Source: a virus
Length of the DNA: 64,000 nucleotides
Direction: 5' to 3' (one strand)
Virus record (IMG/VR): IMGVR_UViG_3300042455_001850
Coordinates: 1-64,000 of that record
Part shown: positions 1-64,000 of the stretch, one piece after another
Layout of the letters: the number at the start of each line of letters is the position of its first letter
How positions within the stretch are numbered: position 1 is the first letter of the stretch
Notes under the pieces: generated by a model
The model's database searches: none
The model's input: the letters and a program-made list of their open reading frames with translations, nothing else
Told to the model about the DNA's origin: nothing
Translations under genes and position numbers: made by a program

Positions 1-346
1 AAACCTCAATTGTCGCACCTAACGAATATGCAACGACAACTGTAGTTAAGGTTCCTAAAAATCTATAACTAACTGTTTTTAAAATATGTCTAATTAAAAC
101 AGATTCTTCTTTTATAGTTTTTATATATGCGACATTATTTTCGACACTACAATAACCAACACAACTAACATGCCATTTATAATCATTAATTTCCGGTAAC
201 CAATCTTTAGTTGTTTGAGTGTGTCCATCAATAATGATGTCTGAAACTAATGTCTCGTTACCGTTTTCAATTAATCTCCATCTTCCATCATCAGTTTTTG
301 AATCTGTGTTAAATCTGATTTGATAAGTTTTACTTTGTATTTGCAT
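1..346 (-). CDS. DUF2061 membrane protein (partial, 3' end off window)
   Basis: Translated directly from the complement: ATG at 346, open to the left edge (about 115 residues visible). The last visible part reads RHILKTVSYRFLGTLTTVVV, which matches the characteristic DUF2061 pattern (K-x-x-x-R-x-x-G-T followed by a transmembrane helix). About 80 polar residues precede it, with Trp and two Cys, and I do not recognise that part. DUF2061 proteins are known to occur beside or fused to sulfate-activation enzymes, which fits the APS kinase two genes upstream. The start overlaps the end of the preceding gene by 17 nt, suggesting one operon. Biochemical function of DUF2061 is not known to me. Confidence 0.75.
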   Translation of the reverse strand, partial: MQIQSKTYQIRFNTDSKTDDGRWRLIENGNETLVSDIIIDGHTQTTKDWLPEINDYKWHVSCVGYCSVENNVAYIKTIKEESVLIRHILKTVSYRFLGTLTTVVVAYSLGATIEV

Positions 347-794
347 ATGTTAAAAAATTAATTATATAATCTTGTATCGATTCGTCCACCATATCCTTCC
401 ATTTGTCGTCTCCTTTAGCGATTGAGTTTCTTATTCCTGTTGCAGATATGAATCCGATATTATCTGGCGGTGTAAATTCATTTATTTCATACCCAACACC
501 TCTACCGTAATTAACGGATTCAATATCAGGAATAATGATAACTTTAACATCATCACCTTTTGAGTTATGATATTCTTCAATCATCTTTACCGTTTGTTTA
601 GTGGTAAATGGATTTTTATCATCAGGTTCAATATCCCTAACCATTATTAAAGCTGGTATTCCCTCATTTAACTTTTGTTGTATTAGGTTAACATGTCCGT
701 AGTGGTATGGTTGATATCGACCTATAAAAATAGCGTATTTTTTATCTTTATTTGTGGTGGGTTGTCCACCGTGGTTTTTCTTTTCCCAACTCAT
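330..794 (-). CDS. Cytidylyltransferase-superfamily nucleotidyltransferase
   Basis: A 154-residue protein with the two hallmarks of the HIGH-type nucleotidyltransferase fold: GRYQPYHYGH (about residues 25-34; the HxGH phosphate-binding motif) and ISATGIRNSI (about 116-125; the ISxTxIR motif). NPFTTKQTVKMI in the middle is like the NPFT segment of NMN adenylyltransferases. The fold transfers a nucleotidyl group from NTP to a phosphorylated substrate. Candidates are NMN adenylyltransferase (NAD salvage) or an activating enzyme that works with the APS kinase encoded just upstream. The sequence alone does not decide the substrate. It sits in a minus-strand operon, 4 nt downstream of the APS kinase gene. 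Confidence 0.8.
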   Translation of the reverse strand: MSWEKKNHGGQPTTNKDKKYAIFIGRYQPYHYGHVNLIQQKLNEGIPALIMVRDIEPDDKNPFTTKQTVKMIEEYHNSKGDDVKVIIIPDIESVNYGRGVGYEINEFTPPDNIGFISATGIRNSIAKGDDKWKDMVDESIQDYIINFLTYANTK

Positions 795-798
795 AGTT

Positions 799-1764
799 TT
801 ATTTTTTTATTTTAGGGTGTAATTGTAATTCATTTAAACACTTTTCCCAATTTTCAAACAACATACCTCTATCATCGATATAGACAGTTGCCGGGAATTT
901 ATGGTTAGAAACCTCAGTTATGTATTTAGATAAACCATATTTTTCTAACCAAGGGTTGATAACCTCTTTTGGTCTTGATGAGAGAATTTTAAGGATATAA
1001 CCCTCTTCATGTAATTTCTTAAGAGATTCTTCAGTACCTTCCATGGGAGGGTCGTAAGCATTGCCTAAACCTTTAAATCCTTTAGAATATTTATGAATAA
1101 CACCATCAAAATCAATTGCGATGGTATTTCTTTTATCTAAGTTGTTTACTTCCTTCAAATTAGATTCAATGATACCTAAGTCTTTTAAGTCTACTATAAT
1201 CACGTCAGTACATTGTTCTATCGACCATTTATCAGTGTCTAGTGTTCTAAATGGTTTAATTGGTTCTTCGTATGGTGAGTCTATTCCAGTAAATTGTTTA
1301 ATTTCACCTGCTCTCGCTTTTTTATATAACCCTTTAGGGTCACGTTGTTCACAAATATCTAAATCTGCTTTTACATAAACCTCTAAAAAGTTATCTCTAC
1401 CAATAATATCTTTTGCTTTTTCTCTTTCTTCTCTAAATGGTGAAATAAATGCTGTAATAACAATTACACCAGAATCAGATAAAAGTTTAGCTACCTCAGC
1501 AATTCTCCTAATATTTTCTTTTCTGTCATCATCAGAAAAACCTAAATCTTTGTTAAGGCCCATTCTAATATTATCACCATCTAAGATATAAGCTAATTTA
1601 CCTTCTTTTTGGAGTCTAAGTGCTAATTCATTTGCTATTGTTGATTTACCTGACGCTGATAACCCAGTTAACCAAATAACTGGCGATTTTTGTTTAATAA
1701 GTTTTTGCCTATCTTCTTTTGTTACCACATGTTTGTGTTCTATTAAATTTGTATTCATTTTCAT
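799..1764 (-). CDS. cysC: Adenylylsulfate (APS) kinase fused to HAD-like phosphatase domain
   Basis: Residues about 25-200 form an APS kinase: Walker A GLSASGKST (about 34-42), DGDNIRMGLNKDLGFS (about 62-77), FISPFREERE and the RDPKGLYKKARAGEIKQFTG segment are all typical CysC motifs. The kinase phosphorylates APS at the 3' position to give PAPS, the sulfate donor of sulfotransferases. From about residue 212 a second domain begins with IAIDFDGVIHKY (HAD motif I, DxDG) and includes LSSRP (motif II) and YIDDRG (motif III/IV), so it is a HAD-like phosphatase domain. The fusion is unusual; the HAD part could act on PAP/PAPS or another nucleotide (inference). Start chosen at 1764, where ATG overlaps the TGA of the upstream gene; ATG at 1758 is an alternative. 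Confidence 0.88.
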   Translation of the reverse strand: MKMNTNLIEHKHVVTKEDRQKLIKQKSPVIWLTGLSASGKSTIANELALRLQKEGKLAYILDGDNIRMGLNKDLGFSDDDRKENIRRIAEVAKLLSDSGVIVITAFISPFREEREKAKDIIGRDNFLEVYVKADLDICEQRDPKGLYKKARAGEIKQFTGIDSPYEEPIKPFRTLDTDKWSIEQCTDVIIVDLKDLGIIESNLKEVNNLDKRNTIAIDFDGVIHKYSKGFKGLGNAYDPPMEGTEESLKKLHEEGYILKILSSRPKEVINPWLEKYGLSKYITEVSNHKFPATVYIDDRGMLFENWEKCLNELQLHPKIKK

Positions 1765-3335
1765 ATTTTAATAAATTTATCATTTTTATATATAAAAGTA
1801 TTTATAACTTTAATCCATTTACTAACCAAATTTTTATTTTCCAATATAAAAGGGTGAAGTGTTTCTTTAAAATCTTTTTTAGATTCATCTAAATATTTTT
1901 CATCATTTTTTCTGGTATAACTTTCTTTATGGTAAGCAACAGAATAACCATCGTTATAGTTTTTAAACCCATTAGATAATACTTTTATACCTAACTCAAC
2001 GTCTTCAAAACAATTATTATAATTTTCATTAAAAAGTCCCATTTTAATAAATAAATCTTTATTTATTAATAGTAATGCGGCTGTATTACAAAAAACTTCT
2101 CTAACAGTGTTATTAAAATTATAGTAGTTATTTAATTTTTCGTGGGTTAGATTTATGGATGGATAAAGTTCTTCAAAATTGTTAGCATTTAAAACTTTAT
2201 CGGAATGAACTATAACTCCATTATGTTGTATGGTGTTATTTGGGTAATGTAACCTACACCCAACAGAACCACAATCTTTATTTGTTAAAAAAACGTTTAA
2301 CATAGAACTAAGAACATCATTTTTGATTTCAATATCATTATTACAAAATAATAAAAAATCGTGACCGTTACCTACATAGTTTTTAACAACATCGTTATTT
2401 ATTTTAGCGAAATTATAATAATCATACTCAATTATTTTTAAATTCTTATAATCTTCAAAACTAATTTTTATTTGGTCCAATTCTTCTTTTGTAGACCCAG
2501 TATCAGCAATAAAAATACTAAATATGTCATGGTCACAATTACTGTAAAATGAATTAACACAATTTATTAAAAGTTCTAAATTTCCTTTTGTTGGTATTAT
2601 TATTGCTACTTTTTTTAATTTTTTAAAATTTTTTCTTTTTATTTTTTCGTAAAATATATTTTTAGGTTTTAAATCTAATGGTAAATATTTTTTATATTTT
2701 TCTAAAAAAATTTCTTTTATTTTAAAAAATTCTTCATTAGGTTTACCCTCTGAATTGTGTGTAATGTCGAAAGAAAATGTAACACCTAATTTTACACCCT
2801 CAATAAAATTACTAACACAAAAAGAATGGTCATAAAAATGAAACCCATTTATATCCTCGTCAAATAGTTTTTTAATTTTATTTTTATCAACAGAAATAAA
2901 GAGTCCATCTAGGGTGACTACTTCAATTAAATCATTAAATTTAGGTGAGTATTTGGTTAACGTTTTTTTGTTATTATTTCTGTGGTAAACTTGTCCCACC
3001 ATAGTTTGGTCCCTTTTGCTCCAAAAAATACCTGATTCAGACATGAAACAAGAACCGGCTTTACCTATAACACCAAACTCAGGATTTTTTAAAAAATCAT
3101 TTAACAATTTTACACCCCAATTCTGTGATAAAAAAATATCATCATGACAAAAAACTAGAATATCGTATTTAGATTCTTTTAATCCTCTATTGTAAATTTC
3201 TGATAAGGAAAACTCATTTTGATTATTATATAATAATATTTCATATTCCTTTAAACCAATAGTTTTTTTTATGTGATTTTTAAACTTATCAACACATAAA
3301 TTGTCTTTATTAGAAGAAACAATAACACTAATCAT
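1761..3335 (-). CDS. Tandem family 2 glycosyltransferase
   Basis: A 524-residue protein with two GT-A type domains. The first (about 1-220) has SEIYNRGLKES and LVFCHDDIFLS, like the Glyco_tranf_2_5 group. The second (about 240-500) begins KVAIIIPTKGNLELLINC, the classic GT2 start, and has LLFCNNDIEI in the place of the metal-binding DxD, then FEDVELGIKV, a typical GT2 acceptor-side motif. It probably transfers sugars from nucleotide-sugar donors. Targets could be virion proteins, phage DNA or host surface glycans; the sequence does not say. Very low G+C even for this window. A TATTTATA box lies 12 nt upstream of the ATG, and its stop overlaps the APS kinase start, so the two are probably co-transcribed. 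Confidence 0.85.
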   Translation of the reverse strand: MISVIVSSNKDNLCVDKFKNHIKKTIGLKEYEILLYNNQNEFSLSEIYNRGLKESKYDILVFCHDDIFLSQNWGVKLLNDFLKNPEFGVIGKAGSCFMSESGIFWSKRDQTMVGQVYHRNNNKKTLTKYSPKFNDLIEVVTLDGLFISVDKNKIKKLFDEDINGFHFYDHSFCVSNFIEGVKLGVTFSFDITHNSEGKPNEEFFKIKEIFLEKYKKYLPLDLKPKNIFYEKIKRKNFKKLKKVAIIIPTKGNLELLINCVNSFYSNCDHDIFSIFIADTGSTKEELDQIKISFEDYKNLKIIEYDYYNFAKINNDVVKNYVGNGHDFLLFCNNDIEIKNDVLSSMLNVFLTNKDCGSVGCRLHYPNNTIQHNGVIVHSDKVLNANNFEELYPSINLTHEKLNNYYNFNNTVREVFCNTAALLLINKDLFIKMGLFNENYNNCFEDVELGIKVLSNGFKNYNDGYSVAYHKESYTRKNDEKYLDESKKDFKETLHPFILENKNLVSKWIKVINTFIYKNDKFIKI

Positions 3336-3347
3336 TATATAACTTTT

Positions 3348-3355
3348 TATAAATA
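3348..3355 (-). promoter_or_regulatory. Late-type promoter box TATTTATA before glycosyltransferase operon
   Basis: On the minus strand TATTTATA ends 12 nt before the ATG at 3335, the same geometry as upstream of many plus-strand structural genes in this window. Assignment as promoter is inferred from recurrence. Confidence 0.5.
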
Positions 3356-3374
3356 AAACCTTATTTTTTAAAAT

Positions 3375-4412
3375 TTAAACCCTAGAAATTTTAAACATTT
3401 CAGATTCTCGTTCTCTTCTAGTTTTTAAACCTGGATATTCGTCAAACATATTACTTGAGATATTTTTTATCTCTTCTTTAGCTTCTTGGAACTCACTTCG
3501 TTTAACGTATTGAATAAATTTGCTTGTCCTTAAATTACCCACACCATGATTATAGGTTATAGAAACCATAGCATCATACATACCTTGTGTAATTTCAGGT
3601 TCTATACCTTTTTTATTCCACCCATCTAATATATTATTAACACCTTCAGAAGCTTTTAACATATCATCTTGTAATAATTGTTCAGCCTGTTCTCTAGTAA
3701 TTCTTGTAATTTTTTTACCAGGGTTACGTTTATTGTAAGGTATAATATCTTCATGATTTGGTACAAAACTATAATCACCCCCCGTACTACCTCTTTCGGG
3801 GTTAGAAAAGACAGCGTGACCATAACCTGTGGTATAAGCACCATCACCTAAATTATAGAAATATAAAACAGGTTTACCACCAATACCCTCTTCTTTTTTC
3901 AAATGTTTAAATAATCTTTGGCTAGGTTTTCTAATTTTTTGTGTTTTAACTACAGGTGTTTCTTTTTTAAATGAAGGCATTTCAAATCTAATACCACTCT
4001 GATAATCATTGCCTTCAATGGTGTTGGTGATACTAGTTATTTGGTTTACGGTTAAAATACCTAAAAAAGATGCCAAAACATATTTTATTATTTTTTTCCT
4101 AAGTTGGTTGGGTAAAGATTTTATTTTTTTCAATAAAAGATTTAGATACCCAATAACATCTTCTTTTGTTTTAACCCATTTTTTAGATAAATCTAATTCT
4201 TTTTTAGTTTCTTGTGGAAAATCCCACACATACTCTGGACTAGTTTTGTCATTAGAAATAACGTCCCATTCAAATTCGGGGCTGAGAACATCTTTAACTT
4301 CATTTAATAATAAAAGTTTATGTAAAAATTTATCTAAATATTTATTAGATTCTTCTATTTTATTAGAACTTAGACTTTGGATTTCTTCTCTAATAATTTT
4401 TCTGATATTCAT
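3375..4412 (-). CDS. GH24 (T4-type) lysozyme with N-terminal tag and membrane segment
   Basis: Residues about 165-345 are a T4-type muramidase: the predicted catalytic Glu in HLKKEEGIGGK (about 170-180), TTGYGH (the TxGxGH active-site motif), ITREQAEQLLQDDM, and MVSITYNHGVGNLRTSKF. It hydrolyses peptidoglycan. The N-terminal half is not in T4 E: a short MNIRKIIREEIQSL helix resembling tags on other proteins here, then a polar stretch, then a hydrophobic segment IIKYVLASFLGILTVNQIT (about 106-124) that could be a transmembrane or signal-anchor helix. It may be the endolysin (signal-anchor-release type) or a virion lysozyme; the tag favours packaging, the helix favours membrane export. Overlaps the upstream DHH gene by 4 nt. 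Confidence 0.88.
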   Translation of the reverse strand: MNIRKIIREEIQSLSSNKIEESNKYLDKFLHKLLLLNEVKDVLSPEFEWDVISNDKTSPEYVWDFPQETKKELDLSKKWVKTKEDVIGYLNLLLKKIKSLPNQLRKKIIKYVLASFLGILTVNQITSITNTIEGNDYQSGIRFEMPSFKKETPVVKTQKIRKPSQRLFKHLKKEEGIGGKPVLYFYNLGDGAYTTGYGHAVFSNPERGSTGGDYSFVPNHEDIIPYNKRNPGKKITRITREQAEQLLQDDMLKASEGVNNILDGWNKKGIEPEITQGMYDAMVSITYNHGVGNLRTSKFIQYVKRSEFQEAKEEIKNISSNMFDEYPGLKTRRERESEMFKISRV

Positions 4413-5833
4413 AAAGATTCTGTATCTATTTTAAATTTTAATTGTTTAACAAATTCTTCAGAAAATCTCTTTAAAAATGGAACACCGTCTTTACCAAAAT
4501 ACATTAATCCTGATATATTAGTTATACATTTATGGCCACCAGAATTAGCCTGAACCATATCCCAACCAGTAATTTTTAACATCTTTAAAGCTTTAATTTC
4601 TCTATCAGAAAGTGATGTGTAAGGTTTATCCATTATTTTTTTAATGGCGTTTTGCCATCTTTCTAATGTATAATCTGGTGAACCACCATTAGGTATTTCA
4701 TCTAATCCCATAATACCATTCTCAGTATCACCTAAAATAGCTACCATATCATTAAAACTAAAACCAACAGATTCTTCCGAAAATTCTTTATTTTTTTCAG
4801 CAAAATACTTTACAGTATCAATAGATATAATTTTGTTTTCTAGTTCAGATTTAAATATACTTAAAACGTCTTGTGCTATTTCACCTAAATTAACACCTTT
4901 AAGTTCCCTACCCTTTTTATAAGGATTACAAGAAGCTTGTAATAAACCTAATGGCCATGTTATAACCAAAAAATTGGCGTTAGGGTATAATTTAAAAGGT
5001 ACGTATCTATCATAAGAACCTGGTTTAAACATAGAACCCCCACCGTATTGTTTTACAATCCCATACTCTTCATCGTATTCTACATTACCACTTTTTGATT
5101 GGACCTCAATATAATTGGAAAGGTTAACTTTCATTTCTTGAGCTGTGGCGTAACCATATTCTTTTGCTAATCTAACTATATTTTGGTAAATGTTTAAAAG
5201 TGATGGTGTACATTCCATCACAAGAGTTTCTAAAAATTTTGGTTTATTTTTGTAAGCTAATAATAATTTATTAGTTACAAGTGCCATACTAATTTTATTA
5301 CGTTCTAAATCTTTTCCTTTATCTAGGGTAAAAACATAGTTCATAACATCATCTGGTGTAATATCTAATCTAGCATAATCAGCACTATCTACAGTAGATA
5401 TCATCATAATATCTTTTGATGGGAAAATGTCTGATGGTGAAAGAACGTTAGAGATAGTCTCAACGTTTGACCTTGAGTGTCTAAAACTTGTTGACGTACT
5501 TTTTTCAACACCAACTTGTGAATCGTGGTGGTCAGTATGTATAACAAACATTGGTTTACCGTGAGCAAAATCTACCAATACAGGCATTATTTCACCACTA
5601 GCGTCAGGTTTTTTAATTGAGAATTCTTTATCACCGTATTGAATTACTTCAACATCAACAACTTCAATACCGTTGTTTTCTAAATAATTTTTCATGGCAA
5701 TTGCCGTAGTAACTCCATCTAAATCCTGATGAAAATAAATTTTAGCTTTTTGATATCTTTTAGCTAATGTATTTATATTTTGTATACCAGTTTCGACTAA
5801 CAAAGCCTGTAGTATGTTTTCACTAATAATCAT
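4409..5833 (-). CDS. DHH-family phosphoesterase
   Basis: A 474-residue protein with the N-terminal DHH motifs: HQDLDGVTTAIAM (about 35-47, motif I with DxDG), a DFAHG segment, HTDHHDS (about 99-105, the DHH motif), and STVDSADYA (later Asp motif). The family (RecJ, NrnA, DHH/DHHA1) hydrolyses phosphodiester bonds in ssDNA, short oligonucleotides or cyclic dinucleotides with Mn or Mg. The C-terminal part has NSGGHKCITNISG near residues 435-447, which is like the glycine-rich substrate-binding GGGH of DHHA1 domains. The specific substrate cannot be read; nanoRNA or signalling-nucleotide cleavage are both possible. The protein starts with MIISENILQALLVETG, a short helix with LVE like other tags in the window. 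Confidence 0.85.
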   Translation of the reverse strand: MIISENILQALLVETGIQNINTLAKRYQKAKIYFHQDLDGVTTAIAMKNYLENNGIEVVDVEVIQYGDKEFSIKKPDASGEIMPVLVDFAHGKPMFVIHTDHHDSQVGVEKSTSTSFRHSRSNVETISNVLSPSDIFPSKDIMMISTVDSADYARLDITPDDVMNYVFTLDKGKDLERNKISMALVTNKLLLAYKNKPKFLETLVMECTPSLLNIYQNIVRLAKEYGYATAQEMKVNLSNYIEVQSKSGNVEYDEEYGIVKQYGGGSMFKPGSYDRYVPFKLYPNANFLVITWPLGLLQASCNPYKKGRELKGVNLGEIAQDVLSIFKSELENKIISIDTVKYFAEKNKEFSEESVGFSFNDMVAILGDTENGIMGLDEIPNGGSPDYTLERWQNAIKKIMDKPYTSLSDREIKALKMLKITGWDMVQANSGGHKCITNISGLMYFGKDGVPFLKRFSEEFVKQLKFKIDTESL

Positions 5834-5850
5834 TATACTTATTGTTTTTC

Positions 5851-5858
5851 AATAAATA
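5851..5858 (-). promoter_or_regulatory. Late-type promoter box (TATTTATT) before DHH/lysozyme genes
   Basis: Minus-strand TATTTATT lies 17 nt before the ATG at 5833, immediately after the DUF3310 stop. Same spacing as plus-strand late boxes. Confidence 0.4.
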
Positions 5859-6071
5859 TCACGACTTTTGGTTCAGTTCAATTAACTTATTTAGATACTG
5901 GAGGCATTTTTCTAAATCTTGTAAACCGTTTTTATGTCTCCATCTAGTAACATACTTAACAATATTGCCTTCAAAAAAGTCTAATTTTTGTGAGTGTGCG
6001 TAATCCCACATCTCAATTCCTTGGTTATAATGTGAGGGATGTTCTATTTGTTCTTTATTTTTATCTTCCAT
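5859..6071 (-). CDS. DUF3310 small phage protein
   Basis: A 70-residue protein with the full DUF3310 pattern: IEHPSHYNQG near the start, GNIVKYVTRWRHKNGLQDL in the middle and a terminal helix KCLQYLNKLIEL. DUF3310 is common in tailed phages, often beside nucleotide metabolism genes and sometimes labelled nucleotide kinase-like, but its biochemical role is not established. It is transcribed divergently from the next gene, with a 52-nt A/T-rich gap between them. Confidence 0.85.
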   Translation of the reverse strand: MEDKNKEQIEHPSHYNQGIEMWDYAHSQKLDFFEGNIVKYVTRWRHKNGLQDLEKCLQYLNKLIELNQKS

Positions 6072-6075
6072 TATT

Positions 6076-6105
6076 TTTGTTTTTAATTAAAAATAGTTAT
6101 ATTTG
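6076..6105 (+). promoter_or_regulatory. Bacteroidota-type promoter (TTTG, 18 nt, TATATTTG)
   Basis: TTTG at 6076-6079, an 18-nt spacer, then TATATTTG at 6098-6105. This fits the known Bacteroidota housekeeping pattern (-33 TTTG, -7 TAnnTTTG, usually about 19 nt). The -7 box ends 18 nt before the ATG at 6124. Confidence 0.6.
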
Positions 6106-6123
6106 TAAAAATAAAAAAGTTTT

Positions 6124-6714
6124 ATGGAAAGAAAAAAATTAAATATATTTGAAAAAGTTGGTCTTTGGTGGAAATTTGAGGGTAGGTATTACCATAAAGA
6201 TTTTATTAAAGGTGTTAAAAACCTTTGGTCATGGTTCCCTGTTATATGGAAAGACCGTGATTATGATGACCATTATATATTTGAAGTTTTAAAATTTAAA
6301 TTAAATAAGCAAGCTGATTATATTGGTGGTAATGATAGACATTTAAGTGCTAAAAGAAATACTGAAATAATGCGTCTTGTAACTAAACTAATTAAGTTAC
6401 AACAAGATGATTTTTACGGTATGGAGTTTATGGATTACCATAAAACTAAATATGACTTTATCCCAACAGACGAAAGTAAAAAATGGTATTCCATGGAAGA
6501 TACTTTAGTGTCTGAAACTTTTGATGAGTATTTTAAAAAATACCCACGTCAATATAAAAAAGTGGTAAGTGGTGAAATAAATCTATATCAAAGACCTTTT
6601 GAAGAAAAAGATAAAAAATTAATTGCTATGGAGATTGCACATGAAAATCAAGATAGATGTAATAAACTTATTTTTAAACTTCTTGAAAAGAATATACAAA
6701 AATGGTGGGATTAA
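6124..6714 (+). CDS. Conserved phage-type hypothetical protein, Trp-rich N-terminus
   Basis: A 196-residue basic protein with many aromatic residues near the N-terminus (GLWWKFEGRYYHKDF, NLWSWFPVIWKDRDYDD). The layout, with a Trp-rich start, a WKDRDYD segment, then long charged helices, resembles a hypothetical family I have seen in other tailed phages, with no known function. The last codons overlap the convergent SNF2 gene by 4 nt, with no space for a terminator. It has its own Bacteroidota-type promoter, so early, host-driven expression is likely (inference). Confidence 0.75.
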   Translation: MERKKLNIFEKVGLWWKFEGRYYHKDFIKGVKNLWSWFPVIWKDRDYDDHYIFEVLKFKLNKQADYIGGNDRHLSAKRNTEIMRLVTKLIKLQQDDFYGMEFMDYHKTKYDFIPTDESKKWYSMEDTLVSETFDEYFKKYPRQYKKVVSGEINLYQRPFEEKDKKLIAMEIAHENQDRCNKLIFKLLEKNIQKWWD

Positions 6715-8531
6715 TAACCCACCATTAATTTTTTAAAGAAATCGGTTGAGATGTCAAATTCTTCTTGTTCATCACCGACAACTGTATTAATAACACGTTT
6801 TTTCTTTTGTAACATTTCATACATCATTTCATCAATAGTACCTTGAGCTATTGGGTAATAAACATTAACAGTTTTTGACTGACCGATGCGAAAGGCCCTA
6901 TCTTCCGCCTGTGCGTGATTAGCTGGTACAAAATCTAAATCATTCATAATAACTACCTGTGCCGCTGTAAGTGTAATTGCGGTACCAGCAGATACAAGAT
7001 TGCCAACAAAGACTTTAATATTTTCATTCTCTTGGAACCCGTCAATAGACTTTTGTTTTTGTGTACCACTCAGTTTACCGTTATGACCCACAGCTATTCT
7101 ACCAAAATGATTCATTAATGCATCAAATGAGTGGGTGAAGTTTGTAAATATAATTACCTTTTGACCGTTCTCAATTGCTTGTTCAGCTAATTCAATCGTG
7201 TGTTTAACTTTTTCTTGTGCTAAATATTTTCTAAGAACAACTAATTCAACCATGTGTCTACCTGAACCAAGACGTTTACCTTCACTTTTGGCCCATTCAA
7301 GATATTCCTCAAATACATTACCATACCCTTTCATATCATCAATCTCAATATAATAAGGTGCCACAATTTTTGGTGGTAGGTCTAGGTGGTCTTCTTTTTT
7401 TCTTCTTAAGATAAGTGATTTAGTTCTTTCATGTAACTCTTCTAAGTTAGAAGCTCCATCAGTTAACCATATATCTTTGTATTGTCCACTATTTAATTTC
7501 TTTTTAAATTTTTTACCATCACAATATCTAAATGCAAAGTATTTCCAACTAGAAGTTACTGGTGATTCACAGAGATTAAGTAGGTTAAAATAATCCATTG
7601 GTCTGTTTGCGATAGGTGTACCCGTTAATAACCACCTTTTACCAATACTTTCAGCAATCTGGTTAACTATTTTAGTCCTATCAGCTTTAGGATTTTTAAC
7701 CATGTGAGCTTCATCTAATATAATAATGTCGTAACCTTCATTAACCAAATGTCTATTTATTTCCCACTCTTCATAATTTTTTCTGTTATCTATTAAAGTA
7801 TGGAAATTTTTAAGTATGTCATAATTAATGATAGTAAATTTTTTGGGATTCCAATGACCAGTTTTTAAAATACTAATATCTTCTTCAGGAACAAAATTTG
7901 ATATCTCACGGTACCAATTAATTTTGGCGTTAGCCGGACAAACTACTAAAACTTTTTCCGCTCCCGTTTCTAAAGCTGAAACAATGGATTGAAATGTTTT
8001 GCCAAGACCCATGTCATCAGCAAGAATACAATTTTTTTTACTTAAAAGAAATTTAATACCCTTTTCTTGGTGGGGGAAAGCTTTCCACCCTCTTCTATCT
8101 AATTTTTGGTATTTTTCAAAATCAACCTCAACATTAATTTCGGTATCATATAAGTTCTCAAATACCTGTGTTTTTGGTACATAAAAAAGTGGTGAGTATT
8201 TTTGATTTTTAAAAACCTTACCCCTAACATGATAACTTTTTTCTGTATCACCTAAAACAGTTTCAACAAATATTTTTTCAGGTACATGATTAAGTTCAAA
8301 CTTTTCTTGTAACTGTTTACCCAAAAACTCTGTTATGGTAATAACTTTATTAACATCAACAGGGTCCTTATCAAAATTATTTTCTACATACTCAGATACA
8401 CTGGGTGATATAGGAAAAGAACCTTCCTTATCTAATCTTTCTTTTAACGATATTAAATACTCATTTTTACCTTCATAGGTCTCTAGTTTTAATAAAGTTT
8501 TTCTATTCTTTAATTTACCAATATCTAGCAT
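6711..8531 (-). CDS. SNF2-family DNA helicase/translocase
   Basis: A 606-residue superfamily 2 ATPase. Motif Q-like FPHQEKGIKFLL and Walker A DDMGLGKT lie around residues 150-177, motif II ILDEAH near 270, motif III LLTGTPIANRP near 300, and in the second RecA lobe SAGTAITLTAAQ and the arginine-finger motif QAEDRAFRIGQ near 550. The order and the RAFRIGQ motif are diagnostic for SNF2 proteins, including the SMARCAL1-like annealing helicases found in phages. It may fill the role of T4 UvsW (fork remodelling, branch migration), but that is inference. The N-terminal 140 residues are less conserved and may bind DNA. Confidence 0.92.
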   Translation of the reverse strand: MLDIGKLKNRKTLLKLETYEGKNEYLISLKERLDKEGSFPISPSVSEYVENNFDKDPVDVNKVITITEFLGKQLQEKFELNHVPEKIFVETVLGDTEKSYHVRGKVFKNQKYSPLFYVPKTQVFENLYDTEINVEVDFEKYQKLDRRGWKAFPHQEKGIKFLLSKKNCILADDMGLGKTFQSIVSALETGAEKVLVVCPANAKINWYREISNFVPEEDISILKTGHWNPKKFTIINYDILKNFHTLIDNRKNYEEWEINRHLVNEGYDIIILDEAHMVKNPKADRTKIVNQIAESIGKRWLLTGTPIANRPMDYFNLLNLCESPVTSSWKYFAFRYCDGKKFKKKLNSGQYKDIWLTDGASNLEELHERTKSLILRRKKEDHLDLPPKIVAPYYIEIDDMKGYGNVFEEYLEWAKSEGKRLGSGRHMVELVVLRKYLAQEKVKHTIELAEQAIENGQKVIIFTNFTHSFDALMNHFGRIAVGHNGKLSGTQKQKSIDGFQENENIKVFVGNLVSAGTAITLTAAQVVIMNDLDFVPANHAQAEDRAFRIGQSKTVNVYYPIAQGTIDEMMYEMLQKKKRVINTVVGDEQEEFDISTDFFKKLMVGY

Positions 8532-8588
8532 AACTTATTAAATATAGAAACAAATAGAAAAAAATAAATGAAATACGATTCTTCTAAA

Positions 8589-8596
8589 TATTTATA
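8589..8596 (+). promoter_or_regulatory. Late-type promoter box TATTTATA
   Basis: TATTTATA followed by AG, 15 nt before the ATG at 8612. Part of the recurring set described in the findings. Confidence 0.55.
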
Positions 8597-8611
8597 AGAA
8601 AATATACTTAA

Positions 8612-9127
8612 ATGTCAGATAAAAGAAGATTTCCAATAACTCGTGTTCATAAATTTTATGATGAGACTGATTTTGGTTTTGATAATGAGTTAGCCAGAGA
8701 ATTTGTAGAAGGTGATTTAAATTTTGTTGTAATTCTTTTTAGGGTTGATAGGATTAAAAGTCAAACAGATAGTGTATACGGTGAGTCTGATGTAGAAGAA
8801 ATTAAATTTCATCCTCCTGTAGAAATTAAAGTTCGACCAAATTTGGAAGAATCACAGTCTAAAGCATATTCAGAAGGTTATATGAGATATGAGGATTATG
8901 GTAATTTAACTTTTACAGTTTTTACCGACCATTTAAAAGAGTTAGGTGTTGATATAACATACGGTGATTATATCGGTTACCCTGATAAAGAAGATAATAT
9001 TAAATATTTTACTGTCACAAATGACGGTAAAATTAATTCTGATAACACTAAAACTAGATTAGGTTACAAATCTTACTATAGAAAAGTAGTTTGTACAACG
9101 GCTGACCCAGAAGAGTTTATGGGTTAA
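8612..9127 (+). CDS. Probable neck or tail-completion protein
   Basis: A 171-residue protein without a motif that I can name. It begins MSDKRRFPITRVHKFYDE, then EFVEGDLNFVVILFRVDR, and ends with a YRKVVCTTADPEEFMG segment. It opens the plus-strand run that continues with a 347-residue protein, a fibre and the tail sheath, and it is preceded by a late-type promoter box. That position, size and acidic beta-rich composition suggest a head-closure, neck or tail-terminator protein, but no family assignment can be made from sequence reading alone. Confidence 0.7.
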   Translation: MSDKRRFPITRVHKFYDETDFGFDNELAREFVEGDLNFVVILFRVDRIKSQTDSVYGESDVEEIKFHPPVEIKVRPNLEESQSKAYSEGYMRYEDYGNLTFTVFTDHLKELGVDITYGDYIGYPDKEDNIKYFTVTNDGKINSDNTKTRLGYKSYYRKVVCTTADPEEFMG

Positions 9128-9140
9128 TATAAATAAAATT

Positions 9141-10184
9141 ATGGCATTACCAAAAAAAAGAAAAACTGATTTACAAATTAAAAGTATAGACCCACAAGGT
9201 GGTCCTGCTCATTGGGTTGAACAGTTTTTAGAACAAAATAAACAATTTTTACCTAGGTCAGTTGATTTTGCTGATTTAGATGAGGGTTTTGTTGAATTTG
9301 TTGAAAACGACTTAGGTATAGTTTTAAAGGGTGAAAAAGTACCTGTTAATTTTTTAACATTACAAAGATGGAATGAATTTACAAAAATTTGGCCAAATAC
9401 AGATAAATATAAAAATGTTAAAATACCTTTTGTTTCTGTTGTTAGAAAACCTAATCCCGAAAAAGGTACTAACCCAGCCGACTTTAAAATACCCGTAAGA
9501 AAAAATTTCCCTTATATGCAAATACCCGTTTGGGATGGTAATCGTAAAGGTGCTGACATTTACGGAATACCAAATCCCGTAGGTGTCGACATGATGTATA
9601 CCGTTAGATTGTTTTGTTACAAAATGAGGGATTTAAACAAATTAAATCAAAAAGTATTACAGGCATTTGCTTCAGCTCAAGCTTACGTTAATATTAAAGG
9701 ACACTACTTCCCAATCATGTTAGAAACCATTGGTGATGAAAGTCAAATTGATGATTTAGAAGGAAAAAGATTTTATGTACAAACTTATGAAATGAGGTTA
9801 ATGGGTTATTTGGTTGATTCGGAAGAATTTGATGTTAAACCAGCAATCAGTAGAGCTTTAGTTACTTTTGAAACTAGTAGTAGGATACCAAAACCTTTAG
9901 CTAGATTTATTAAAGATAATGCTAAAGATGATAAAACATTAAAATGTATTATACAGTTTTTACCTGGTTCATCAACTTCTATAAGATTTTCTACCGAAGT
10001 TAAAACTAGTTTTAGTTCTGTAGATTTAGATAACATAACATCTTATACAATTTATGTAAATGGGGTTTTAACAACCATACCTTTTGTAGTCGAACCTTCT
10101 GACGTTATAATTATAAACATAGTAAAGGACGATTCAACCATGATTGGTGAAATAACACTTAGAGGATTAATTATTACAGAATGA
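9141..10184 (+). CDS. Probable neck/tail structural protein
   Basis: A 347-residue protein starting MALPKKRKTDLQIKSID. The first two thirds (to about residue 240) contain TVRLFCYKMRDLNKLNQKVL and a beta-rich region with repeated contacts typical of virion proteins. From about 260 to the end there is a separate small beta domain (IIQFLPGSSTSIRF to LRGLIITE). I do not recognise either part. It lies 13 nt after the preceding gene and its stop overlaps the start of the fibre gene (ATGA), so translation is probably coupled. A neck or tail-connector role is inferred from order only. Confidence 0.7.
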   Translation: MALPKKRKTDLQIKSIDPQGGPAHWVEQFLEQNKQFLPRSVDFADLDEGFVEFVENDLGIVLKGEKVPVNFLTLQRWNEFTKIWPNTDKYKNVKIPFVSVVRKPNPEKGTNPADFKIPVRKNFPYMQIPVWDGNRKGADIYGIPNPVGVDMMYTVRLFCYKMRDLNKLNQKVLQAFASAQAYVNIKGHYFPIMLETIGDESQIDDLEGKRFYVQTYEMRLMGYLVDSEEFDVKPAISRALVTFETSSRIPKPLARFIKDNAKDDKTLKCIIQFLPGSSTSIRFSTEVKTSFSSVDLDNITSYTIYVNGVLTTIPFVVEPSDVIIINIVKDDSTMIGEITLRGLIITE

Positions 10185-12175
10185 GTAATTGTGGACCAGA
10201 TATAGTAAAATATTTTATAGTAACACCATTAACAGGAGATACGTATGTAATTGGGGGGGTAAATACTCCTGCTACAAATAACACAAATAGTGCTTTAATA
10301 AACTTAATATACAATCAAGGGATACCTTTTGGGACTTATTCTTTGCCTTATACGGATGTTTATGTGACTGGTGGTACTTTTTCAAATGATATTTTATCTT
10401 TAAGAAGAAATGATGGTATTTCAATACCTATTACAGGATTTTCTTCATCACCAACAACCGATGTTTATGTAACTGGAGGAACTTTTTCAATTAATACTTT
10501 AACTTTAAGAAGAAATGACGGCATTTCAATACCTATTACAGGGTTTTCTTCGGTTATACCACCAGATGTTTATGTGACTGGTGGTACTTACTCAAGTGGT
10601 AATTTAACTCTTGGTAGAAATGATGGTGTTTTAATTTCAGTTTCAGGATTTTTTACGGGGTCTACTGATACATACGTAACTGGGGGTACTTATTCAAGTG
10701 GTAATTTAACTTTAAATAGTCAAGATAATACTATAACAATTACAGGTTTCACTGATTATTATACAACAGGTGTTACTTTAAATGGTAATGTATTAGAGTT
10801 TGATAGGAATGATACAAATAATGCTTACTCCGTAGACCTATCCTCAATTAAATTCAGTGGTAATACATCGGGTGATTGTATTACCGATATTTATGTGTCT
10901 AATTTAAATTCTTGTTCACCATTACATATTCAAAATATAAGTTCAGGTGATGTTTTAATACTTGAGAACGGTAATGGTTTTGTAGGTATAGGTACTTTAA
11001 CACCAACTGAAAGATTAGATGTTAATGGTAAAACAAAAACTACAAGATTACAAGTAACTAACGGAGCTGTATCTAATTATGTTTTGACATCAGATTCTTT
11101 TGGTAATGCCTCTTGGTCACAGGGTTTAGACAATTATGTTACAGGTGGAACCTATTCTAATGGTTCTATTACCCTTAATAGACAAAACGGTTTAGTTACT
11201 ATTAATGGTTTATCAACAGGTTACACATTAACTTCATCAGCTATTAACACAGCCTTAGGTTATACACCACTTTCAGCATCTACAGATACATTTGTCACAG
11301 GTGGTACATACTCTAACGGAACTTTAACATTTAACAGACAAAATGGTACATTTAATGTAACTGGGTTATCTACAGGATACACCTTAACATCTTCAGCTAT
11401 TAATACGGCTTTAGGTTATACTCCTTTATCAGCATTTACCGATACTTTTATTACTGGGATTACTTATTCTAATAATAATATTATAGTTGGTAGAAACCAA
11501 GGTCAATCATCTTTAACTACAAATATTTCTACAATGACAGGTTTAACTGTTAATGGAAATTTAACTGTAACAGGTAACACATCAATGGAAGGTGTAACCG
11601 CATCAACATTAAACCTATCAACAACACCAGCAAACGACTCAACAAACAATAATGTTTTAGTAAGGGATGTCTTAACAGGTGTTGTTAAACAAAGAGATAT
11701 TACAAATGCTTTAAATAAAAATTACGCATCTTTTTATGATACTGGTAATCAAACAGGTCTTGCTAATACAGTATTAACTATGTCGGCAAACACATCAGAT
11801 TCTTGGAATACTGGAATTACTTTAAGTGCAAATACAAGATTTGTAATACAAAATCCTGGTGTTTATAATTTAGCATTTAGCGCTCAAATGGTAAAAACTG
11901 GTGGTAATAGTTCTACACACGCACACATATGGCTTTATCAAAACGGTCTTGATGTATTATATAGTGCTAGTCAGATTGGATTTCCTTCAAATAGTGTATA
12001 TGTTGTTCCTGCTTGGAATTTCTTTTTTAGTACTACAACACCAAATGAATATGTTGAATTAAAATGGGAAATAAATAGTAATGTAGATAACCAATTGTCA
12101 ATAAAACATCAACCAGCCGCTGGAAGTGTACCCGCAATCCCATCTCTTATTGTTACTATCAACCAAGTAAATTAG
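10181..12175 (+). CDS. Tail fibre with VTGGTYS repeats and C1q/TNF-like tip
   Basis: A 664-residue fibre. Residues about 55-450 hold roughly eight imperfect 30-45 residue repeats built on D-x-Y-V-T-G-G-T-[FY]-S followed by L-x-x-x-R-N-D-G. Two copies of STGYTLTSSAINTALGYTPL, a motif common in phage fibres, lie between them. After VRDVLTGVVKQRDITNAL (about 500) comes a beta-rich domain of about 150 residues with FVIQNPGVYNLAFSAQM and HAHIWLYQNGLDVLYS, which looks like the jelly-roll of C1q/TNF proteins and is a likely trimeric receptor-binding tip. Start overlaps the previous stop by 4 nt. It probably binds host surface glycan or protein (inference). Confidence 0.85.
   Translation: MSNCGPDIVKYFIVTPLTGDTYVIGGVNTPATNNTNSALINLIYNQGIPFGTYSLPYTDVYVTGGTFSNDILSLRRNDGISIPITGFSSSPTTDVYVTGGTFSINTLTLRRNDGISIPITGFSSVIPPDVYVTGGTYSSGNLTLGRNDGVLISVSGFFTGSTDTYVTGGTYSSGNLTLNSQDNTITITGFTDYYTTGVTLNGNVLEFDRNDTNNAYSVDLSSIKFSGNTSGDCITDIYVSNLNSCSPLHIQNISSGDVLILENGNGFVGIGTLTPTERLDVNGKTKTTRLQVTNGAVSNYVLTSDSFGNASWSQGLDNYVTGGTYSNGSITLNRQNGLVTINGLSTGYTLTSSAINTALGYTPLSASTDTFVTGGTYSNGTLTFNRQNGTFNVTGLSTGYTLTSSAINTALGYTPLSAFTDTFITGITYSNNNIIVGRNQGQSSLTTNISTMTGLTVNGNLTVTGNTSMEGVTASTLNLSTTPANDSTNNNVLVRDVLTGVVKQRDITNALNKNYASFYDTGNQTGLANTVLTMSANTSDSWNTGITLSANTRFVIQNPGVYNLAFSAQMVKTGGNSSTHAHIWLYQNGLDVLYSASQIGFPSNSVYVVPAWNFFFSTTTPNEYVELKWEINSNVDNQLSIKHQPAAGSVPAIPSLIVTINQVN
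10354..11500 (+). repeat. Intragenic repeats of fibre shaft
   Basis: About eight diverged in-frame copies encode the YVTGGTYS...RNDG unit. Several are near-identical in DNA, for example GTTTATGTGACTGGTGGTAC at 10360 and again around 10568. Such repeats allow shaft length change by recombination. Confidence 0.8.
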
Positions 12176-12233
12176 TTCACTTTAAAGATTTTAACAATAT
12201 ATTTTCAAGAAACTTAACCCTTACTAAAATATT

Positions 12234-12392
12234 TTAATTTAAATCTTCACCGTATATATCTGTTTTTGGTCTACATTTTTCTTTGATGAGTTTTTCAACA
12301 AAAGCAAACATCTTTAAACCATTTTTTTCACAATACTCTTTTAATAGTTTATGTGTTTGTGGTGTAATTTTTAAGTTTTTATCTCTTTTCAT
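12234..12392 (-). CDS. Small ribbon-helix-helix-like regulator (52 aa)
   Basis: Read from the complement of the 357-nt gap between fibre and sheath. ATG at 12392, TAA at 12234-12236, 52 residues. The pattern is a short basic strand (KNLKITPQ), helix 1 (THKLLKEYCEKNG), a short turn, and helix 2 (FAFVEKLIKEKC), which is the order of strand, helix, helix in Arc/MetJ/CopG ribbon-helix-helix proteins. Such proteins bind palindromic operators as dimers. Two inverted repeats lie just upstream, one overlapping its predicted -7 box, which fits autoregulation. A longer plus-strand reading frame covers the same bases but lacks such structure. Gene reality is likely; the fold is my reading, not a search result. 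Confidence 0.6.
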   Translation of the reverse strand: MKRDKNLKITPQTHKLLKEYCEKNGLKMFAFVEKLIKEKCRPKTDIYGEDLN

Positions 12393-12412
12393 CTACTATT
12401 TATTGATAAGTA

Positions 12413-12435
12413 TGACAAAAGTATCTTTTTTGTCA
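12413..12435. promoter_or_regulatory. Inverted repeat, candidate operator of the RHH-like gene
   Basis: Perfect 8-nt arms TGACAAAA (12413-12420) and TTTTGTCA (12428-12435) separated by 7 nt. The left arm overlaps the minus-strand -7 box at 12416-12423, so a bound repressor would block that promoter. Confidence 0.55.
12416..12423 (-). promoter_or_regulatory. -7 box TACTTTTG of the RHH-like gene
   Basis: Minus-strand TACTTTTG fits Bacteroidota TAnnTTTG and lies 23 nt before the ATG at 12392. No TTTG is seen at the expected -33 place. Confidence 0.45.
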
Positions 12436-12440
12436 CACTC

Positions 12441-12464
12441 ATTTTGTTGTTATAACAACAAAAT
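12441..12464. promoter_or_regulatory. Perfect 24-bp palindrome, candidate operator
   Basis: Half-site ATTTTGTTGTTA at 12441-12452 is followed without spacer by its exact reverse complement at 12453-12464. It lies between the RHH-like gene and the tail sheath promoter box, so it could control either or both. No GC-rich stem plus T-run, so it is a poor terminator. Confidence 0.6.
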
Positions 12465-12487
12465 AAAATTTTTGGTAAAGTCACCAA

Positions 12488-12495
12488 TATTTATT
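12488..12495 (+). promoter_or_regulatory. Late-type promoter box (TATTTATT) for tail sheath
   Basis: Lies 37 nt before the sheath ATG, with a long purine-rich A-tract between (an A-rich leader as is usual for strong Bacteroidota translation starts). Confidence 0.45.
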
Positions 12496-12532
12496 AATAA
12501 AATAACGAAAGAAAAAAAAATAAAATTAAAAA

Positions 12533-15325
12533 ATGGCATCAGACAAAATATTTGTATCACCAGGTGTATTTACATCAGAAAAAGATTTAAGTTTCGTAGC
12601 GCAACAAGTAGGTGTTACAACTTTGGGTGTTGTTGGTGAAACGACTAAAGGACCAGCTTTTGAACCAATCTTCATTACAAACTATGAAGAGTTCTTAGCT
12701 ATTTTCGGTGGTCTAAACTCTAAGAAATTTGGGGGAGAAGATAAAAAACCAATGTATGAATTACCTTACATTGCTAAAAGTTATCTACAACAATCAAACC
12801 AAATGTTTGTTACAAGAATTCTTGGTTTAACTGGTTATGACGCAGGAGCGGCTTGGTTAATTACAGCAAGTGCTAACTACGACCCAACAACAATTGTATC
12901 GGTAACAACTACAGGGTGGACAGCATCTTTTACAGGAAACACTTTTGGTTCAATTTCTAACGCTAACGTACAAGCGTTATACAATTTAGGATTGTTCCCT
13001 AACGGACCAACATTAACAACAACAGAACCAATACCAAATGATATAGCAACTTACCCTGAAGGTATTGTATTCACAAAAACAGGTCTTTCTTTTATAGGGA
13101 CATCAGCAAATATAACCCAAACTAGTTATATATCTAGTGCGAATACTGGTTCTGTTTCTGGTACAGTTACAACTTATTCAGCATCTTCTTATTCTGAATA
13201 TGAAGGTATGGCATTAGCAATGTTACGTTCTAGAGGTGATTATGGTGATGTAAATACAGTAACCGATACACTTACATTTAGAACTTTACAAACTTCAAAT
13301 GGTGTGGTTATGAACCCACTTACAACAGCTACTAACGCGGAAGCTAACTTTGTTCTTTCAGCTACAAACGCCACAACAAGTGCAGTAACTGCTTACGAAG
13401 TTTCTTTAAACACATCCTCAAGAGATTATATGCCAAGAGTACTTGGTACTGATTGTTTTGATAGAGACCCTTATATTTTTGTTGAGGAAATTTATCCAAA
13501 CAAATTAGCTGATTTAGTTTCAGCTGGATATATCTTAGGATTAAATTCTACCGTAACATACACAAACGATTTTAACAATTATAAACAACAATGGCAAACT
13601 CCTGAAACTCCTTGGGTTGTTTCTGAATTACGTGGTAACCTTGTTGAAAAATTATTCAAATTTATTTCTATCTCTGACGGTAGTTCGGGTAACAAAGAGA
13701 TTAAAATCTCAATAGCTAACATCAAACCTGATACAAAACAATTTGATATCCTTGTTAGAGAATTTTATGACAACGATACAAGACCAACAATTATTGAGTC
13801 TTTCCGTAAAGTTGTTATGAATCCTGCTGATGATAACTATATTGCTAGAAGAATAGGTACCGCTGACGGTGAATTCTCTTTAAAGAGTAGATACATTATG
13901 ATGGTTATGAACGCTGAAGCACCAATTGACTCATTCGCAGCGGGTTATGAAGGTTATGTTGTTAGAGATTATCCTGTAGGTGTATTAGCACCACAATTAA
14001 ACTACAAAACACAATACGATATTGTTAATGATACAATTAGAAAAGTTTACTTAGGTATTTCTGATACAGTTGGTATTGACCAAAACATGTTTAATTGGAA
14101 AGGTTATACTAATGACGCATCACCTAATCAATGGACAGCTACAACAAAAGGTTTCCACATGGATAGTGGAGCTACAGTAGCAGGTACTTTTGAAGTAGGA
14201 TGTTGTCCGTTTAGAACAATCGCTGGTATTGAAGGTACTTCTTATCAGTCTATTCAAGCTAGAAAATTCACATTCGCACCTTATTTAGGATTTGACGGAT
14301 GGAACTGTTATAGAAATACAAGAACAAATACTGATAGATATAGAGTTGGTAGAGCTGGTTTTGACGCAGGTTTACTTAACGGTGAATTTGAAAACATTAC
14401 CGCTACTCAAGGTACTTCTGATTACTACGCATACCAAGAAGGTATCTACACATTTAGAAATCCTGAAGCAGTAAACATTAACGTATTAGCAACACCTGGT
14501 ATTGATTACTCAGAAAATAATTCATTGGTTGGTTTAACAATTGACATGGTTGAAGAAGAAAGAGCTGATTCAGTTTATATCTTAACTTCTCCTGAAGGTG
14601 TTACTTACAACAATGTTGTTCAATTAACTAGTATTGGGTTCGCAACAATTAGTAATTATACAGCTGATGACATGGTAGGTTTACTTGAAGCAGCAGATAT
14701 TGACTCTAACTACACAGCCACTTATTGGCCATGGATTCAATCAAAAGATACTGAAAATAATGTTAACGTTTGGTTACCACCTACATATGAAGTAGTACGT
14801 AACATCGCTTTAACTGATAACGTATCATTCCCTTGGTTCGCTTCAGCTGGTTACACAAGGGGTCTTACTTCAGCTATTCAAGCTAGAGTTAAATTGACTG
14901 AAGCTGATAGAGATACTTTATATGAAGGAAGAATTAACCCAATGGCTACATTCTCTGACCAAGGAGTTGTAATTTGGGGTAACAAAAACTTACAAATAGC
15001 TGATTCAGCTCTTGATAGATTGAACATCAGAAGATTGTTACTACAAACAAGAAAGTTGATTTCAGCAGTAGCAGTAAGATTGTTGTTCGAACAAAACGAC
15101 CAAATCGTAAGAAATCAATTCTTATCACTTGTTAACCCAATCTTGGAAAACATTAAGAGAGAAAGAGGTTTGGCTGACTTTAGAGTTCAATTATCAAGTG
15201 ACCCTGAAGAAATTGACAGAAATGAATTAAGAGGTAAAATCTTTTTAAAACCTGTACCAGCTTTAGAATTCATAATCTTAGAGTTCAACGTAACTTCAAC
15301 AGGAGCGTCATTCGACAATCTATAA
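12533..15325 (+). CDS. Tail sheath protein (T4 gp18-like)
   Basis: A 930-residue contractile tail sheath. The N-terminus (FVSPGVFTSEKDLSFVAQQV, then LGVVGETTKGPAFEPIFI) is the typical sheath start. The C-terminus has the conserved RLNIRRLLLQTRKLISAVAV helix, an FLSLVNPILENIKRERGL segment and a final beta strand KIFLKPVPALEFIILEF, which forms inter-subunit contacts in known sheaths. Length is greater than T4 gp18 (659 aa), due to an insertion in the middle, probably surface-exposed domains. Codon use is G+C-richer and more regular than neighbours, as expected for a highly expressed protein. It is followed by a strong terminator, so it seems to be a single-gene unit. Confidence 0.97.
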   Translation: MASDKIFVSPGVFTSEKDLSFVAQQVGVTTLGVVGETTKGPAFEPIFITNYEEFLAIFGGLNSKKFGGEDKKPMYELPYIAKSYLQQSNQMFVTRILGLTGYDAGAAWLITASANYDPTTIVSVTTTGWTASFTGNTFGSISNANVQALYNLGLFPNGPTLTTTEPIPNDIATYPEGIVFTKTGLSFIGTSANITQTSYISSANTGSVSGTVTTYSASSYSEYEGMALAMLRSRGDYGDVNTVTDTLTFRTLQTSNGVVMNPLTTATNAEANFVLSATNATTSAVTAYEVSLNTSSRDYMPRVLGTDCFDRDPYIFVEEIYPNKLADLVSAGYILGLNSTVTYTNDFNNYKQQWQTPETPWVVSELRGNLVEKLFKFISISDGSSGNKEIKISIANIKPDTKQFDILVREFYDNDTRPTIIESFRKVVMNPADDNYIARRIGTADGEFSLKSRYIMMVMNAEAPIDSFAAGYEGYVVRDYPVGVLAPQLNYKTQYDIVNDTIRKVYLGISDTVGIDQNMFNWKGYTNDASPNQWTATTKGFHMDSGATVAGTFEVGCCPFRTIAGIEGTSYQSIQARKFTFAPYLGFDGWNCYRNTRTNTDRYRVGRAGFDAGLLNGEFENITATQGTSDYYAYQEGIYTFRNPEAVNINVLATPGIDYSENNSLVGLTIDMVEEERADSVYILTSPEGVTYNNVVQLTSIGFATISNYTADDMVGLLEAADIDSNYTATYWPWIQSKDTENNVNVWLPPTYEVVRNIALTDNVSFPWFASAGYTRGLTSAIQARVKLTEADRDTLYEGRINPMATFSDQGVVIWGNKNLQIADSALDRLNIRRLLLQTRKLISAVAVRLLFEQNDQIVRNQFLSLVNPILENIKRERGLADFRVQLSSDPEEIDRNELRGKIFLKPVPALEFIILEFNVTSTGASFDNL

Positions 15326-15331
15326 AAAATA

Positions 15332-15368
15332 AAAAAGAAAAGGCTTTCGGGCCTTTTCTCTTTTTTTT
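15332..15368 (+). terminator. Rho-independent terminator after tail sheath
   Basis: GAAAAGGC (15337-15344), loop, GCCTTTTC (15351-15358), then a run of eight T. Confidence 0.9.
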
Positions 15369-15370
15369 AA

Positions 15371-15378
15371 TATTTATA
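15371..15378 (+). promoter_or_regulatory. Late-type promoter box TATTTATA
   Basis: Directly follows the sheath terminator and lies 14 nt before the ATG at 15393. Confidence 0.6.
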
Positions 15379-15392
15379 ATAAAAAAGAAACT

Positions 15393-15947
15393 ATGTCAAA
15401 AATTATAACAAAAAGACAATTAAATACCTTAATCGAATCTACATTAAAAGAGTATGTTCGAGACGAAGACGCTATTTACGCAATGCCAGGTGGTGAGGAA
15501 TTTATGAACAAAATGGACCAAGAATACAATCCAAATTCACCTTCTGAGTATCATAGAGATATTGATAAAAAGAATCAAGAAGCAGAAAAAAACAAGGCTA
15601 ATACTAATGAAGACTATATGGAAGATAAAACTTGTTCTGAGTGTGGTGGAGTAATTAAAGAAGGTCTTTGTGAGTCTGGGTGTGGGTCACAAATGGAAGA
15701 AGGTAGTTACATGAAAGAAGACGAACTTGAGGAGGGTAACGCTTTTTCAGGAGCATTAGAAACAGCTAGAAAAGAAGGTAAAACTGAGTTTGAATTTAAT
15801 GGTAAAACTTATCCTGTTGAGGGTGAGGATAAGGTTAAAGAATCAGTTAAAGATTTAGCCGAATCAGTTACAAAAACTTTTAACCCTTCATTCTTAACTG
15901 AAAATATGGATAACTTTAATAAGTTAATTAATTACAGAAACAAATAA
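15393..15947 (+). CDS. Tagged protein with four-Cys zinc-binding motif
   Basis: A 184-residue acidic protein of unknown function. It starts with MSKIITKRQLNTLIESTLKE, an amphipathic helix containing LIE and LKE, which I interpret as a possible capsid-targeting tag. C81, C84, C93 and C97 (CSECGGVIKE...C-x3-C) form a probable zinc site. Residues about 117-146 (EEGNAFSGALETARKEGKTE then FEFNGKTYPV) look like a small domain that recurs in marine T4-like phage proteins. A late-type promoter lies 14 nt upstream. Order and tag suggest a virion or prohead-internal protein (inference). Confidence 0.75.
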   Translation: MSKIITKRQLNTLIESTLKEYVRDEDAIYAMPGGEEFMNKMDQEYNPNSPSEYHRDIDKKNQEAEKNKANTNEDYMEDKTCSECGGVIKEGLCESGCGSQMEEGSYMKEDELEEGNAFSGALETARKEGKTEFEFNGKTYPVEGEDKVKESVKDLAESVTKTFNPSFLTENMDNFNKLINYRNK

Positions 15948-15958
15948 AAAAAAATAAA

Positions 15959-16558
15959 ATGAGTAAGATTAGATATAAAATCAGAAAAGAACAACTAGAA
16001 AGAGTTGTGGAATCTTTTGTAATGGAATCTACAGAAGGTAAGATGATAGTTAAAGACGCTGCCAAAAAACATAAAATGAATATGGGAGCTGAACAAAATG
16101 ATGATATGGGTGATGGAATGAAAAAAGCTCCTGTATCTAAAAAACACAAAATGAAACAAGCTCCTGAAGTTAAGAAAAACATTCATGGAAAAGTTTCTGA
16201 ATCTAGAATGGCAGAAATTAAAAACATAATGGAAACTTATGGAATTACTGAAGACGAACTAGAAGAAGGTATGATTTTTAAAACACCAGAAGAACTTATG
16301 GCTAGAGGACAAAAAATAATTTCTATGGACTCAAACGCTGAAAGAATTTACAACACTATTAAAAGAGATGAAAGTAAGTATGGTGAAAACTCAGCTAATA
16401 AATATTTAATATTTATTGGAAAAAGTAAGGGTAGAATGCTTTACGCTACTTGGGATAAAGGTCTTATGGCTCCAGATAAAACAATGGGTTATTGGATTGA
16501 AAGAGGTAAACCTAGAAGTGGTTATGACAAATCTACTGGTAGTGGAACCGAACTATAA
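15959..16558 (+). CDS. Lys-rich tagged protein of unknown function
   Basis: A 199-residue protein. It opens with YKIRKEQLERVVESFVMES, a helix of the same kind as in the upstream gene. Residues 28-75 are Met- and Lys-rich (KKHKMNMG, KKAPVSKKHKMKQAPEVKK), so this section is disordered and may bind DNA, as some head-internal proteins do. From about residue 78 SESRMAEIKNIMETYGI repeats the tag-like style. The C-terminal 90 residues form a compact domain (KYLIFIGKSKGRMLYATWDK) that I do not recognise. It is 11 nt after the upstream gene and ends before a bidirectional terminator. Confidence 0.75.
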   Translation: MSKIRYKIRKEQLERVVESFVMESTEGKMIVKDAAKKHKMNMGAEQNDDMGDGMKKAPVSKKHKMKQAPEVKKNIHGKVSESRMAEIKNIMETYGITEDELEEGMIFKTPEELMARGQKIISMDSNAERIYNTIKRDESKYGENSANKYLIFIGKSKGRMLYATWDKGLMAPDKTMGYWIERGKPRSGYDKSTGSGTEL

Positions 16559-16564
16559 AATTAT

Positions 16565-16591
16565 AAAAACCCCTTTTAAAGGGGTTTTTTT
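16565..16591. terminator. Bidirectional terminator between convergent genes
   Basis: CCCCTTT / AAAGGGG palindrome flanked by A-run upstream and seven T downstream; serves the genes ending at 16558 (plus) and 16590 (minus). Confidence 0.88.
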
Positions 16592-16910
16592 ATTTATCAC
16601 CGTTAAGTCCCTCAAAAAATTTATAATGGTCTTCCAATGACATGTTATTTACATGTACAATATCTGAGTACAATTGGTACTTGTTATTGAAAAATAAACC
16701 TGACAATAAAAAAACAATAAAAAAAGGTAGTGTGACGTTCATTGGTGTCATAGTTAACATAGTTAAGGTGACAAAAGACAAACCAAAAGAATGTTTTGTA
16801 ATTAAACCAAGAATATTTTTTTTACGCAAATTACTTTCTTTTTGCTTTTTGTACTCAATCTCCTGTTCAGGGGTTAGTCTAAATTGTTCTTTAAAATCTT
16901 CTAGTGTCAT
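16590..16910 (-). CDS. Small protein with two transmembrane helices
   Basis: A 106-residue protein on the minus strand. An amphipathic, charged N-terminus (FKEQFRLTPEQEIEYKKQ) is followed by two hydrophobic stretches (FGLSFVTLTMLTM and VTLPFFIVFLLSGLFF, about 44-78) separated by PMN, i.e. a helical hairpin, then a polar tail. It is not recognisable as a holin by sequence, though size and hairpin topology would allow it; the lysozyme is elsewhere. A TAnnTTTG-type -7 box sits 19 nt upstream of the ATG, and its stop codon abuts the shared terminator. It looks like an accessory insertion between structural genes. Confidence 0.65.
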   Translation of the reverse strand: MTLEDFKEQFRLTPEQEIEYKKQKESNLRKKNILGLITKHSFGLSFVTLTMLTMTPMNVTLPFFIVFLLSGLFFNNKYQLYSDIVHVNNMSLEDHYKFFEGLNGDK

Positions 16911-16929
16911 AACTTTATCTATTTTTTAT

Positions 16930-16937
16930 CAAATATA
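16930..16937 (-). promoter_or_regulatory. -7 box TATATTTG for the two-TM protein
   Basis: Minus-strand TATATTTG, 19 nt before the ATG at 16910; no clear -33 TTTG. Confidence 0.4.
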
Positions 16938-16941
16938 ACAA

Positions 16942-16949
16942 TATTTATC
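16942..16949 (+). promoter_or_regulatory. Late-type promoter box (TATTTATC)
   Basis: Lies 26 nt before the ATG at 16976, next to the divergent -7 box at 16930. Confidence 0.4.
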
Positions 16950-16975
16950 TATATATCATAAATATTTTAAAAAAT

Positions 16976-17836
16976 ATGAAAAAAATTATTTTAACAGAAT
17001 CACAAAAAATAAAACTACAACAATATCTTAAAGAAGAAAAAAATATTCGTATGTATGTTTTTGATTGGGATGACAACATTTTAAGGATGCCTACAGAGGT
17101 TAAAATGGAGAAGAATGAAAACGGTAAGTGGGTCCCATTAAGAGTTTCCACAGAAGATTTTGCTCATTTTAGAACTGACCCTAATTATAGAACAACCCCT
17201 GATTCATTTTCCGATTTTACAAATAATGAGGCTTTTTTAATTGACGCAAAAAAAGCTATTAATAATAAAAGTTTTGCACCAAGTTACAAAAAATTTATTG
17301 AATCATTAATATACGCAAACCCATTCGCAATTAATACTGCTAGGGGTCATAGTCCAAACACATTAAAAGAGGGGGTAAAACTTTTCATTCAAACGGTATT
17401 AAGTGATGATGAAAAAATGATGATGATTAATAATATCAAAAAAGAATTACCACAAAGTTTAGTAAAAGGATTAAACAATAAACAATTAATAGATTTATAT
17501 TTAGATGAGATGGGTGAGTTTTACCCTGTTACTTCTGAAGAGTTTGGTGATAGGTTTGGCCTTAATGTAAAAGGTGGGGCTTCAAATCCTGAAAATTCTA
17601 AAAAAGTGGCTATTGCTCACTTTGTAGAAAAGGTGTTTAAAAACGTAGAAAAATTAATCCAAAGTGGTGAATATACAAAAGTATCTTTTGGTTTTTCTGA
17701 TGATGATGTTAGAAATGTTAAAGCTACGGTTGAGTTACTGGAAGATGAATTATCTAAAATGTATCCTGAAATACACTTTGTTATATATGATACATCTGAC
17801 GGTGGGAATAAAAAAATAGTTATTGAGAAAGAATGA
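16976..17836 (+). CDS. HAD-like phosphatase with N-terminal tag
   Basis: A 286-residue protein. Residues 1-21 (MKKIILTESQKIKLQQYLKE) are a helical tag. Then MYVFDWDDNILRMP gives HAD motif I (D30, D32), INTARGH gives motif II (Thr), and FGFSDDDVRNV near residue 240 gives the acidic motif IV. The long middle insert with ANPFAINTARGHSPNTLKEG and DEMGEFYPVTSEEF is not typical of small HADs. The substrate is unknown; nucleotide or polynucleotide 5'/3' phosphate is possible. The tag before a complete enzyme suggests that it is packed in the virion head and injected (inference). The stop overlaps the following small lipoprotein gene. Confidence 0.82.
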   Translation: MKKIILTESQKIKLQQYLKEEKNIRMYVFDWDDNILRMPTEVKMEKNENGKWVPLRVSTEDFAHFRTDPNYRTTPDSFSDFTNNEAFLIDAKKAINNKSFAPSYKKFIESLIYANPFAINTARGHSPNTLKEGVKLFIQTVLSDDEKMMMINNIKKELPQSLVKGLNNKQLIDLYLDEMGEFYPVTSEEFGDRFGLNVKGGASNPENSKKVAIAHFVEKVFKNVEKLIQSGEYTKVSFGFSDDDVRNVKATVELLEDELSKMYPEIHFVIYDTSDGGNKKIVIEKE

Positions 17837-17952
17837 GGTTAATTTTAATAATATTAGGTGTCACTATTTTATTTTCTTGTAAAAGTACAAGAAATGGTGA
17901 TTGTGATGCTTACAGTAAAAATGAAGTAAAAAGTGAAGTTAATCAGATGTAA
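17833..17952 (+). CDS. Small lipoprotein (39 aa), spanin-like candidate
   Basis: Too short for usual gene calling. ATG at 17833 overlaps the TGA of the upstream gene (ATGA). The sequence begins MRLILIILGVTILFSC, a hydrophobic signal ending in a lipobox with Cys16, then a short polar mature part (KSTRNGDCDAYS and a KNEVKSEV helix). This is the layout of tiny outer-membrane lipoproteins, including Rz1-type outer spanins. No inner-membrane partner is adjacent, so spanin function is only a suggestion. Its last 20 nt overlap the next gene in another frame. Confidence 0.6.
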   Translation: MRLILIILGVTILFSCKSTRNGDCDAYSKNEVKSEVNQM

Positions 17953-18877
17953 TACTTGTGAAGATGTTGTTAGATTAGTACATACTAAGTGGAAGACTTG
18001 TGAATGTGGTAAATCTGGTGGTCAATACAATGACGATTTAATTAGTGCTACTATCGGTGGTGACTGTGAAGTTATAGGTTTAAGAAATGATTTTTTTAAA
18101 GAACAACCATTTTCTAAAAAAAGAAATGGTAAAGACGTAATCATACAAGGTGAATACTTGGGTGATAATCAGATACACAGAATCAAATCAGGAAAAGGAC
18201 CAAAATTAAAAATGGAAATTAAAGATAATGGTGATGGAACACATGATATTATCTTTAAAGATAAACGAGATTATACTGTAAATGTAAAAGGTAGTGATAA
18301 AAAGCCCAAAGAACTAAAGGGGGTAACATCTAATACCGAACCAAGTTTTAAAGATAAAAAGGTTAAAAAAGAATCTTTTATTTCTATTAAAAAAATAATT
18401 AAAGAAGAGATGGAAGATTTTGAATGGACAAATCAAATAGACCCATTAGAAAACTTTAAGGAATTCTTTTACGGTACTGGTGAATACGAATCTAATAGAA
18501 AAAATTCTCCAGGTATTTATATTGCTCGTGATATTAAATGGTGGTACAATTGGATTCATGAGATTGAAATGTCTCACGCCAGTTTTTTAGAAGATATTGA
18601 AGACTTAAATAACATGGTACATGACTTAGTTAATCCAATAGATGGTTCAGAAAAATATCGAATCTTAGCTATAGACGTATATTCTTACCTTTCACCCACA
18701 AGACATTTAGGTGGTAAAAATTATTTACAAGATTCAGCTAGAACAATAGTTGATGGTTATGAAACATTAGGTCTTTTTGCTAAAAAAAATAATTTAACTC
18801 TTTTAGAAACTTTATTTATTTTTGAACAGTTCTTGGATAAAATGCGTCATGAAGGTAAACCTTTACACAAAAATTAA
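17933..18877 (+). CDS. Zinc-ribbon protein with internal tag
   Basis: The frame opens at GTG 17933, inside the lipoprotein gene; the first residues (MKLIRCNTC) carry C6 and C9, and KWKTCECGKSGGQYN adds C23 and C25, so this GTG start is needed for an intact four-Cys zinc ribbon. A similar CNTC...CxCGK-GGQYN ribbon occurs in other phage hypotheticals. A basic, extended region follows (to about 135). At about 147-160 SFISIKKIIKEEMED is an internal copy of the helical tag, followed by a 150-residue all-helical domain (DIKWWYNWIHEIEMSHASFL). The composite order suggests fusion of two once separate proteins. Function unknown. Confidence 0.72.
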   Translation: MKLIRCNTCEDVVRLVHTKWKTCECGKSGGQYNDDLISATIGGDCEVIGLRNDFFKEQPFSKKRNGKDVIIQGEYLGDNQIHRIKSGKGPKLKMEIKDNGDGTHDIIFKDKRDYTVNVKGSDKKPKELKGVTSNTEPSFKDKKVKKESFISIKKIIKEEMEDFEWTNQIDPLENFKEFFYGTGEYESNRKNSPGIYIARDIKWWYNWIHEIEMSHASFLEDIEDLNNMVHDLVNPIDGSEKYRILAIDVYSYLSPTRHLGGKNYLQDSARTIVDGYETLGLFAKKNNLTLLETLFIFEQFLDKMRHEGKPLHKN

Positions 18878-18885
18878 TAGAATAT

Positions 18886-18918
18886 AAAAAAAGGGTCCGA
18901 AGACCCTTTTTTATTTTT
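18886..18918. terminator. Bidirectional terminator
   Basis: AAGGGTC (18891-18897), loop CGAA, GACCCTT (18902-18908) flanked by A-run and T-run; between convergent genes ending 18877 and 18911. Confidence 0.9.
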
Positions 18919-19600
18919 TCTTGACTTTACCAATTACCTCATCAATAATACCATATTCCAAAGCTTCATCAGAGCTTAACCATAAATCACGTTGAGCGTC
19001 TTTTTCAACTTGTGAAGGTTTTTTACCACAATACTCACCCAAAAGTTCAAACAACAATTTGTTTGTTTTTTCCCATTCAATCATAGTAATACGTGCGTCT
19101 TGGATATTACCCCCAGCACCACCACTAGATTGGTGTAACATTGTTTTTGAAAAACGTAGAGAACTTCTCATACCTTTTGTACCCGCTCCTAAAAGGACTG
19201 AACCCATTGAAGCTGCCATACCCGTGTTAATTGTTTGGATTTTTGTGTCAATATAGTTCATTACGTCAACCATAGAGAGACCTGATTTAACAGAACCACC
19301 TGGACTATCAATGTGCATTGTGATTGTTTTCTTTGGGTCTTGTTGTGACAAGAAAAGAAGTTGTGCCTGTACCGTGATAGCCATTCTATCATCAACAGGA
19401 CCAGCACACCAAATAATTCTATCCATCATCAATCTATCGAATACTGACATTGCTGCAACGTTCATCTGACGTTCTTCAATAATTGTTGGGGTAACTGAAC
19501 CAATCACGTTTGGTATTGCTGATTGAAAATTTTGGTAGTCGTGTAGGGTTTGTGAGCCAATACCCATATGCTTTATTGCATATTTATCAAATTCTGTCAT
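18911..19600 (-). CDS. clpP: ClpP-like serine protease (S14)
   Basis: A 229-residue ClpP homologue. The catalytic Ser is in NTGMAASMGSVLL (about 130), His in FSKTMLHQSSGG (about 153) and Asp in KDAQRDLWLSSDEALEYG (about 205), followed by the typical GIIDEVI end. Length is close to bacterial ClpP (about 195-210) plus an N-terminal extension of 25-30 residues. No Clp ATPase gene is visible here. Possible roles are use with the host ClpX/ClpA, or as prohead maturation protease, as S14 enzymes are in some phages. It lies on the opposite strand to the structural genes, between a terminator and the divergent 19662 gene. Confidence 0.93.
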   Translation of the reverse strand: MTEFDKYAIKHMGIGSQTLHDYQNFQSAIPNVIGSVTPTIIEERQMNVAAMSVFDRLMMDRIIWCAGPVDDRMAITVQAQLLFLSQQDPKKTITMHIDSPGGSVKSGLSMVDVMNYIDTKIQTINTGMAASMGSVLLGAGTKGMRSSLRFSKTMLHQSSGGAGGNIQDARITMIEWEKTNKLLFELLGEYCGKKPSQVEKDAQRDLWLSSDEALEYGIIDEVIGKVKKK

Positions 19601-19636
19601 ATTTTATCTTTTATTATTTTTTTCTTAAAACAAGAA

Positions 19637-19644
19637 TATTTATA
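19637..19644 (+). promoter_or_regulatory. Late-type promoter box TATTTATA
   Basis: GAATATTTATAA context, 17 nt before the ATG at 19662. Confidence 0.58.
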
Positions 19645-19661
19645 ATAAAACAATTTGTCAA

Positions 19662-22082
19662 ATGAAAAAACCTAATTACGATAATGCTTTAACTCTTTTG
19701 TTTGAAAATAAAGAAAGCAATGAATTAGAATACAACATACTTACCCTTGAGGGTGAAGACTTATATAGAGAACTAGCTTTTATTTTAACAGAACTTTCAT
19801 TAATTGATAGGAATAGTGGTAAAAAAATTATTTCTGAAGGTGAAAGAAGATTAATGGAAGAAAGTTTCATGTCTAGTTTAAGAGATTCATGGAAAAATTT
19901 ATGGGGAACTGCTAATAAACAAGCTCAACAAAATACAGGGAAAAATTTAACAGCACAACAACAACAAGCAATACAACAATCTCAAAAAGCTGTAGCTGAT
20001 GCTACTCAAATATGTATCGAAAGAAAAGAAGCTGATTGGGAAGTTTATGGTACCGATAAAACCGACAAGAGTGAGGAAGCTAAAAAGGTTTGGATGCAGA
20101 AACAAATTAAATCTTGTGTTGAGGAAGTTCTTAGAGGTAGTAAAGGACAATCTATTATTGGTAAATTGGGAGATTTTTTACGTGATACTGTAGTTGGTAA
20201 AGTTTTAGTTGGTGTTATTGCTATAGGTGCTATGGCTTATGTAACAGGAGCTATTGGTTCACATACTAAAACTACTACAAAACAAGTTGATGACGGTAAT
20301 GTAGATGTTTCTGATAGTGTAGTTAAAAACGCTTCTGATAGTACTTTAGATAATCAAGTACATGTTAAGGTTAATCCTGATGGTGGTATAGTTAAAGTTA
20401 AGGTTGGTTCCGATGGTAGTACCGTTGGTGTAATAGAAAGGGACCACGGAGTTACCGATTTAAAACCTGACCAAGTACAACAAGTTGCTGACAATATTAT
20501 TAAAACAATAAAAGATGTTAACAAAGACCCAGACTTAGGTGGGAAACAAGTTAAATCTATCACATTAAAATTCCATTCTGATAAATCTAATACTGATGGT
20601 AATGCTGATTCTGACAATGATGGTGTTCCTGACAGTAATGATTGTAAGGGAGGACCTTGTGCTGAAACACATAATCAGAAAACTATTGACTCTGTTTTGA
20701 AATTAGTAAAACAAGGTTTAGAAAAAGATGGTATTACAACAAAAGTTAAAGTTAAATCAGAAATTGGTGGTTTAGCTAAAGACCAAGTAAGTAAAAATAG
20801 TACTGACGCGAAAGCGGAACAAGGAACTACTGTAAGTGTCGATGGTATAGATGCCCCTATTAAAACTGTTAAAGATACTAGTTTTCAACAAGGACCTTAT
20901 GGACCATTAGTGGATAACCCACCAGCACCAGTTCCTAAAGCTTGTTATTTAGTTTTAAATGGTAAAAAAGTTACTTTAGGTAATGGTGATTACATTTATT
21001 TCTACGGTAAGTTAGTAAATAAAAAAATACAAACAAAAAAAGACGGTCAGACATTTGAAGGTATGATTATTAAAGGTAGTGAAGCTGCTGGAGATACTGA
21101 TTATGATTTAAAAGTATTGGGTGGATTCACACTTGAGGAAAATGCTTCTGGAATAAATAAAGGTAGATATCTATCTGTACAAGTTAATAAACCTGAAGGT
21201 ATTAAAGGTATGTATTTAATTGCATGTGGTACTGAAGGTGAAGGTGGTCAAGGTGGAGAAGACGTTGGCAGAGGTGAGGACAAACCTATTAAAGGTGGTG
21301 ATGAACCAATACAAGGTGACGAACCAATTGTAGAACCTATGGTACCAACTGATTTCTTACAAGGTAACAGAAATATGCAATTAGCTTATTTGGCTAGTAA
21401 CTTCTTACCTGAAGGAAAAGATTTTTGGTCAAACATGTACATTAAAAAAGGAACAGTAATCCCTAGTGGGTTTTTAGATGCCGCTCTAAACCAAGGTAAA
21501 TATGACCCTGAAAAATATTTAACAGCTTTTTATAATAAACTTAAAAAAGATAATTCACTTACTAGAGATATTAATCTTGGTGCGTGGTTAGCTAAAGTAC
21601 GTAGTACAGAAAATTTAGGTTTAATAAAATGGGTTAGGAATACAAGAAAAGGTATTGGTAGTTTTATTAAAAATTTACAAAAATCATTCCCTGAGTTTGG
21701 TATTGGTAAAAGACAAAAAGCTAAATCTGTTAGACCAGGTGCTGAAGGACAAGCTATGGGATTGGCAGGTGAATCTTTAAATGGTAGAGTTGATTTAATT
21801 AATGAATTAAGTGGTTCCGCTGAACAAGCTGGTTTTGACCAAAATCAGTTTATGAAAAATTTACCACAATTTATGGCTATGTTAAGTGCAATGTATTACA
21901 GCGTTGGGGGTACTAAATTACCGTACGACAAGGAAGCTGTATTACAAAAATGTAAAAAATATGGATGTAAAACAGGTGGTGGTACCAAATATAAGAAAAC
22001 AAAGTCAGATGACTATAAATTTTTAGAATCTAATTCACCTTTAAAAGAAGAATTAAATAGAATAAAAAAGTTGATGAAATAA
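19662..22082 (+). CDS. Large internal/structural protein with TM helix and calcium-loop motif
   Basis: An 806-residue protein of unknown function. Visible parts: N-terminal helical region (1-75); Gln-rich coil (85-115); hydrophobic segment VVGKVLVGVIAIGAMAYVTG (about 178-197), a likely membrane-spanning helix; a thrombospondin type 3-like calcium loop DSDNDGVPDSNDC (about 315-327); a Pro/Gly-rich acidic linker (about 525-555); a helical domain with FIKNLQKSFPEFGIG (about 665-680) that resembles a stretch of the 25365 gene product; and a C-terminal tag LKEELNRIKKLMK. The membrane helix and tags suggest an internal head or ejection protein (inference). Late promoter box upstream. Confidence 0.75.
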   Translation: MKKPNYDNALTLLFENKESNELEYNILTLEGEDLYRELAFILTELSLIDRNSGKKIISEGERRLMEESFMSSLRDSWKNLWGTANKQAQQNTGKNLTAQQQQAIQQSQKAVADATQICIERKEADWEVYGTDKTDKSEEAKKVWMQKQIKSCVEEVLRGSKGQSIIGKLGDFLRDTVVGKVLVGVIAIGAMAYVTGAIGSHTKTTTKQVDDGNVDVSDSVVKNASDSTLDNQVHVKVNPDGGIVKVKVGSDGSTVGVIERDHGVTDLKPDQVQQVADNIIKTIKDVNKDPDLGGKQVKSITLKFHSDKSNTDGNADSDNDGVPDSNDCKGGPCAETHNQKTIDSVLKLVKQGLEKDGITTKVKVKSEIGGLAKDQVSKNSTDAKAEQGTTVSVDGIDAPIKTVKDTSFQQGPYGPLVDNPPAPVPKACYLVLNGKKVTLGNGDYIYFYGKLVNKKIQTKKDGQTFEGMIIKGSEAAGDTDYDLKVLGGFTLEENASGINKGRYLSVQVNKPEGIKGMYLIACGTEGEGGQGGEDVGRGEDKPIKGGDEPIQGDEPIVEPMVPTDFLQGNRNMQLAYLASNFLPEGKDFWSNMYIKKGTVIPSGFLDAALNQGKYDPEKYLTAFYNKLKKDNSLTRDINLGAWLAKVRSTENLGLIKWVRNTRKGIGSFIKNLQKSFPEFGIGKRQKAKSVRPGAEGQAMGLAGESLNGRVDLINELSGSAEQAGFDQNQFMKNLPQFMAMLSAMYYSVGGTKLPYDKEAVLQKCKKYGCKTGGGTKYKKTKSDDYKFLESNSPLKEELNRIKKLMK

Positions 22083-22103
22083 AAATAAAATATTTTATCA
22101 GCA

Positions 22104-22111
22104 TATTTATA
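22104..22111 (+). promoter_or_regulatory. Late-type promoter box TATTTATA for tail tube
   Basis: GCATATTTATAA context, 36 nt before the tube ATG, followed by an A-rich leader. Confidence 0.55.
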
Positions 22112-22147
22112 ATTAAACATAACAAAAAATTAAAAAAAAATTAAACT

Positions 22148-22636
22148 ATGGCAGATTTGTTAATGAGAATGCCTGTTCCTTACGAACCAAAGAAAAAGAA
22201 TAGGTTTATATTTAGATTCCCTACACCATTGGGTATCCAAGAATGGTTTGTATCAACAGGTGCTAGACCGACTTATACAGCAGAAGAAACTGAGATTCAA
22301 TTCTTAAATACTTCTACTTTTGTAATTGGTAGATTTACTTGGGAAACAATCGATGTTACTTTCCGTGACCCAATCGGTCCTTCAGCTACTCAAGCACTTA
22401 TGGAGTGGGTTCGCCTTCACTCTGAATCTGTTACAGGTAGACAAGGTTACGCAGCTGGTTACAAGAAAGATGTAGAGTTGGAGTTGTTAGACCCAACAGG
22501 AGTTGTTATCGAAAAGTGGATTCTACAAGGTACAATGATTACTTCAGCTAACTTTGGTGATTTGGATTACTCTTCATCAGATATCGCTGATATCTCTGTT
22601 ACTTTAAGATTTGACAGAGCAATTAGTGTATTCTGA
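22148..22636 (+). CDS. Tail tube protein (T4 gp19-like)
   Basis: A 162-residue protein of the gp19 family. Typical features: N-terminal PVPYEPKKKNRFIFRFP, TWETIDVTFRDPIGPSATQA (about 65-84), ALMEWVRLHSESVTGRQGYA and a C-terminal ISVTLRFDRAISVF strand. It forms hexameric rings stacked inside the sheath. The G+C-richer codon use resembles the sheath gene, consistent with high expression. It is a single-gene unit between a late promoter box and a terminator. Confidence 0.96.
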   Translation: MADLLMRMPVPYEPKKKNRFIFRFPTPLGIQEWFVSTGARPTYTAEETEIQFLNTSTFVIGRFTWETIDVTFRDPIGPSATQALMEWVRLHSESVTGRQGYAAGYKKDVELELLDPTGVVIEKWILQGTMITSANFGDLDYSSSDIADISVTLRFDRAISVF

Positions 22637-22659
22637 TATTTCTTTATTGAACATAAATT

Positions 22660-22699
22660 ATACCCCTTTTATAAATTTTTATATGAAAGGGGTATTTTT
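22660..22699. terminator. Bidirectional terminator after tail tube
   Basis: ATACCCCTTT (22660-22669) pairs with AAAGGGGTAT (22686-22695), followed by T-run; also ends the minus-strand gene at 22698. Confidence 0.8.
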
Positions 22700-23147
22700 A
22701 TTTACTTATTATCCTAAAACCAATTAATTTTTTATTAAAAGTATTATCTCCTACTAAAAAATTTTGACTTTTATGATATAAACCTATATTGAATATTACT
22801 AAACGGTTTAATTTATTTTCAACTAATTGTTCATCAGCACCATCAAAGAAAATAGTACCTCCATTTGGTACTTCATTTAAATAAATAAACATTTTATATT
22901 TTTCATTACGTATTTTTTTATCTAAATGTTTATTTACCGGTTCTGAGTTATTTGTCTTTGTTACATTATTATATAGACCAATCCAATCAGAATTTATATT
23001 TTGTATTTTTTCTTTATTTTCTTCCCAAAAATTATTAACAAAATTTTTATCACCAATAATACCTTGTCCATAAAAATTATCAATGTAGTCTTGGCAAGTT
23101 TTTAAAACTTCATCAGATAAAAAATTGTCTATATAAATAACGTCCAT
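22698..23147 (-). CDS. 2-oxoglutarate/Fe(II)-dependent oxygenase-like protein
   Basis: A 149-residue protein with the prolyl-4-hydroxylase-like double-stranded beta helix pattern: HxD in NKHLDKK (H74, D76), MFIYLNEVPNGGTIFFD (about 86-102), the distal His in LYHKS (H125) and the 2OG-binding Arg in LIGFRI (R145). All metal and co-substrate ligands are present despite the short length. Such enzymes hydroxylate protein residues or nucleic-acid bases; the substrate here is unknown. Transcribed against the structural genes; an overlapping TATTTATAAATA sequence lies immediately upstream. Confidence 0.85.
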   Translation of the reverse strand: MDVIYIDNFLSDEVLKTCQDYIDNFYGQGIIGDKNFVNNFWEENKEKIQNINSDWIGLYNNVTKTNNSEPVNKHLDKKIRNEKYKMFIYLNEVPNGGTIFFDGADEQLVENKLNRLVIFNIGLYHKSQNFLVGDNTFNKKLIGFRIISK

Positions 23148-23167
23148 ATTTATAAATATTTAATGAT

Positions 23168-23200
23168 AAAAAAAAAGACCCTTTTGGGTCCCTTTTTTTT
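23168..23200 (-). terminator. Terminator after peptidase gene
   Basis: GACCC (23177-23181), loop TTTT, GGGTC (23186-23190) with A-run and T-run on both sides; placed just after the peptidase stop on the minus strand. Confidence 0.85.
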
Positions 23201-24215
23201 AATAATCATATCTGAAATACTCTTCATTATCTGTTCCGTAATTTACGATTGAATAACCTCCATTAAATTCATCATAATCCCATAGGTCAGAAAAATCTTC
23301 ATCATCCTTGTAATGATAATCTAAGTCATTGTCATCATTATCCTCATCGTAAAACAAGTCTTCTTTTTCTGTTAGAATAGTTTTAGTATTTTCTTTCTTC
23401 ACAGGAGCCCAAGAAGTTGATACGTAACTAACAATTGGGTCTTCAACTCTTTCGTAGAAGTTTTCACCAAGAGTTTTATGAAGTTTAAGACCTAATTCAA
23501 AACCATTTTGAACCTCGTCAATAACAACATACTCATTTGCTGTGTGGTAACGGTGATAACCTGCTGCCAAGTTCAAACACGAGAAACCAAACTTCTCCAT
23601 CAAAGGCCAAATATCAGTATAAGGGTGACGTTCCCAATGTGTGATACCGTGTTCAGTGATAAGACCACCTACTTTTGAGCCAAATTCAGATTTTTTACCA
23701 AAAAGTTGTTTACCCATAAGTGTCATACTCATTGAGTCTCCTTCAGGTGAATCATACTGAATAGCGTAACCAACATTTTTAAAGAACTCAGGGTCAGCTT
23801 GGCGTGAACCAACACAACCTACTTCTTCCGATACAAAGAATGCTGCTTTAACGTTGTCCAATGTATCCAACATTTCAAGACAAAGATAAACACCACACTT
23901 ATCATCACCACCAATACCGGATGGTTTCATAGTTTCTTTATCGATACCAGTAAGAATAACTCTACCGTTTTCTTCTAATTGAACTACTTTAAAGTTTGGG
24001 TTAACTTTGTGGACAGTATCCGTGTGTGATACAAAACAAGGGTACCATTCAGCTTTACCTTTAGTAACATAGATATTACCGATTTTATCTGTGTAATGCT
24101 CAAAACCTTTTTCTGTCAAGACATTTTGTAAGTAAGTAATCATCAACTCCTCATCACCTGAGTATGTAGGTACTGATAATACTTCTTTTAATCTTTGTAA
24201 TTTTCTATCTTCCAT
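23199..24215 (-). CDS. M20/M28-like zinc peptidase (peptidase T type)
   Basis: A 338-residue metallopeptidase. Ligands of a two-zinc site are visible: H64 and D66 in FVSHTDTVHK, the bridging Asp in GGDDKCGVY (about 102-110), catalytic Glu pair in FFVSEEVGCVGS (E130, E131), D155 in IQYDSPEGD, and the final His in YHRYHTANEYVV. The order is that of M20/M42 aminopeptidases. No small lid domain is obvious, so it may be shorter than PepT. The last 60 residues are an acidic, Tyr/Asp-rich tail. It probably trims di- or tripeptides in the cytoplasm; a phage role is not known to me. It has a near-perfect Bacteroidota promoter. Confidence 0.87.
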   Translation of the reverse strand: MEDRKLQRLKEVLSVPTYSGDEELMITYLQNVLTEKGFEHYTDKIGNIYVTKGKAEWYPCFVSHTDTVHKVNPNFKVVQLEENGRVILTGIDKETMKPSGIGGDDKCGVYLCLEMLDTLDNVKAAFFVSEEVGCVGSRQADPEFFKNVGYAIQYDSPEGDSMSMTLMGKQLFGKKSEFGSKVGGLITEHGITHWERHPYTDIWPLMEKFGFSCLNLAAGYHRYHTANEYVVIDEVQNGFELGLKLHKTLGENFYERVEDPIVSYVSTSWAPVKKENTKTILTEKEDLFYDEDNDDNDLDYHYKDDEDFSDLWDYDEFNGGYSIVNYGTDNEEYFRYDY

Positions 24216-24237
24216 AGTGTGTTTTTTAATTATAAAG

Positions 24238-24268
24238 CAAATATACGTTATGTTTTTACTTTGGCAAA
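24238..24268 (-). promoter_or_regulatory. Bacteroidota housekeeping promoter (TTTG, 19 nt, TATATTTG)
   Basis: On the minus strand TTTG (24268-24265), 19-nt spacer, TATATTTG (24245-24238), 22 nt before the ATG at 24215. Exact match to the known Bacteroidota -33/-7 pattern. Confidence 0.75.
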
Positions 24269-24299
24269 ATTTTTGTTGAAAAAAAATTAAAACTTTTTC

Positions 24300-24307
24300 T
24301 ATTTATA
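24300..24307 (+). promoter_or_regulatory. Possible late-type box TATTTATA
   Basis: Same octamer but 86 nt before the next ATG (24394), so weaker support. The 178-nt gap around it otherwise holds only the divergent peptidase promoter and A-rich DNA. Confidence 0.3.
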
Positions 24308-24393
24308 GAGAAATGAATAAATCTTTACTTTGTTAATAAAGGGTTTAAGATTAAAATATAAAATAATATAAAATATAAAAAAAAGTTTTTAAA

Positions 24394-25155
24394 ATGTCAA
24401 ATCAAGAAAACGAATTTAATTTTGATGCTCCATTCGATGTACTAGAGTTACCATCAAAAGGATTATTGTACCCAGGTAGACCATCTACGGTTAGGGTAGA
24501 ATATCTTACTGCTTCCGATGAGAATATTTTAACTTCACCAAACTTAATTAAAAGTGGTAAAGTTTTAGATATTCTTCTACAAAAGAAAATTAAAAGTACA
24601 GAAATCTCTTTAGACCAAATGTTAGTTGGTGATAGAAACTCCATTATGATTTGGTTAAGAGCCACAGGATATGGTGAAATGTATCCAGTTAAAATGATGG
24701 ACCCTGAAACAGGTGATGAATTTGAAACAGAAATTGATTTGTCTGCTTTAGGTACAAAAGAATTAACTGCTGAACCAGATGAAAATGGTGAGTTTGACTT
24801 TTTCTTACCTAGAAGTAAAAAGAAAATTAAATTTAAATTGTTAACTGTTTCTGATGAATCTTCTATCAGTAAAAAAACAGACCAAAGAAACAAAGCAACA
24901 AAATCTTTAATTAGTAACGCTTTAACATATAGATTACAGGCACAAATTAAAGAAATTGACGGTAACAGAGACCCTGCTTTCCTTGCTAAGTTTATTGAAG
25001 TTATGCCAGCTTTTGATTCTCTAAAGTTTAGAGAATATTCAGACGAAATTGAGCCAGGAATAGAACTGGAGGTGGACGTGGAGGGACCATCTGGTCCATT
25101 TCGTAGTCCCTTTAACATTGGACTCAACTTTTTTTGGCCTAACGCTAGAGTATAG
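24394..25155 (+). CDS. T4_baseplate-family (gp26-like) protein, likely tail assembly chaperone
   Basis: A 253-residue protein that fits the T4_baseplate family: FDVLELPSKGLLYPGRPSTV near the start, LTASDENILTSPNLIKSG, MLVGDRNSIMIWLRATGYG and a C-terminal FNIGLNFFWPNAR. In T4 the relative gp26 is needed for baseplate hub assembly. Here it stands between the tail tube and the tape measure gene, the position of the frameshifted tail assembly chaperones (lambda G/GT). A run of seven T near its end and an open overlapping frame downstream support the same arrangement. So a chaperone that binds the tape measure protein is the likely role (inference). Confidence 0.87.
   Translation: MSNQENEFNFDAPFDVLELPSKGLLYPGRPSTVRVEYLTASDENILTSPNLIKSGKVLDILLQKKIKSTEISLDQMLVGDRNSIMIWLRATGYGEMYPVKMMDPETGDEFETEIDLSALGTKELTAEPDENGEFDFFLPRSKKKIKFKLLTVSDESSISKKTDQRNKATKSLISNALTYRLQAQIKEIDGNRDPAFLAKFIEVMPAFDSLKFREYSDEIEPGIELEVDVEGPSGPFRSPFNIGLNFFWPNARV
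25129..25135 (+). other. Candidate programmed frameshift site (T7 run)
   Basis: Seven T read AAC TTT TTT TGG in the zero frame. A +1 (or -2) shift here joins the gp26-like frame to the open frame that runs to 25324, adding about 63 residues in place of the last 7. Position within tail assembly chaperone genes supports it; not proven. Confidence 0.5.
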
Positions 25156-25183
25156 AAAAAACCTAATAGAGGTAATCTATTAT

Positions 25184-25324
25184 ATGGTTAAACATATGCG
25201 TTTTAGTTATTCAGAAATTTTAAAAATGCCTGTTTGGGAAAGGAGAATCTATGTTGACCTTTGGCAAAAAGAAATGGAAGAACAACAAAAACAGTATAAA
25301 AATGCTCAAAGCAAAAAAAGATAA
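25184..25324 (+). CDS. Small tail assembly protein (gp51-like), separate or frameshift product
   Basis: The open frame begins upstream of 25118 but the first ATG is at 25184, 28 nt after the gp26-like stop. From this ATG the product has 46 residues: MRFSYSEILKMPVWERRIYV followed by a charged helix rich in Gln and Lys. The FSYSEILxMPxWER pattern is like short C-terminal partners of phage tail chaperones, which usually carry a YxxxLxMP motif. It may be made independently, as a C-terminal extension of the gp26-like protein by frameshift, or both. Starts other than ATG (TTG 25118) are less likely. Confidence 0.6.
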   Translation: MVKHMRFSYSEILKMPVWERRIYVDLWQKEMEEQQKQYKNAQSKKR

Positions 25325-25339
25325 AACAAAATTAAGGCA

Positions 25340-25347
25340 TATTTATC
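25340..25347 (+). promoter_or_regulatory. Late-type promoter box (TATTTATC)
   Basis: GGCATATTTATC context, 17 nt before the ATG at 25365. Confidence 0.5.
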
Positions 25348-25364
25348 AATAAAAAGAAATCAAA

Positions 25365-27137
25365 ATGCCTAGAAGTATAAAAGAAATACTTGAAGATTAT
25401 AAACAAGAGGTAAATTCAGGCTCAAAAGGCCTGAATTTTAGTGCATATAAAAATGAAATGATTACCGAAAAAAGAGTAAAGGTACCTGGTATTGAAAAAA
25501 ACGTTGCTACAAGTGCTGGTGAAGGGTACTCAAACATGGATGTTGTTAAACAAAATCTAAGGTCTTTAGGTTTTGACGTTGATGATTTGGGTAAACAAAA
25601 AACTGTTGCTCAATTAATGGCAGCACCTTTTGGTTTTAAATTTTCACTTCTTTGGCCTAAAGAAAATAAATGGGGTGAAAAAAGTTATGTTACTCTATCA
25701 ATAAATGATAAAGCAGTAGAAGCCGATAGAATTGATACTAGAGCAAAAGTTTCTAACCCAAATAGTAATGGTAAATTAATATTAGAAACAAAATTAGGTC
25801 CGGCAATTATTTTTATAGACCCTAAAGAAATAGAAAGAACTTTAGGTGGTGATGCCGGTAAGTTACCACCAGGTAAAAAAGGTGAAAACTATAAAAGAAT
25901 GTTAGAAGAAGGTGTTACTTATAAAGTACAAGTAGATTCAGACGTTATTTTATCAGGAGAAGGTAATGAAGAAACAGAGGGGGAGGAAACAGAAAAAGAA
26001 ATTCCAATTCCAGAAGAAATCGCTTCAGGTAAAAATAGAAATGAAATTTTTAGATTATTACTAAAAGGTTTTGGTAAATACGATGGAGCTGTTGTTTATG
26101 GTGATGGTTTTAAAGACCCTGAAATGGCTAAAGAATATTCTAAACTACAAAGAGAAGTACAAAAGGGTAATGCTAGTAAAGAAGATTTAAAAGAGTTTAG
26201 GGAAAAGTCTGGTAGGGATTCTTACAGTATGATGGTTTCTAATTTAAGAAAGTCATTTCCAAATAACTTTTTAAAAAACTTATCAAAAGTTTTCCCTGAA
26301 TTTAATATTCAATTTACAAAACAAAATGTCGAAGAAAATTATACTTTATCTGAAGATGAAAAAAACAAAGACAAATATAAAAGATGGAATTTAGTTTTTC
26401 CTGGTAAAGTTGTGGGGGGTCAGACCTTAGACAATTTAGATAAGAACGTTAGAGAATTTATGGTGGCAGTTAAAAAATGGTTTGCTGTACCTGTAAAGGG
26501 GCCTGATGGTAAAAAACGTTCTTATAGTATTTCTTATGATGAAGACAAGGTAAATCAGTACTGGAATAATTTTTACGGTACTAAAACTGAATCTAAGTTA
26601 ACACTTTCAAATATTTTAATGGAAATGTTAAAAGAAGAAGATGATACAAATGGTGGTAAAACAGTTAAACCCGATTATCTTTTATTAAAAATATTACCTG
26701 GTGGATTACAAACTATTGATGAAGGTCAAGAAGACGTTGAATCTCGTGAGGTGGGGGGTTCAAAAGGTTCTAAAAAACAACTTATTGATGCTGTTTTAGT
26801 TGAAGCGTCAGCTTTCTTTAAAGAAGGGGAGGACGGTAAAATAAATCAAAATGATTTAAATGTATTACCTGGTTATTCTAACGATAAAACTTATAGTGAT
26901 AAAAAAGGTAAGTCCAATTTAAACATCGAATACACTAAGGACGGTAAAGTAACTAAAGGTGTTATAACCATTAAAAATAATACTAAATTAACTAATTTAT
27001 TAACAGAAGTTATTAGGGGTGGTGATATGAAAATCAAAAAATCTAAAACAGATAGTAAATTTATTATCTTATATTATCCTTCACAAACAGAAGTTTCAAA
27101 TAAAATTAATAACACTTGGAGTGAAATTTTAAAATAA
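25365..27137 (+). CDS. Unknown structural or internal protein before tape measure
   Basis: A 590-residue, Lys/Glu-rich protein that I do not recognise. It begins MPRSIKEILEDYKQEVNSG. A beta-rich section (about 85-200) contains FSLLWPKENKWGEKSYVTLS. An acidic linker (EETEGEETEKEIPIPEE) follows near 205-220. LKNLSKVFPEFNIQ (about 305-318) resembles the IKNLQKSFPEFGIG stretch of the 19662 gene product. LTLSNILMEMLKEED (about 410-424) is an internal helical tag-like stretch. It lies between the chaperone and tape measure genes, 7 nt before the latter, so co-expression with tail genes is likely. Confidence 0.72.
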   Translation: MPRSIKEILEDYKQEVNSGSKGLNFSAYKNEMITEKRVKVPGIEKNVATSAGEGYSNMDVVKQNLRSLGFDVDDLGKQKTVAQLMAAPFGFKFSLLWPKENKWGEKSYVTLSINDKAVEADRIDTRAKVSNPNSNGKLILETKLGPAIIFIDPKEIERTLGGDAGKLPPGKKGENYKRMLEEGVTYKVQVDSDVILSGEGNEETEGEETEKEIPIPEEIASGKNRNEIFRLLLKGFGKYDGAVVYGDGFKDPEMAKEYSKLQREVQKGNASKEDLKEFREKSGRDSYSMMVSNLRKSFPNNFLKNLSKVFPEFNIQFTKQNVEENYTLSEDEKNKDKYKRWNLVFPGKVVGGQTLDNLDKNVREFMVAVKKWFAVPVKGPDGKKRSYSISYDEDKVNQYWNNFYGTKTESKLTLSNILMEMLKEEDDTNGGKTVKPDYLLLKILPGGLQTIDEGQEDVESREVGGSKGSKKQLIDAVLVEASAFFKEGEDGKINQNDLNVLPGYSNDKTYSDKKGKSNLNIEYTKDGKVTKGVITIKNNTKLTNLLTEVIRGGDMKIKKSKTDSKFIILYYPSQTEVSNKINNTWSEILK

Positions 27138-27144
27138 GTTTTAA

Positions 27145-29940
27145 ATGGCTGACGAAAATTTTGGGCAAAATAAAAAAGACGCCAAAGAATACTACGATAC
27201 CCAAAGGCAAATAGCCAAGGTTATTAAACAACAAACCGAAAGTTGGTCAACATATGGTGATGCTCAAAAAACTGTTTCTGAAAATGCTAAACAGATACGA
27301 GATACACAGAAAAGAATTAATGAGTTATTAGCTGAAGGTTCTAAGGAAGCTAAAGCTGAAGCAGCTGAACTACAAAAACAAGTTGATTATACTAGAGAAT
27401 TAAACAAAGAATTAGCTAAAACTAGTGTCCTATTAAAAGCTGGTGGTAAAGCCATTGGTAAATGGGGTATGGACAAATTGTCAAAAGGTTTTGACAATAT
27501 TCTAGATAGGTACAACAGAATGGATAGGTCTTCTAGAGAAGCAGCTATCAACATCGGTATGTCCACCACTAGAATGAACCAGTTTAGAATGGTTGTGGCA
27601 AAATCACAGTCTAGTTTAACCGCGATGGGTGTTGAACTTGAGAAAGCTGGTCAAATGCAAGAATCTTTTGCTGACGCTACAGGTAGACAAGTGATGTTAA
27701 CCGAAAAGACATTGGTACAAATGGCTGCTTTAGCTAAGACAACTGGAATGGCTGAAGAAGAAATGGCTGGTTTAGTTGGTCAGATGGATTCTTTCGGTAT
27801 GGGGGCACAAGCCTCGTCACAAGCAATAAGTAATATTGTACAAAGAACAAATAAGTTAGGACTTAATACCAAAAACGTGATGAAAAAGATTACACAGAAT
27901 GTGGGTCTTTTAAATAAACTTAGTTTTAAAAATGGTATTAATGGTTTAGCTAAAATGGCTAGATATTCAGAAAAATATAAATTGTCGTTAGAAGCTGCAG
28001 CTGGTTTCGCTGAAAAGGTAATGAGACCTGAAGGTGCTATTGATGCGGCAGCTAATTTACAGGTGTTAGGTGGTAGTATGGCTCAAATGGGTGATGCTTT
28101 TCAGTTAATGGGTCAGGCAAGAAATAACCCTGAAGAATTTATAAAGACTATCACAAAAGGTGCTGCGGAAGCTGCACAATGGGACGATGTTTCCAAAAGT
28201 TTTAAAGTTAGTGCTTATCAAATGGATAGGTTAAGAGAGGCGTCTGAAGCAACAGGTATCTCTGTGGAAGAATTAGCTGGGACTGCTAAACAAACAGCTA
28301 AGATGAATATGTTTGGTAACCTAATTAAAATTTCTGGTGATGATAAGGAATTCTTGTCGGGGATAATGGAACTTGACAGTAAAGGTCAGGCTTTCCTTTT
28401 TGATGAGAAGGGTCATAAACAATATTTAAAAGATTTAAGTGCAACAGACCAACAAGCTATAGCGGATAAATTAACCGCGGAAAAAGAAACTGAAAAAGAA
28501 AGAGCAATATCAAGACAAACTTCACAAGATTTATTAGTGAATAATTTAAATGCATTGTTAGATAAATTAATGCCAGCAATAGTTAAATTTGACGATAGTC
28601 TTAGACCTATGTTGGAATCTTTGTTAAAGAAACTTGGTTCATGGGTTGATTCTTTAATTAAAAACCCTTGGTTACTTAAACTAGCTTTAGGTCTATTGGT
28701 ATTTGCTAAAGTGGCACCAATATTATCAGCAATTCTTTCCCCATTAGCTTGGTTGTTGAAGGGTAGAATGTTAGCTCGTGGTTTTAATGCAGGTGTTGCT
28801 AAAGGACCTTTAGGTGCCGCGGGTGCAGCTAAAAGTGGTGCACAAAGTGGTGCTGGTGGTAATATGGTTAAAGCTAAATCAGGTAAAATGTACAACGCTG
28901 ATAGCCCACAAGGAAAAATGATTAGTACTAAAGGTGGGACTCAACCATTAGGTGGAGGTCAGTCTGGTCAAGCAGGTAAGGCTAGTCAAATGGGTGATTC
29001 AACGGGAAAATCGGCAACAAACATGTTAAAAGGAGCCGCAGCTATATTAATCTTATCAGCAGCTTTATTTGTATTCGCTAAAGCGTTACAGGAGTTTGAA
29101 AAGTTACAAAATGGGTGGCAAACATTAGCTTTAGCCGCAGTTAGTCTACTTGTTTTATCTGGAGCTTTATACGTTGTCGGTCAGATAATGAGTAAAGCAA
29201 GTACAAATATATTATTGGGGTCTGTAGCTATATTAGCCTTAGGTATTGCGTTGATACCGTTTGCTTACGCGATGTCATTACTCGCTGGTGTGGGTGTGGG
29301 TACTATGTTAGGTGCCGCATTAGCCCTTGGTGCTTTTGCGTTAGCAGCATTTTTAATGGGTGTGGCTCTTGTACCTATTTTATTAGGTGCTGTAGCAATT
29401 GCCGTTTTGAGTTTAGCTTTGATGTTATTCGGGACAGCTCTACAAATGGTAGCACCTGGAATGGAAATGTTCTTATCTTCACTTTCACAATTACCTTCAT
29501 TAATTGGTCCGTTATTTATGTTTGGTCCGGCCTTAATGTTAGCGTCTGTTGGTATATTTGCTTTATCAGTTTCTTTATTCGCGTTAGGTGCCGCTTGGTG
29601 GTTTGGTGGGAGTGCCTTTAAAGATTTAACACATAGTCTTGCAGCACTTAAAGGATTAGACCTTTCTGGTATGTCATCTTCCATAAGGGCAATAAATCGT
29701 GTTGATTTGGATAAGATTGAGGCTATTAAAGATTTGGCTTCAATGCTTTCTTTAGTTAGTTTGTTTGGTGGTATTAAAATTGAATTTGGTGATATCGATG
29801 TTAAAGGTACTATTAATCTTAAAGGAGGGAGTGGGGTTAGTAGAGGTACTGATTGGGTTAACGACCCTGTATTTGTTTCCAAACTTAAAAACCTTATTTG
29901 GGAATCTACCGGTAAAGGTAAAAAGGGCGGCAAATCCTAA
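27145..29940 (+). CDS. Tape measure protein
   Basis: A 931-residue protein with a coiled-coil N-terminal third (INELLAEGSKEAKAEAAELQ), an Ala/Met/Gly-rich helical middle typical of phage tape measures (MAQMGDAFQLMGQARNNPEE), then several strongly hydrophobic helices between about 510 and 840 (AILILSAALFVFAKAL, VLSGALYVVGQIM, LLGAVAIAVLSLALMLFG) and a Gly/Lys-rich end. Order after the tail assembly chaperones supports it. The hydrophobic helices could insert in the host inner membrane during DNA ejection, as proposed for other tape measures. The length would predict a tail of roughly 130-140 nm using the usual 0.15 nm per residue rule (inference). Confidence 0.88.
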   Translation: MADENFGQNKKDAKEYYDTQRQIAKVIKQQTESWSTYGDAQKTVSENAKQIRDTQKRINELLAEGSKEAKAEAAELQKQVDYTRELNKELAKTSVLLKAGGKAIGKWGMDKLSKGFDNILDRYNRMDRSSREAAINIGMSTTRMNQFRMVVAKSQSSLTAMGVELEKAGQMQESFADATGRQVMLTEKTLVQMAALAKTTGMAEEEMAGLVGQMDSFGMGAQASSQAISNIVQRTNKLGLNTKNVMKKITQNVGLLNKLSFKNGINGLAKMARYSEKYKLSLEAAAGFAEKVMRPEGAIDAAANLQVLGGSMAQMGDAFQLMGQARNNPEEFIKTITKGAAEAAQWDDVSKSFKVSAYQMDRLREASEATGISVEELAGTAKQTAKMNMFGNLIKISGDDKEFLSGIMELDSKGQAFLFDEKGHKQYLKDLSATDQQAIADKLTAEKETEKERAISRQTSQDLLVNNLNALLDKLMPAIVKFDDSLRPMLESLLKKLGSWVDSLIKNPWLLKLALGLLVFAKVAPILSAILSPLAWLLKGRMLARGFNAGVAKGPLGAAGAAKSGAQSGAGGNMVKAKSGKMYNADSPQGKMISTKGGTQPLGGGQSGQAGKASQMGDSTGKSATNMLKGAAAILILSAALFVFAKALQEFEKLQNGWQTLALAAVSLLVLSGALYVVGQIMSKASTNILLGSVAILALGIALIPFAYAMSLLAGVGVGTMLGAALALGAFALAAFLMGVALVPILLGAVAIAVLSLALMLFGTALQMVAPGMEMFLSSLSQLPSLIGPLFMFGPALMLASVGIFALSVSLFALGAAWWFGGSAFKDLTHSLAALKGLDLSGMSSSIRAINRVDLDKIEAIKDLASMLSLVSLFGGIKIEFGDIDVKGTINLKGGSGVSRGTDWVNDPVFVSKLKNLIWESTGKGKKGGKS

Positions 29941-30033
29941 TTAATATATAAGCATTTATTATTTATTATTAATACTTATTTTTAATTAAAGCTGATATGC
30001 GCTAAAATTAGTAAGTAAATTTAAATATGTAAA

Positions 30034-30041
30034 TATTTATA
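30034..30041 (+). promoter_or_regulatory. Late-type promoter box TATTTATA for hub operon
   Basis: 17 nt before the ATG at 30059; no terminator seen between tape measure and this box, so it probably adds to read-through. Confidence 0.55.
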
Positions 30042-30058
30042 TAAAAAAGTTTAAAGGT

Positions 30059-33000
30059 ATGCCAAACGCGATAAACCCAAATGATTATAATATAGATTTT
30101 TTCGCCACCGATTTTATTGGTGTTACGACAGCAGAAAGTTTTAGAGATTATCTTTTTAGTAAAAATTTACCTGACTTACCACCTGAATTAATTAACGGTG
30201 CGGCAGGTAACTTTAGTAGTGACTATGCTGAAAAAGGTTTGGAGAAATCCATTAATTATACAAGTATATCGAATCCCGGTGATATTGATGAGTGGTTGGT
30301 GGAGGGTAATTTTTCCACTTCACTTCACGAAGTTAGAGATATTAATTTATTATCAGGTAATAACTATGGGCCACCGACAATCGAGGCCTATAATGAACCA
30401 GGTTTAATACCTGAAAACACAGGTTTCTTACAATACCCTACTTCTTCAGGTGGAGACGACCTTAAATCAATTTTATTAAGTGACCAATTAGCAGGTTTAG
30501 GACCTGGAGCGGCAATTAATTTTCCTTCAGACTTAAATGATATTGCGAAAGATAGAAGAAAAGAAGAAGCTATTAATAGACTTAAACTTAAAGCTCAAGA
30601 TAATATTTTAGGTAAATTAAATTTAGACCCTTTTGGATTATTAGCGGGAGAAGATTTAATCCTTAGAGATTATAAAATCACAACAAGACCGACAGTTTTA
30701 GGTAAGGTATTTGAATTTTTTAGTGATGCAGCAGATGTAACAATACCGAATAGTCCAATACCGTCAGGTGCCTTTGGTTCCTACGGAGATTTAGATAACC
30801 CAGTTTCGTATTCCGATTTAATGGACTCTACTGGTTCTGGTACAAAAACTTTAATCTATAACGCTGTAGCTAGAAATAAATACGGACCTACATTAAGTGA
30901 ACCAAAAGGTTTCTTAGCAAATACTTTTGGAGCAGGACAAGCTGCACAAAAAAATAATTATTTATCACCCGCTAGTACAACATTAGGACAAGCGTTAGGA
31001 ATTCCTTTAATAGATAAAATAAATCAGGCTGTAGGAAAAGCGGTTGACGCTTTAAATGGTGGGGTTAATAACGGGGTTGGTATAGAAGGAAATACACCAC
31101 CCACAGAAACAGAAAACCCATCAATCACATTAGACAATATCCAAGAAAACGCACAGGCTGAATTTGATACATTATGGAATGGTCAAAATATAGATACTTG
31201 GCAAACACAGGGACCCATAACTAAAATAGAGATACCTGGTATTGGATTAAGTCTAACTATTCCTGATAATGGACCCGATGGACCTATAGGTACAAAAATA
31301 CCTATGAATGTTGGTGATGAATTTTACCCAGGAGAAATAAATGGTTCTAAAAATAGTGGTATATCTTATGATAGGGGAATGTATTGGGGTAGTCACACCA
31401 ACAACCCATTTAAAAAAGGTATTTTAAAATACACACAAGATTTAATTAATAATTCTAGAAATACAAAAGATTATAAAGATAAAGCAAGATTTGTCGGTGC
31501 AACAAACGACGCCTCAAATTTTGATGCAAAAAGTGGTAGACATAATAATTACTCTATGGGTAACACCGTTACTGATGCAGAAAACAATTTTTATTGTCGT
31601 TCTTGGTCTGTAAGAAATCCATACAGAAAAGTTAGTGATTTAATTAGACACGGAGGTGGTGTTGATTCTTCTGGTAATACAAGAAGTTTAACAAGAGAAG
31701 ATTTAAATTTAAGTGTATTAGATAATAATGGTTTTGTTAAAATAGCACCATATGTTGGGGATTTTAAATCTAGAAGTTTCAGCACTGATGGTAGTGAAAA
31801 TAATTTAGAATCTGGTGTATTAAAATTAGGAAATCCACAAATTCAAAAATACATGTTGTCTATTGAAAATTTAGCTTGGCAAAATAGTGAACATATATTA
31901 CATGTTGCTCCTTGTGAGGTAGGACCTAACGGTGGACGTATAATGTGGTTCCCACCCTATGATATTAGTTTTACCGATAACTCTAGTGCCAATTGGGAAG
32001 CAACAAGTTTTATTGGTAGAGGTGAACCTGTGTACACTTACAATAATACCGAAAGAAGTGGTACCCTTAGTTTTACCTTGATTATTGACCACTCAATGGC
32101 AATGACTGAAATAAAACAAAAGGGGGAAGAAGCTTTATTTAGATATTTCGCTGGATGTGAAAATCCAATAGAAGCCTTTACGTCAATTGTACCTAAAGCA
32201 GTTGAAGATGAAACAAAGGTACAACAAGTTACAGAAACAACAACAACTAAAACTGATGTAACTAAAGATAACCCTGAAGTTTGTGACCCTGAACCACCAC
32301 CAGTAACTAAGTTACAATTTTATTTTAGGAATGCTAGAAGATTTGAATTAGATTCTGTTGGTACAAACTTAACAACTGAATTAGGTTCTAATGCTGATGA
32401 AAAACCACCCAATTATTTATCTCAATATACTAAACTTTGGCCTAATGGTTATTTAAGAGGTAGTTCAGGTACACCACCACCTACCATACCTAACCCGAAT
32501 AATCCTGGTCAGTTTATACCTAACCCTGCTTTTACATCTAGTACACAAACTGATATAGAAACTTTAAACCAACAAGCTTTAGACAATTTAAATACTTTAG
32601 TTGATTTCTTATTAACACCTGACGGTAAAAGATATAAAATTAAAATTATTGGTAAAACAAGTGATGCAGGACCAACTTCAGGTGGTAAAAGTAATGAAAA
32701 ATTAGCTCAAAAACGTGCTAATTCAACAAAAGATTATTTATTAAACACACTTTACGCTGTAGAAACAGCTGTTGGTGTTGTTAAAGCAGAAAATTTAGGT
32801 TCACAAAAAACATACCCAACGGAAAAAGAATGGCGAGATAGTAATTTAAGATGGGAAGTTTTAGCTGTTGGTGAAACCGATTCTAGTTTATCAGTATCTT
32901 ATGATGATGGTACTGGACAAAAAACGGAACAAAAAGATGATAATAGAACTTTTGGTGATTCACAAACAAGTGTACCACAAGCTATAAGAAATAGAACAAC

Positions 33001-34432
33001 ACTAGTTACTTTAGAATATAATAAAGAAATTGATGATACTTTAATTGGTGCGGCACAACCACCAATAACAGAGCAAACAGAACAAACAGTAGTTACTGTT
33101 AGAGATGTTGAAACCACAATACCCGCTAGTAAAGAAAAAATAGAAAGACAACGTGAAGCTGAATTAGCTGCAGCGTTAGCAGCGAAAGCTTCTAGATACA
33201 TGGCTTGGGAATGTTCTTATTTTGAAAAAATGAAACAAGATGATTCATTTATTTATGAAACATTAACACAGAAATTAAAATATTTCCACCCAGCATTTCA
33301 CTCAATGACACCTGAAGGTTTTAATGCTAGATTAACATTCTTAAAACAATGTACAAGACAAGGACCTAACATTGCTGTAGGTGAACCTAGTAATTTAGCA
33401 TTTGGTAAACCACCTGTTTGTGTTTTAAGAATTGGTGATTTTTATCATACCAAAATTATTATAGATTCAGTTAATTTAACTTTTGACCCATTACAATGGG
33501 ATTTAAATCCTGAAGGTATTGGTGTACAACCAATGTTATGTAAAGCTGATTTAAGTTTTAAATTTATTGGTGGTTCTTCACTAGGTGGACCTATATCACA
33601 ATTACAAAATGCAGTAGGATTTAACTTCTTTGCTAATACGGCCTTATATAACCCAAGAGTAATTTCTAAATCGGTTGGTAAATATGTAACAAAAAGGGTT
33701 GACCCACTTACAGGACAAGAAACTGAATTTACAGTACAAACACCTGCAGGAGCTAATGGTTCTATTGAATACGGTGCTTTCATGACACCTAGACAATCAA
33801 CATCAACAAGTTTATCTAATAATGACTCTAATGGGTCTACATCAAATTCTAGTACAGATACGGTACCAAATGATAAAGCAAAAGCTACAGCTGATGCACA
33901 ACAAGCGGACCAACAAGTAGCTGGTAAAGAGGCACAATCAACAGTTGCTGAACAAACTAAAGTTGACCAAGAGTTCACTAAAAAAGAAGAAGAAATAGCT
34001 GATAGCTCAACAGCAGAAAATGATGGTGTGAAAGGAAATACATTCCCTGGATTTGATAAAAAGACTGGTGTATATACAATGCAATATACACAAATATTAA
34101 CATGGAAAAAAGGTGGTGGAACAAATGCCGCACCTGCCGGTGTTAATAAGTTAAAGGTAGAAAAAGGACAAAAAGTTTATTTACAAACTACCACAAACGG
34201 AAAAGAAATTTTTATTGGTGGTTCATTTAAAAACCCTGATAATAATAAAGTATATAGTACAATAAACAACCCTCTTAGGGTATACTGTAACGGGGATAAC
34301 GGTTTCAATTTCTTCTTTGTAGAATCATCTGGAAATAGTGGTTTTTATACAAACACAGGATTCTATAATGTGGTAAAAAAAGTATTCTGTAAAGGTACTG
34401 TACCTAAAACATGGGCTGAATTAACAGCATAA
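30059..34432 (+). CDS. Giant baseplate/tail protein with OmpA-like domain
   Basis: A 1457-residue virion protein. Residues about 470-720 contain SIENLAWQNSEHILHVAPCE, RIMWFPPYDISFTD and FIGRGEPVYTYNNTERSG, a block that I know from other large phage baseplate proteins. About 750-1000 forms an OmpA-like domain: LQFYFRNARRFELDS, then KIKIIGKTSDAGP and NEKLAQKRANSTKDYLL, matching the peptidoglycan-binding signature (G-x-T-D, N-x-x-L-x-x-x-R-A). From about 1080 it returns to baseplate type (FEKMKQDDSFIYETL, VCVLRIGDFYHTKIIIDSVN). A Ser/Thr/Ala/Gln-rich linker (about 1250-1320) precedes a small C-terminal domain with Cys. Probably a baseplate protein that contacts the cell wall. Confidence 0.8.
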   Translation: MPNAINPNDYNIDFFATDFIGVTTAESFRDYLFSKNLPDLPPELINGAAGNFSSDYAEKGLEKSINYTSISNPGDIDEWLVEGNFSTSLHEVRDINLLSGNNYGPPTIEAYNEPGLIPENTGFLQYPTSSGGDDLKSILLSDQLAGLGPGAAINFPSDLNDIAKDRRKEEAINRLKLKAQDNILGKLNLDPFGLLAGEDLILRDYKITTRPTVLGKVFEFFSDAADVTIPNSPIPSGAFGSYGDLDNPVSYSDLMDSTGSGTKTLIYNAVARNKYGPTLSEPKGFLANTFGAGQAAQKNNYLSPASTTLGQALGIPLIDKINQAVGKAVDALNGGVNNGVGIEGNTPPTETENPSITLDNIQENAQAEFDTLWNGQNIDTWQTQGPITKIEIPGIGLSLTIPDNGPDGPIGTKIPMNVGDEFYPGEINGSKNSGISYDRGMYWGSHTNNPFKKGILKYTQDLINNSRNTKDYKDKARFVGATNDASNFDAKSGRHNNYSMGNTVTDAENNFYCRSWSVRNPYRKVSDLIRHGGGVDSSGNTRSLTREDLNLSVLDNNGFVKIAPYVGDFKSRSFSTDGSENNLESGVLKLGNPQIQKYMLSIENLAWQNSEHILHVAPCEVGPNGGRIMWFPPYDISFTDNSSANWEATSFIGRGEPVYTYNNTERSGTLSFTLIIDHSMAMTEIKQKGEEALFRYFAGCENPIEAFTSIVPKAVEDETKVQQVTETTTTKTDVTKDNPEVCDPEPPPVTKLQFYFRNARRFELDSVGTNLTTELGSNADEKPPNYLSQYTKLWPNGYLRGSSGTPPPTIPNPNNPGQFIPNPAFTSSTQTDIETLNQQALDNLNTLVDFLLTPDGKRYKIKIIGKTSDAGPTSGGKSNEKLAQKRANSTKDYLLNTLYAVETAVGVVKAENLGSQKTYPTEKEWRDSNLRWEVLAVGETDSSLSVSYDDGTGQKTEQKDDNRTFGDSQTSVPQAIRNRTTLVTLEYNKEIDDTLIGAAQPPITEQTEQTVVTVRDVETTIPASKEKIERQREAELAAALAAKASRYMAWECSYFEKMKQDDSFIYETLTQKLKYFHPAFHSMTPEGFNARLTFLKQCTRQGPNIAVGEPSNLAFGKPPVCVLRIGDFYHTKIIIDSVNLTFDPLQWDLNPEGIGVQPMLCKADLSFKFIGGSSLGGPISQLQNAVGFNFFANTALYNPRVISKSVGKYVTKRVDPLTGQETEFTVQTPAGANGSIEYGAFMTPRQSTSTSLSNNDSNGSTSNSSTDTVPNDKAKATADAQQADQQVAGKEAQSTVAEQTKVDQEFTKKEEEIADSSTAENDGVKGNTFPGFDKKTGVYTMQYTQILTWKKGGGTNAAPAGVNKLKVEKGQKVYLQTTTNGKEIFIGGSFKNPDNNKVYSTINNPLRVYCNGDNGFNFFFVESSGNSGFYTNTGFYNVVKKVFCKGTVPKTWAELTA

Positions 34433-34443
34433 AATTTTAAAAT

Positions 34444-34758
34444 ATGGCAATATACTACGATAGATATAGAGATTTCAGGAAAGACGGTATGGTAACAACC
34501 TTACCGTTTATAAAAATACCTGTAAAACCATCAGACAAAAGAATTGTTACGGATAATAAAACAAGATTTGATAAAATAAGTCAAACTTATTATGGGAATC
34601 CCTTCCATGGTTGGTTGATATTACAAGCTAATCCAGAATTCGGTGGTTTAGAGTTTGACATTCCTGAAAATACAGTTATAATAGTACCATTTCCTTTAAA
34701 CAAATCATTAGAGGAATACCAATCTCAAGTAGAGAGATATAAAAGATTATACGGATAA
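34444..34758 (+). CDS. LysM-like / gp53-type baseplate protein
   Basis: A 104-residue protein. DKISQTYYGNPFHGWLILQA and FDIPENTVIIVPFPL (about 43-82) follow the pattern of LysM-like domains in tail proteins (lambda X-type and gp53-like), where the family glues hub and wedge parts. The N-terminus MAIYYDRYRDFRKDG is like the start of several baseplate wedge proteins. It lies 11 nt after one giant baseplate gene and 14 nt before another. Identification as baseplate protein is firm by context, the exact T4 counterpart is not. Confidence 0.75.
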   Translation: MAIYYDRYRDFRKDGMVTTLPFIKIPVKPSDKRIVTDNKTRFDKISQTYYGNPFHGWLILQANPEFGGLEFDIPENTVIIVPFPLNKSLEEYQSQVERYKRLYG

Positions 34759-34772
34759 ATAATAAGTTTTTT

Positions 34773-37700
34773 ATGGCACTTAATCAAGGACCACAACCAA
34801 AAGTTCAAGATATGGGTAACGGAATTAGATACGTTGACCCAAACCCAACAGATGAAATAGTTAATCACGAAGACTTGGTGATGTATGTAAAACTAGTTGC
34901 TAGGTCTAAAGGTAGAAGTATCTTAACATTTGATGACGCTAATGACCAAGTTACTAATATTGTAGAACAAAGAAATGTAAAATCAGAAACTAACTTCACA
35001 TACCCAACAGGTAAAGATAGTATTGATACTAGTTGGACTAACATTGGGGGTGGTAACTTAAACTTTGGTGAAGATTTAGGTTCATTTGGTATCACAAATA
35101 TTAATATAGAATTTAAATCTAGTTTCATGCCACAAATTGTAATTGATTTTGTGGATGTTCGTGGAGCAGCTTTATTTGAACAAGGACCCTGTTCACCTTA
35201 CGCAGTCTTTTTTCACTTACCTTACCCTGTTTTTGAATTAACAGTAAAAGGATATTATGGTAGACCAGTTACATACACATTAGCTTTAACTAAATTTAAT
35301 ACAAAATTTAATTCGGACACAGGTAACTTTGAATCGAAAGCAGAATTTGTGGGTTATACTTATGCATTCTTAGCGGATATCCCTATGGGATATGTTATGG
35401 CAGCTGGATTTATGGAAAAACCACATAATGGTAAAGATATTTTGGCTGAAAAATGGAAATTATTAATGGATAAAAAAGTTTTGGTTAATAATGTAGAAAC
35501 ACCATTAATAGACCAAACGTCATTCACTGATGCTACAAAACCTATAAACGTTTATGATTTAATTAAATCCTCTAAAAAACTAGAATCAAGAACAAGTGAA
35601 TTAAAAAATTCTACACAAGTAACCAATTTAGGTAAAATTAATAAAACCAAAAATGAGTTAAAGGGGTTACGAGAATCAGTTTTAGAATTTAGACAAAAAT
35701 TTTTAGAAAAAATAGCTAATTCCCCCAATGGTGGGTATAGAATTAGTCCCAATACTACAAACCAAAAAAACACATTATATTTAAAATTACCCAACGTTAG
35801 TGCATCAGATGATAATCCAGTATTAGTTGAACTTAAAAAAGTAGTTGAAACTTATTTTGGTACAGGGGAAAACTCTCAATTAGGTGGTACTATAGGTGCA
35901 AAATATAATTCCGTAAATAGTTATTACACAAATAATGCTATTGATGGACCACCAATACTTTCTTGGGATACAATTAAAACTAATGCTTCTGGATTTTTCG
36001 GTACACCAATAAATATAGTTGATGGTTTAAGAGATTATTATATTGATATATATGAAAGTTTATTAAAACCTATTGATGTTGCTAGTGTAGAACTTAATAA
36101 AAAATATATAATTGAAAAAGATAATACTAAAAATTTCTTAAACAAAGAAGTTGTGACCACGTTAGGTTTTTTACCTACAATTAGTAATGTTTTTGCTATA
36201 ATTCTAACAAACGTTGAGGTATTTCTAGAATTACTATTAAGAACTTCTCGTGACGCAGAAAAATATCACCAAGAAAATAATGTGAATATTGGCCTAGATA
36301 AAACTGGGCTCCAACAAATTTTAGATTTAAAAGGTACCCAAAATAATGGTGCTGAATTATCTGATGAAGAGAACGATAAACAAAAAAACAAAGTATATCC
36401 TTGGCCAACATATTATGAAAAGAAACAAGGTTCTGATAGTGAAGTTGGGGATAAAGAAACATACCCAGGGGAAAATCCCGAATTTGTTAGTTGGCCTGAA
36501 GTAATATTTGTTGAATCGTTTATTAAAGCTTTAACAAAATTAAAAGGTGAATTAGCTGTTTTAGAATTACAATTAGAAAATTTACCTGGTTATGATAATT
36601 TTGCCCCAATCACACCCTACGAAACTCACGCATTTGGTGTAGTAGAATCACCAAATAGATGGTTAAAAATACAAAACGGTAGTAGTGACCAAGCTTCTTG
36701 GGCTGATTCAATCTATAAAGTAATGGGTGAAAATGCTTTTATTATTGGTGACTACACTATGATTAATAGTTTAAGTGTTTGGAAATCACAATTAGGTTTT
36801 AAAAATGGTTGGGGTGTAGAAACATTAACTAATGGTAATGGGGCTAGTAATGGATATTCTAACACTGGTAATAAGTATTCTATTAAACCACAAAGATTAG
36901 CAGAAAACCCAAAAGTATTACAAAATATTGCTGCAAATAACCAATTAGGTAGATATGGTGGTGAAGGATTTACCTACGGTTCACAAGGGAAAGATACAGA
37001 TTCTTTTAAAAGAAAAATAGTTCCCGCTACCACAAAAAGAATGAAAGATTGGGGTTATGTTGATGCTTTAAATTTGATGACAACCCTTAAATTAGATGGC
37101 GGGGTAAATACGACCCTAGAATGGTTACAAAATGATATTACAACAGCAAAGAAAGATTTTATTATAACAGAAATAAAAAGAGTTTTAACCAATAAACTTA
37201 AAACACAAAAATTTGATGAGTGGAAAGTTTCGGCTACCGCGGCTATTGGTGGTACACCAGCTCTTGTAGATAAACAATCACAAATATGGAATAGCTATTT
37301 CCAATACGTTACAGCTAAAAATGTATTAACACTAACAGGCCCAATTTATTTAAATGATAGGGTTGATAGTGCTAAAGATATAAAAATATCAGCAAACCCA
37401 CATAATAATGACGGAAGTGGAGCTGTTTTAGTAAAAGACACTGATTTAACAGCAAGAGAAATAGATTTTAGTAGTGATTCATTAATAGAAGAAATTAAAA
37501 ATGGTTATAAAAAATATTATGCTAGTACTGAAGAAACTGATAGTGGTATAGCCGAAAATCTTTTAGAAGTTGGTTCTTTAGCGTATAGATTATTAAAATT
37601 CAGGCCAAAAACACCTAGGGACAAACCAACTACCGCTTATGATACAAAAAAAGTGATAGAGACAGAGGCTGACATAAATTTAAGTAGAGATAAAAATACA

Positions 37701-39950
37701 AATATGCTTACTTTAGGTGATTATTTTGCACCTAATTTTTATCATACATATGAAAACCTAAAAGACCTACCACAAGAGGGACCAATATTAGATTTAAGTT
37801 CATCGAGAACAATTTATGACAGTTATTCTCCAAAATATATATTTTGGTCTAATTTTATGGGTGCCTCAAATACTAATACTTCTGTTGGTTCCGCGGATTC
37901 AATAATAAACACACCACTATGGTTACTTAATTATCCTTTATGGAAAAATTCTTGGCAATACGCTGAGTCTGGTGGTGATAACGGTACCGTGGCTCTTGAT
38001 GAAGTAGTTTCAATAGTGGCTGGTAAAACTTCTGGTGAATTTGCTACTTACCTTGGAGAAGATATTGGTACATACCCATCTTACCATAATAAAGCTGATT
38101 CAAACCAAAGAAGAAATTGGTCTACTTGGTGGGGATTAAATCAGTGGGGTGTAGATAATACTAATAATATATACAAACCATTGGCTTATATGGCGGTAAT
38201 GTCATTTGGTTTTGATAATTTAAAATCTGAATTTAGAACAGGACATTTTCCACCTTGGGATGGCAATAGTGATACAGATTTATCATCATTTTCTAATTTC
38301 ACAACTTCAGCTATTATGGCATATCCACCTAAAGCTTATATATTATTAATTGGAGCCATTTTATGGAGAATGAAAGAAACTAATTTATTATTATGGGACG
38401 AAATAAAACCTACAAAAGACCCTTTTCCTTATGACGCTAGTATAAATTCAGGGTGGAATAGATTAAATAAATCATACCTTTCTGACAATTCAAATATAGG
38501 TATAGATGACATAAACGACCCTGTATGGTTTTTCCATACATCTACGTCTAGACCTTGGTTTAAAGGTGGTTCTGTATACGCAATAAAACCAGAACAAAAT
38601 GCTTTATCTTTTGGTGGTACAAATTCTAGTTATCAAAGAAGATGGTTAGGTGCCCAAGGGGGTGTAGATAGATGGACCAATGGTGGAGCATCCATAAGTA
38701 AAAATTTTGGAACTCAAAAACCAGTAATTATCGGACCTAATAACAGTATTAATTTTCCTCCTGGTTTATCTGCTTCTGATTTTAACTTTACAAATTCATT
38801 ATATCGAGCCGGATGGACTAAATCAAGTTCTATTTTTGGTAAAAATGATGATAAAGTCCCTAGTAATGGTATATTTAGAAGTGCTGTAGGTAATATTACC
38901 AAAGGATGGTTTGACCAATGTAGACCCGACCAAATGCCTTTTATTTTAAGTGATAGTGGTAGAGGTATTGATTTTACAAGTCCTAAAACATTGGTTATTA
39001 CTAATCTAAGTACTGAAACAAATAAGAATATCAATTACAGTGATAAGACACCTAATTTATTAAATAATAAATACCCTATTTTAAAAGAAGAATGTAAAGA
39101 ATTAATGTTTATACCAAAAAGTTTAAAAATACAATTTATTGATGCTTTTGAATCTTGGGCAACAGGTGAAAATGCTAGATGGTTATTAGGCTTAGACCCA
39201 TTAAATTGGAATGATAATGGTAGTTTAGATAATTGGTCAACAACAAGTGGTGGTTTTGATAATTCATATGTTTTAAATGGGTATAAAGGATTTTTAACTC
39301 AGACTGTTAGAAAAGATAGACAGTATTTAACATACACCAAAGAAGATAAGAAAAATTACTATACACAACGTTTTACTTTTCTTGATGAGGGTGAATTATC
39401 TGGCACAAAACCAAAACCAAAAAAACAAAAGAAAAGTAATAGTAATACTGATTACGAACCAGCATCACCTACTTATGATGTTTCATGTTTTGTGGCTGGT
39501 TCTAAAATTAAGTTAAGTAGTGGTAAAAATATTAATATTGAAGATTTAGTAGTTGGTGATATTGTATTAAGTTATAATGTAAATACAAATATTTTTGAAG
39601 AAAGTAGTATTGAAAACGTTACAATAAATTATAAAGATAATCTTGTAATTTACAATTTTGATAACGGAATTAAAATAACTTGTACCGATACCCACCCTAT
39701 TTGGGTTGTTGGTAAAGGTTGGTCTTCTTATAGACAAACTGATGTAAATGATTCTGAACATATAGGACCCACAAAACAAATTAGTAGTGGTGATGAATGT
39801 TTTTATTATTCTAACAATAAATTTAATAAAGTTAAAATTTCTAAAATAATTGAAAAACAAAATAAAATGGTTAGGGTTTGGAACGTTAAAAACGTTACTG
39901 GTAACCATAACTTCATCATAAATAATGTTTTAGTACATAACGTTACATAA
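34773..39950 (+). CDS. Giant baseplate protein with C-terminal Hint/BIL domain
   Basis: A 1725-residue protein. The N-terminal part (GIRYVDPNPTDEIVNHEDLV, FMPQIVIDFVDVRGAALFEQ, LPYPVFELTVKGYYGRPVTY) reads as a large baseplate/hub protein. Residues about 620-1550 are unrecognised, rich in Asn, Trp and Tyr. A basic and polar linker (KPKPKKQKKSNSN) leads to Cys1572, which starts a complete intein-like Hint domain that ends two residues before the stop. The C-terminus thus can be cleaved autocatalytically (known for BIL domains; not shown here). Its stop overlaps the start of the first hub paralogue (TAATG), so the genes are translationally coupled. Confidence 0.85.
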   Translation: MALNQGPQPKVQDMGNGIRYVDPNPTDEIVNHEDLVMYVKLVARSKGRSILTFDDANDQVTNIVEQRNVKSETNFTYPTGKDSIDTSWTNIGGGNLNFGEDLGSFGITNINIEFKSSFMPQIVIDFVDVRGAALFEQGPCSPYAVFFHLPYPVFELTVKGYYGRPVTYTLALTKFNTKFNSDTGNFESKAEFVGYTYAFLADIPMGYVMAAGFMEKPHNGKDILAEKWKLLMDKKVLVNNVETPLIDQTSFTDATKPINVYDLIKSSKKLESRTSELKNSTQVTNLGKINKTKNELKGLRESVLEFRQKFLEKIANSPNGGYRISPNTTNQKNTLYLKLPNVSASDDNPVLVELKKVVETYFGTGENSQLGGTIGAKYNSVNSYYTNNAIDGPPILSWDTIKTNASGFFGTPINIVDGLRDYYIDIYESLLKPIDVASVELNKKYIIEKDNTKNFLNKEVVTTLGFLPTISNVFAIILTNVEVFLELLLRTSRDAEKYHQENNVNIGLDKTGLQQILDLKGTQNNGAELSDEENDKQKNKVYPWPTYYEKKQGSDSEVGDKETYPGENPEFVSWPEVIFVESFIKALTKLKGELAVLELQLENLPGYDNFAPITPYETHAFGVVESPNRWLKIQNGSSDQASWADSIYKVMGENAFIIGDYTMINSLSVWKSQLGFKNGWGVETLTNGNGASNGYSNTGNKYSIKPQRLAENPKVLQNIAANNQLGRYGGEGFTYGSQGKDTDSFKRKIVPATTKRMKDWGYVDALNLMTTLKLDGGVNTTLEWLQNDITTAKKDFIITEIKRVLTNKLKTQKFDEWKVSATAAIGGTPALVDKQSQIWNSYFQYVTAKNVLTLTGPIYLNDRVDSAKDIKISANPHNNDGSGAVLVKDTDLTAREIDFSSDSLIEEIKNGYKKYYASTEETDSGIAENLLEVGSLAYRLLKFRPKTPRDKPTTAYDTKKVIETEADINLSRDKNTNMLTLGDYFAPNFYHTYENLKDLPQEGPILDLSSSRTIYDSYSPKYIFWSNFMGASNTNTSVGSADSIINTPLWLLNYPLWKNSWQYAESGGDNGTVALDEVVSIVAGKTSGEFATYLGEDIGTYPSYHNKADSNQRRNWSTWWGLNQWGVDNTNNIYKPLAYMAVMSFGFDNLKSEFRTGHFPPWDGNSDTDLSSFSNFTTSAIMAYPPKAYILLIGAILWRMKETNLLLWDEIKPTKDPFPYDASINSGWNRLNKSYLSDNSNIGIDDINDPVWFFHTSTSRPWFKGGSVYAIKPEQNALSFGGTNSSYQRRWLGAQGGVDRWTNGGASISKNFGTQKPVIIGPNNSINFPPGLSASDFNFTNSLYRAGWTKSSSIFGKNDDKVPSNGIFRSAVGNITKGWFDQCRPDQMPFILSDSGRGIDFTSPKTLVITNLSTETNKNINYSDKTPNLLNNKYPILKEECKELMFIPKSLKIQFIDAFESWATGENARWLLGLDPLNWNDNGSLDNWSTTSGGFDNSYVLNGYKGFLTQTVRKDRQYLTYTKEDKKNYYTQRFTFLDEGELSGTKPKPKKQKKSNSNTDYEPASPTYDVSCFVAGSKIKLSSGKNINIEDLVVGDIVLSYNVNTNIFEESSIENVTINYKDNLVIYNFDNGIKITCTDTHPIWVVGKGWSSYRQTDVNDSEHIGPTKQISSGDECFYYSNNKFNKVKISKIIEKQNKMVRVWNVKNVTGNHNFIINNVLVHNVT
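39486..39941 (+). other. Hint / bacterial intein-like domain (152 codons)
   Basis: Residues 1572-1723 of the baseplate protein. Block A: CFVAGSKIKLSSGKNINIED with the N-terminal Cys, then VVGDIVLSYN. Block B: ITCTDTHPIWVVGKGW, with the TxxH motif. Block F: RVWNVKNVTGNHNFII. Block G: NNVLVHN, ending in His-Asn. There is no endonuclease. The residue after Asn is Val, then Thr and stop, so normal splicing (needs Cys, Ser or Thr at +1) is not expected; N-terminal cleavage, Asn cyclisation or transfer of the acyl group to another nucleophile is possible. Confidence 0.85.
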
Positions 39951-41878
39951 TGAGTGATAACACAAGATTAGTAGGATTAAAAAAAGATAAAAACAAAGAA
40001 CTGTATGAAGAATTATTTGTAACTGATTCTAAATACCGTTTAATTTCTTCATCACCTAAAGTTTTTTCTGCCATACATCCTGATGATTTTAATGAAGAAT
40101 TTTATATATCTGAGGATGAATTAAGTTCATACGTCGACGGATTTATTCAAGCGGTGTCAGACAATTCCAAAAAAATTATTGAGTCAATTACACAAAATAC
40201 GGATAATAACGATAATATAGCTGATTCCGCTTTAAATGACACAGACCTAAAACTTTCTTTATATCGTTCATTTAAATCACTTTACGATAAATGGATTTCT
40301 TGTTCTGTAATTGGTTCAGATAGTACTTCGGGTAATACTTCAGGTTATTTCTATAATAACTATGGTAGTAGTAGTCCATCTGAAACAAGGATGTTATATG
40401 AACATTTTAGTTTTGTTAATAGAGGTAATGGTGATGTGGGTAAAAAAGCAGTTATAGATTTTTCATACCTTTCTAATTTAGCTAGTACCAAAAACGGACA
40501 AGGGCCAACACAATCCCTATACGAATCTATAACTAATTTATTAACAAAAAACAATTTTGAATTTTTTGCAATGCCAAACGTAATTGGGTATTCTACAGGG
40601 GGCAATGAAGTTCTTGAAAATATTTTTAGAGCTTTCGATAGTCCTATAGATAGAATACCCGCTAAACCTGGATTTGTGTGTATGTTTATTGGGGGTAATT
40701 CTAGGACATTAGATATACCAAAAACTTCATGTAGTAATAATGGTATTAATTTTGATTATGTAGACGATACCTTTGATATAGATAAACCCACTACATACCC
40801 AGAAGATTTTATTAAAAATGGTGGTATAACAGCTTTTAAAGTTAGATACGGACAACAAACCCAAAATCATTTTAAATCTTTAGAACTAGACCAATCCGAA
40901 TTTAAAGAAACTCAAGAATCACTTTTGGTAATTGATGCCTTAACAAATCCTAGTAGTGGCTCAGACCCAACACAAATTGGTAAGGGTAATAATATTTATG
41001 ATATGTATTTGACAAGAAACTATTCTTGTACTGTTAACACATTTGGTAACATGCAAATACAACCAATGATGGTCTTTAAATTAGAGAACGTCCCAATGTA
41101 TAAAGGAACTTATTTAATTACAAACGTCAGTCATTCCATAAAACCACACAATGTAGAAACAACATTTAAAGGTGTGAGACAACCAATAGTCACCGTACCT
41201 ATTGTAACAGAAGCTTTGAGTTTGATTGACCTAGCTCTAGCTGAAACACTACAAGGAGATGCTGCTTTAGGTAACACTGGTGGGGGAGGTGGAGGAACCA
41301 CAACTACAACTACAATATTACCAGCCAACCAAATATTCATAGACGATACTGTTTATGGAGATAGTTCAAATGAACAATGCCCTAAAATAGACGGTATAAC
41401 AGATGGTGGTGTTGGTGACGCTTATACCGGTGGTAAATTATTTAAAATTAGGTTATGTAAGGTAAAAGGTGCACTTATAAACGTCAAAATGGCGGAAAAT
41501 TTAAATAATATGGTTAATGCCGCACAAGCGGATGGTGTACCATTAACTTGTGGTAGTAACTTTAGAACAATGGAAGACCAAATAAATACGGCTAAAGCTA
41601 ATGGGTGTTATAAAACAGGTGTTTATGTAAAAGGTAATTGTGACCCTGATACTGCCACACCAGGGAGGTCAAGACACCAAAGTGGATTTGCAATAGATTT
41701 TGGTTGTAATGGGTCGACAATTTGTTATAAACACGATTCAGCTTGGTGTGCCGCAAATGGTGCTTCTAAAAAACCAAACGAATATGTTTGTTTTAATTGG
41801 TTGGTTAATAACGCCTCAAAATACGGATTTATTAATTACAACGGTGAGGCTTGGCACTGGTCAATAGATGGTACATAA
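39950..41878 (+). CDS. Hub/spike paralogue 1 with M15-type peptidase (VanY-like) cargo
   Basis: A 642-residue protein. Residues about 1-430 are shared with the next two genes (MSDNTRLVGLKKDKN, FIQAVSDNSKKIIESITQNT, NLASTKNGQGPTQSLYES, MQIQPMMVFKLENVPMYKGT). The last is like hub proteins of the gp27/gpD type. A Gly/Thr linker (about 443-455) leads to a C-terminal domain with GSNFRTMEDQ, SRHQSGFAIDF (zinc His and Asp, about 575-584) and EAWHWS near the end: the signature of M15 D-Ala-D-Ala carboxypeptidases/endopeptidases. It probably cuts peptidoglycan cross-bridges at infection. Confidence 0.85.
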   Translation: MSDNTRLVGLKKDKNKELYEELFVTDSKYRLISSSPKVFSAIHPDDFNEEFYISEDELSSYVDGFIQAVSDNSKKIIESITQNTDNNDNIADSALNDTDLKLSLYRSFKSLYDKWISCSVIGSDSTSGNTSGYFYNNYGSSSPSETRMLYEHFSFVNRGNGDVGKKAVIDFSYLSNLASTKNGQGPTQSLYESITNLLTKNNFEFFAMPNVIGYSTGGNEVLENIFRAFDSPIDRIPAKPGFVCMFIGGNSRTLDIPKTSCSNNGINFDYVDDTFDIDKPTTYPEDFIKNGGITAFKVRYGQQTQNHFKSLELDQSEFKETQESLLVIDALTNPSSGSDPTQIGKGNNIYDMYLTRNYSCTVNTFGNMQIQPMMVFKLENVPMYKGTYLITNVSHSIKPHNVETTFKGVRQPIVTVPIVTEALSLIDLALAETLQGDAALGNTGGGGGGTTTTTTILPANQIFIDDTVYGDSSNEQCPKIDGITDGGVGDAYTGGKLFKIRLCKVKGALINVKMAENLNNMVNAAQADGVPLTCGSNFRTMEDQINTAKANGCYKTGVYVKGNCDPDTATPGRSRHQSGFAIDFGCNGSTICYKHDSAWCAANGASKKPNEYVCFNWLVNNASKYGFINYNGEAWHWSIDGT

Positions 41879-41884
41879 AATATT

Positions 41885-41932
41885 ATGGGTGATAAAAAAA
41901 ATTAATAGGATTAAAAAAATAAGATAAAAATA
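41885..41932 (+). repeat. Degenerate copy of the paralogue 5' end
   Basis: ATGGGTGATAAAAAAAATTA at 41885 and the following GGATTAAAAAAA and GATAAAAAT segments align in order to the first 50 nt of paralogue 2 (41933-). It has an early stop (TAA after six codons), so it is a relic, lying directly before the intact copy. Confidence 0.75.
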
Positions 41933-43918
41933 ATGAGTGATAACACAAGATTAGTAGGATTAAAAAAAGATAAAAATGATGAACTGTACAAAGAATTATT
42001 TGTAACTGATTCTAAATACCGTTTAATTTCTTCATCACCTAAAGTTTTTAGTGCAATTCACCCTGAAGATTTTGGAGAAGATTTTTATATTTCAGAGGAT
42101 GAACTAGGTTCTTATATTGATGGATTTATTCAAGCGGTGACCGATAACTCTCAAAAAATCATTGATTCCATCACACAAAATACAGATAATAACGATAATA
42201 TAGCTGATTCTGCTTTAAATGACACAGACCTAAAACTTTCTTTATATCGCTCATTTAAATCTCTTTACGATAAATGGATTTCTAGTTCAGAATATAACCA
42301 ACAACAAACATCTAATTATTTTTATAATGCATATTCAGCAGAAAAAACTGACGAAAGAATGTTATACGAACATTTTAATTTTGTTAATAGATGTGGTACT
42401 GACATAGGTAAAAAGGCTGTTATAGATTTTGCTTACCTTTCTAATTTAGCTAGTACCAAAAATGGGCAAGGACCTACACAATCACTATACGAATCTATAA
42501 CTGGAGTTTTAAGTAAAAATAATTTTAATTTCTTACCATTACCTGGGTATATTAAATATTCAGACGCAAATACAAGTGAATTAGAAGATATGTTTAGAGC
42601 TTTTGATGGTCCACTAACTAAAATGAGAGCAAACCCTAAATTTGTGTGTATGTTTATTGGTGGTAGTTCTAGAAGTTTAGATATACCTAGGTCTTATTGT
42701 GGTACTAACGGAACTAATTTTGAATATAAAGATGATTCTTTTGACATATTTGACCCAACCACTTACCCCCAAGATTTTAATAACGATAAAACAAGTGGTA
42801 TTGTGGCTTTTAAAGTTAGATACGGACAAGAAACCCAAAACCACTTTATTAAAGTGGAGTTAGACCAAGCTGAGTTTAGGGAAACACAAGATTCACTTTT
42901 GGTAATTGACGCTTTGGTAAACCCAAGTAGTGGTTCGGACCCAACACAAATTGGTAAGGGTAATAATTTATATGATGTTAACTTAACTAGAGGTTACACT
43001 TGTAAGGTTGAGACTTTGGGTAACATGCAAATACAACCCACAATGTTTTTTAAATTAGAAAATATCCCAATGTTTAGAGGTACTTATCTAATTACAGATG
43101 TATCACACACAATCGTACCACATAACGCTAAAACAACTTTTACAGCAACAAGACAACCAATAATTACGGTACCAATTGTGACCGAAGCTTTGAGTATATT
43201 AGATTTATCTTTAGTTGAAACAGTACAAGGAGACACGAATTTAAATAACACTGGAGGTGGAGGAACCACAACAACCACAACAACTGATAATAATTATGAC
43301 GAATCTACAGTAACAACATTCAGTGGAATTGATGATTGTGTAACAACTTCTTTAAATAGTGTTAAAAATGATGGGTCCTTCCCAGTAATCATAAAAGGAT
43401 GTTATACGGCTAAAGATTTAGGTGGAGACGCCTTACACTCTTTTAATACTAGAAAAAGTGATAATTTTGGTGGTTATATGTTTACTGAATCAGCAGTACC
43501 AGCTAATTTTAGTAATAGAGTTAAAGTTGGTACACAGGGTGGAGTTTATGCTGGAAAAGGTGTTAACACTGTAATAAAAGAAATAAATAGTAAGGGTGTT
43601 AAAGTAAAAGTTTCAAAAATAGAAATTAATATAGATTGGACTAATTATTTTGTTAGTTGGGCAGTTACAATAGAAAAAAGTACTGACGAAAAATCTTACA
43701 TTGGAGTAGCTACTAGAGGTTCAATAGGTAGTATATCTTCTGGAAACTATTCAGACAGAGCAGATTCACAAATACCGACATTAAAAAGCCAAAACCCAGA
43801 ATACGCAAATTGGGTTTCACCAAAAATTATTTATAATAAAAATATAATGGCAACTGGTTATTTAGAAGACCCTAAAAAACAATTAAGACAATATTTTTTA
43901 GCTTATACAAAAGCTTAA
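41933..43918 (+). CDS. Hub/spike paralogue 2 with unknown cargo domain
   Basis: A 661-residue protein whose first about 430 residues match paralogue 1 (for example identical MSDNTRLVGLKKDKN, FVTDSKYRLISSSPKVFSA, NLASTKNGQGPTQSLYES). A Gly/Thr-rich linker lies at about 440-452. The C-terminal 210 residues differ from both other paralogues: DDCVTTSLNSVKNDGSFPV, FGGYMFTESAVPANFSNRVK and IEINIDWTNYFVSWAVTIEK. I do not recognise this domain; there are no obvious catalytic His/Asp/Glu clusters and the beta content suggests binding or a glycan-active fold. By analogy with the siblings it is a periplasm-delivered or surface-active cargo. Confidence 0.82.
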   Translation: MSDNTRLVGLKKDKNDELYKELFVTDSKYRLISSSPKVFSAIHPEDFGEDFYISEDELGSYIDGFIQAVTDNSQKIIDSITQNTDNNDNIADSALNDTDLKLSLYRSFKSLYDKWISSSEYNQQQTSNYFYNAYSAEKTDERMLYEHFNFVNRCGTDIGKKAVIDFAYLSNLASTKNGQGPTQSLYESITGVLSKNNFNFLPLPGYIKYSDANTSELEDMFRAFDGPLTKMRANPKFVCMFIGGSSRSLDIPRSYCGTNGTNFEYKDDSFDIFDPTTYPQDFNNDKTSGIVAFKVRYGQETQNHFIKVELDQAEFRETQDSLLVIDALVNPSSGSDPTQIGKGNNLYDVNLTRGYTCKVETLGNMQIQPTMFFKLENIPMFRGTYLITDVSHTIVPHNAKTTFTATRQPIITVPIVTEALSILDLSLVETVQGDTNLNNTGGGGTTTTTTTDNNYDESTVTTFSGIDDCVTTSLNSVKNDGSFPVIIKGCYTAKDLGGDALHSFNTRKSDNFGGYMFTESAVPANFSNRVKVGTQGGVYAGKGVNTVIKEINSKGVKVKVSKIEINIDWTNYFVSWAVTIEKSTDEKSYIGVATRGSIGSISSGNYSDRADSQIPTLKSQNPEYANWVSPKIIYNKNIMATGYLEDPKKQLRQYFLAYTKA

Positions 43919-43957
43919 TTATACTATCTGTTTTAGTTAAAAAAATAATAAAGTAAT

Positions 43958-46495
43958 ATGAGTGATAACACAAGATTAGTAGGATTAAAAAAAGATAAAA
44001 ACAAAGAACTGTATGAAGAATTATTTGTAACTGATTCTAAATATAGGCTCATATCTTCTTCACCTAAAGTTTTTTCTGCTATTCACCCCGAAGATTTTGG
44101 TGAAGATTTTTATATATCTGAGGATGAATTAAGTTCTTATGTTGATGGGTTTATTCAAGCGGTGACAGACAATTCCAAAAAAATTATTGAATCAATTACA
44201 CAAAATACAAATAATAACTCTATTGAGGATAACATGTCAAGTGACCCAGATGTTAAACTTTCATTATATCGTTCATTTAAATCATTTTATGATAAATGGG
44301 TATCTAATTCTTATGATAGTGTAAATAAATCTTCTGGTTATTTCTTTAATAATTACGGTGAAGAAGATGATAGAATGTTATATGAACATTTTAAATTTAT
44401 TAATAGAGCAAATCAAGACGTGGGTAAAAAAGCAGTTATAGACTTTTCATACCTTTCTAATTTAGCTAGTACCAAAAACGGACAAGGGCCAACACAATCA
44501 CTATATGAGTCATTGACAAGTTTATTAAGTAAAAACAATTTTGATTTTTGGCCATTACCAGCAAACATTGATTTATCAACAGTATCATTAACAAATGAAC
44601 AAGTAAAAGATATTTTTAGACCATTAACATTTATAGATAAGGTACATCCAGGACCATCATTTGTTTGTGTTCATATTGGGGGTAGTTCTAGGTCTCTAGC
44701 TGATTTAAAAGACAATAGTAATACTTGTAGTGTTAATGGTGGTAATTTTGAATATGTTGATGACTCTTTTGATATTACAAATACAGTAGATTTACCGGTT
44801 GAATACACTAAAGAAGGTGAGGGTTTAGTTGTTTTTAAAGTTAGATATGGGCAAGAAGCACAAAATCATTTTAACTCAATAGAGTTAGACCAAACAGAAT
44901 TTAAAGAAACACAAGAATCTTTACAAATAATAGATGCCTTAACAAATCCTAATAGTGGCTCAAACCCATCACAAATTGGTAAAGGTAATAACATGTATGA
45001 TGTTTATTTAACAAGGGCTTATAATTGTACGGTTTCAGGTTTGGGTAATATGTCAATACAACCTTTAATGTATTTTAAATTAGAAAACGTACCAATGTTT
45101 AGAGGTACTTATCTAATTAATGCCGTTAGCCATACAATAACAAATAATAAAATTACTACTGAATTTACTGGTATGAGACAACCCAAAGTAACCGTACCTG
45201 TTGTAACTGAAGCTTTGAGTTTAATTGATTTAGCTTTAGTTGAAGTAGTACAAACTGATACAACTACCACTAATACTAATGGTAATGGAAGTACTACTGA
45301 TAGTGGTGATTATAGTGGTGGTGATATTTCAGTATTTAATAGTGTTGATACAAACGCTAAAGGTTGTGAGATTATAGGAAGACTTAAGGGTGATTTGGGT
45401 ATAACTGATGCACAGGCCGCTGGTATTATTGGTAATTTAATTGCTGAATCAGGTTTAATACCTGATAGAATACAAGATAGAAAAGGGAGAAAACCAAGGG
45501 GACTTATAACAGAATCTGGTGGATGGAATGGAACTACATTTTCTAAAGGTGGGGAAGATGAAGAAGGTTATGGTTGGGCACAATGGACTTTCTATACATT
45601 AAAAAATGATTTTATAGAATATGCAAGTACTAAAGGTTTTGATTTAAAAACAAAACCAGCAACAGATGAAATTAATTATGGTTATTTAATATATTGGTTA
45701 ACTGTATCAGAAGGTGGTAAAAAATTTGAAAAATTTAAAAGTGAAGATACAGTTTATAAAGCAGCAAAATATGTTGCTCAAAAATGGGAAAGATGTGAAT
45801 TTTGTCAAACAGAGGCTGAATGGAAAAAAAGAAGTGCTTTTGCACAAAACGTGTTTGATAGTTGTGGTAAAACACCAACTGGTGGGGGTGGTACAGGAAA
45901 ACCACCAGAACCAAAAAATTGTAGTAGTTCTGTTAAATTTGGTCTTAATGGTGGTGGTACTTTAGCTAACGCTAAAAACGCTATTGTTGGTTCTTCAAGT
46001 GTTGGGACCCTTAATGGTATGAGTAAATCTAGTACTTACGGTAACTTAACTAGTAATAATATATACGTATACTATAACTGTGGTGGTAAAACACTCTCTT
46101 GGTTAAAACAACAAATTAATGGAGACGGTAATGTTTACACAAGTGTAGAATCATTCTTCCAAGTAGGTATTGGTACTAATGACGGGTATCCAACAAAGGA
46201 TAGTACCAAGAAAGATATTAAAGCATATACTGATTTGGTTAGAAAAAAATTCCCTAACGCTACATTATATATTTTACCTGGTACTCGTGGTTGGGGAAGT
46301 GTTTCTAATACTACACTTAGTCAAATGAAATCTTATTATAAACAATATACAGATTTAGGTTGGACTTTATTGTGGCCTTTAAATAGTTCTAGTAATGAAA
46401 TAGACCCTTATTTTGACACACAAACAAAAGCTCACAACAGTAATGATGAATGGTTTAAAAAACAAATGAAAAGAATCAAAGATAATAAGAGTTAA
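43958..46495 (+). CDS. Hub/spike paralogue 3 with tail lysozyme and SGNH-hydrolase cargo
   Basis: An 845-residue protein. Residues 1 to about 430 are the shared hub domain, with more divergence than between paralogues 1 and 2. After a Thr/Asn/Gly linker the next domain (about 460-640) has AAGIIGNLIAESGLIPDRIQ (predicted catalytic Glu) and GYGWAQWTFY, the pattern of phage tail lysozymes (Phage_lysozyme2 type). A second linker GGGGTGKPPEP leads to a third domain (about 650-845) with IVGSSSVGTL (Ser nucleophile block), QVGIGTNDGYPT (GxND block) and YILPGTRGWG, typical of SGNH/GDSL esterases. It could cut glycan strands and remove acetyl groups from wall or capsule polymers. Confidence 0.83.
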   Translation: MSDNTRLVGLKKDKNKELYEELFVTDSKYRLISSSPKVFSAIHPEDFGEDFYISEDELSSYVDGFIQAVTDNSKKIIESITQNTNNNSIEDNMSSDPDVKLSLYRSFKSFYDKWVSNSYDSVNKSSGYFFNNYGEEDDRMLYEHFKFINRANQDVGKKAVIDFSYLSNLASTKNGQGPTQSLYESLTSLLSKNNFDFWPLPANIDLSTVSLTNEQVKDIFRPLTFIDKVHPGPSFVCVHIGGSSRSLADLKDNSNTCSVNGGNFEYVDDSFDITNTVDLPVEYTKEGEGLVVFKVRYGQEAQNHFNSIELDQTEFKETQESLQIIDALTNPNSGSNPSQIGKGNNMYDVYLTRAYNCTVSGLGNMSIQPLMYFKLENVPMFRGTYLINAVSHTITNNKITTEFTGMRQPKVTVPVVTEALSLIDLALVEVVQTDTTTTNTNGNGSTTDSGDYSGGDISVFNSVDTNAKGCEIIGRLKGDLGITDAQAAGIIGNLIAESGLIPDRIQDRKGRKPRGLITESGGWNGTTFSKGGEDEEGYGWAQWTFYTLKNDFIEYASTKGFDLKTKPATDEINYGYLIYWLTVSEGGKKFEKFKSEDTVYKAAKYVAQKWERCEFCQTEAEWKKRSAFAQNVFDSCGKTPTGGGGTGKPPEPKNCSSSVKFGLNGGGTLANAKNAIVGSSSVGTLNGMSKSSTYGNLTSNNIYVYYNCGGKTLSWLKQQINGDGNVYTSVESFFQVGIGTNDGYPTKDSTKKDIKAYTDLVRKKFPNATLYILPGTRGWGSVSNTTLSQMKSYYKQYTDLGWTLLWPLNSSSNEIDPYFDTQTKAHNSNDEWFKKQMKRIKDNKS

Positions 46496-46535
46496 AATAG
46501 TTTATTCTTAGTTATTTTTTTGGTATAATTGTTTT

Positions 46536-47102
46536 ATGAACATCATTAAAATTACAACAGACGATATAGATTTGGTTAAACCATATATGAACGATATCAT
46601 GTCTTTTGATAATGGTTTGATTGAGATAATTGTTGGTTGGGATTTAGCTAAATCTAAGGGTGCTTCTATTTTAAATCATATAATTAATGATACTACTTAC
46701 TGGACTTTTTCACCTAGAGAAAAGAGAAAAATTTTTGAAGAACATTTAAAAACTTTTTTAGAAGATTCACTAGAAAATATGACTAGTAAAATCAAAATAA
46801 ATAATTTAAATCCATTAGATTTTAATACGGAAAAGGATTATTTAAATTATGTAAAAGAGAACGTTGCGGGATGTGACGGATATTTATATTCGAATAGACT
46901 TTATATTTATTGTGGTAAAACAATTCATCACATAGATATGGGTCTTTTGTCTTTTATTTCTTGGGATTTAAAGGATAAAATTACAGAATTAATAACATTA
47001 AAAAAATACGAAGAATTACCTAAAAATTTAGGTAAAATCGATATAAAATATATCCCGTACTTAAATGCAAAAGAAGATATTATTAGTCGCGACATTTATT
47101 AA
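46536..47102 (+). CDS. Unknown protein, 188 aa
   Basis: Begins MNIIKITTDDIDLVKPYMND and includes DLAKSKGASILNHIINDTTY, FSPREKRKIFEEHLKTFLED and GYLYSNRLYIYCGKTIHHID. The composition is that of a soluble, mixed alpha/beta protein. I do not recognise it. It begins 40 nt after the hub genes, and a TATAATTG sequence about 6 nt upstream might be a degenerate host-type -7 box. The last 38 nt overlap the next gene, so the two are probably co-expressed. Function unknown. Confidence 0.68.
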   Translation: MNIIKITTDDIDLVKPYMNDIMSFDNGLIEIIVGWDLAKSKGASILNHIINDTTYWTFSPREKRKIFEEHLKTFLEDSLENMTSKIKINNLNPLDFNTEKDYLNYVKENVAGCDGYLYSNRLYIYCGKTIHHIDMGLLSFISWDLKDKITELITLKKYEELPKNLGKIDIKYIPYLNAKEDIISRDIY

Positions 47103-47469
47103 TTCGTCATCTCTAGATAAATTCCTATATAAAATATACAAATCCTTTGGTGTTAAAAAAAATTCAGTTTTTGTTTTTGAAACAGACACAGAAGATTTAT
47201 TATTAACTTATAAAATATTTTTAGAATTCGACCAAAAAATAGACATTAGAAAAGAATTACCTAAGACAATACAAATACATAAAAAAGGTACAACATTTTT
47301 TACCATAAATGCTCTAAATAAATTAATCGAAAAAGAATTCAACCTAAATTCCGGCAATGTAAACTATTCTGAATATAATTTAGAATGGTCAAAATACGAA
47401 AACTCTATTATTTTAATTAAAAATAATGAATTAGATATTTTACAACTAAAGAAGAAGATTACTGAATAA
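47065..47469 (+). CDS. Unknown protein, 134 aa
   Basis: The ATG at 47065 lies within the preceding gene (38-nt overlap). The sequence starts MQKKILLVATFINSSSLDKF, which looks like a Rossmann-like first strand and helix, followed by NSVFVFETDTEDLLLTYKIF, and ends with a basic coil (IIKNNELDILQLKKKITE region). No motif I can name. A later start is possible but the overlapped segment looks like a genuine beta strand. Function unknown; paired with the upstream gene. Confidence 0.6.
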   Translation: MQKKILLVATFINSSSLDKFLYKIYKSFGVKKNSVFVFETDTEDLLLTYKIFLEFDQKIDIRKELPKTIQIHKKGTTFFTINALNKLIEKEFNLNSGNVNYSEYNLEWSKYENSIILIKNNELDILQLKKKITE

Positions 47470-47474
47470 GAGCA

Positions 47475-47482
47475 TATTTATA
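47475..47482 (+). promoter_or_regulatory. Late-type promoter box TATTTATA
   Basis: AGCATATTTATAAG context, 13 nt before the ATG at 47496. Confidence 0.58.
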
Positions 47483-47495
47483 AGAAAAAAGGGTT

Positions 47496-47684
47496 ATGGA
47501 AGATAATAGAAAAAAAGAAAAACAACTTCAGGATAAACTGAATAACTTCCTAAAGAATAATGATAATGATTGTGACGGTGAGGAATGTTTAATTAAAGAC
47601 CCACAAGAAATAGTTCAAAGAGAACAGAAAAAAATTATCACTAATGATGGAAGACAATTACTTAGTGAATATACAAGATATTAA
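47496..47684 (+). CDS. Small charged protein, 62 aa
   Basis: A highly charged protein (MEDNRKKEKQLQDKLNNFLK, then NDNDCDGEECLIKDPQEIVQ) that ends with GRQLLSEYTRY. No recognised domain. The helix at the start and lack of a hydrophobic core suggest an adaptor or coiled-coil peptide. It has its own late-type promoter box and is 3 nt upstream of the next gene, so they form one unit. Possibly a scaffold or core peptide (weak inference). Confidence 0.65.
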   Translation: MEDNRKKEKQLQDKLNNFLKNNDNDCDGEECLIKDPQEIVQREQKKIITNDGRQLLSEYTRY

Positions 47685-47687
47685 GAA

Positions 47688-48632
47688 ATGGCAAAAACTA
47701 AAATCAACGAAGACTTAGAAAGGTTTAAAAAACTTTTTGGTTACAACCCGTCTAAGGGTAACGAATTAAATGAAGTTAGAAGACACACATATTCTATAAA
47801 TGAATATGGTGATTATGCTGATGACGATGAAGAAGGTACTGATACTGAAGAAGATGCTGGTACTGAAGAAGAAAACACTGATTTTGATTTTGGTGATGAA
47901 GGCAATCCTGAAGATACCGAAGGGACTGATGATTTTGGTACGGAAGAACCAACTGAAGAACCTGAAGAAGAAACTGATGAGTTTGGTACCGCAGATGAAT
48001 TTAGTGCTGTTGATGAATTAGAAGATGAAGATTCTGATGTTGAAGAAGTAGATGTTACAGACATCATCAAAAAATCTGACGAAGCAACAGAATTTGCTAG
48101 ACAAGCTTTAACTGTTGGACAAGAGAATGGTCAGTTCTTACAATCTTTAACTGATAAACTATCTAATCTTGAGTCACAAATAATGAAGATGGACACAATA
48201 GCTTCTAAAATTTCTAAATTGGAACAAGATATTAAAACTCCTGAAGAAAAGTTAGAACTTCGTTCATTAGATAGTTATCCATTTAATTTGAAACTTACTG
48301 ACTATTGGTCAGAAAAGGCGGCACAAAATAAACATTATGATATTTCTGGTGGTGAATCAAATGTTAATGGTAAAGAAGTTGAATATAAATTAACACCAGA
48401 AGATATTGACGATTTTGATGATGTGAATGTTAAAAATTCTTTTGTACCTGAATCTTACAATCGAAAAAAAAGAGTTTTAAAAGAAGGTGAAGAAGAACAA
48501 AATATTGCTAAAAGTAAAATTGAATCAATTTTCAGGAATTTATCAAAAGAAGATAAAGAAGAAGTTATAAAATCACTGTCTCGTAAAGAAATTACTAGAG
48601 ATGAGGTTTTGAAAAATTTTAAAAAAAAGTAA
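47688..48632 (+). CDS. Acidic prohead-core-like or virion protein, 314 aa
   Basis: Begins INEDLERFKKLFGYNPSKG, a tag of the class that is also found at the C-terminus of the 19662 product, then RRHTYSINEYG. Residues about 40-125 are almost only Asp, Glu, Thr, Gly and Phe in short repeats (DDDEEGTDTEEDAGTEEEN). A coiled-coil (SLTDKLSNLESQIMKMDTI) follows near 160, and a C-terminal basic helical domain (FRNLSKEDKEEVIKSLSR). An acidic stretch and coiled coil are common in scaffold or core proteins, but no family can be named. Ends before a terminator. Confidence 0.72.
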   Translation: MAKTKINEDLERFKKLFGYNPSKGNELNEVRRHTYSINEYGDYADDDEEGTDTEEDAGTEEENTDFDFGDEGNPEDTEGTDDFGTEEPTEEPEEETDEFGTADEFSAVDELEDEDSDVEEVDVTDIIKKSDEATEFARQALTVGQENGQFLQSLTDKLSNLESQIMKMDTIASKISKLEQDIKTPEEKLELRSLDSYPFNLKLTDYWSEKAAQNKHYDISGGESNVNGKEVEYKLTPEDIDDFDDVNVKNSFVPESYNRKKRVLKEGEEEQNIAKSKIESIFRNLSKEDKEEVIKSLSRKEITRDEVLKNFKKK

Positions 48633-48655
48633 TAAAATAAAAAAAAGTAATAAAA

Positions 48656-48683
48656 TAAAAGAGGTTTAAAAGACCTCTTTTTT
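48656..48683 (+). terminator. Terminator before replication operon
   Basis: AGAGGT (48660-48665) pairs with ACCTCT (48673-48678), flanked by A-run and T-run. Confidence 0.82.
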
Positions 48684-48756
48684 GTTTACTAATGGTAATG
48701 TTTTACCTATAATTAACACATAACATAATTTATTAATTAACTAAAAAAAAAGTAAC

Positions 48757-49641
48757 ATGGGTGTACTAGACGCAATTGCGAAACAGTATGAAAAAAACAA
48801 AACTGGAAACAGTGGAGGGAGTACTTCATACGAACAAGACTTCAGTAAATATTTTGCTGTTAGACTTGAAGACGGACATGATAGTGGAGAGTCTACTATC
48901 AGAATTATGCCACCTAAGAATGGTGTTCATCCCGTTAATAAAGACGGTGATACTCCTTTTGATGAAGGGCATTGGCACAGTGTTAAAGTCGGTGGTAAGT
49001 GGAGAAAAATCTACTGTAGAAAACACAACGACGGAGAACAATGTCCACTTTGTGATGTTTCTGATGATTTGTTTAAATCATGGAAAGAAACTGGTAACAA
49101 AACAGACAAAGAGTTGGCAACTCAGTATTCAGCTAAAAAATTCTATTTAGCTAGAATCATTGATAGAGCTAACGAAAAAGATGGGATTAAATTTTGGAGA
49201 TTCCCACACAACTACAAAGGTGAAGGTGCCTTAGATAAAATCATCCCTCTTTTCACTAAGAAAGGTGATATTACTGACCCTAGAGAAGGTAGAGATTTAA
49301 CTATTATTATCGGTAAAGATAATAAAGGTTATGCTAAGATTACTTCTATTATGTCAGAGGACCCATCAGTATTGACTGACCCCAAATCTCCAAACGCTAA
49401 AGAATGGATGGGTGATACATTGACATGGAAAGAGATTTATAAAGCTCAACCATTGGATTATGTACAACTTATTGCAGATGGTGAAACACCTATGTGGGAT
49501 AAAAATCTTGAGAAGTTTATCGCTAAAGGTGATGACAGTGAAACTGAATCTTCTTTCAAGACACAACCATCAGCACCAGTACAAAAAGCAAAAACATCAT
49601 CAGCTAAAGATGATGATTACGATGAAGAAGAACCGTTTTAA
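48757..49641 (+). CDS. ssDNA-binding protein (T4 gp32-like)
   Basis: A 294-residue gp32-type SSB. Residues 71-100 hold the zinc ligands: HWHSVKVGGKW then C87, H90, C96 and C99 in IYCRKHNDGEQCPLC. The N-terminus is a short basic arm, and the C-terminus is acidic (DDDYDEEEPF), which in T4 gp32 recruits replication partners. It covers ssDNA during replication and recombination. It starts the replication operon, 11 nt before uvsX, after a terminator and a 70-nt leader in which I see no late-type box, so early/middle regulation is likely. Confidence 0.93.
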   Translation: MGVLDAIAKQYEKNKTGNSGGSTSYEQDFSKYFAVRLEDGHDSGESTIRIMPPKNGVHPVNKDGDTPFDEGHWHSVKVGGKWRKIYCRKHNDGEQCPLCDVSDDLFKSWKETGNKTDKELATQYSAKKFYLARIIDRANEKDGIKFWRFPHNYKGEGALDKIIPLFTKKGDITDPREGRDLTIIIGKDNKGYAKITSIMSEDPSVLTDPKSPNAKEWMGDTLTWKEIYKAQPLDYVQLIADGETPMWDKNLEKFIAKGDDSETESSFKTQPSAPVQKAKTSSAKDDDYDEEEPF

Positions 49642-49651
49642 TTAAATTTAC

Positions 49652-50710
49652 ATGGCTAAGAAAACAATATCAAAAAAAGAGTTTTCTTTGGATTCTATTT
49701 CAGATAGATTCTCATCGAAAACCAAATATAAACCCGATACTTTTATCGATTTAGGTAAAGTGTTCCAACAAGCGACAGGAGTTCCTGGTCCCGCTATTGG
49801 ACACTTAAATGTATTCTTAGGACATTCTGATACAGGTAAGACCACGGCACTCATTAAGAGTGCCATTTGGTGTCAGAAGAACGGAATTTTACCAATCTTT
49901 ATTATCACTGAAAAGAAATGGAGTTTTAAACACGCCCAATTGATGGGGTTTGATTGTACTGAGACTGCACCAGGTGATTGGGGTGGGTTCTTTATTTTTA
50001 AAGATGACTTTGAATATATCGAACAAATTACTGATTACATGAATGAAATTCTTGAAGCTCAAGCTAAAGAGAAATGGGAAAAAGATGGTAAACCATTAGA
50101 CATTTGTTTCTTTTGGGATTCAGTTGGTTCTATTCCATGTAAGATGACTTTTGACGGTAAGGGTGGTAAGATGCATAACGCTTCAGTATTAGCTGATAAA
50201 ATCGGTATGGGTCTTAATGGTAGAATTACGGGTTCTAGAAAAGAAACTAGTATGCATACTAACACTTTAGTCATTGTTAACCAGCCTTGGGTAGAGTTAC
50301 CTGATTCACCAATGGGTCAACCAAGAATTAAAATGAAAGGTGGTGAAGCTATTTATCTTAACAGTACTCTAATTTTCTTGTTCGGTAGTCAAAAAAATGC
50401 TGGAACAAACAAATTGAAAGCTACTAAAAACGGTAGAAGTATTAATTACGGAACTCGTTCCAAAATTTCAATCCTTAAAAATCACGTTAATGGAATTGGG
50501 TATCAGGATGGTAAAGTAATTGTAACACCTCATGATTTTATTGAGGATACTAAAGAGGCAGAAAAAGACTACAAAGATGAACACGCTGATTATTGGATTA
50601 GCATGTTTATTAAAAGTGGACTTGGAGAAGTTGATGAAAACGATTTGGATTTTGCTATTGAAGAATCTGAAAACGATTTTGAAAACGAAGAAATTGACGG
50701 ACTTATTTAA
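49652..50710 (+). CDS. uvsX: UvsX/RecA-type recombinase
   Basis: A 352-residue RecA-fold ATPase. Walker A is GHSDTGKTTALI (about 57-68) and Walker B is ICFFWDSVGSIP (about 150-161). HTNTLVIVNQPWV and PRIKMKGGEAIYLNSTLIFL correspond to the L1/L2 and motif-4 region of UvsX. It catalyses strand exchange on ssDNA covered by gp32. No uvsY is recognised nearby. The acidic C-terminus (ENDFENEEIDGLI) is common in RecA-like proteins. Confidence 0.94.
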   Translation: MAKKTISKKEFSLDSISDRFSSKTKYKPDTFIDLGKVFQQATGVPGPAIGHLNVFLGHSDTGKTTALIKSAIWCQKNGILPIFIITEKKWSFKHAQLMGFDCTETAPGDWGGFFIFKDDFEYIEQITDYMNEILEAQAKEKWEKDGKPLDICFFWDSVGSIPCKMTFDGKGGKMHNASVLADKIGMGLNGRITGSRKETSMHTNTLVIVNQPWVELPDSPMGQPRIKMKGGEAIYLNSTLIFLFGSQKNAGTNKLKATKNGRSINYGTRSKISILKNHVNGIGYQDGKVIVTPHDFIEDTKEAEKDYKDEHADYWISMFIKSGLGEVDENDLDFAIEESENDFENEEIDGLI

Positions 50711-50722
50711 AGAATACCAAAG

Positions 50723-50971
50723 ATGAAAATTAATTATAATGTATTGAAAGTACTTAACGAACAAGCTTTGACATCATCAGGTGACCAAATGACTTGTTTT
50801 TGGACAATCCAAAGTGGAGTTGAAAAATTACTACATGGGGAAACAATTACTGATATGCAAAAAAAATTATTATTTGAGGTAGGTGTTCTTGAAGAATCCG
50901 AAGATGAATTAAATAGAAGAAATATTGTAGGACCTTTTAAATTCTCGGAAGATGGGTCTACGAACTCCTAA
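50723..50971 (+). CDS. Small unknown protein between uvsX and RNase H
   Basis: An 82-residue protein (MKINYNVLKVLNEQALTSSG, then FWTIQSGVEKLLHGETITDM) with no recognised motif. Its C-terminus overlaps the start of the exonuclease gene by 20 nt. Placement within a replication/recombination operon suggests an accessory role (a recombination mediator such as UvsY is possible by location but not supported by sequence). Confidence 0.68.
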   Translation: MKINYNVLKVLNEQALTSSGDQMTCFWTIQSGVEKLLHGETITDMQKKLLFEVGVLEESEDELNRRNIVGPFKFSEDGSTNS

Positions 50972-51980
50972 GAGTAAACCTAAAAAAACAAAAACACTAA
51001 TTGTCGATGGTAACGTTCTTATGAAACGTTCTTATAACGGAGCTAAGAACGTTTACCATAAAGACAAACACATTGGTGGTATATCTGCTTTTTATAGTAC
51101 TTTACGAAAATTAATCTCTGAACATAAGATTGATAAAGCTGTAATCACTTGGGACGGTGAAAGAGGTGGTACTTTGCGTTTAGATTATTATCCTGAATAC
51201 AAAGAAAACAGACCTAGATTTTTTGACCAAGATTACGAAATCCAAAAACTCAGAGTTAAACAATACGCTGAGGACCTTTTCATTAGACAATATGAACATC
51301 CCGATGTTGAATCAGATGATTTAATAGCTTTCTATTGCCAAAACAGAAAGAAGATGGAGGAGGTTATGATTTACACTAATGATAGAGACCTTTGCCAATT
51401 GATTAATGAAAACGTTACAATATTCTTAGCAGATAAAAGAATGGAGGTTGGTATAGGTAATTACCAATGGTTCTTTGAACACCATTATTCAAATGCTGGG
51501 TTAATAAAGATGATTGAGGGATGTAAAAGTGATAACGTTAAGGGTATTGATGGTGTAACTGAAAATACACTCTTAACACACTTCCCACAACTAAAAGAAC
51601 GTAACGTAACATTAGAAGAAATATTCGAATCAAGTAAACTTATACAAGAAGAAAGAACGACACCACTAAAAGCATTAGATAACATCTTAAACGGTGTATC
51701 TAGAGGAGTCCATAAAGGACCATTCTATGAAATAAATAAAAAAATAATTGATTTAAATAACCCTTTATTACCTGAAGAGGCTAGAGAATCAATTAGAAAT
51801 TTAGTAGAATTACCATTAGACCCCGAAGGTAGAGATTACAAAAACGTTTTAAAAATGATGATAGAAGACGGAGTAATGTATGTAATACCTGGAGGTGAAA
51901 ACGGTTACCTAAATTTCATGGAACCATTTATTAATTTATTAAAAAAAGAAAAGTTAAACTTTAAAAACCAAAAAAAATGA
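50952..51980 (+). CDS. 5'-3' exonuclease / RNase H (T4 Rnh, FEN family)
   Basis: A 342-residue FEN-type nuclease. TLIVDGNVLMKRSYNG gives the first metal-binding Asp, AVITWDGERGGTLRLDYYPE the arch-region motif, HPDVESDDLIAFY and MIYTNDRDLCQLI the acidic metal ligands, and CKSDNVKGIDGV the helix-hairpin-helix-like (helix-3-turn) DNA-binding turn. It removes RNA primers and flaps from lagging-strand fragments. The start lies in the preceding gene; the basic N-terminus before TLIVDGN is short, as in T4 Rnh (305 aa). Its stop overlaps the next start (ATGA). Confidence 0.92.
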   Translation: MGLRTPKSKPKKTKTLIVDGNVLMKRSYNGAKNVYHKDKHIGGISAFYSTLRKLISEHKIDKAVITWDGERGGTLRLDYYPEYKENRPRFFDQDYEIQKLRVKQYAEDLFIRQYEHPDVESDDLIAFYCQNRKKMEEVMIYTNDRDLCQLINENVTIFLADKRMEVGIGNYQWFFEHHYSNAGLIKMIEGCKSDNVKGIDGVTENTLLTHFPQLKERNVTLEEIFESSKLIQEERTTPLKALDNILNGVSRGVHKGPFYEINKKIIDLNNPLLPEEARESIRNLVELPLDPEGRDYKNVLKMMIEDGVMYVIPGGENGYLNFMEPFINLLKKEKLNFKNQKK

Positions 51981-52414
51981 AAAAATTTGAATTTGTATTG
52001 TACATTAATGGGAACATTATCTGTCAAAGATTTTTCGCAATCAAAAATTTTAATAACAAAATTTTAAATTCTTTAGAATTAACTGATTGTGTAAATGATT
52101 GTGTAAAACTTATTGAGGACGACCTCAAAGAAAAAACCTATGAATACTTGTACAAAAATTACAACCCTTACAAAGAACAAACCAAAGAAGAAATCCTAGT
52201 TGAAAACATTTATGATAATGAAGACATTTTTGATTTTGAAATTAAGATTGATGAGAAATGTGTGGTTAAAAAGAGGTTCTCTGGTAACGTTTATCCACAA
52301 CGTGTAAGATACTCTGTGGATGTTCGTAAAATTATTCCTGCCTTAATCAAAGAAATACAAGAAGTATTTTCTTTAGAAAATTTTAGTGTGGAATATAGTG
52401 GAATTGCACTGTAA
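51977..52414 (+). CDS. Conserved unknown protein of replication operon, 145 aa
   Basis: Starts MKKFEFVLYINGNIICQRFF and has FEIKIDEKCVVKKRFSGNVY and VRYSVDVRKIIPALIKEIQE. It has an alpha/beta composition with no motif that I can name. Genes at the same place in related phages are small and uncharacterised as far as I know. ATG overlaps the exonuclease TGA, and the next gene (helicase) is 20 nt downstream. A helicase-loader function (as T4 gp59) would be convenient but cannot be supported from sequence. Confidence 0.72.
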   Translation: MKKFEFVLYINGNIICQRFFAIKNFNNKILNSLELTDCVNDCVKLIEDDLKEKTYEYLYKNYNPYKEQTKEEILVENIYDNEDIFDFEIKIDEKCVVKKRFSGNVYPQRVRYSVDVRKIIPALIKEIQEVFSLENFSVEYSGIAL

Positions 52415-52434
52415 ATATATACTTATTATTATAA

Positions 52435-53850
52435 ATGTTGGGTATGAGTAAAGAAGTTACATTAGGTTATTTAGGATATAAGTTTCAAACAGAGTTTATT
52501 AATCAAATTCTACATCCAGCAAATAAAAAATTCTCAGATAGAATTATCGATATTGTTCACGCGAAATATTTTGATAATGAGTATTTCAGGTTGATTATTG
52601 CCACAATAAAAGATTATTTTGAAAGATTTGAAAAAGTTCCTGCTTGGGATACATTAGAAACTATTCTAAAAGTAGAAATTAAGGATAAGATAACCCAAGA
52701 TTATGTGTTTGAAATCACAAAAGAAATAAGAAATCTAGGTGTTGAGGATTGGGAATTTGTTCAGGATAAAGCCTTAAATTTCTGTAGACAACAAGAACTT
52801 AAAAAAGCCAACGATAAGATATCAAAAATTATTGATGACGGTGATTTTGATAAGTATGAAGAGTGTGCAGATATAATGAAAGAAGCTCTTTCCATCGGAG
52901 CTGAAAAAGATGATGGGACATCAATTACCGAAGGTTGGGATACAGTGTTACAAGAGGATTTTAGACATCCAGTTCCTACGGGAATAAGTGGTATCGACGA
53001 ATTAACTGACGGTGGTTTATCACGGGGAGAATTAGGGGTTATTCTAGCACCTTATGGTGTTGGTAAAACAACAATTCTAACCAAAATAGCAAATACCGCA
53101 TATAATGTGGGGTATAATGTTTTACAAATTGTTTTTGAAGACATACCTGATGTTATCAAAAGAAAACATGCCGCTTGTTGGAGTGGGATAGAACTTAACT
53201 CTCTATCTGACGAAGAAGAAAGAGTCATGGAAGTAATTAAAGAAAGAACAAATGGTAAAGAAAACGATTTAGTTATTCGAAAGTTTTCGTCTGAAGGAGT
53301 TACGGTTAATCACCTTAAAACCTACGTAAGACATTTAATTTCAGTTGGGTTTAAACCTGACATGATTGTATTAGATTACATTGACTGTGTTGAATCGGCA
53401 AGAAGATATAACGATGAATGGTCAGGTGAGGGTAACGTCATGAGAGGTTTTGAATCCATGTTAGCTGAATATGGTATGGTGGGATGGACAGCGGTTCAAG
53501 GTAACAGGGCGTCAATCTCAGCTGATGTAGTAACAGGGGACCAAATGGGTGGGTCAATTAAAAAGGCTCAGATTGGTCACTTTATAATGTCTATCGCAAG
53601 AACTCTAACACAAAAAGAAAACAATAGAGCAACGATAGCGGTTTTAAAATCTAGATTCGGTAAAGATGGTGTTATCTTTGAGGATTGTACGTTTGATAAT
53701 GGTCGAGTATTCATTGATACAGAAACTTCAGACACTTTCTTAGGTTATGAGAGAAAGGTTGAGGAAAGAAAAGATGAGAATGTTCGTGAAAGATTGAAGA
53801 TGGCAAAACTCAGAAAAAAACAAAAAGATACTGAAGAAAGTATTAATTAA
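52435..53850 (+). CDS. Replicative DNA helicase (DnaB/gp41-like)
   Basis: A 471-residue hexameric-type helicase. N-terminal domain about 1-165; then TGISGIDELTDGGLSRGELG, Walker A APYGVGKTTILTKIAN (about 206-221), IVLDYIDCVESARR (Walker B, about 312-325) and AVQGNRASISADVVTGDQMG (motif H3/H4 region), as in gp41 and DnaB. Unwinds DNA at the fork, moving 5' to 3'. The start may be ATG 52435 or ATG 52444 (MSKEVTLGYLGYKFQ); T4 gp41 has a similar length (475 aa). No separate primase is seen. Confidence 0.93.
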   Translation: MLGMSKEVTLGYLGYKFQTEFINQILHPANKKFSDRIIDIVHAKYFDNEYFRLIIATIKDYFERFEKVPAWDTLETILKVEIKDKITQDYVFEITKEIRNLGVEDWEFVQDKALNFCRQQELKKANDKISKIIDDGDFDKYEECADIMKEALSIGAEKDDGTSITEGWDTVLQEDFRHPVPTGISGIDELTDGGLSRGELGVILAPYGVGKTTILTKIANTAYNVGYNVLQIVFEDIPDVIKRKHAACWSGIELNSLSDEEERVMEVIKERTNGKENDLVIRKFSSEGVTVNHLKTYVRHLISVGFKPDMIVLDYIDCVESARRYNDEWSGEGNVMRGFESMLAEYGMVGWTAVQGNRASISADVVTGDQMGGSIKKAQIGHFIMSIARTLTQKENNRATIAVLKSRFGKDGVIFEDCTFDNGRVFIDTETSDTFLGYERKVEERKDENVRERLKMAKLRKKQKDTEESIN

Positions 53851-53879
53851 TAATTAAAAGTTTATAAAAAATTTAAAAA

Positions 53880-55742
53880 ATGGAATTATCAAATCAGATT
53901 CTATCAGACATTACTGTCTACATGAAATACGCTAAGTATTTACCAGAAAAACAAAGAAGAGAAACTTGGGAAGAGTTGGTGACAAGAAACAAAGAAATGC
54001 ACCAAAAAAAATATTCTCATTTAAAAGAAGAAATTGAAACCGTTTATAAAATGGTTTATGACCGTAAAGTTTTACCATCCATGCGTTCATTACAGTTTGG
54101 GGGGAGACCAATTGAAATCTCACCAAACAGAGTTTATAACTGTGCTTTCTTACCGATTGACCACATTGATGCATTTCCAGAAACAATGTTCTTATTGTTA
54201 GGGGGTACAGGTGTAGGTTATTCAGTACAAAAACACCACGTTGATAAGTTACCTGAAATTAGAAAACCAGACCCAAACAGAACTAGACGATATGTAGTTA
54301 GTGATTCAATTGAAGGATGGGCTGACGCAATCAAAGTTTTGATGAAATCTTATTTTGGGGTTAATTCATCAACACCTATCTTTGATTTCTCAGACATCAG
54401 ACCAAAAGGAGCTTTATTGGTTACATCAGGTGGTAAAGCACCAGGTCCACAACCACTTAAAGATTGTGTTCACAATATTAAAAAAGTGTTGGATGCTAAG
54501 GTAGATAGAGAAAAACTAACAACACTAGAAACACATGATATTGTATGTCACATTGCTGACGCAGTATTAGCTGGTGGTATCAGAAGAGCAGCACTTATCT
54601 CATTATTTTCAGCTGACGATGATGAAATGATTTCGTGTAAATCAGGACCTTGGTGGGAACTTAATCCACAAAGAGGTAGAGCTAATAACTCAGCAGTTCT
54701 ATTAAGAAACAAAATCACTAAAGAATTCTTTATGGATTTGTGGAAAAGAGTCGAGTTATCTGGAGCTGGTGAACCTGGAATTTATTTTTCTTACGACAAA
54801 GATTGGGGAACTAACCCTTGTTGTGAAATTGCTCTTAGACCTTATCAGTTCTGTAATCTTTGTGAGGTTAACGTATCAAACATTGAATCACAAGAAGACT
54901 TGAATGAGAGAGTTAAAGCGGCAGCATTTATTGGTACGTTACAAGCTGGTTACACAGATTTTCATTACCTAAGAGATGTATGGAAACGAACTACCGAGAA
55001 AGACGCCTTAATCGGGGTATCAATGACAGGAATTGGTTCAGGTGTTGTATTGGGTTATAATATGACTGAAGCTGCTGAAATGGTTAACGCTGAAAATGAA
55101 AGAGTAGCTAATTTAATTAATATTAATCCTGCAGCAAGAACAACAACTGTTAAACCAGCTGGTACAACATCATTAACACTTGGAACTTCTTCAGGTATTC
55201 ACGCTTGGCATAACGATTATTATGTTAGAAGAGTTAGAGTTGGTAAAAATGAGGCTATTTACACATACCTTTCTATCTACCACCCTGAACTAGTTGAGGA
55301 CGAAGTATTTAGACCACACGATACAGCAGTTATTTCTGTACCACAAAAATCACCACTAGGCTCAATCCTTAGACATGAGTCACCTTTTGAACTTTTGGAA
55401 AGAGTTAAAAAAGTATCACAAGAATGGATTAAACCTGGACATAGAACAGGACAAAATACACATAACGTTTCAGCAACAATTTCATTGAAGGATGAAGATT
55501 GGGATTTGGCAGGTGAATGGATGTGGACTAATCGTAAATTCTATAACGGATTGTCAGTTTTACCTTATAATGGAGGTACCTACCAACAAGCTCCTTTTGA
55601 AGATTGTGATGAGGAAACTTACCATAGAATGATGAAATCTCTATCTAACATAGATTTATCTAAAGTAGTAGAACTTTCTGATAATACTGACCTTAGTGGT
55701 GAGTTGGCTTGTAGTGGTGGAGCAGGATGTGAAGTGAAGTAA
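53880..55742 (+). CDS. nrdJ: Class II (adenosylcobalamin-dependent) ribonucleoside-triphosphate reductase
   Basis: A 620-residue RTPR-like enzyme. VYNCAFLPID (about 88-97) provides the first active-site Cys, NPCCEIALRPYQFCNLCEVN (about 312-331) holds the thiyl-radical Cys, catalytic Glu and second redox Cys, and AARTTTVKPAGTTSLTLGTSSG is the phosphate-binding region. The C-terminus has the shuttle pair CSGGAGC. It reduces NTPs or NDPs to deoxy forms with the B12 radical, so works with or without oxygen. It is about 120 residues shorter than the Lactobacillus enzyme (739 aa). It needs cobalamin from the host. Confidence 0.9.
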   Translation: MELSNQILSDITVYMKYAKYLPEKQRRETWEELVTRNKEMHQKKYSHLKEEIETVYKMVYDRKVLPSMRSLQFGGRPIEISPNRVYNCAFLPIDHIDAFPETMFLLLGGTGVGYSVQKHHVDKLPEIRKPDPNRTRRYVVSDSIEGWADAIKVLMKSYFGVNSSTPIFDFSDIRPKGALLVTSGGKAPGPQPLKDCVHNIKKVLDAKVDREKLTTLETHDIVCHIADAVLAGGIRRAALISLFSADDDEMISCKSGPWWELNPQRGRANNSAVLLRNKITKEFFMDLWKRVELSGAGEPGIYFSYDKDWGTNPCCEIALRPYQFCNLCEVNVSNIESQEDLNERVKAAAFIGTLQAGYTDFHYLRDVWKRTTEKDALIGVSMTGIGSGVVLGYNMTEAAEMVNAENERVANLININPAARTTTVKPAGTTSLTLGTSSGIHAWHNDYYVRRVRVGKNEAIYTYLSIYHPELVEDEVFRPHDTAVISVPQKSPLGSILRHESPFELLERVKKVSQEWIKPGHRTGQNTHNVSATISLKDEDWDLAGEWMWTNRKFYNGLSVLPYNGGTYQQAPFEDCDEETYHRMMKSLSNIDLSKVVELSDNTDLSGELACSGGAGCEVK

Positions 55743-55787
55743 TATTCATAACTTTATATAACATCATAAAAAGTAATGGTTAAAAAT

Positions 55788-55813
55788 TAAACCCCTCACA
55801 CGAGGGGTTTTTT
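55788..55813 (+). terminator. Terminator after ribonucleotide reductase
   Basis: AACCCCTC (55790-55797), loop ACAC, GAGGGGTT (55802-55809), then T-run. Confidence 0.92.
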
Positions 55814-55862
55814 ATGCTTAAAATTTACATTTCATATTTATGGTATAAATTGTATAATTGAA

Positions 55863-55870
55863 TATTTATA
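55863..55870 (+). promoter_or_regulatory. Late-type promoter box TATTTATA for wedge operon
   Basis: GAATATTTATAA context, 11 nt before the gp25-like ATG. Confidence 0.58.
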
Positions 55871-55881
55871 AATAAAAAGAA

Positions 55882-56286
55882 ATGGCAGAAAGGTTTATAA
55901 ACATAGCATTCCCATTTAGGGATGACGATACGAAAAACTATTTTCTTAAAATGAATAAGAATAGTTATGATGCTATTAAATCTGATTTATTACATCTTTT
56001 ATTAACAACACCAGGGGATAGATTATATCTACCCGACTTTGGTACAAATCTAAAACAATTTCTATTTGAACCAAACGACAATCAAGTTAGAGATGACATT
56101 AGGAACGAAGTTCAAAACGCAGTTAGTAAATACATACCAAATTTAACAATAACAACATTAACTGTAGATAGACCCGATAGTAGTGAATACAATGGTAAGG
56201 GAGACCATTCCGCGGTAGTAAGGATAGATTATATTGTAACAGAAGGGGCATTAAATAAAGTAGATTTTGTAACTATCACAGTTTAA
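55882..56286 (+). CDS. Baseplate wedge protein (gp25/GPW-like)
   Basis: A 134-residue protein with the gp25-like lysozyme-like wedge fold: NIAFPFRDDDTKNYFLKMN, LLHLLLTTPGDRLYLPDFGT and LKQFLFEPND are diagnostic, and RIDYIVTEGALNKVDFVTI gives the last strand. In T4 gp25 forms a connection between the sheath and the gp6/gp53 wedge. It is first in the baseplate operon, 12 nt before the gp6-like gene, as in many myoviruses. Confidence 0.94.
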   Translation: MAERFINIAFPFRDDDTKNYFLKMNKNSYDAIKSDLLHLLLTTPGDRLYLPDFGTNLKQFLFEPNDNQVRDDIRNEVQNAVSKYIPNLTITTLTVDRPDSSEYNGKGDHSAVVRIDYIVTEGALNKVDFVTITV

Positions 56287-56298
56287 ATAAAAAAAAAT

Positions 56299-58170
56299 AT
56301 GGCAACACAAAGTAAAAAAATAAATTATTTTGCGAGGAACTTCGCTGATGTAAGAACCGAACTAGTTAATTTCATTAAATTATATTACCCAGAAGTATTT
56401 TCTGATTTTAATGACGCATCAGTAGGGATGATGTTATTAGAGTTAAATGCGGCTGTTGGAGATATGTTATCCAATCACACAGACCGAATGTTTAACGAAA
56501 CTTTTTTGGATTATGCACAAGAAAGAAAAAATGTTTTAGCTATAGCAAGAACATTGGGGTTAAAAGTACCAGGTCTAAGACCTAGTATTACTTTAGTAGA
56601 TTACTCCGTTGTAGTACCTGTATACGGTGATACATGGGATATTAGATACGCACCAACGATTAGATACGGTTCACAAGTTTTAGGTGGTGGACAAGTATTT
56701 GAAAATTTAGAGGATATAGACTTTTCTTCACCTTATACTGTAGGTGGTACACCTAATAGATTAATTCTACCTAACATAGATGATAATGGTACATTACAAA
56801 ATTATACTATAGTTAAAAGAGAGTTAGTAATTAATGGTTTAACGAAAATCTTTAAAAAGAGTATCTCACAAAGTGAGTCAGTACCTTTCTTTGAAATATT
56901 TTTACCTGATACAAACGTACTTTCAATTGAAAGTATAATAAATCTTGAAGGTACAAATTATAGTAATAACCCAACAATAGACCAGTTCATTGACCCAGAT
57001 TTAAGATGGTATGAAATGGATTCGTTAGCTGAAGATAAAGTTTTTATTGAAGACACTAGTAGAACTACTGATAATGAAGCGGTTAAACCTGGTAAGTATG
57101 TTCACACAACAAGAAAATTTGTTAGAGAATTTACTGATAATAATTACTGTAAATTAACTTTTGGTAGTGGTGTTAGTACAGACGATGAACAATTACAAAA
57201 CATATCTACAACTGGTATAAAAATAGGTGACTTTATAAATACTACAGCTTTAGGTGAAATAATTAAACCAAACACAACCTTATTTATTAGATATAGAGTT
57301 GGTGGTGGACCTAGTAGTAATATAGGACCTAATGCTATAAACGCAATTGGTAATGTTACTTTAAATGTAAATGGACCCAACACACCAACAAATCAATCGG
57401 TAATAAGGTCGTTAAGAGTTAATAACCCAATTCCAGCAATAGGTGGAGCTGGGGTACCTTCAGTTGACCAAATAAGACAATATACAAAGTATAATTTTGC
57501 CTCACAAAATAGAGCGGTTACTATTAAAGATTATGAAGCTATTTTAGCTAAAATACCTGGTAGATACGGCTCACCTTATAGACATAAAATAGCTGAGGAA
57601 CAAAATAAAGTAATTATTTATACACTAGGTTTAGATGCTTCAGGTAAGTTAACAAACCAATCTACTAATACTCTAAAAGAAAATATAGCAACTTGGTTAT
57701 CAGATTATAGAATGATAAATGATTACGTATTAGTTGGTGATGGTAAAGTAGTTAACCTAGGATTTGAAATAGACTTATTTATAGATAAACAGATTAATCA
57801 ATCAGAATTAATTAATAACGTTATTACTAGTGTTAAAAATTATTTTGATGTTAAGAAGTGGGAAATGGGTGATAATATTTATATCGCTCAATTGGTTGAA
57901 AACATTAATAATGTTGGTGGTGTACTAAATGTTATTGATATAAGAGCTTACAATTTAATAAGTTCTCCTTATTCATTAAACCAAACATCACAAAATTTCA
58001 TACCAGAATCTTTAGTAAATGGTGTTATACCATTTAATAATGGTAAACTAATTGATTTAGGTTCTGATTACGCTTTATTTGGTGATATAGACTCTATGTT
58101 TGAAATTAAGTTCCCTGAAAGGGATATAAAAGTAAGGATTAAGAGAAGTTCGACTGTAACTGAAGGGTAA
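56299..58170 (+). CDS. Baseplate wedge protein (gp6/baseplate J-like)
   Basis: A 623-residue gp6-type protein. NFADVRTELVNFIKLYYPEV (about 12-31), SVGMMLLELNAAVGDMLSNH and NPIPAIGGAGVPSVDQIRQY, then TIKDYEAILAKIPGRYGS are hallmark motifs of the gp6/J family. About 440-560 form the C-terminal core region with dimer contacts. In T4, gp6 makes the inner ring of the baseplate. The next gene is 2 nt away (stop TAA, then CA, then ATG). Confidence 0.93.
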   Translation: MATQSKKINYFARNFADVRTELVNFIKLYYPEVFSDFNDASVGMMLLELNAAVGDMLSNHTDRMFNETFLDYAQERKNVLAIARTLGLKVPGLRPSITLVDYSVVVPVYGDTWDIRYAPTIRYGSQVLGGGQVFENLEDIDFSSPYTVGGTPNRLILPNIDDNGTLQNYTIVKRELVINGLTKIFKKSISQSESVPFFEIFLPDTNVLSIESIINLEGTNYSNNPTIDQFIDPDLRWYEMDSLAEDKVFIEDTSRTTDNEAVKPGKYVHTTRKFVREFTDNNYCKLTFGSGVSTDDEQLQNISTTGIKIGDFINTTALGEIIKPNTTLFIRYRVGGGPSSNIGPNAINAIGNVTLNVNGPNTPTNQSVIRSLRVNNPIPAIGGAGVPSVDQIRQYTKYNFASQNRAVTIKDYEAILAKIPGRYGSPYRHKIAEEQNKVIIYTLGLDASGKLTNQSTNTLKENIATWLSDYRMINDYVLVGDGKVVNLGFEIDLFIDKQINQSELINNVITSVKNYFDVKKWEMGDNIYIAQLVENINNVGGVLNVIDIRAYNLISSPYSLNQTSQNFIPESLVNGVIPFNNGKLIDLGSDYALFGDIDSMFEIKFPERDIKVRIKRSSTVTEG

Positions 58171-58172
58171 CA

Positions 58173-59987
58173 ATGGAAAGAATTGAACAACTATTGGGTA
58201 GGGCTAGATATAAAATGGCCCCTGACACTAATTTTAACTATAAATTAAATTTAGATAGCAGCCTTAGTCCGTTAAAAAATAATTTTAATAAAATTATTTC
58301 AATCCTTAGTGCAGACCAAGTTTTTCAAGATGAAAGAGACAATTCTACAAAATATAGAATTCTAGGTAGATTAAACATTATTACCGACAATTCAATTAAT
58401 TACACAGCAACAACAGTTACAACAGGGGCTAACCCACAAACTATTGGTATAACAAGACCAAACAATTCTGATTGGACCCCACTTTTTGGTTCTGGTAATG
58501 TAATAACTAATCAAAACCCACCTATACCAAATAATTGGGTTTTACAAATACTGTACCCTAGTAAAATTGATAAATACACTAAAGTAGGAGACAATCAGGC
58601 TTATAAAGGTATTACTATAAAAAATTTAATTTCTACTGACCCTTCTGGCACTAAAGAACAAGTTTTATTGGAGACCCAACAAAAAAATAAATTGGTTGAG
58701 GGTGATTTTTGTTACATATACAGTAACACACATAATAGTATTTATACTGGTTTTCATGATGTAGATTTTTTAGGTGTTAACGGACAGTATTCGGAAACAA
58801 AATTTAGGTTAACAACTAAATATATTGGTCCCGATAATGAATTGATTTTAAAAAGAGTGATAAATGTTTCTGATAACGACATAAATTTTCTTAACACACA
58901 GAACATTATAAAAGTAGTATCTACAGATTTAAGTGGAACCTCTACTAATGCAAATTATACCAAAGTAACTACAGGTAACCTATCACCCAGCTTTTCAGCA
59001 TTAACACATAATTTAAGGGTTTCTGATTACATAGACATAAGAACCGTAAATGGACCTTTTATACTCAATGGTTTATATAGGGTTGAAAAAATTATTGATA
59101 GATACAATTTTATTATTGATTTAAAAATAAGTAATATACCTGGGTTAAATATTAATAATTTAAGTATACCATTTAGAAGAATGGATGGTATACCGTCAGA
59201 TTATTATATAAGAAAATTTACTTTGTTAACAGGTAATGATTACGAAGTTAATAAAGCAACTTCATTTGGTACTAACATTTACCCAAAAACTAAAATTAAT
59301 AAATTAGCTATAGCTAACGATACTTGGTTATTTACCTTTATACAAGACATAAATACTAAGTTTATATACAGTCATAAAGACGGTGAATTAACCCAACTAT
59401 ACCTAGGTACAATAAAAAGAGCAGGAGCAAATAATTTTAATTGGTCAGATGTAACCGCTAATTGGGATTTTGAATATAGTTACGCAGATAGTTCTAACAA
59501 AATAGAAACAATATCACTTAATAACCCAAGCGGTATAGGGACTATTGAAAAAAACATACCCAAAACTAGTGAGTATTTTGGTGACTTTGTTGAATATAAT
59601 AGAGGGGATATTTTAGAAAGAACAGTTTCTAAAATAATACATAGATTTGCTTTAAATACTAATAACACACCCGAAAAAGGTTATTATATAGACCCTTTCT
59701 CTAAATTAGACATTAGGAAATTTTCTAATATTATTGAATCAGCATATGTTGGACAAAACGTTGTTGGTATTCCTGGTGATTCAGAATTAAGACCTAATGG
59801 TTCTCTTGAATGGAGGGATATTCTAGAACCAGGTTATATAGAAAATGGTGACAATGGCGTTAATTACCCATTTTTAAATGGTGCTAACTATATATATTTA
59901 AATAAATTTATATATGTTAGGAGACAAATACCAGAAATAACAATTGAACCTTTAACGGTGAACCCTTCAGCAACAGTTAAGTGTTAA
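58173..59987 (+). CDS. Probable baseplate wedge protein, 604 aa
   Basis: Begins MERIEQLLGRARYKMAPDTN and LSPLKNNFNKIISILSADQV; a beta-rich body rich in Asn and Ile follows. No motif identifies it, but its place after gp25 and gp6 and before two more operon members suggests a wedge protein such as gp7, or a baseplate-linked arm. The stop codon TAA overlaps the next ATG (TAATG). Confidence 0.75.
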   Translation: MERIEQLLGRARYKMAPDTNFNYKLNLDSSLSPLKNNFNKIISILSADQVFQDERDNSTKYRILGRLNIITDNSINYTATTVTTGANPQTIGITRPNNSDWTPLFGSGNVITNQNPPIPNNWVLQILYPSKIDKYTKVGDNQAYKGITIKNLISTDPSGTKEQVLLETQQKNKLVEGDFCYIYSNTHNSIYTGFHDVDFLGVNGQYSETKFRLTTKYIGPDNELILKRVINVSDNDINFLNTQNIIKVVSTDLSGTSTNANYTKVTTGNLSPSFSALTHNLRVSDYIDIRTVNGPFILNGLYRVEKIIDRYNFIIDLKISNIPGLNINNLSIPFRRMDGIPSDYYIRKFTLLTGNDYEVNKATSFGTNIYPKTKINKLAIANDTWLFTFIQDINTKFIYSHKDGELTQLYLGTIKRAGANNFNWSDVTANWDFEYSYADSSNKIETISLNNPSGIGTIEKNIPKTSEYFGDFVEYNRGDILERTVSKIIHRFALNTNNTPEKGYYIDPFSKLDIRKFSNIIESAYVGQNVVGIPGDSELRPNGSLEWRDILEPGYIENGDNGVNYPFLNGANYIYLNKFIYVRRQIPEITIEPLTVNPSATVKC

Positions 59988-60973
59988 TGAGTACGTATAG
60001 ATATAAAATAAGATTAAATTACCCCACAATAACAGGTGGAACAGTAGAACCGATGGTCAACGTAGTTACGGGTACACAACAGTTTACTGATTATTTAACT
60101 ACTTATGCTATTAAACCTGGGCAATCTGGCAATCAATTACAAATACCTAAAAATATCGGTAAAAATTATTTTACCAAAAGTTCTTTTAGTAATTTAAAAA
60201 CAGCATTAATTGAAAATATTGGTGGATATTTTGATGTATCAGAGGGTGGTATTTTAATTTCTTCAGGTAATACAATAAACCCTGATTATAATTACAAAAA
60301 TATTAACATACCTATAAATGTTAAATTTGAGGTTGTAGATTATTCTGATGATATCGATAATTTTATTGAAAGAGAAAAGAAAAAAGCCATAAACCCAATT
60401 ATAGATGGAGAAAAAGTTAAATACATCCCTGAAAATTATAATACTGTAACTATAAATTTTAGATTTTATAATAAGGATAGTGGTATGTATGATACCCCTA
60501 ATTATATTACCGCTGGATTTGTACCACAAGATATTGGTGTTAAAAATAACTTTAAAAAAAGTTTTTTTAGGTTATATTTTTATGACAGTAATAATAATAA
60601 AAAACAAAATTTATTGTCATCAGAAGATATATCTGCTAATGGTAGTACAATGCCTTCGTTTAATTTAAATAAAATTTATTGGTTAATGTCCGACAACCCA
60701 ATTACAGGTACGGGTAATAAAAAAATTTATATGGAGGCTAGATTTTTTAACGCTAAAACAGGTAGAGTCCATAGATTTTTTAATGTACCAATTTATATTG
60801 CGTCACCAATAACTGTAAGTGATTTAGCTAATAACCAAACTTGGAAAACAAGCCAAATCACTATTTTAAACCCTACTACTAATAACGGTAATCGTTGGTT
60901 TAGGGTAGAACCAGGTATTGGTGCAAACACACAAAATACAATAACAATGACAGAATTTATATTAAGTACATAA
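59987..60973 (+). CDS. Probable baseplate protein (gp8-like position), 329 aa
   Basis: The frame also permits GTG at 59981, but ATG at 59987 overlaps the upstream stop as TAATG, as it does for the next gene, so I prefer it (329 residues). It starts MSTYRYKIRLNYPTITGGTV. Features are a beta-rich fold and segments such as NYNTVTINFRFYNKDSGMYD and KIYMEARFFNAKTGRVHRFF. It is of the size and place of T4 gp8 (334 aa) between wedge genes, though I cannot show homology. Confidence 0.72.
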   Translation: MSTYRYKIRLNYPTITGGTVEPMVNVVTGTQQFTDYLTTYAIKPGQSGNQLQIPKNIGKNYFTKSSFSNLKTALIENIGGYFDVSEGGILISSGNTINPDYNYKNINIPINVKFEVVDYSDDIDNFIEREKKKAINPIIDGEKVKYIPENYNTVTINFRFYNKDSGMYDTPNYITAGFVPQDIGVKNNFKKSFFRLYFYDSNNNKKQNLLSSEDISANGSTMPSFNLNKIYWLMSDNPITGTGNKKIYMEARFFNAKTGRVHRFFNVPIYIASPITVSDLANNQTWKTSQITILNPTTNNGNRWFRVEPGIGANTQNTITMTEFILST

Positions 60974-63876
60974 TGAGTTTTTATGATAGAAAGATACCTT
61001 ATTATAAGTCATTTAAATTAATTGATAGTGATGGGGATGGTATTAAAGATACCATTGTCTATCGACCTATTTCCGATTTTTATTATATACAATTTGGTTT
61101 AGAACAAGATATTAAAAATATTGGTCATTATATAAAAGGTGAAGGAAAACCTAAATTTGAATTAGTAGATTTTAGTAGTATATGGAATGAAGGTCTTGTA
61201 ATATCTAATCCAGGTCATAACACGAGTAGTTCTGGTAACACCACTACTACGCCAACACCCATTTGTATTGACATAAGAGATTGGAGTGTTTTTAATCCTT
61301 GGCCACAAGGAGACACTTTACCAATATCTGAGGGTAATTTAATTTGGTTAACAACCACAGACATAGACGCAGCAAATTTACAAGTTGGGCAACAGATAAT
61401 TTTATCTGGTATGGATGTAACCCCAGTCAACCAAACATGTAAAGGTGAAACTAATTTAACAACCCTTAATTTAACAACTGATATTGTTGCAATATGGGGA
61501 CCATATTTAGGTAGTTGGAGTATAGCTACTTCAATATATTTTAACACACAGACAGGTGATTACACAAATGGTTTATGTACAGCCGCAGAAAATTACGGTG
61601 TTATAAGTGTCTTAGGTAGTGGTAAAGCTTGTGTTACTACATCATCTAATGGTGGTGACACACTACAACCAGTAGAATTTTGTAATGACCCAAGTGCGAG
61701 TAATTATGATGTTTCATTAGTTGGTGTTAATGGATACACACCATGTTTTGACAATACTTGTTGTACTTACAATAGTGTAGAAAATTATAAAAAATCGGCT
61801 AACAGTGGTTATGATGAATTAAATTGCTTAGCATTTTATACTGATTGGGGCCCTTGGAATGATAATCTTTTATTAAACGATACACAACAATTATTTATTA
61901 AAAAAACAGATTGTACCTTAACATTAAGGTTAATAAATCAATTAGACGGTGAGAATAACTTTACTAAAGGTGGTTGGTATGGTGCTTCTGTAAAAATAGA
62001 AATCGATGAAGGTAATGGTTTTATGCCATTATTACCTGGAAATACTTTAATACAAAATTTAGATAACGATATATCTTTTAATCAAAGTAAGGAATCTTAT
62101 ACGTTAGATAATAAAGTTAGAATATGGAAAGCAAAATCAACAACTACTATTCCTAAATATTATACAACAAAACCTTATAGGGATATTATTTTAAAACCAA
62201 ATACTAATACAAAAGTTAAAATTACTTACATAAATTCTGATGAAAATATCAGTGAATACGAAAAATATGCTAAATATTTAAGACTACAACTAATAAAGGG
62301 TAGTACGTCATCACCCACACCTACACCACCTACACCAACAACAGACGTGAGTAGTTTTGTATGGTCACAAAATATATCAGAAATAAATACTTTTTTAGGG
62401 ACACCGAGTAACAGACAAAATAATGGTGAAACTTTTCATTATATATCTAATGGTTCGGTAGAGGTTAAAGGTAAAACGTGGTCAGATTATTTAATGGGAT
62501 ATAAAAACCCTAGTAATATAGTTCCTTGGGCACCATCAACAACAGGTATAGCTGTTGGTACATTTTATGCTAACCCTATAGTTACTGTTCTAAATGATTT
62601 TGGTGATTCAATTAATACTACAGTAATCGATAATAGTAGTAATAATAGTTTAAATTATTTTAGTAATCCTAATGAATTATTAAAAGAATTAACTTTTACC
62701 TGTTCAGTAAAAGAAAATTATGTTTCTTATTTTGATAGAAACGGTGATGGGTTTATTGAATACAGTAAAAGTTATCCTAAAATAAATTCAGAAAATAGTA
62801 GTTCAGTAGATATTGGTTTATTTAGTAAAACTAGATACGATTCACCTTATATATTTTTAAAACCTGGAACTAAAGATAATACAGAATTTTTAAATGATAA
62901 TCCATTAACAAAAACTACGGTACAACAAAGTGACGCACCAGTTGGACCTAGTTCCCATGGTGGTTGGAAAAACTACGCTTATGTTGCCACAAATTTAATA
63001 AACACATTAAATAATAATCTTACATATTCTTTTACAAATGTCTCACCGACATGTCAATTAGGTGGATTTAATAATTTAAGTGAGATTGATATTAATTTAG
63101 TAGACCAGTCGAATAGTAATATATTTTTACAACAACCTTATTTTACGTTAACAACATCAAATCCAACGAAAGAAGCTACTTTTGGTACTGGGACAACAGT
63201 ACCACATTTATGGAATTATGGATTCAGTAATGCTAAAGGTGGTTGTTGTGCCAAATCTTATAGTAGTTCATTAGATATATCGACATCAGGACCTTATTTT
63301 AATAGTAAGTGCTCAAGTTGTCATGGACAAATGACACCTAGGTCAGCACAAACGGTTTTAGATAGAGGAACTAAAATAGCTATGCAAACAACAGACAGTG
63401 ATGTTTATTACGGACCTTTTTATGACCCACAAAACCCAACCTATAATGGGTATGGATTAGCATTCTCTAAAGCAAATAAATTTTGTCGTGATGTAAAAAA
63501 CAAAAATGGTGTTTTAGTAGATACATCTGAAATAGGTGTTAGTACAGACGCTTTATATGTTGGTGGTATATTACATGGTGGGGCTGTACAATATAAACCT
63601 AACACTGATTTCACTAATAATTATGGGGTTACGGAAGCAATACAACTAGGGTTTGATGAAATTGGGGTTACAGAAGCTAACAGTACTTGTTTAAGCGGCA
63701 CCAAAATACCCCTTAAATGTAGGAGAGTTGTTAATGACCCTAACTGTCCCAACAACAATTGTATGAAATGTCTTTTTTGTTTTAAATGTAATTCAGAAGA
63801 TAAACAACCTGGCATATTTACAGGTAATAACGGGGACTCAAATGGACCTAGTGATGGAATAACTTATTTAGGATGA
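60973..63876 (+). CDS. Large baseplate protein with calcium-loop and Cys-rich segments
   Basis: A 967-residue protein. MSFYDRKIPYYKSFKLIDSD leads into a calcium-loop motif DSDGDGIKDT (about 18-27); another, DRNGDGFIEY, is near 590. Between is a beta-rich region with CNDPSASN/CFDNTCC Cys pattern (about 235-265). The C-terminus has a CAKSY...CSSCHG pattern (about 755-780) and a dense cluster CRRVVNDPNCPNNNC then CLFCFKC (about 915-945), which may bind metal or form disulfides. These suggest an exposed, stabilised baseplate or fibre-network protein such as gp10 or gp7. The stop overlaps the start of the next gene. Confidence 0.75.
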   Translation: MSFYDRKIPYYKSFKLIDSDGDGIKDTIVYRPISDFYYIQFGLEQDIKNIGHYIKGEGKPKFELVDFSSIWNEGLVISNPGHNTSSSGNTTTTPTPICIDIRDWSVFNPWPQGDTLPISEGNLIWLTTTDIDAANLQVGQQIILSGMDVTPVNQTCKGETNLTTLNLTTDIVAIWGPYLGSWSIATSIYFNTQTGDYTNGLCTAAENYGVISVLGSGKACVTTSSNGGDTLQPVEFCNDPSASNYDVSLVGVNGYTPCFDNTCCTYNSVENYKKSANSGYDELNCLAFYTDWGPWNDNLLLNDTQQLFIKKTDCTLTLRLINQLDGENNFTKGGWYGASVKIEIDEGNGFMPLLPGNTLIQNLDNDISFNQSKESYTLDNKVRIWKAKSTTTIPKYYTTKPYRDIILKPNTNTKVKITYINSDENISEYEKYAKYLRLQLIKGSTSSPTPTPPTPTTDVSSFVWSQNISEINTFLGTPSNRQNNGETFHYISNGSVEVKGKTWSDYLMGYKNPSNIVPWAPSTTGIAVGTFYANPIVTVLNDFGDSINTTVIDNSSNNSLNYFSNPNELLKELTFTCSVKENYVSYFDRNGDGFIEYSKSYPKINSENSSSVDIGLFSKTRYDSPYIFLKPGTKDNTEFLNDNPLTKTTVQQSDAPVGPSSHGGWKNYAYVATNLINTLNNNLTYSFTNVSPTCQLGGFNNLSEIDINLVDQSNSNIFLQQPYFTLTTSNPTKEATFGTGTTVPHLWNYGFSNAKGGCCAKSYSSSLDISTSGPYFNSKCSSCHGQMTPRSAQTVLDRGTKIAMQTTDSDVYYGPFYDPQNPTYNGYGLAFSKANKFCRDVKNKNGVLVDTSEIGVSTDALYVGGILHGGAVQYKPNTDFTNNYGVTEAIQLGFDEIGVTEANSTCLSGTKIPLKCRRVVNDPNCPNNNCMKCLFCFKCNSEDKQPGIFTGNNGDSNGPSDGITYLG

Positions 63877-64000
63877 TAATAACAGGATTTACAGACTCAA
63901 AATTAAATTTAGTTAAGACATACGACGATAATAATCCATATCAAGTAGGGATTAATGGAGTTACAGAAGTTGTTACTGAGGGTGATAGTTTATCTTATGT
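63873..64000 (+). CDS. Next gene of wedge operon (partial)
   Basis: ATG at 63873 overlaps the preceding TGA (ATGA). About 42 residues are visible: MIITGFTDSKLNLVKTYDDN, then PYQVGINGVTEVVTEGD. It continues beyond the right edge. No family recognised; operon membership suggests a structural protein. Confidence 0.7.
   Translation, partial: MIITGFTDSKLNLVKTYDDNNPYQVGINGVTEVVTEGDSLSY

Follow-up and report, generated by a model that had tools for sequence, protein, structure and literature searches.

In the window (the whole stretch of 64,000 nucleotides that was analysed, positions 1 to 64,000 of the IMG/VR record IMGVR_UViG_3300042455_001850), three consecutive open reading frames lie on the + strand directly behind the gene of a 1725-aa protein. 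The virus is a large contractile-tailed one that infects bacteria, and its tail-tip hub appears to be cut in two. The features of the locus are as follows:

34444..34758, + strand: small gene in front of the hub, putatively of the baseplate (weak matches to the baseplate wedge subunit phrog_7145, E 4.2e-4, and to phrog_46, E 0.024)
34773..39950, + strand: predicted hub first part or scaffold, 1725 aa; its homologous region in one-piece giant hubs is their N-terminal ~1500 residues
39480..39947, + strand: Hint/intein-like domain at the scaffold C-terminus, aa 1570-1725 (AXH profile above cut-off)
39950..41878, + strand: predicted hub second half, slot 1 (W1), 642 aa, with a VanY/M15 cargo; its start codon overlaps the stop codon of the preceding scaffold gene
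40388..41191, + strand: slot 1 aa 147-414, matching the second half of hub proteins (AF2 model with pLDDT 51 against the PDB, VIA-align)
41477..41860, + strand: VanY / M15 D-Ala-D-Ala carboxypeptidase domain, slot 1 aa 510-637 (PF02557, E 2e-13)
41885..41930, + strand: decayed remnant of a hub-copy start, located in the spacer that follows copy 1 (local score 52)
41933..43918, + strand: predicted hub second half, slot 2 (W2), 661 aa, with a cargo domain without a named function (ORF, profiles, trees)
43379..43909, + strand: slot 2 cargo, with a homologue directly behind the fused hub of locus L064
43958..46495, + strand: predicted hub second half, slot 3 (W3), 845 aa, with a tail lysozyme and a possible SGNH-like end (ORF, profiles, trees)
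45377..45859, + strand: Phage_lysozyme2 (tail lysozyme) domain, slot 3 aa 474-634 (PF18013, E 2.4e-20)
45890..46492, + strand: possible SGNH/GDSL hydrolase domain at the end of slot 3 (weak PF13472 match)

About 430 N-terminal residues are common to the three proteins, which are 74% (W1/W2), 71% (W1/W3) and 68% (W2/W3) identical in this part and all begin with MSDNTRLVGLKKDKN. This agrees with the original prediction, which had described three tandem paralogues with one shared N-terminal domain and the same start. The DNA of the three frames contains repeats of 300 nt with 77-88% identity. When the full record (195,712 bases) was searched with the shared domain at E 0.001, the three tandem frames alone were found. 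An assembly artefact was rejected because the identical three-copy block is present in three more IMG/VR contigs (L004-L006), and because the related phage L008 also carries three copies whose shared domains are 69-72% identical to those of the window slot by slot. The remnant between copies 1 and 2 scored well above the best of 2000 shuffles (37), and the same local scoring revealed no copy-start remnant in the spacer between copies 2 and 3.

The C-terminal ends of the three proteins differ from each other. The M15-type peptidase expected at the end of slot 1 was identified as VanY with 50.7 bits (cut-off 25), and the tail lysozyme of slot 3 matched its profile with 73.6 bits (cut-off 28.2). 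The SGNH hydrolase proposed behind the lysozyme is only hinted at, as the Lipase_GDSL_2 match (PF13472) had an E-value of 0.045 and 14.7 bits, far under the cut-off of 32.9; the stretches GSSS and GTND, read by eye, are taken by us as SGNH/GDSL motifs. The end of slot 2 had been called an unknown domain and stays so, since the profile searches gave no significant match and nothing pointed to a lytic function. The three ends are thus different, and the claim of three lytic cargoes holds for VanY and Phage_lysozyme2 and not for slot 2. The slot 2 cargo is 49% identical over 180 aa to the gene L064:17528-19054.

The fold of the shared domain was examined with an AF2 model (mean pLDDT 51) that was compared with the PDB by VIA-align. 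Rows 1-40 of the comparison were hub, spike, VgrG, tail-tip and baseplate entries. The match extended mostly from about residue 147 to residue 414 and covered the second half of the hub proteins, with Z up to 7.9, and Z values under 8 can reflect a common arrangement. Chain D of entry 1k28, which we take to be T4 gp27, matched the model over 137-376 (Z 7.7). In an alignment of 57 rows, including 46 distinct fused hub segments of at least 300 aa, phrog_196 (baseplate hub) matched 5 rows and phrog_52 (tail protein) 18 rows at E <= 0.1. Because the model has a pLDDT of 51 and Z is at most 7.9, we consider it moderately supported that the tandem proteins represent the second half of a gp27/VgrG-type contractile-tail hub. 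The prediction of hub paralogues that share one domain and differ in their ends is retained, with the word hub at that strength, given the low confidence of the model. A model of full-length slot 2 (11 rows, pLDDT 34) was left out of the analysis.

Sequence homology to T4 gp27 was not supported: gp27 aligned with the hub domain where it should, yet its score was exceeded by several of 1000 shuffles, and hhalign gave E 0.17. No PDB chain matched the hub domain by sequence at a meaningful E-value. The first hub beta-barrel was not matched in the tandem proteins by the fold comparison, and the profile searches for it in the upstream protein gave nothing; judging from the gene order, it may sit in the upstream protein. 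No spike or PAAR gene was found in the record with PF05488 and PF04717, which means little here because the terminase profile PF03237 found nothing in the record either.

The upstream protein has a conserved core (aa 83-215; alignment of 32 rows). It is preceded by the wedge-like small gene, and a gene of ~105 aa occupies the equivalent place in L008 and L010. Among the best 80 of 113 matching loci, 66 contain both hub parts in one giant ORF with the scaffold homologue leading, 6 have a split hub (the window species and the L008 and L010 lineages), and 8 are cut or could not be assigned as split or fused. The one-piece hubs, for example that of L064, resemble the window in having the same two parts in the same order and a C-terminal tail. 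They differ in being one chain, in the lack of any match to the Hint profiles (0 of 66 at E 1) and in copy number: each of the 47 fused records searched has one hub second half within the sequence covered (this search took in 47 of the 66 fused loci and L063). In contrast, the four split lineages with downstream sequence have several second halves, three each in the window and L008 and two each in L010 and L011. It appears from this comparison that the shared domain is the hub's second half only and that the upstream gene is the remainder of what is a single chain in most relatives.

In the one-piece relatives both parts belong to one chain, and a trimeric hub must therefore be uniform. For the window, we give about an even chance to the explanation that the locus encodes a split tail hub with plug-in second halves and mixed occupancy. 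The 1725-aa protein would be the first part and scaffold of the hub. Each second half would consist of a mainly helical leading segment (~1-146), the second part of a gp27/VgrG-type hub (~147-414), a linker and a cargo. With three identical scaffold chains there would be three docking sites of the same kind. A mixture of the tandem second halves would occupy these sites, and a single tail tip would thereby deliver three cargoes at once, namely the peptidase, the lysozyme and the third domain. The sequences show the split, the copies, two of the cargoes, the common start and the slot history of the core; the docking of the leading segment on the scaffold, the mixed occupancy within one virion and the stoichiometry are what we infer here. 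A heterotrimer with one of each second half is plausible from the sequences, and is better motivated by the split scaffold, the alike leading segment, the slot-specific core and the two-enzyme chain of L064, all of which are consistent with it. One of each is not general, because L010 and L011 have two copies.

The fused hub of L064 bears both lysozyme and VanY on one chain and has the homologue of the slot 2 cargo in the next gene. Of the four near fused loci (L064-L067), L064 is not clearly the closest, and the cargoes of the other three had no match to those of the window. In L064, L065 and L067, one further gene follows the hub, and then comes a 188-aa gene that is also found in the window, L035 and L010. 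As one chain of L064 carries two of these enzymes, one tail carries both, which speaks against alternative hubs, i.e., against each tail having three identical second halves and the phage producing three kinds of virions that differ in the enzyme. Such uniform hubs have been described: gp15 of phage A-1(L) is reported as a trimer of one protein (PMC10966104), as are the hubs of three mycobacteriophage siphophages (PMC13252515, preprint), and Serratia VgrG1 and VgrG2 were reported not to mix (PMC4924876). The lysozyme of slot 3 is also retained in three of five lineages, as alternative hubs would allow. On the other hand, all copies keep one leading segment, and the core clades of slots 2 and 3 described below persist despite the differing cargo of their members. 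Slot-specific cores would also result from like-with-like contacts, as in alternative hubs. Taken together, we regard this explanation as possible but unlikely.

The cargo scan (54 ends, 10 from split and 44 from fused loci) showed that the cargo varies among relatives of the same slot. The slot 3 copy of L035 and copy a of L010 have no fused cargo, and between the two hub copies of L010 lies a free-standing enzyme-like gene (TIGR02594, E 1.8e-9, under the cut-off). These observations, together with the relatives that have two copies (L010 and L011), would suit a single true hub, with the extra copies located in other parts of the virion or working as free lytic enzymes. However, the hub part is constrained, as five same-slot pairs gave dN/dS of 0.07-0.26 over residues 291-430, and the copies keep the same leading segment. 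We consider one hub with extras rather improbable.

In the phylogenetic trees, any contigs identical to the window entered as a single row, and the rows of L009 were excluded, L009_3 and L008_3 being only 1 base apart. When the shared domain was treated as one unit, the tree was uninformative, since the two parts of the domain give conflicting signals. With residues 195-430, slot 3 (99/96) and slot 2 (97/97) formed clades across phages, and slot 1 was not a supported clade. With residues 1-175, the copies of L8, L10 and L11 grouped by genome; the branching of W1-W3 was not resolved in this tree. The AU test rejected a slot 3 clade in the first part (p 9.6e-11) and a W1-3 clade in the second part (p 3.1e-44). 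Only 4 columns separated slots 1 and 3 without exception. For residues 1-100, the copies within one genome had dS of 0.22-0.98 and dN of 0.01-0.11, and same-slot genes of different phages had dN of 0.34-0.48. This pattern, with silent differences but little protein change inside a genome, would be expected of copies that all have to fit the same rapidly changing partner. By these comparisons, the copy starts appear to be kept alike within a genome, and residues 195-430 appear to follow the slot across genomes; this slot history could be the plain descent of old duplicates.

The 5' parts of the tandem copies are homogenised within the genome, which would also suit a recombination store, in which the repeats let the phage swap enzyme ends and joint assembly is irrelevant. 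The decayed copy start between copies 1 and 2 and the change of cargo between relatives fit this as well. Meanwhile, slots 2 and 3 are supported clades across phages in residues 195-430, and whole copies are therefore not freely shuffled. We hold a recombination store to be highly improbable as the explanation of the locus; it is compatible with the split plug-in hub and does not exclude it.

The Hint/intein-like end of the upstream protein is present in the window, L008, L011 and the probably split L063, that is, in four of five lineages, and the profile search did not find it in L010. In the window, AXH reached 36.9 bits (cut-off 33), and Intein_splicing (28.7, cut-off 35.8), Hint (24.2, cut-off 29.7) and TIGR01445 (20.1, cut-off 24.5) stayed below their cut-offs. 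AXH was also above the cut-off in L008 and Vint in L011; all Hint-superfamily matches of L063 were under the cut-offs, and so was Intein_splicing in the window, L008 and L063. We read the residues of this end, presumably, as the Hint motifs Cys1, TxxH and HN, followed by VT and the stop. A splicing intein was rejected, since the chain ends with HN-VT-stop without Cys, Ser or Thr at +1. A frameshift that would join the scaffold to slot 1 as a C-extein was also rejected, as the -1 frame is open only behind a stop and offers no +1 nucleophile. It would be a long shot that the Hint domain does more than remove itself and hands over the scaffold C-terminus, in the form of a thioester, to the Ser/Thr at the N-terminus of any docked second half, rewelding the giant chain once the hub is assembled, with a choice of three ends. 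In a very small sample, the protein behind a canonical or nearly canonical Hint starts with Met-Ser or Met-Thr (the window, L008 and L063, the last with a cut ORF), and that behind a degenerate or missing one with Met-Ala or Met-Gly (L011 and L010). Ser is a common second residue of proteins. The literature, as far as its excerpts go, gave no case of a Hint domain at a baseplate junction, where the window places this self-processing domain type.

Relatives in cultured phages were searched for by tblastn. Neither the shared domain nor the slot 2 cargo matched anything in the phage collection, nor did two segments taken from the upstream protein or the 967-aa protein at 60973. The slot 3 cargo matched 6 of its records through the lysozyme part, and sheath and UvsX also found some. 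A pattern scan of bacterial and archaeal genomes confirmed no relative. The literature search found neither a heterotrimeric phage hub nor a split hub, which does not prove their absence. The protein annotated as "baseplate hub subunit and tail lysozyme" in Caulobacter phage Cr30 has a slot 3-type lysozyme (38.5% over 28% of the query, E 2e-10), and only this part matches slot 3. Gene gp033 of Flavobacterium phage immuto (NC_055915) resembles the locus as a single annotated carboxypeptidase gene behind a gene of ~100 codons, near the record end; it differs in encoding 938 aa and in having no tandem copies annotated. Its hub similarity is suggestive only (hhalign E 0.016, and 0.12 with a deeper profile), and the immuto and Mel-JY01 proteins were rejected as hub relatives, the similarity being suggestive or nil.

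The uniform trimer is the usual view of phage tail hubs, and the split lineage makes mixed hubs directly testable in a phage. It is useful for this through the cut between the scaffold and the cargo half, the duplication, the alike leading segment and the slot-following core. If true, the split plug-in hub would show a route by which a phage loads several different enzymes on one tail tip. Among known systems, the gp27-gp5 complex of T4 resembles the locus through the match of 1k28 chain D to the model. T4 differs in having one gene 27 within the stretch examined and no sequence match above shuffles; the T4 lysozyme is located in gp5. In Anabaena phage A-1(L), a chain of whose baseplate entry was among the fold matches of the window model, gp15 is likewise described as a trimeric hub bearing several enzyme domains, but as the product of one gene with all enzymes on one chain (PMC10966104). 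In type VI secretion, hub mixing is disputed (PMC8668125 versus PMC4924876). VgrG1-3 of V. cholerae are described as hub paralogues that serve the same machine, and some of them carry a C-terminal cargo as in the window; a heterotrimer has been reported; in Aeromonas, the need for VgrG mixing was traced to effectors (PMC8668125). As described there, these VgrG sets differ from the window in being whole hubs and not second halves on a common scaffold (PMC8668125).

The three tandem genes, predicted to encode hub proteins, were found as ORFs at 39950-46495, as outlined in the original prediction, and the upstream gene (34773-39950) stops where the first of them starts (TAATG overlap).

39480-39947: C-terminal Hint/intein-like domain of the upstream protein, profile match over cut-off
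39950-41878, + strand: tandem copy in slot 1 (W1), ORF of 642 aa
41933-43918, + strand: tandem copy in slot 2 (W2), ORF of 661 aa
43958-46495, + strand: tandem copy in slot 3 (W3), ORF of 845 aa

The predicted common N-terminus of ~430 residues with the same start was borne out by the comparison, which gave 68-74% identity and the same first 15 residues in all three. A search of the whole record (195,712 bases) at E 0.001 gave no match to this shared domain beyond W1-W3. The C-termini differ, as predicted. The family profile search identified a VanY/M15 peptidase in slot 1 and Phage_lysozyme2 in slot 3 and gave no match for slot 2, so that the claim of three lytic cargoes held for two of them. 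The slot 3 lysozyme stood, while its predicted SGNH part was reduced to a stretch weakly resembling GDSL hydrolases. The slot 2 cargo (43379-43909) is an unnamed domain with no match of weight in the PDB by sequence. The spacer between copies 1 and 2 (41885-41930) holds a decayed copy of the hub gene's first ~44 bases, a trace left by a copy that was lost or has recombined. Elsewhere in the window, the tail sheath (12533-15325, 930 aa) had its best named match in Microcystis phage Mel-JY01 (75% covered, 33% identity); 18 of the 20 matches listed cover only its last third.

The scan with the conserved core of the upstream protein gave 113 matches. The best 80 of these were taken as loci, and their 1498 ORFs were put through iterated profile searches. 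In 66 of the best 80 loci, a single ORF encodes both the upstream protein and the shared domain (fused; ~2000-2650 aa where complete, with a further C-terminal tail). Six loci are split: four belong to the window species, one of these being truncated inside the first copy, and the other two are L008 and L010; the remaining eight were cut or unassignable. The three-copy block recurs in the IMG/VR contigs L004-L006, identical to the window in the compared parts, and L007 is cut. Among further lineages, L008 (with its near-twin L009) has three copies, L010 and L011 have two each, and one, without cargo, was seen in L035, whose contig is cut upstream. The copy-number search covered 48 records, possibly fragments: each of the 47 fused ones holds one copy, lying in two adjacent pieces of one frame in two records, and L063, which stops ~120 bases past the upstream gene, holds none. 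Copy number tracks splitting, with two to three copies in the four split lineages having downstream sequence and one in the 47 fused records. As the split loci are few and mutually related, this association is one or a few events.

The AlphaFold2 model of the shared domain, built from a 57-row alignment, had a mean pLDDT of 51 (76-82 over residues 361-410). Foldseek gave no match at E 0.001; nearly all of its first thirty rows were entries for tail proteins, such as hubs, spikes and VgrG. VIA-align mapped model residues, mostly 147 to 414, to the second half of hub proteins with Z up to 7.9.

1k28 chain D, which we take to be T4 gp27: 137-376
R2 pyocin hub: 127-325
Mu gp44: 120-338
VgrG1: 123-352
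A-1(L): 496-714

The tool cautions that Z values in this range may occur commonly; what persuades us that the modelled domain probably corresponds to a hub second half is that the fold matches are unanimous. At the sequence level, it had no match to gp27 above shuffles, and a comparison with the PDB yielded no match of weight. Given this mapping, the first hub barrel, missing from the tandem proteins, should be in the upstream protein; profile searches for it there gave no match.

Change-point fits (seven pairs) placed breaks after residues 62 to 205, with 91-98% identity before and 60-69% after. Together with the sliding comparison, they show that the first part is alike within each genome, and over approximately the first 130 residues the same slots of different genomes are no more alike than different slots. 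Further C-terminally, a gene usually resembles its same-slot counterparts in other phages more closely than it does the other copies in its own genome. The trees concur in the main. For residues 1-175, the L008, L010 and L011 copies cluster by genome, the position of W1-W3 being not resolved; for residues 195-430, slot 3 (99/96), slot 2 (97/97) and slots 1 and 2 of both three-copy phages together (96/96) form clades, and slot 1, as assigned here, does not. By the AU test, a slot 3 clade is rejected for the first part (p 9.6e-11); for the second part, the test rejects a W1-3 clade (p 3.1e-44) as well as the pairs of L010 and L011 copies (p 0.002 for either pair). What speaks against a sharply defined slot identity is that no more than four columns tell slots 1 and 3 apart in every sequence. 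Over residues 1-100 the copies show dS of 0.22-0.98 yet dN of 0.01-0.11, and the same stretch changes fast between phages (dN 0.34-0.48). Because silent sites have diverged and the protein barely has, this likeness is more than recent copying: the copies are kept alike while drifting together. From this we infer that they share a single docking partner, for which the upstream protein would be the simplest candidate. That the tandem copies are purely a recombination store seems very improbable.

The cargoes vary. L008 carries a VanY-type end (57% to that of the window), a lysozyme and a lysozyme with an SGNH-like part (the last read from L009); L011 carries Amidase_2 and a lysozyme. In L010 (5955-10333), a cargo-less copy is followed by a free-standing TIGR02594-like gene (E 1.8e-9, below cut-off) and a copy with another end; here the cargo may be encoded apart from the hub copy. 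With the ends varying among L008, L011, L010 and L035, the slot 3 lysozyme is kept in three of five lineages. As relatives with two copies exist, a strict heterotrimer with one of each copy is weakened. The best reading, to which we give an even chance, is a mixed set of second halves: three scaffold chains would offer three docking places, which such a set would occupy. One hub plus extras is improbable.

A further alternative is that each virion is uniform and the hubs differ between virions. Four fused loci stand near the window (L064-L067; upstream core 72-76%, among the best 80 of 113 matches; shared domain 40-42% to the window in the three aligned). A single chain of L064 carries Phage_lysozyme2 and then VanY (47% to the slot 3 and 41% to the slot 1 cargo), and its next gene (17528-19054) encodes the slot 2 cargo homologue (49% over 180 aa). 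In this near relative all three window cargo domains thus lie side by side, two on one hub chain. On the strength of this one locus, delivery of the enzymes together is favoured over three kinds of virion, and uniform virions seem rather unlikely. Comparison of L065, L066 and L067 with the window's cargoes gave no match. On visual inspection, the genes directly behind the fused hubs at L065:17565-19493 and L067:16134-18131 resemble cell-wall enzymes with several domains, but they had no Pfam match up to E 5.

At the split point, one profile over cut-off detected the Hint/intein-like C-terminus in each of the window, L008 and L011; in L063 the profiles were below cut-off, and the L010 upstream protein is without it. 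Profiles of these four domains gave no match at E 1 in the fused hub ORFs (66 among the best 80 of 113 matches). The window domain has Cys1, TxxH and HN, presumably the Hint/intein motifs, then VT and the stop. Lacking a C-extein, it cannot, judged by its sequence, perform ordinary splicing. One possibility is that it trims itself off the scaffold; the boldest reading is that it may transfer the end of the scaffold to the N-terminal Ser of whichever second half has docked.

Our literature searches found no hub divided into scaffold and cargo halves in which the second half is present as tandem copies and a Hint domain sits where the two are divided. For mixed hubs, even the type VI precedent is contested: one paper cites a V. 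cholerae VgrG heterotrimer but traces the need to effectors in Aeromonas (PMC8668125), and another concludes that there is no mixing between Serratia VgrG1 and VgrG2 (PMC4924876). A multi-enzyme hub is already known from A-1(L) (PMC10966104) and hub paralogues with cargo from VgrG (PMC8668125).
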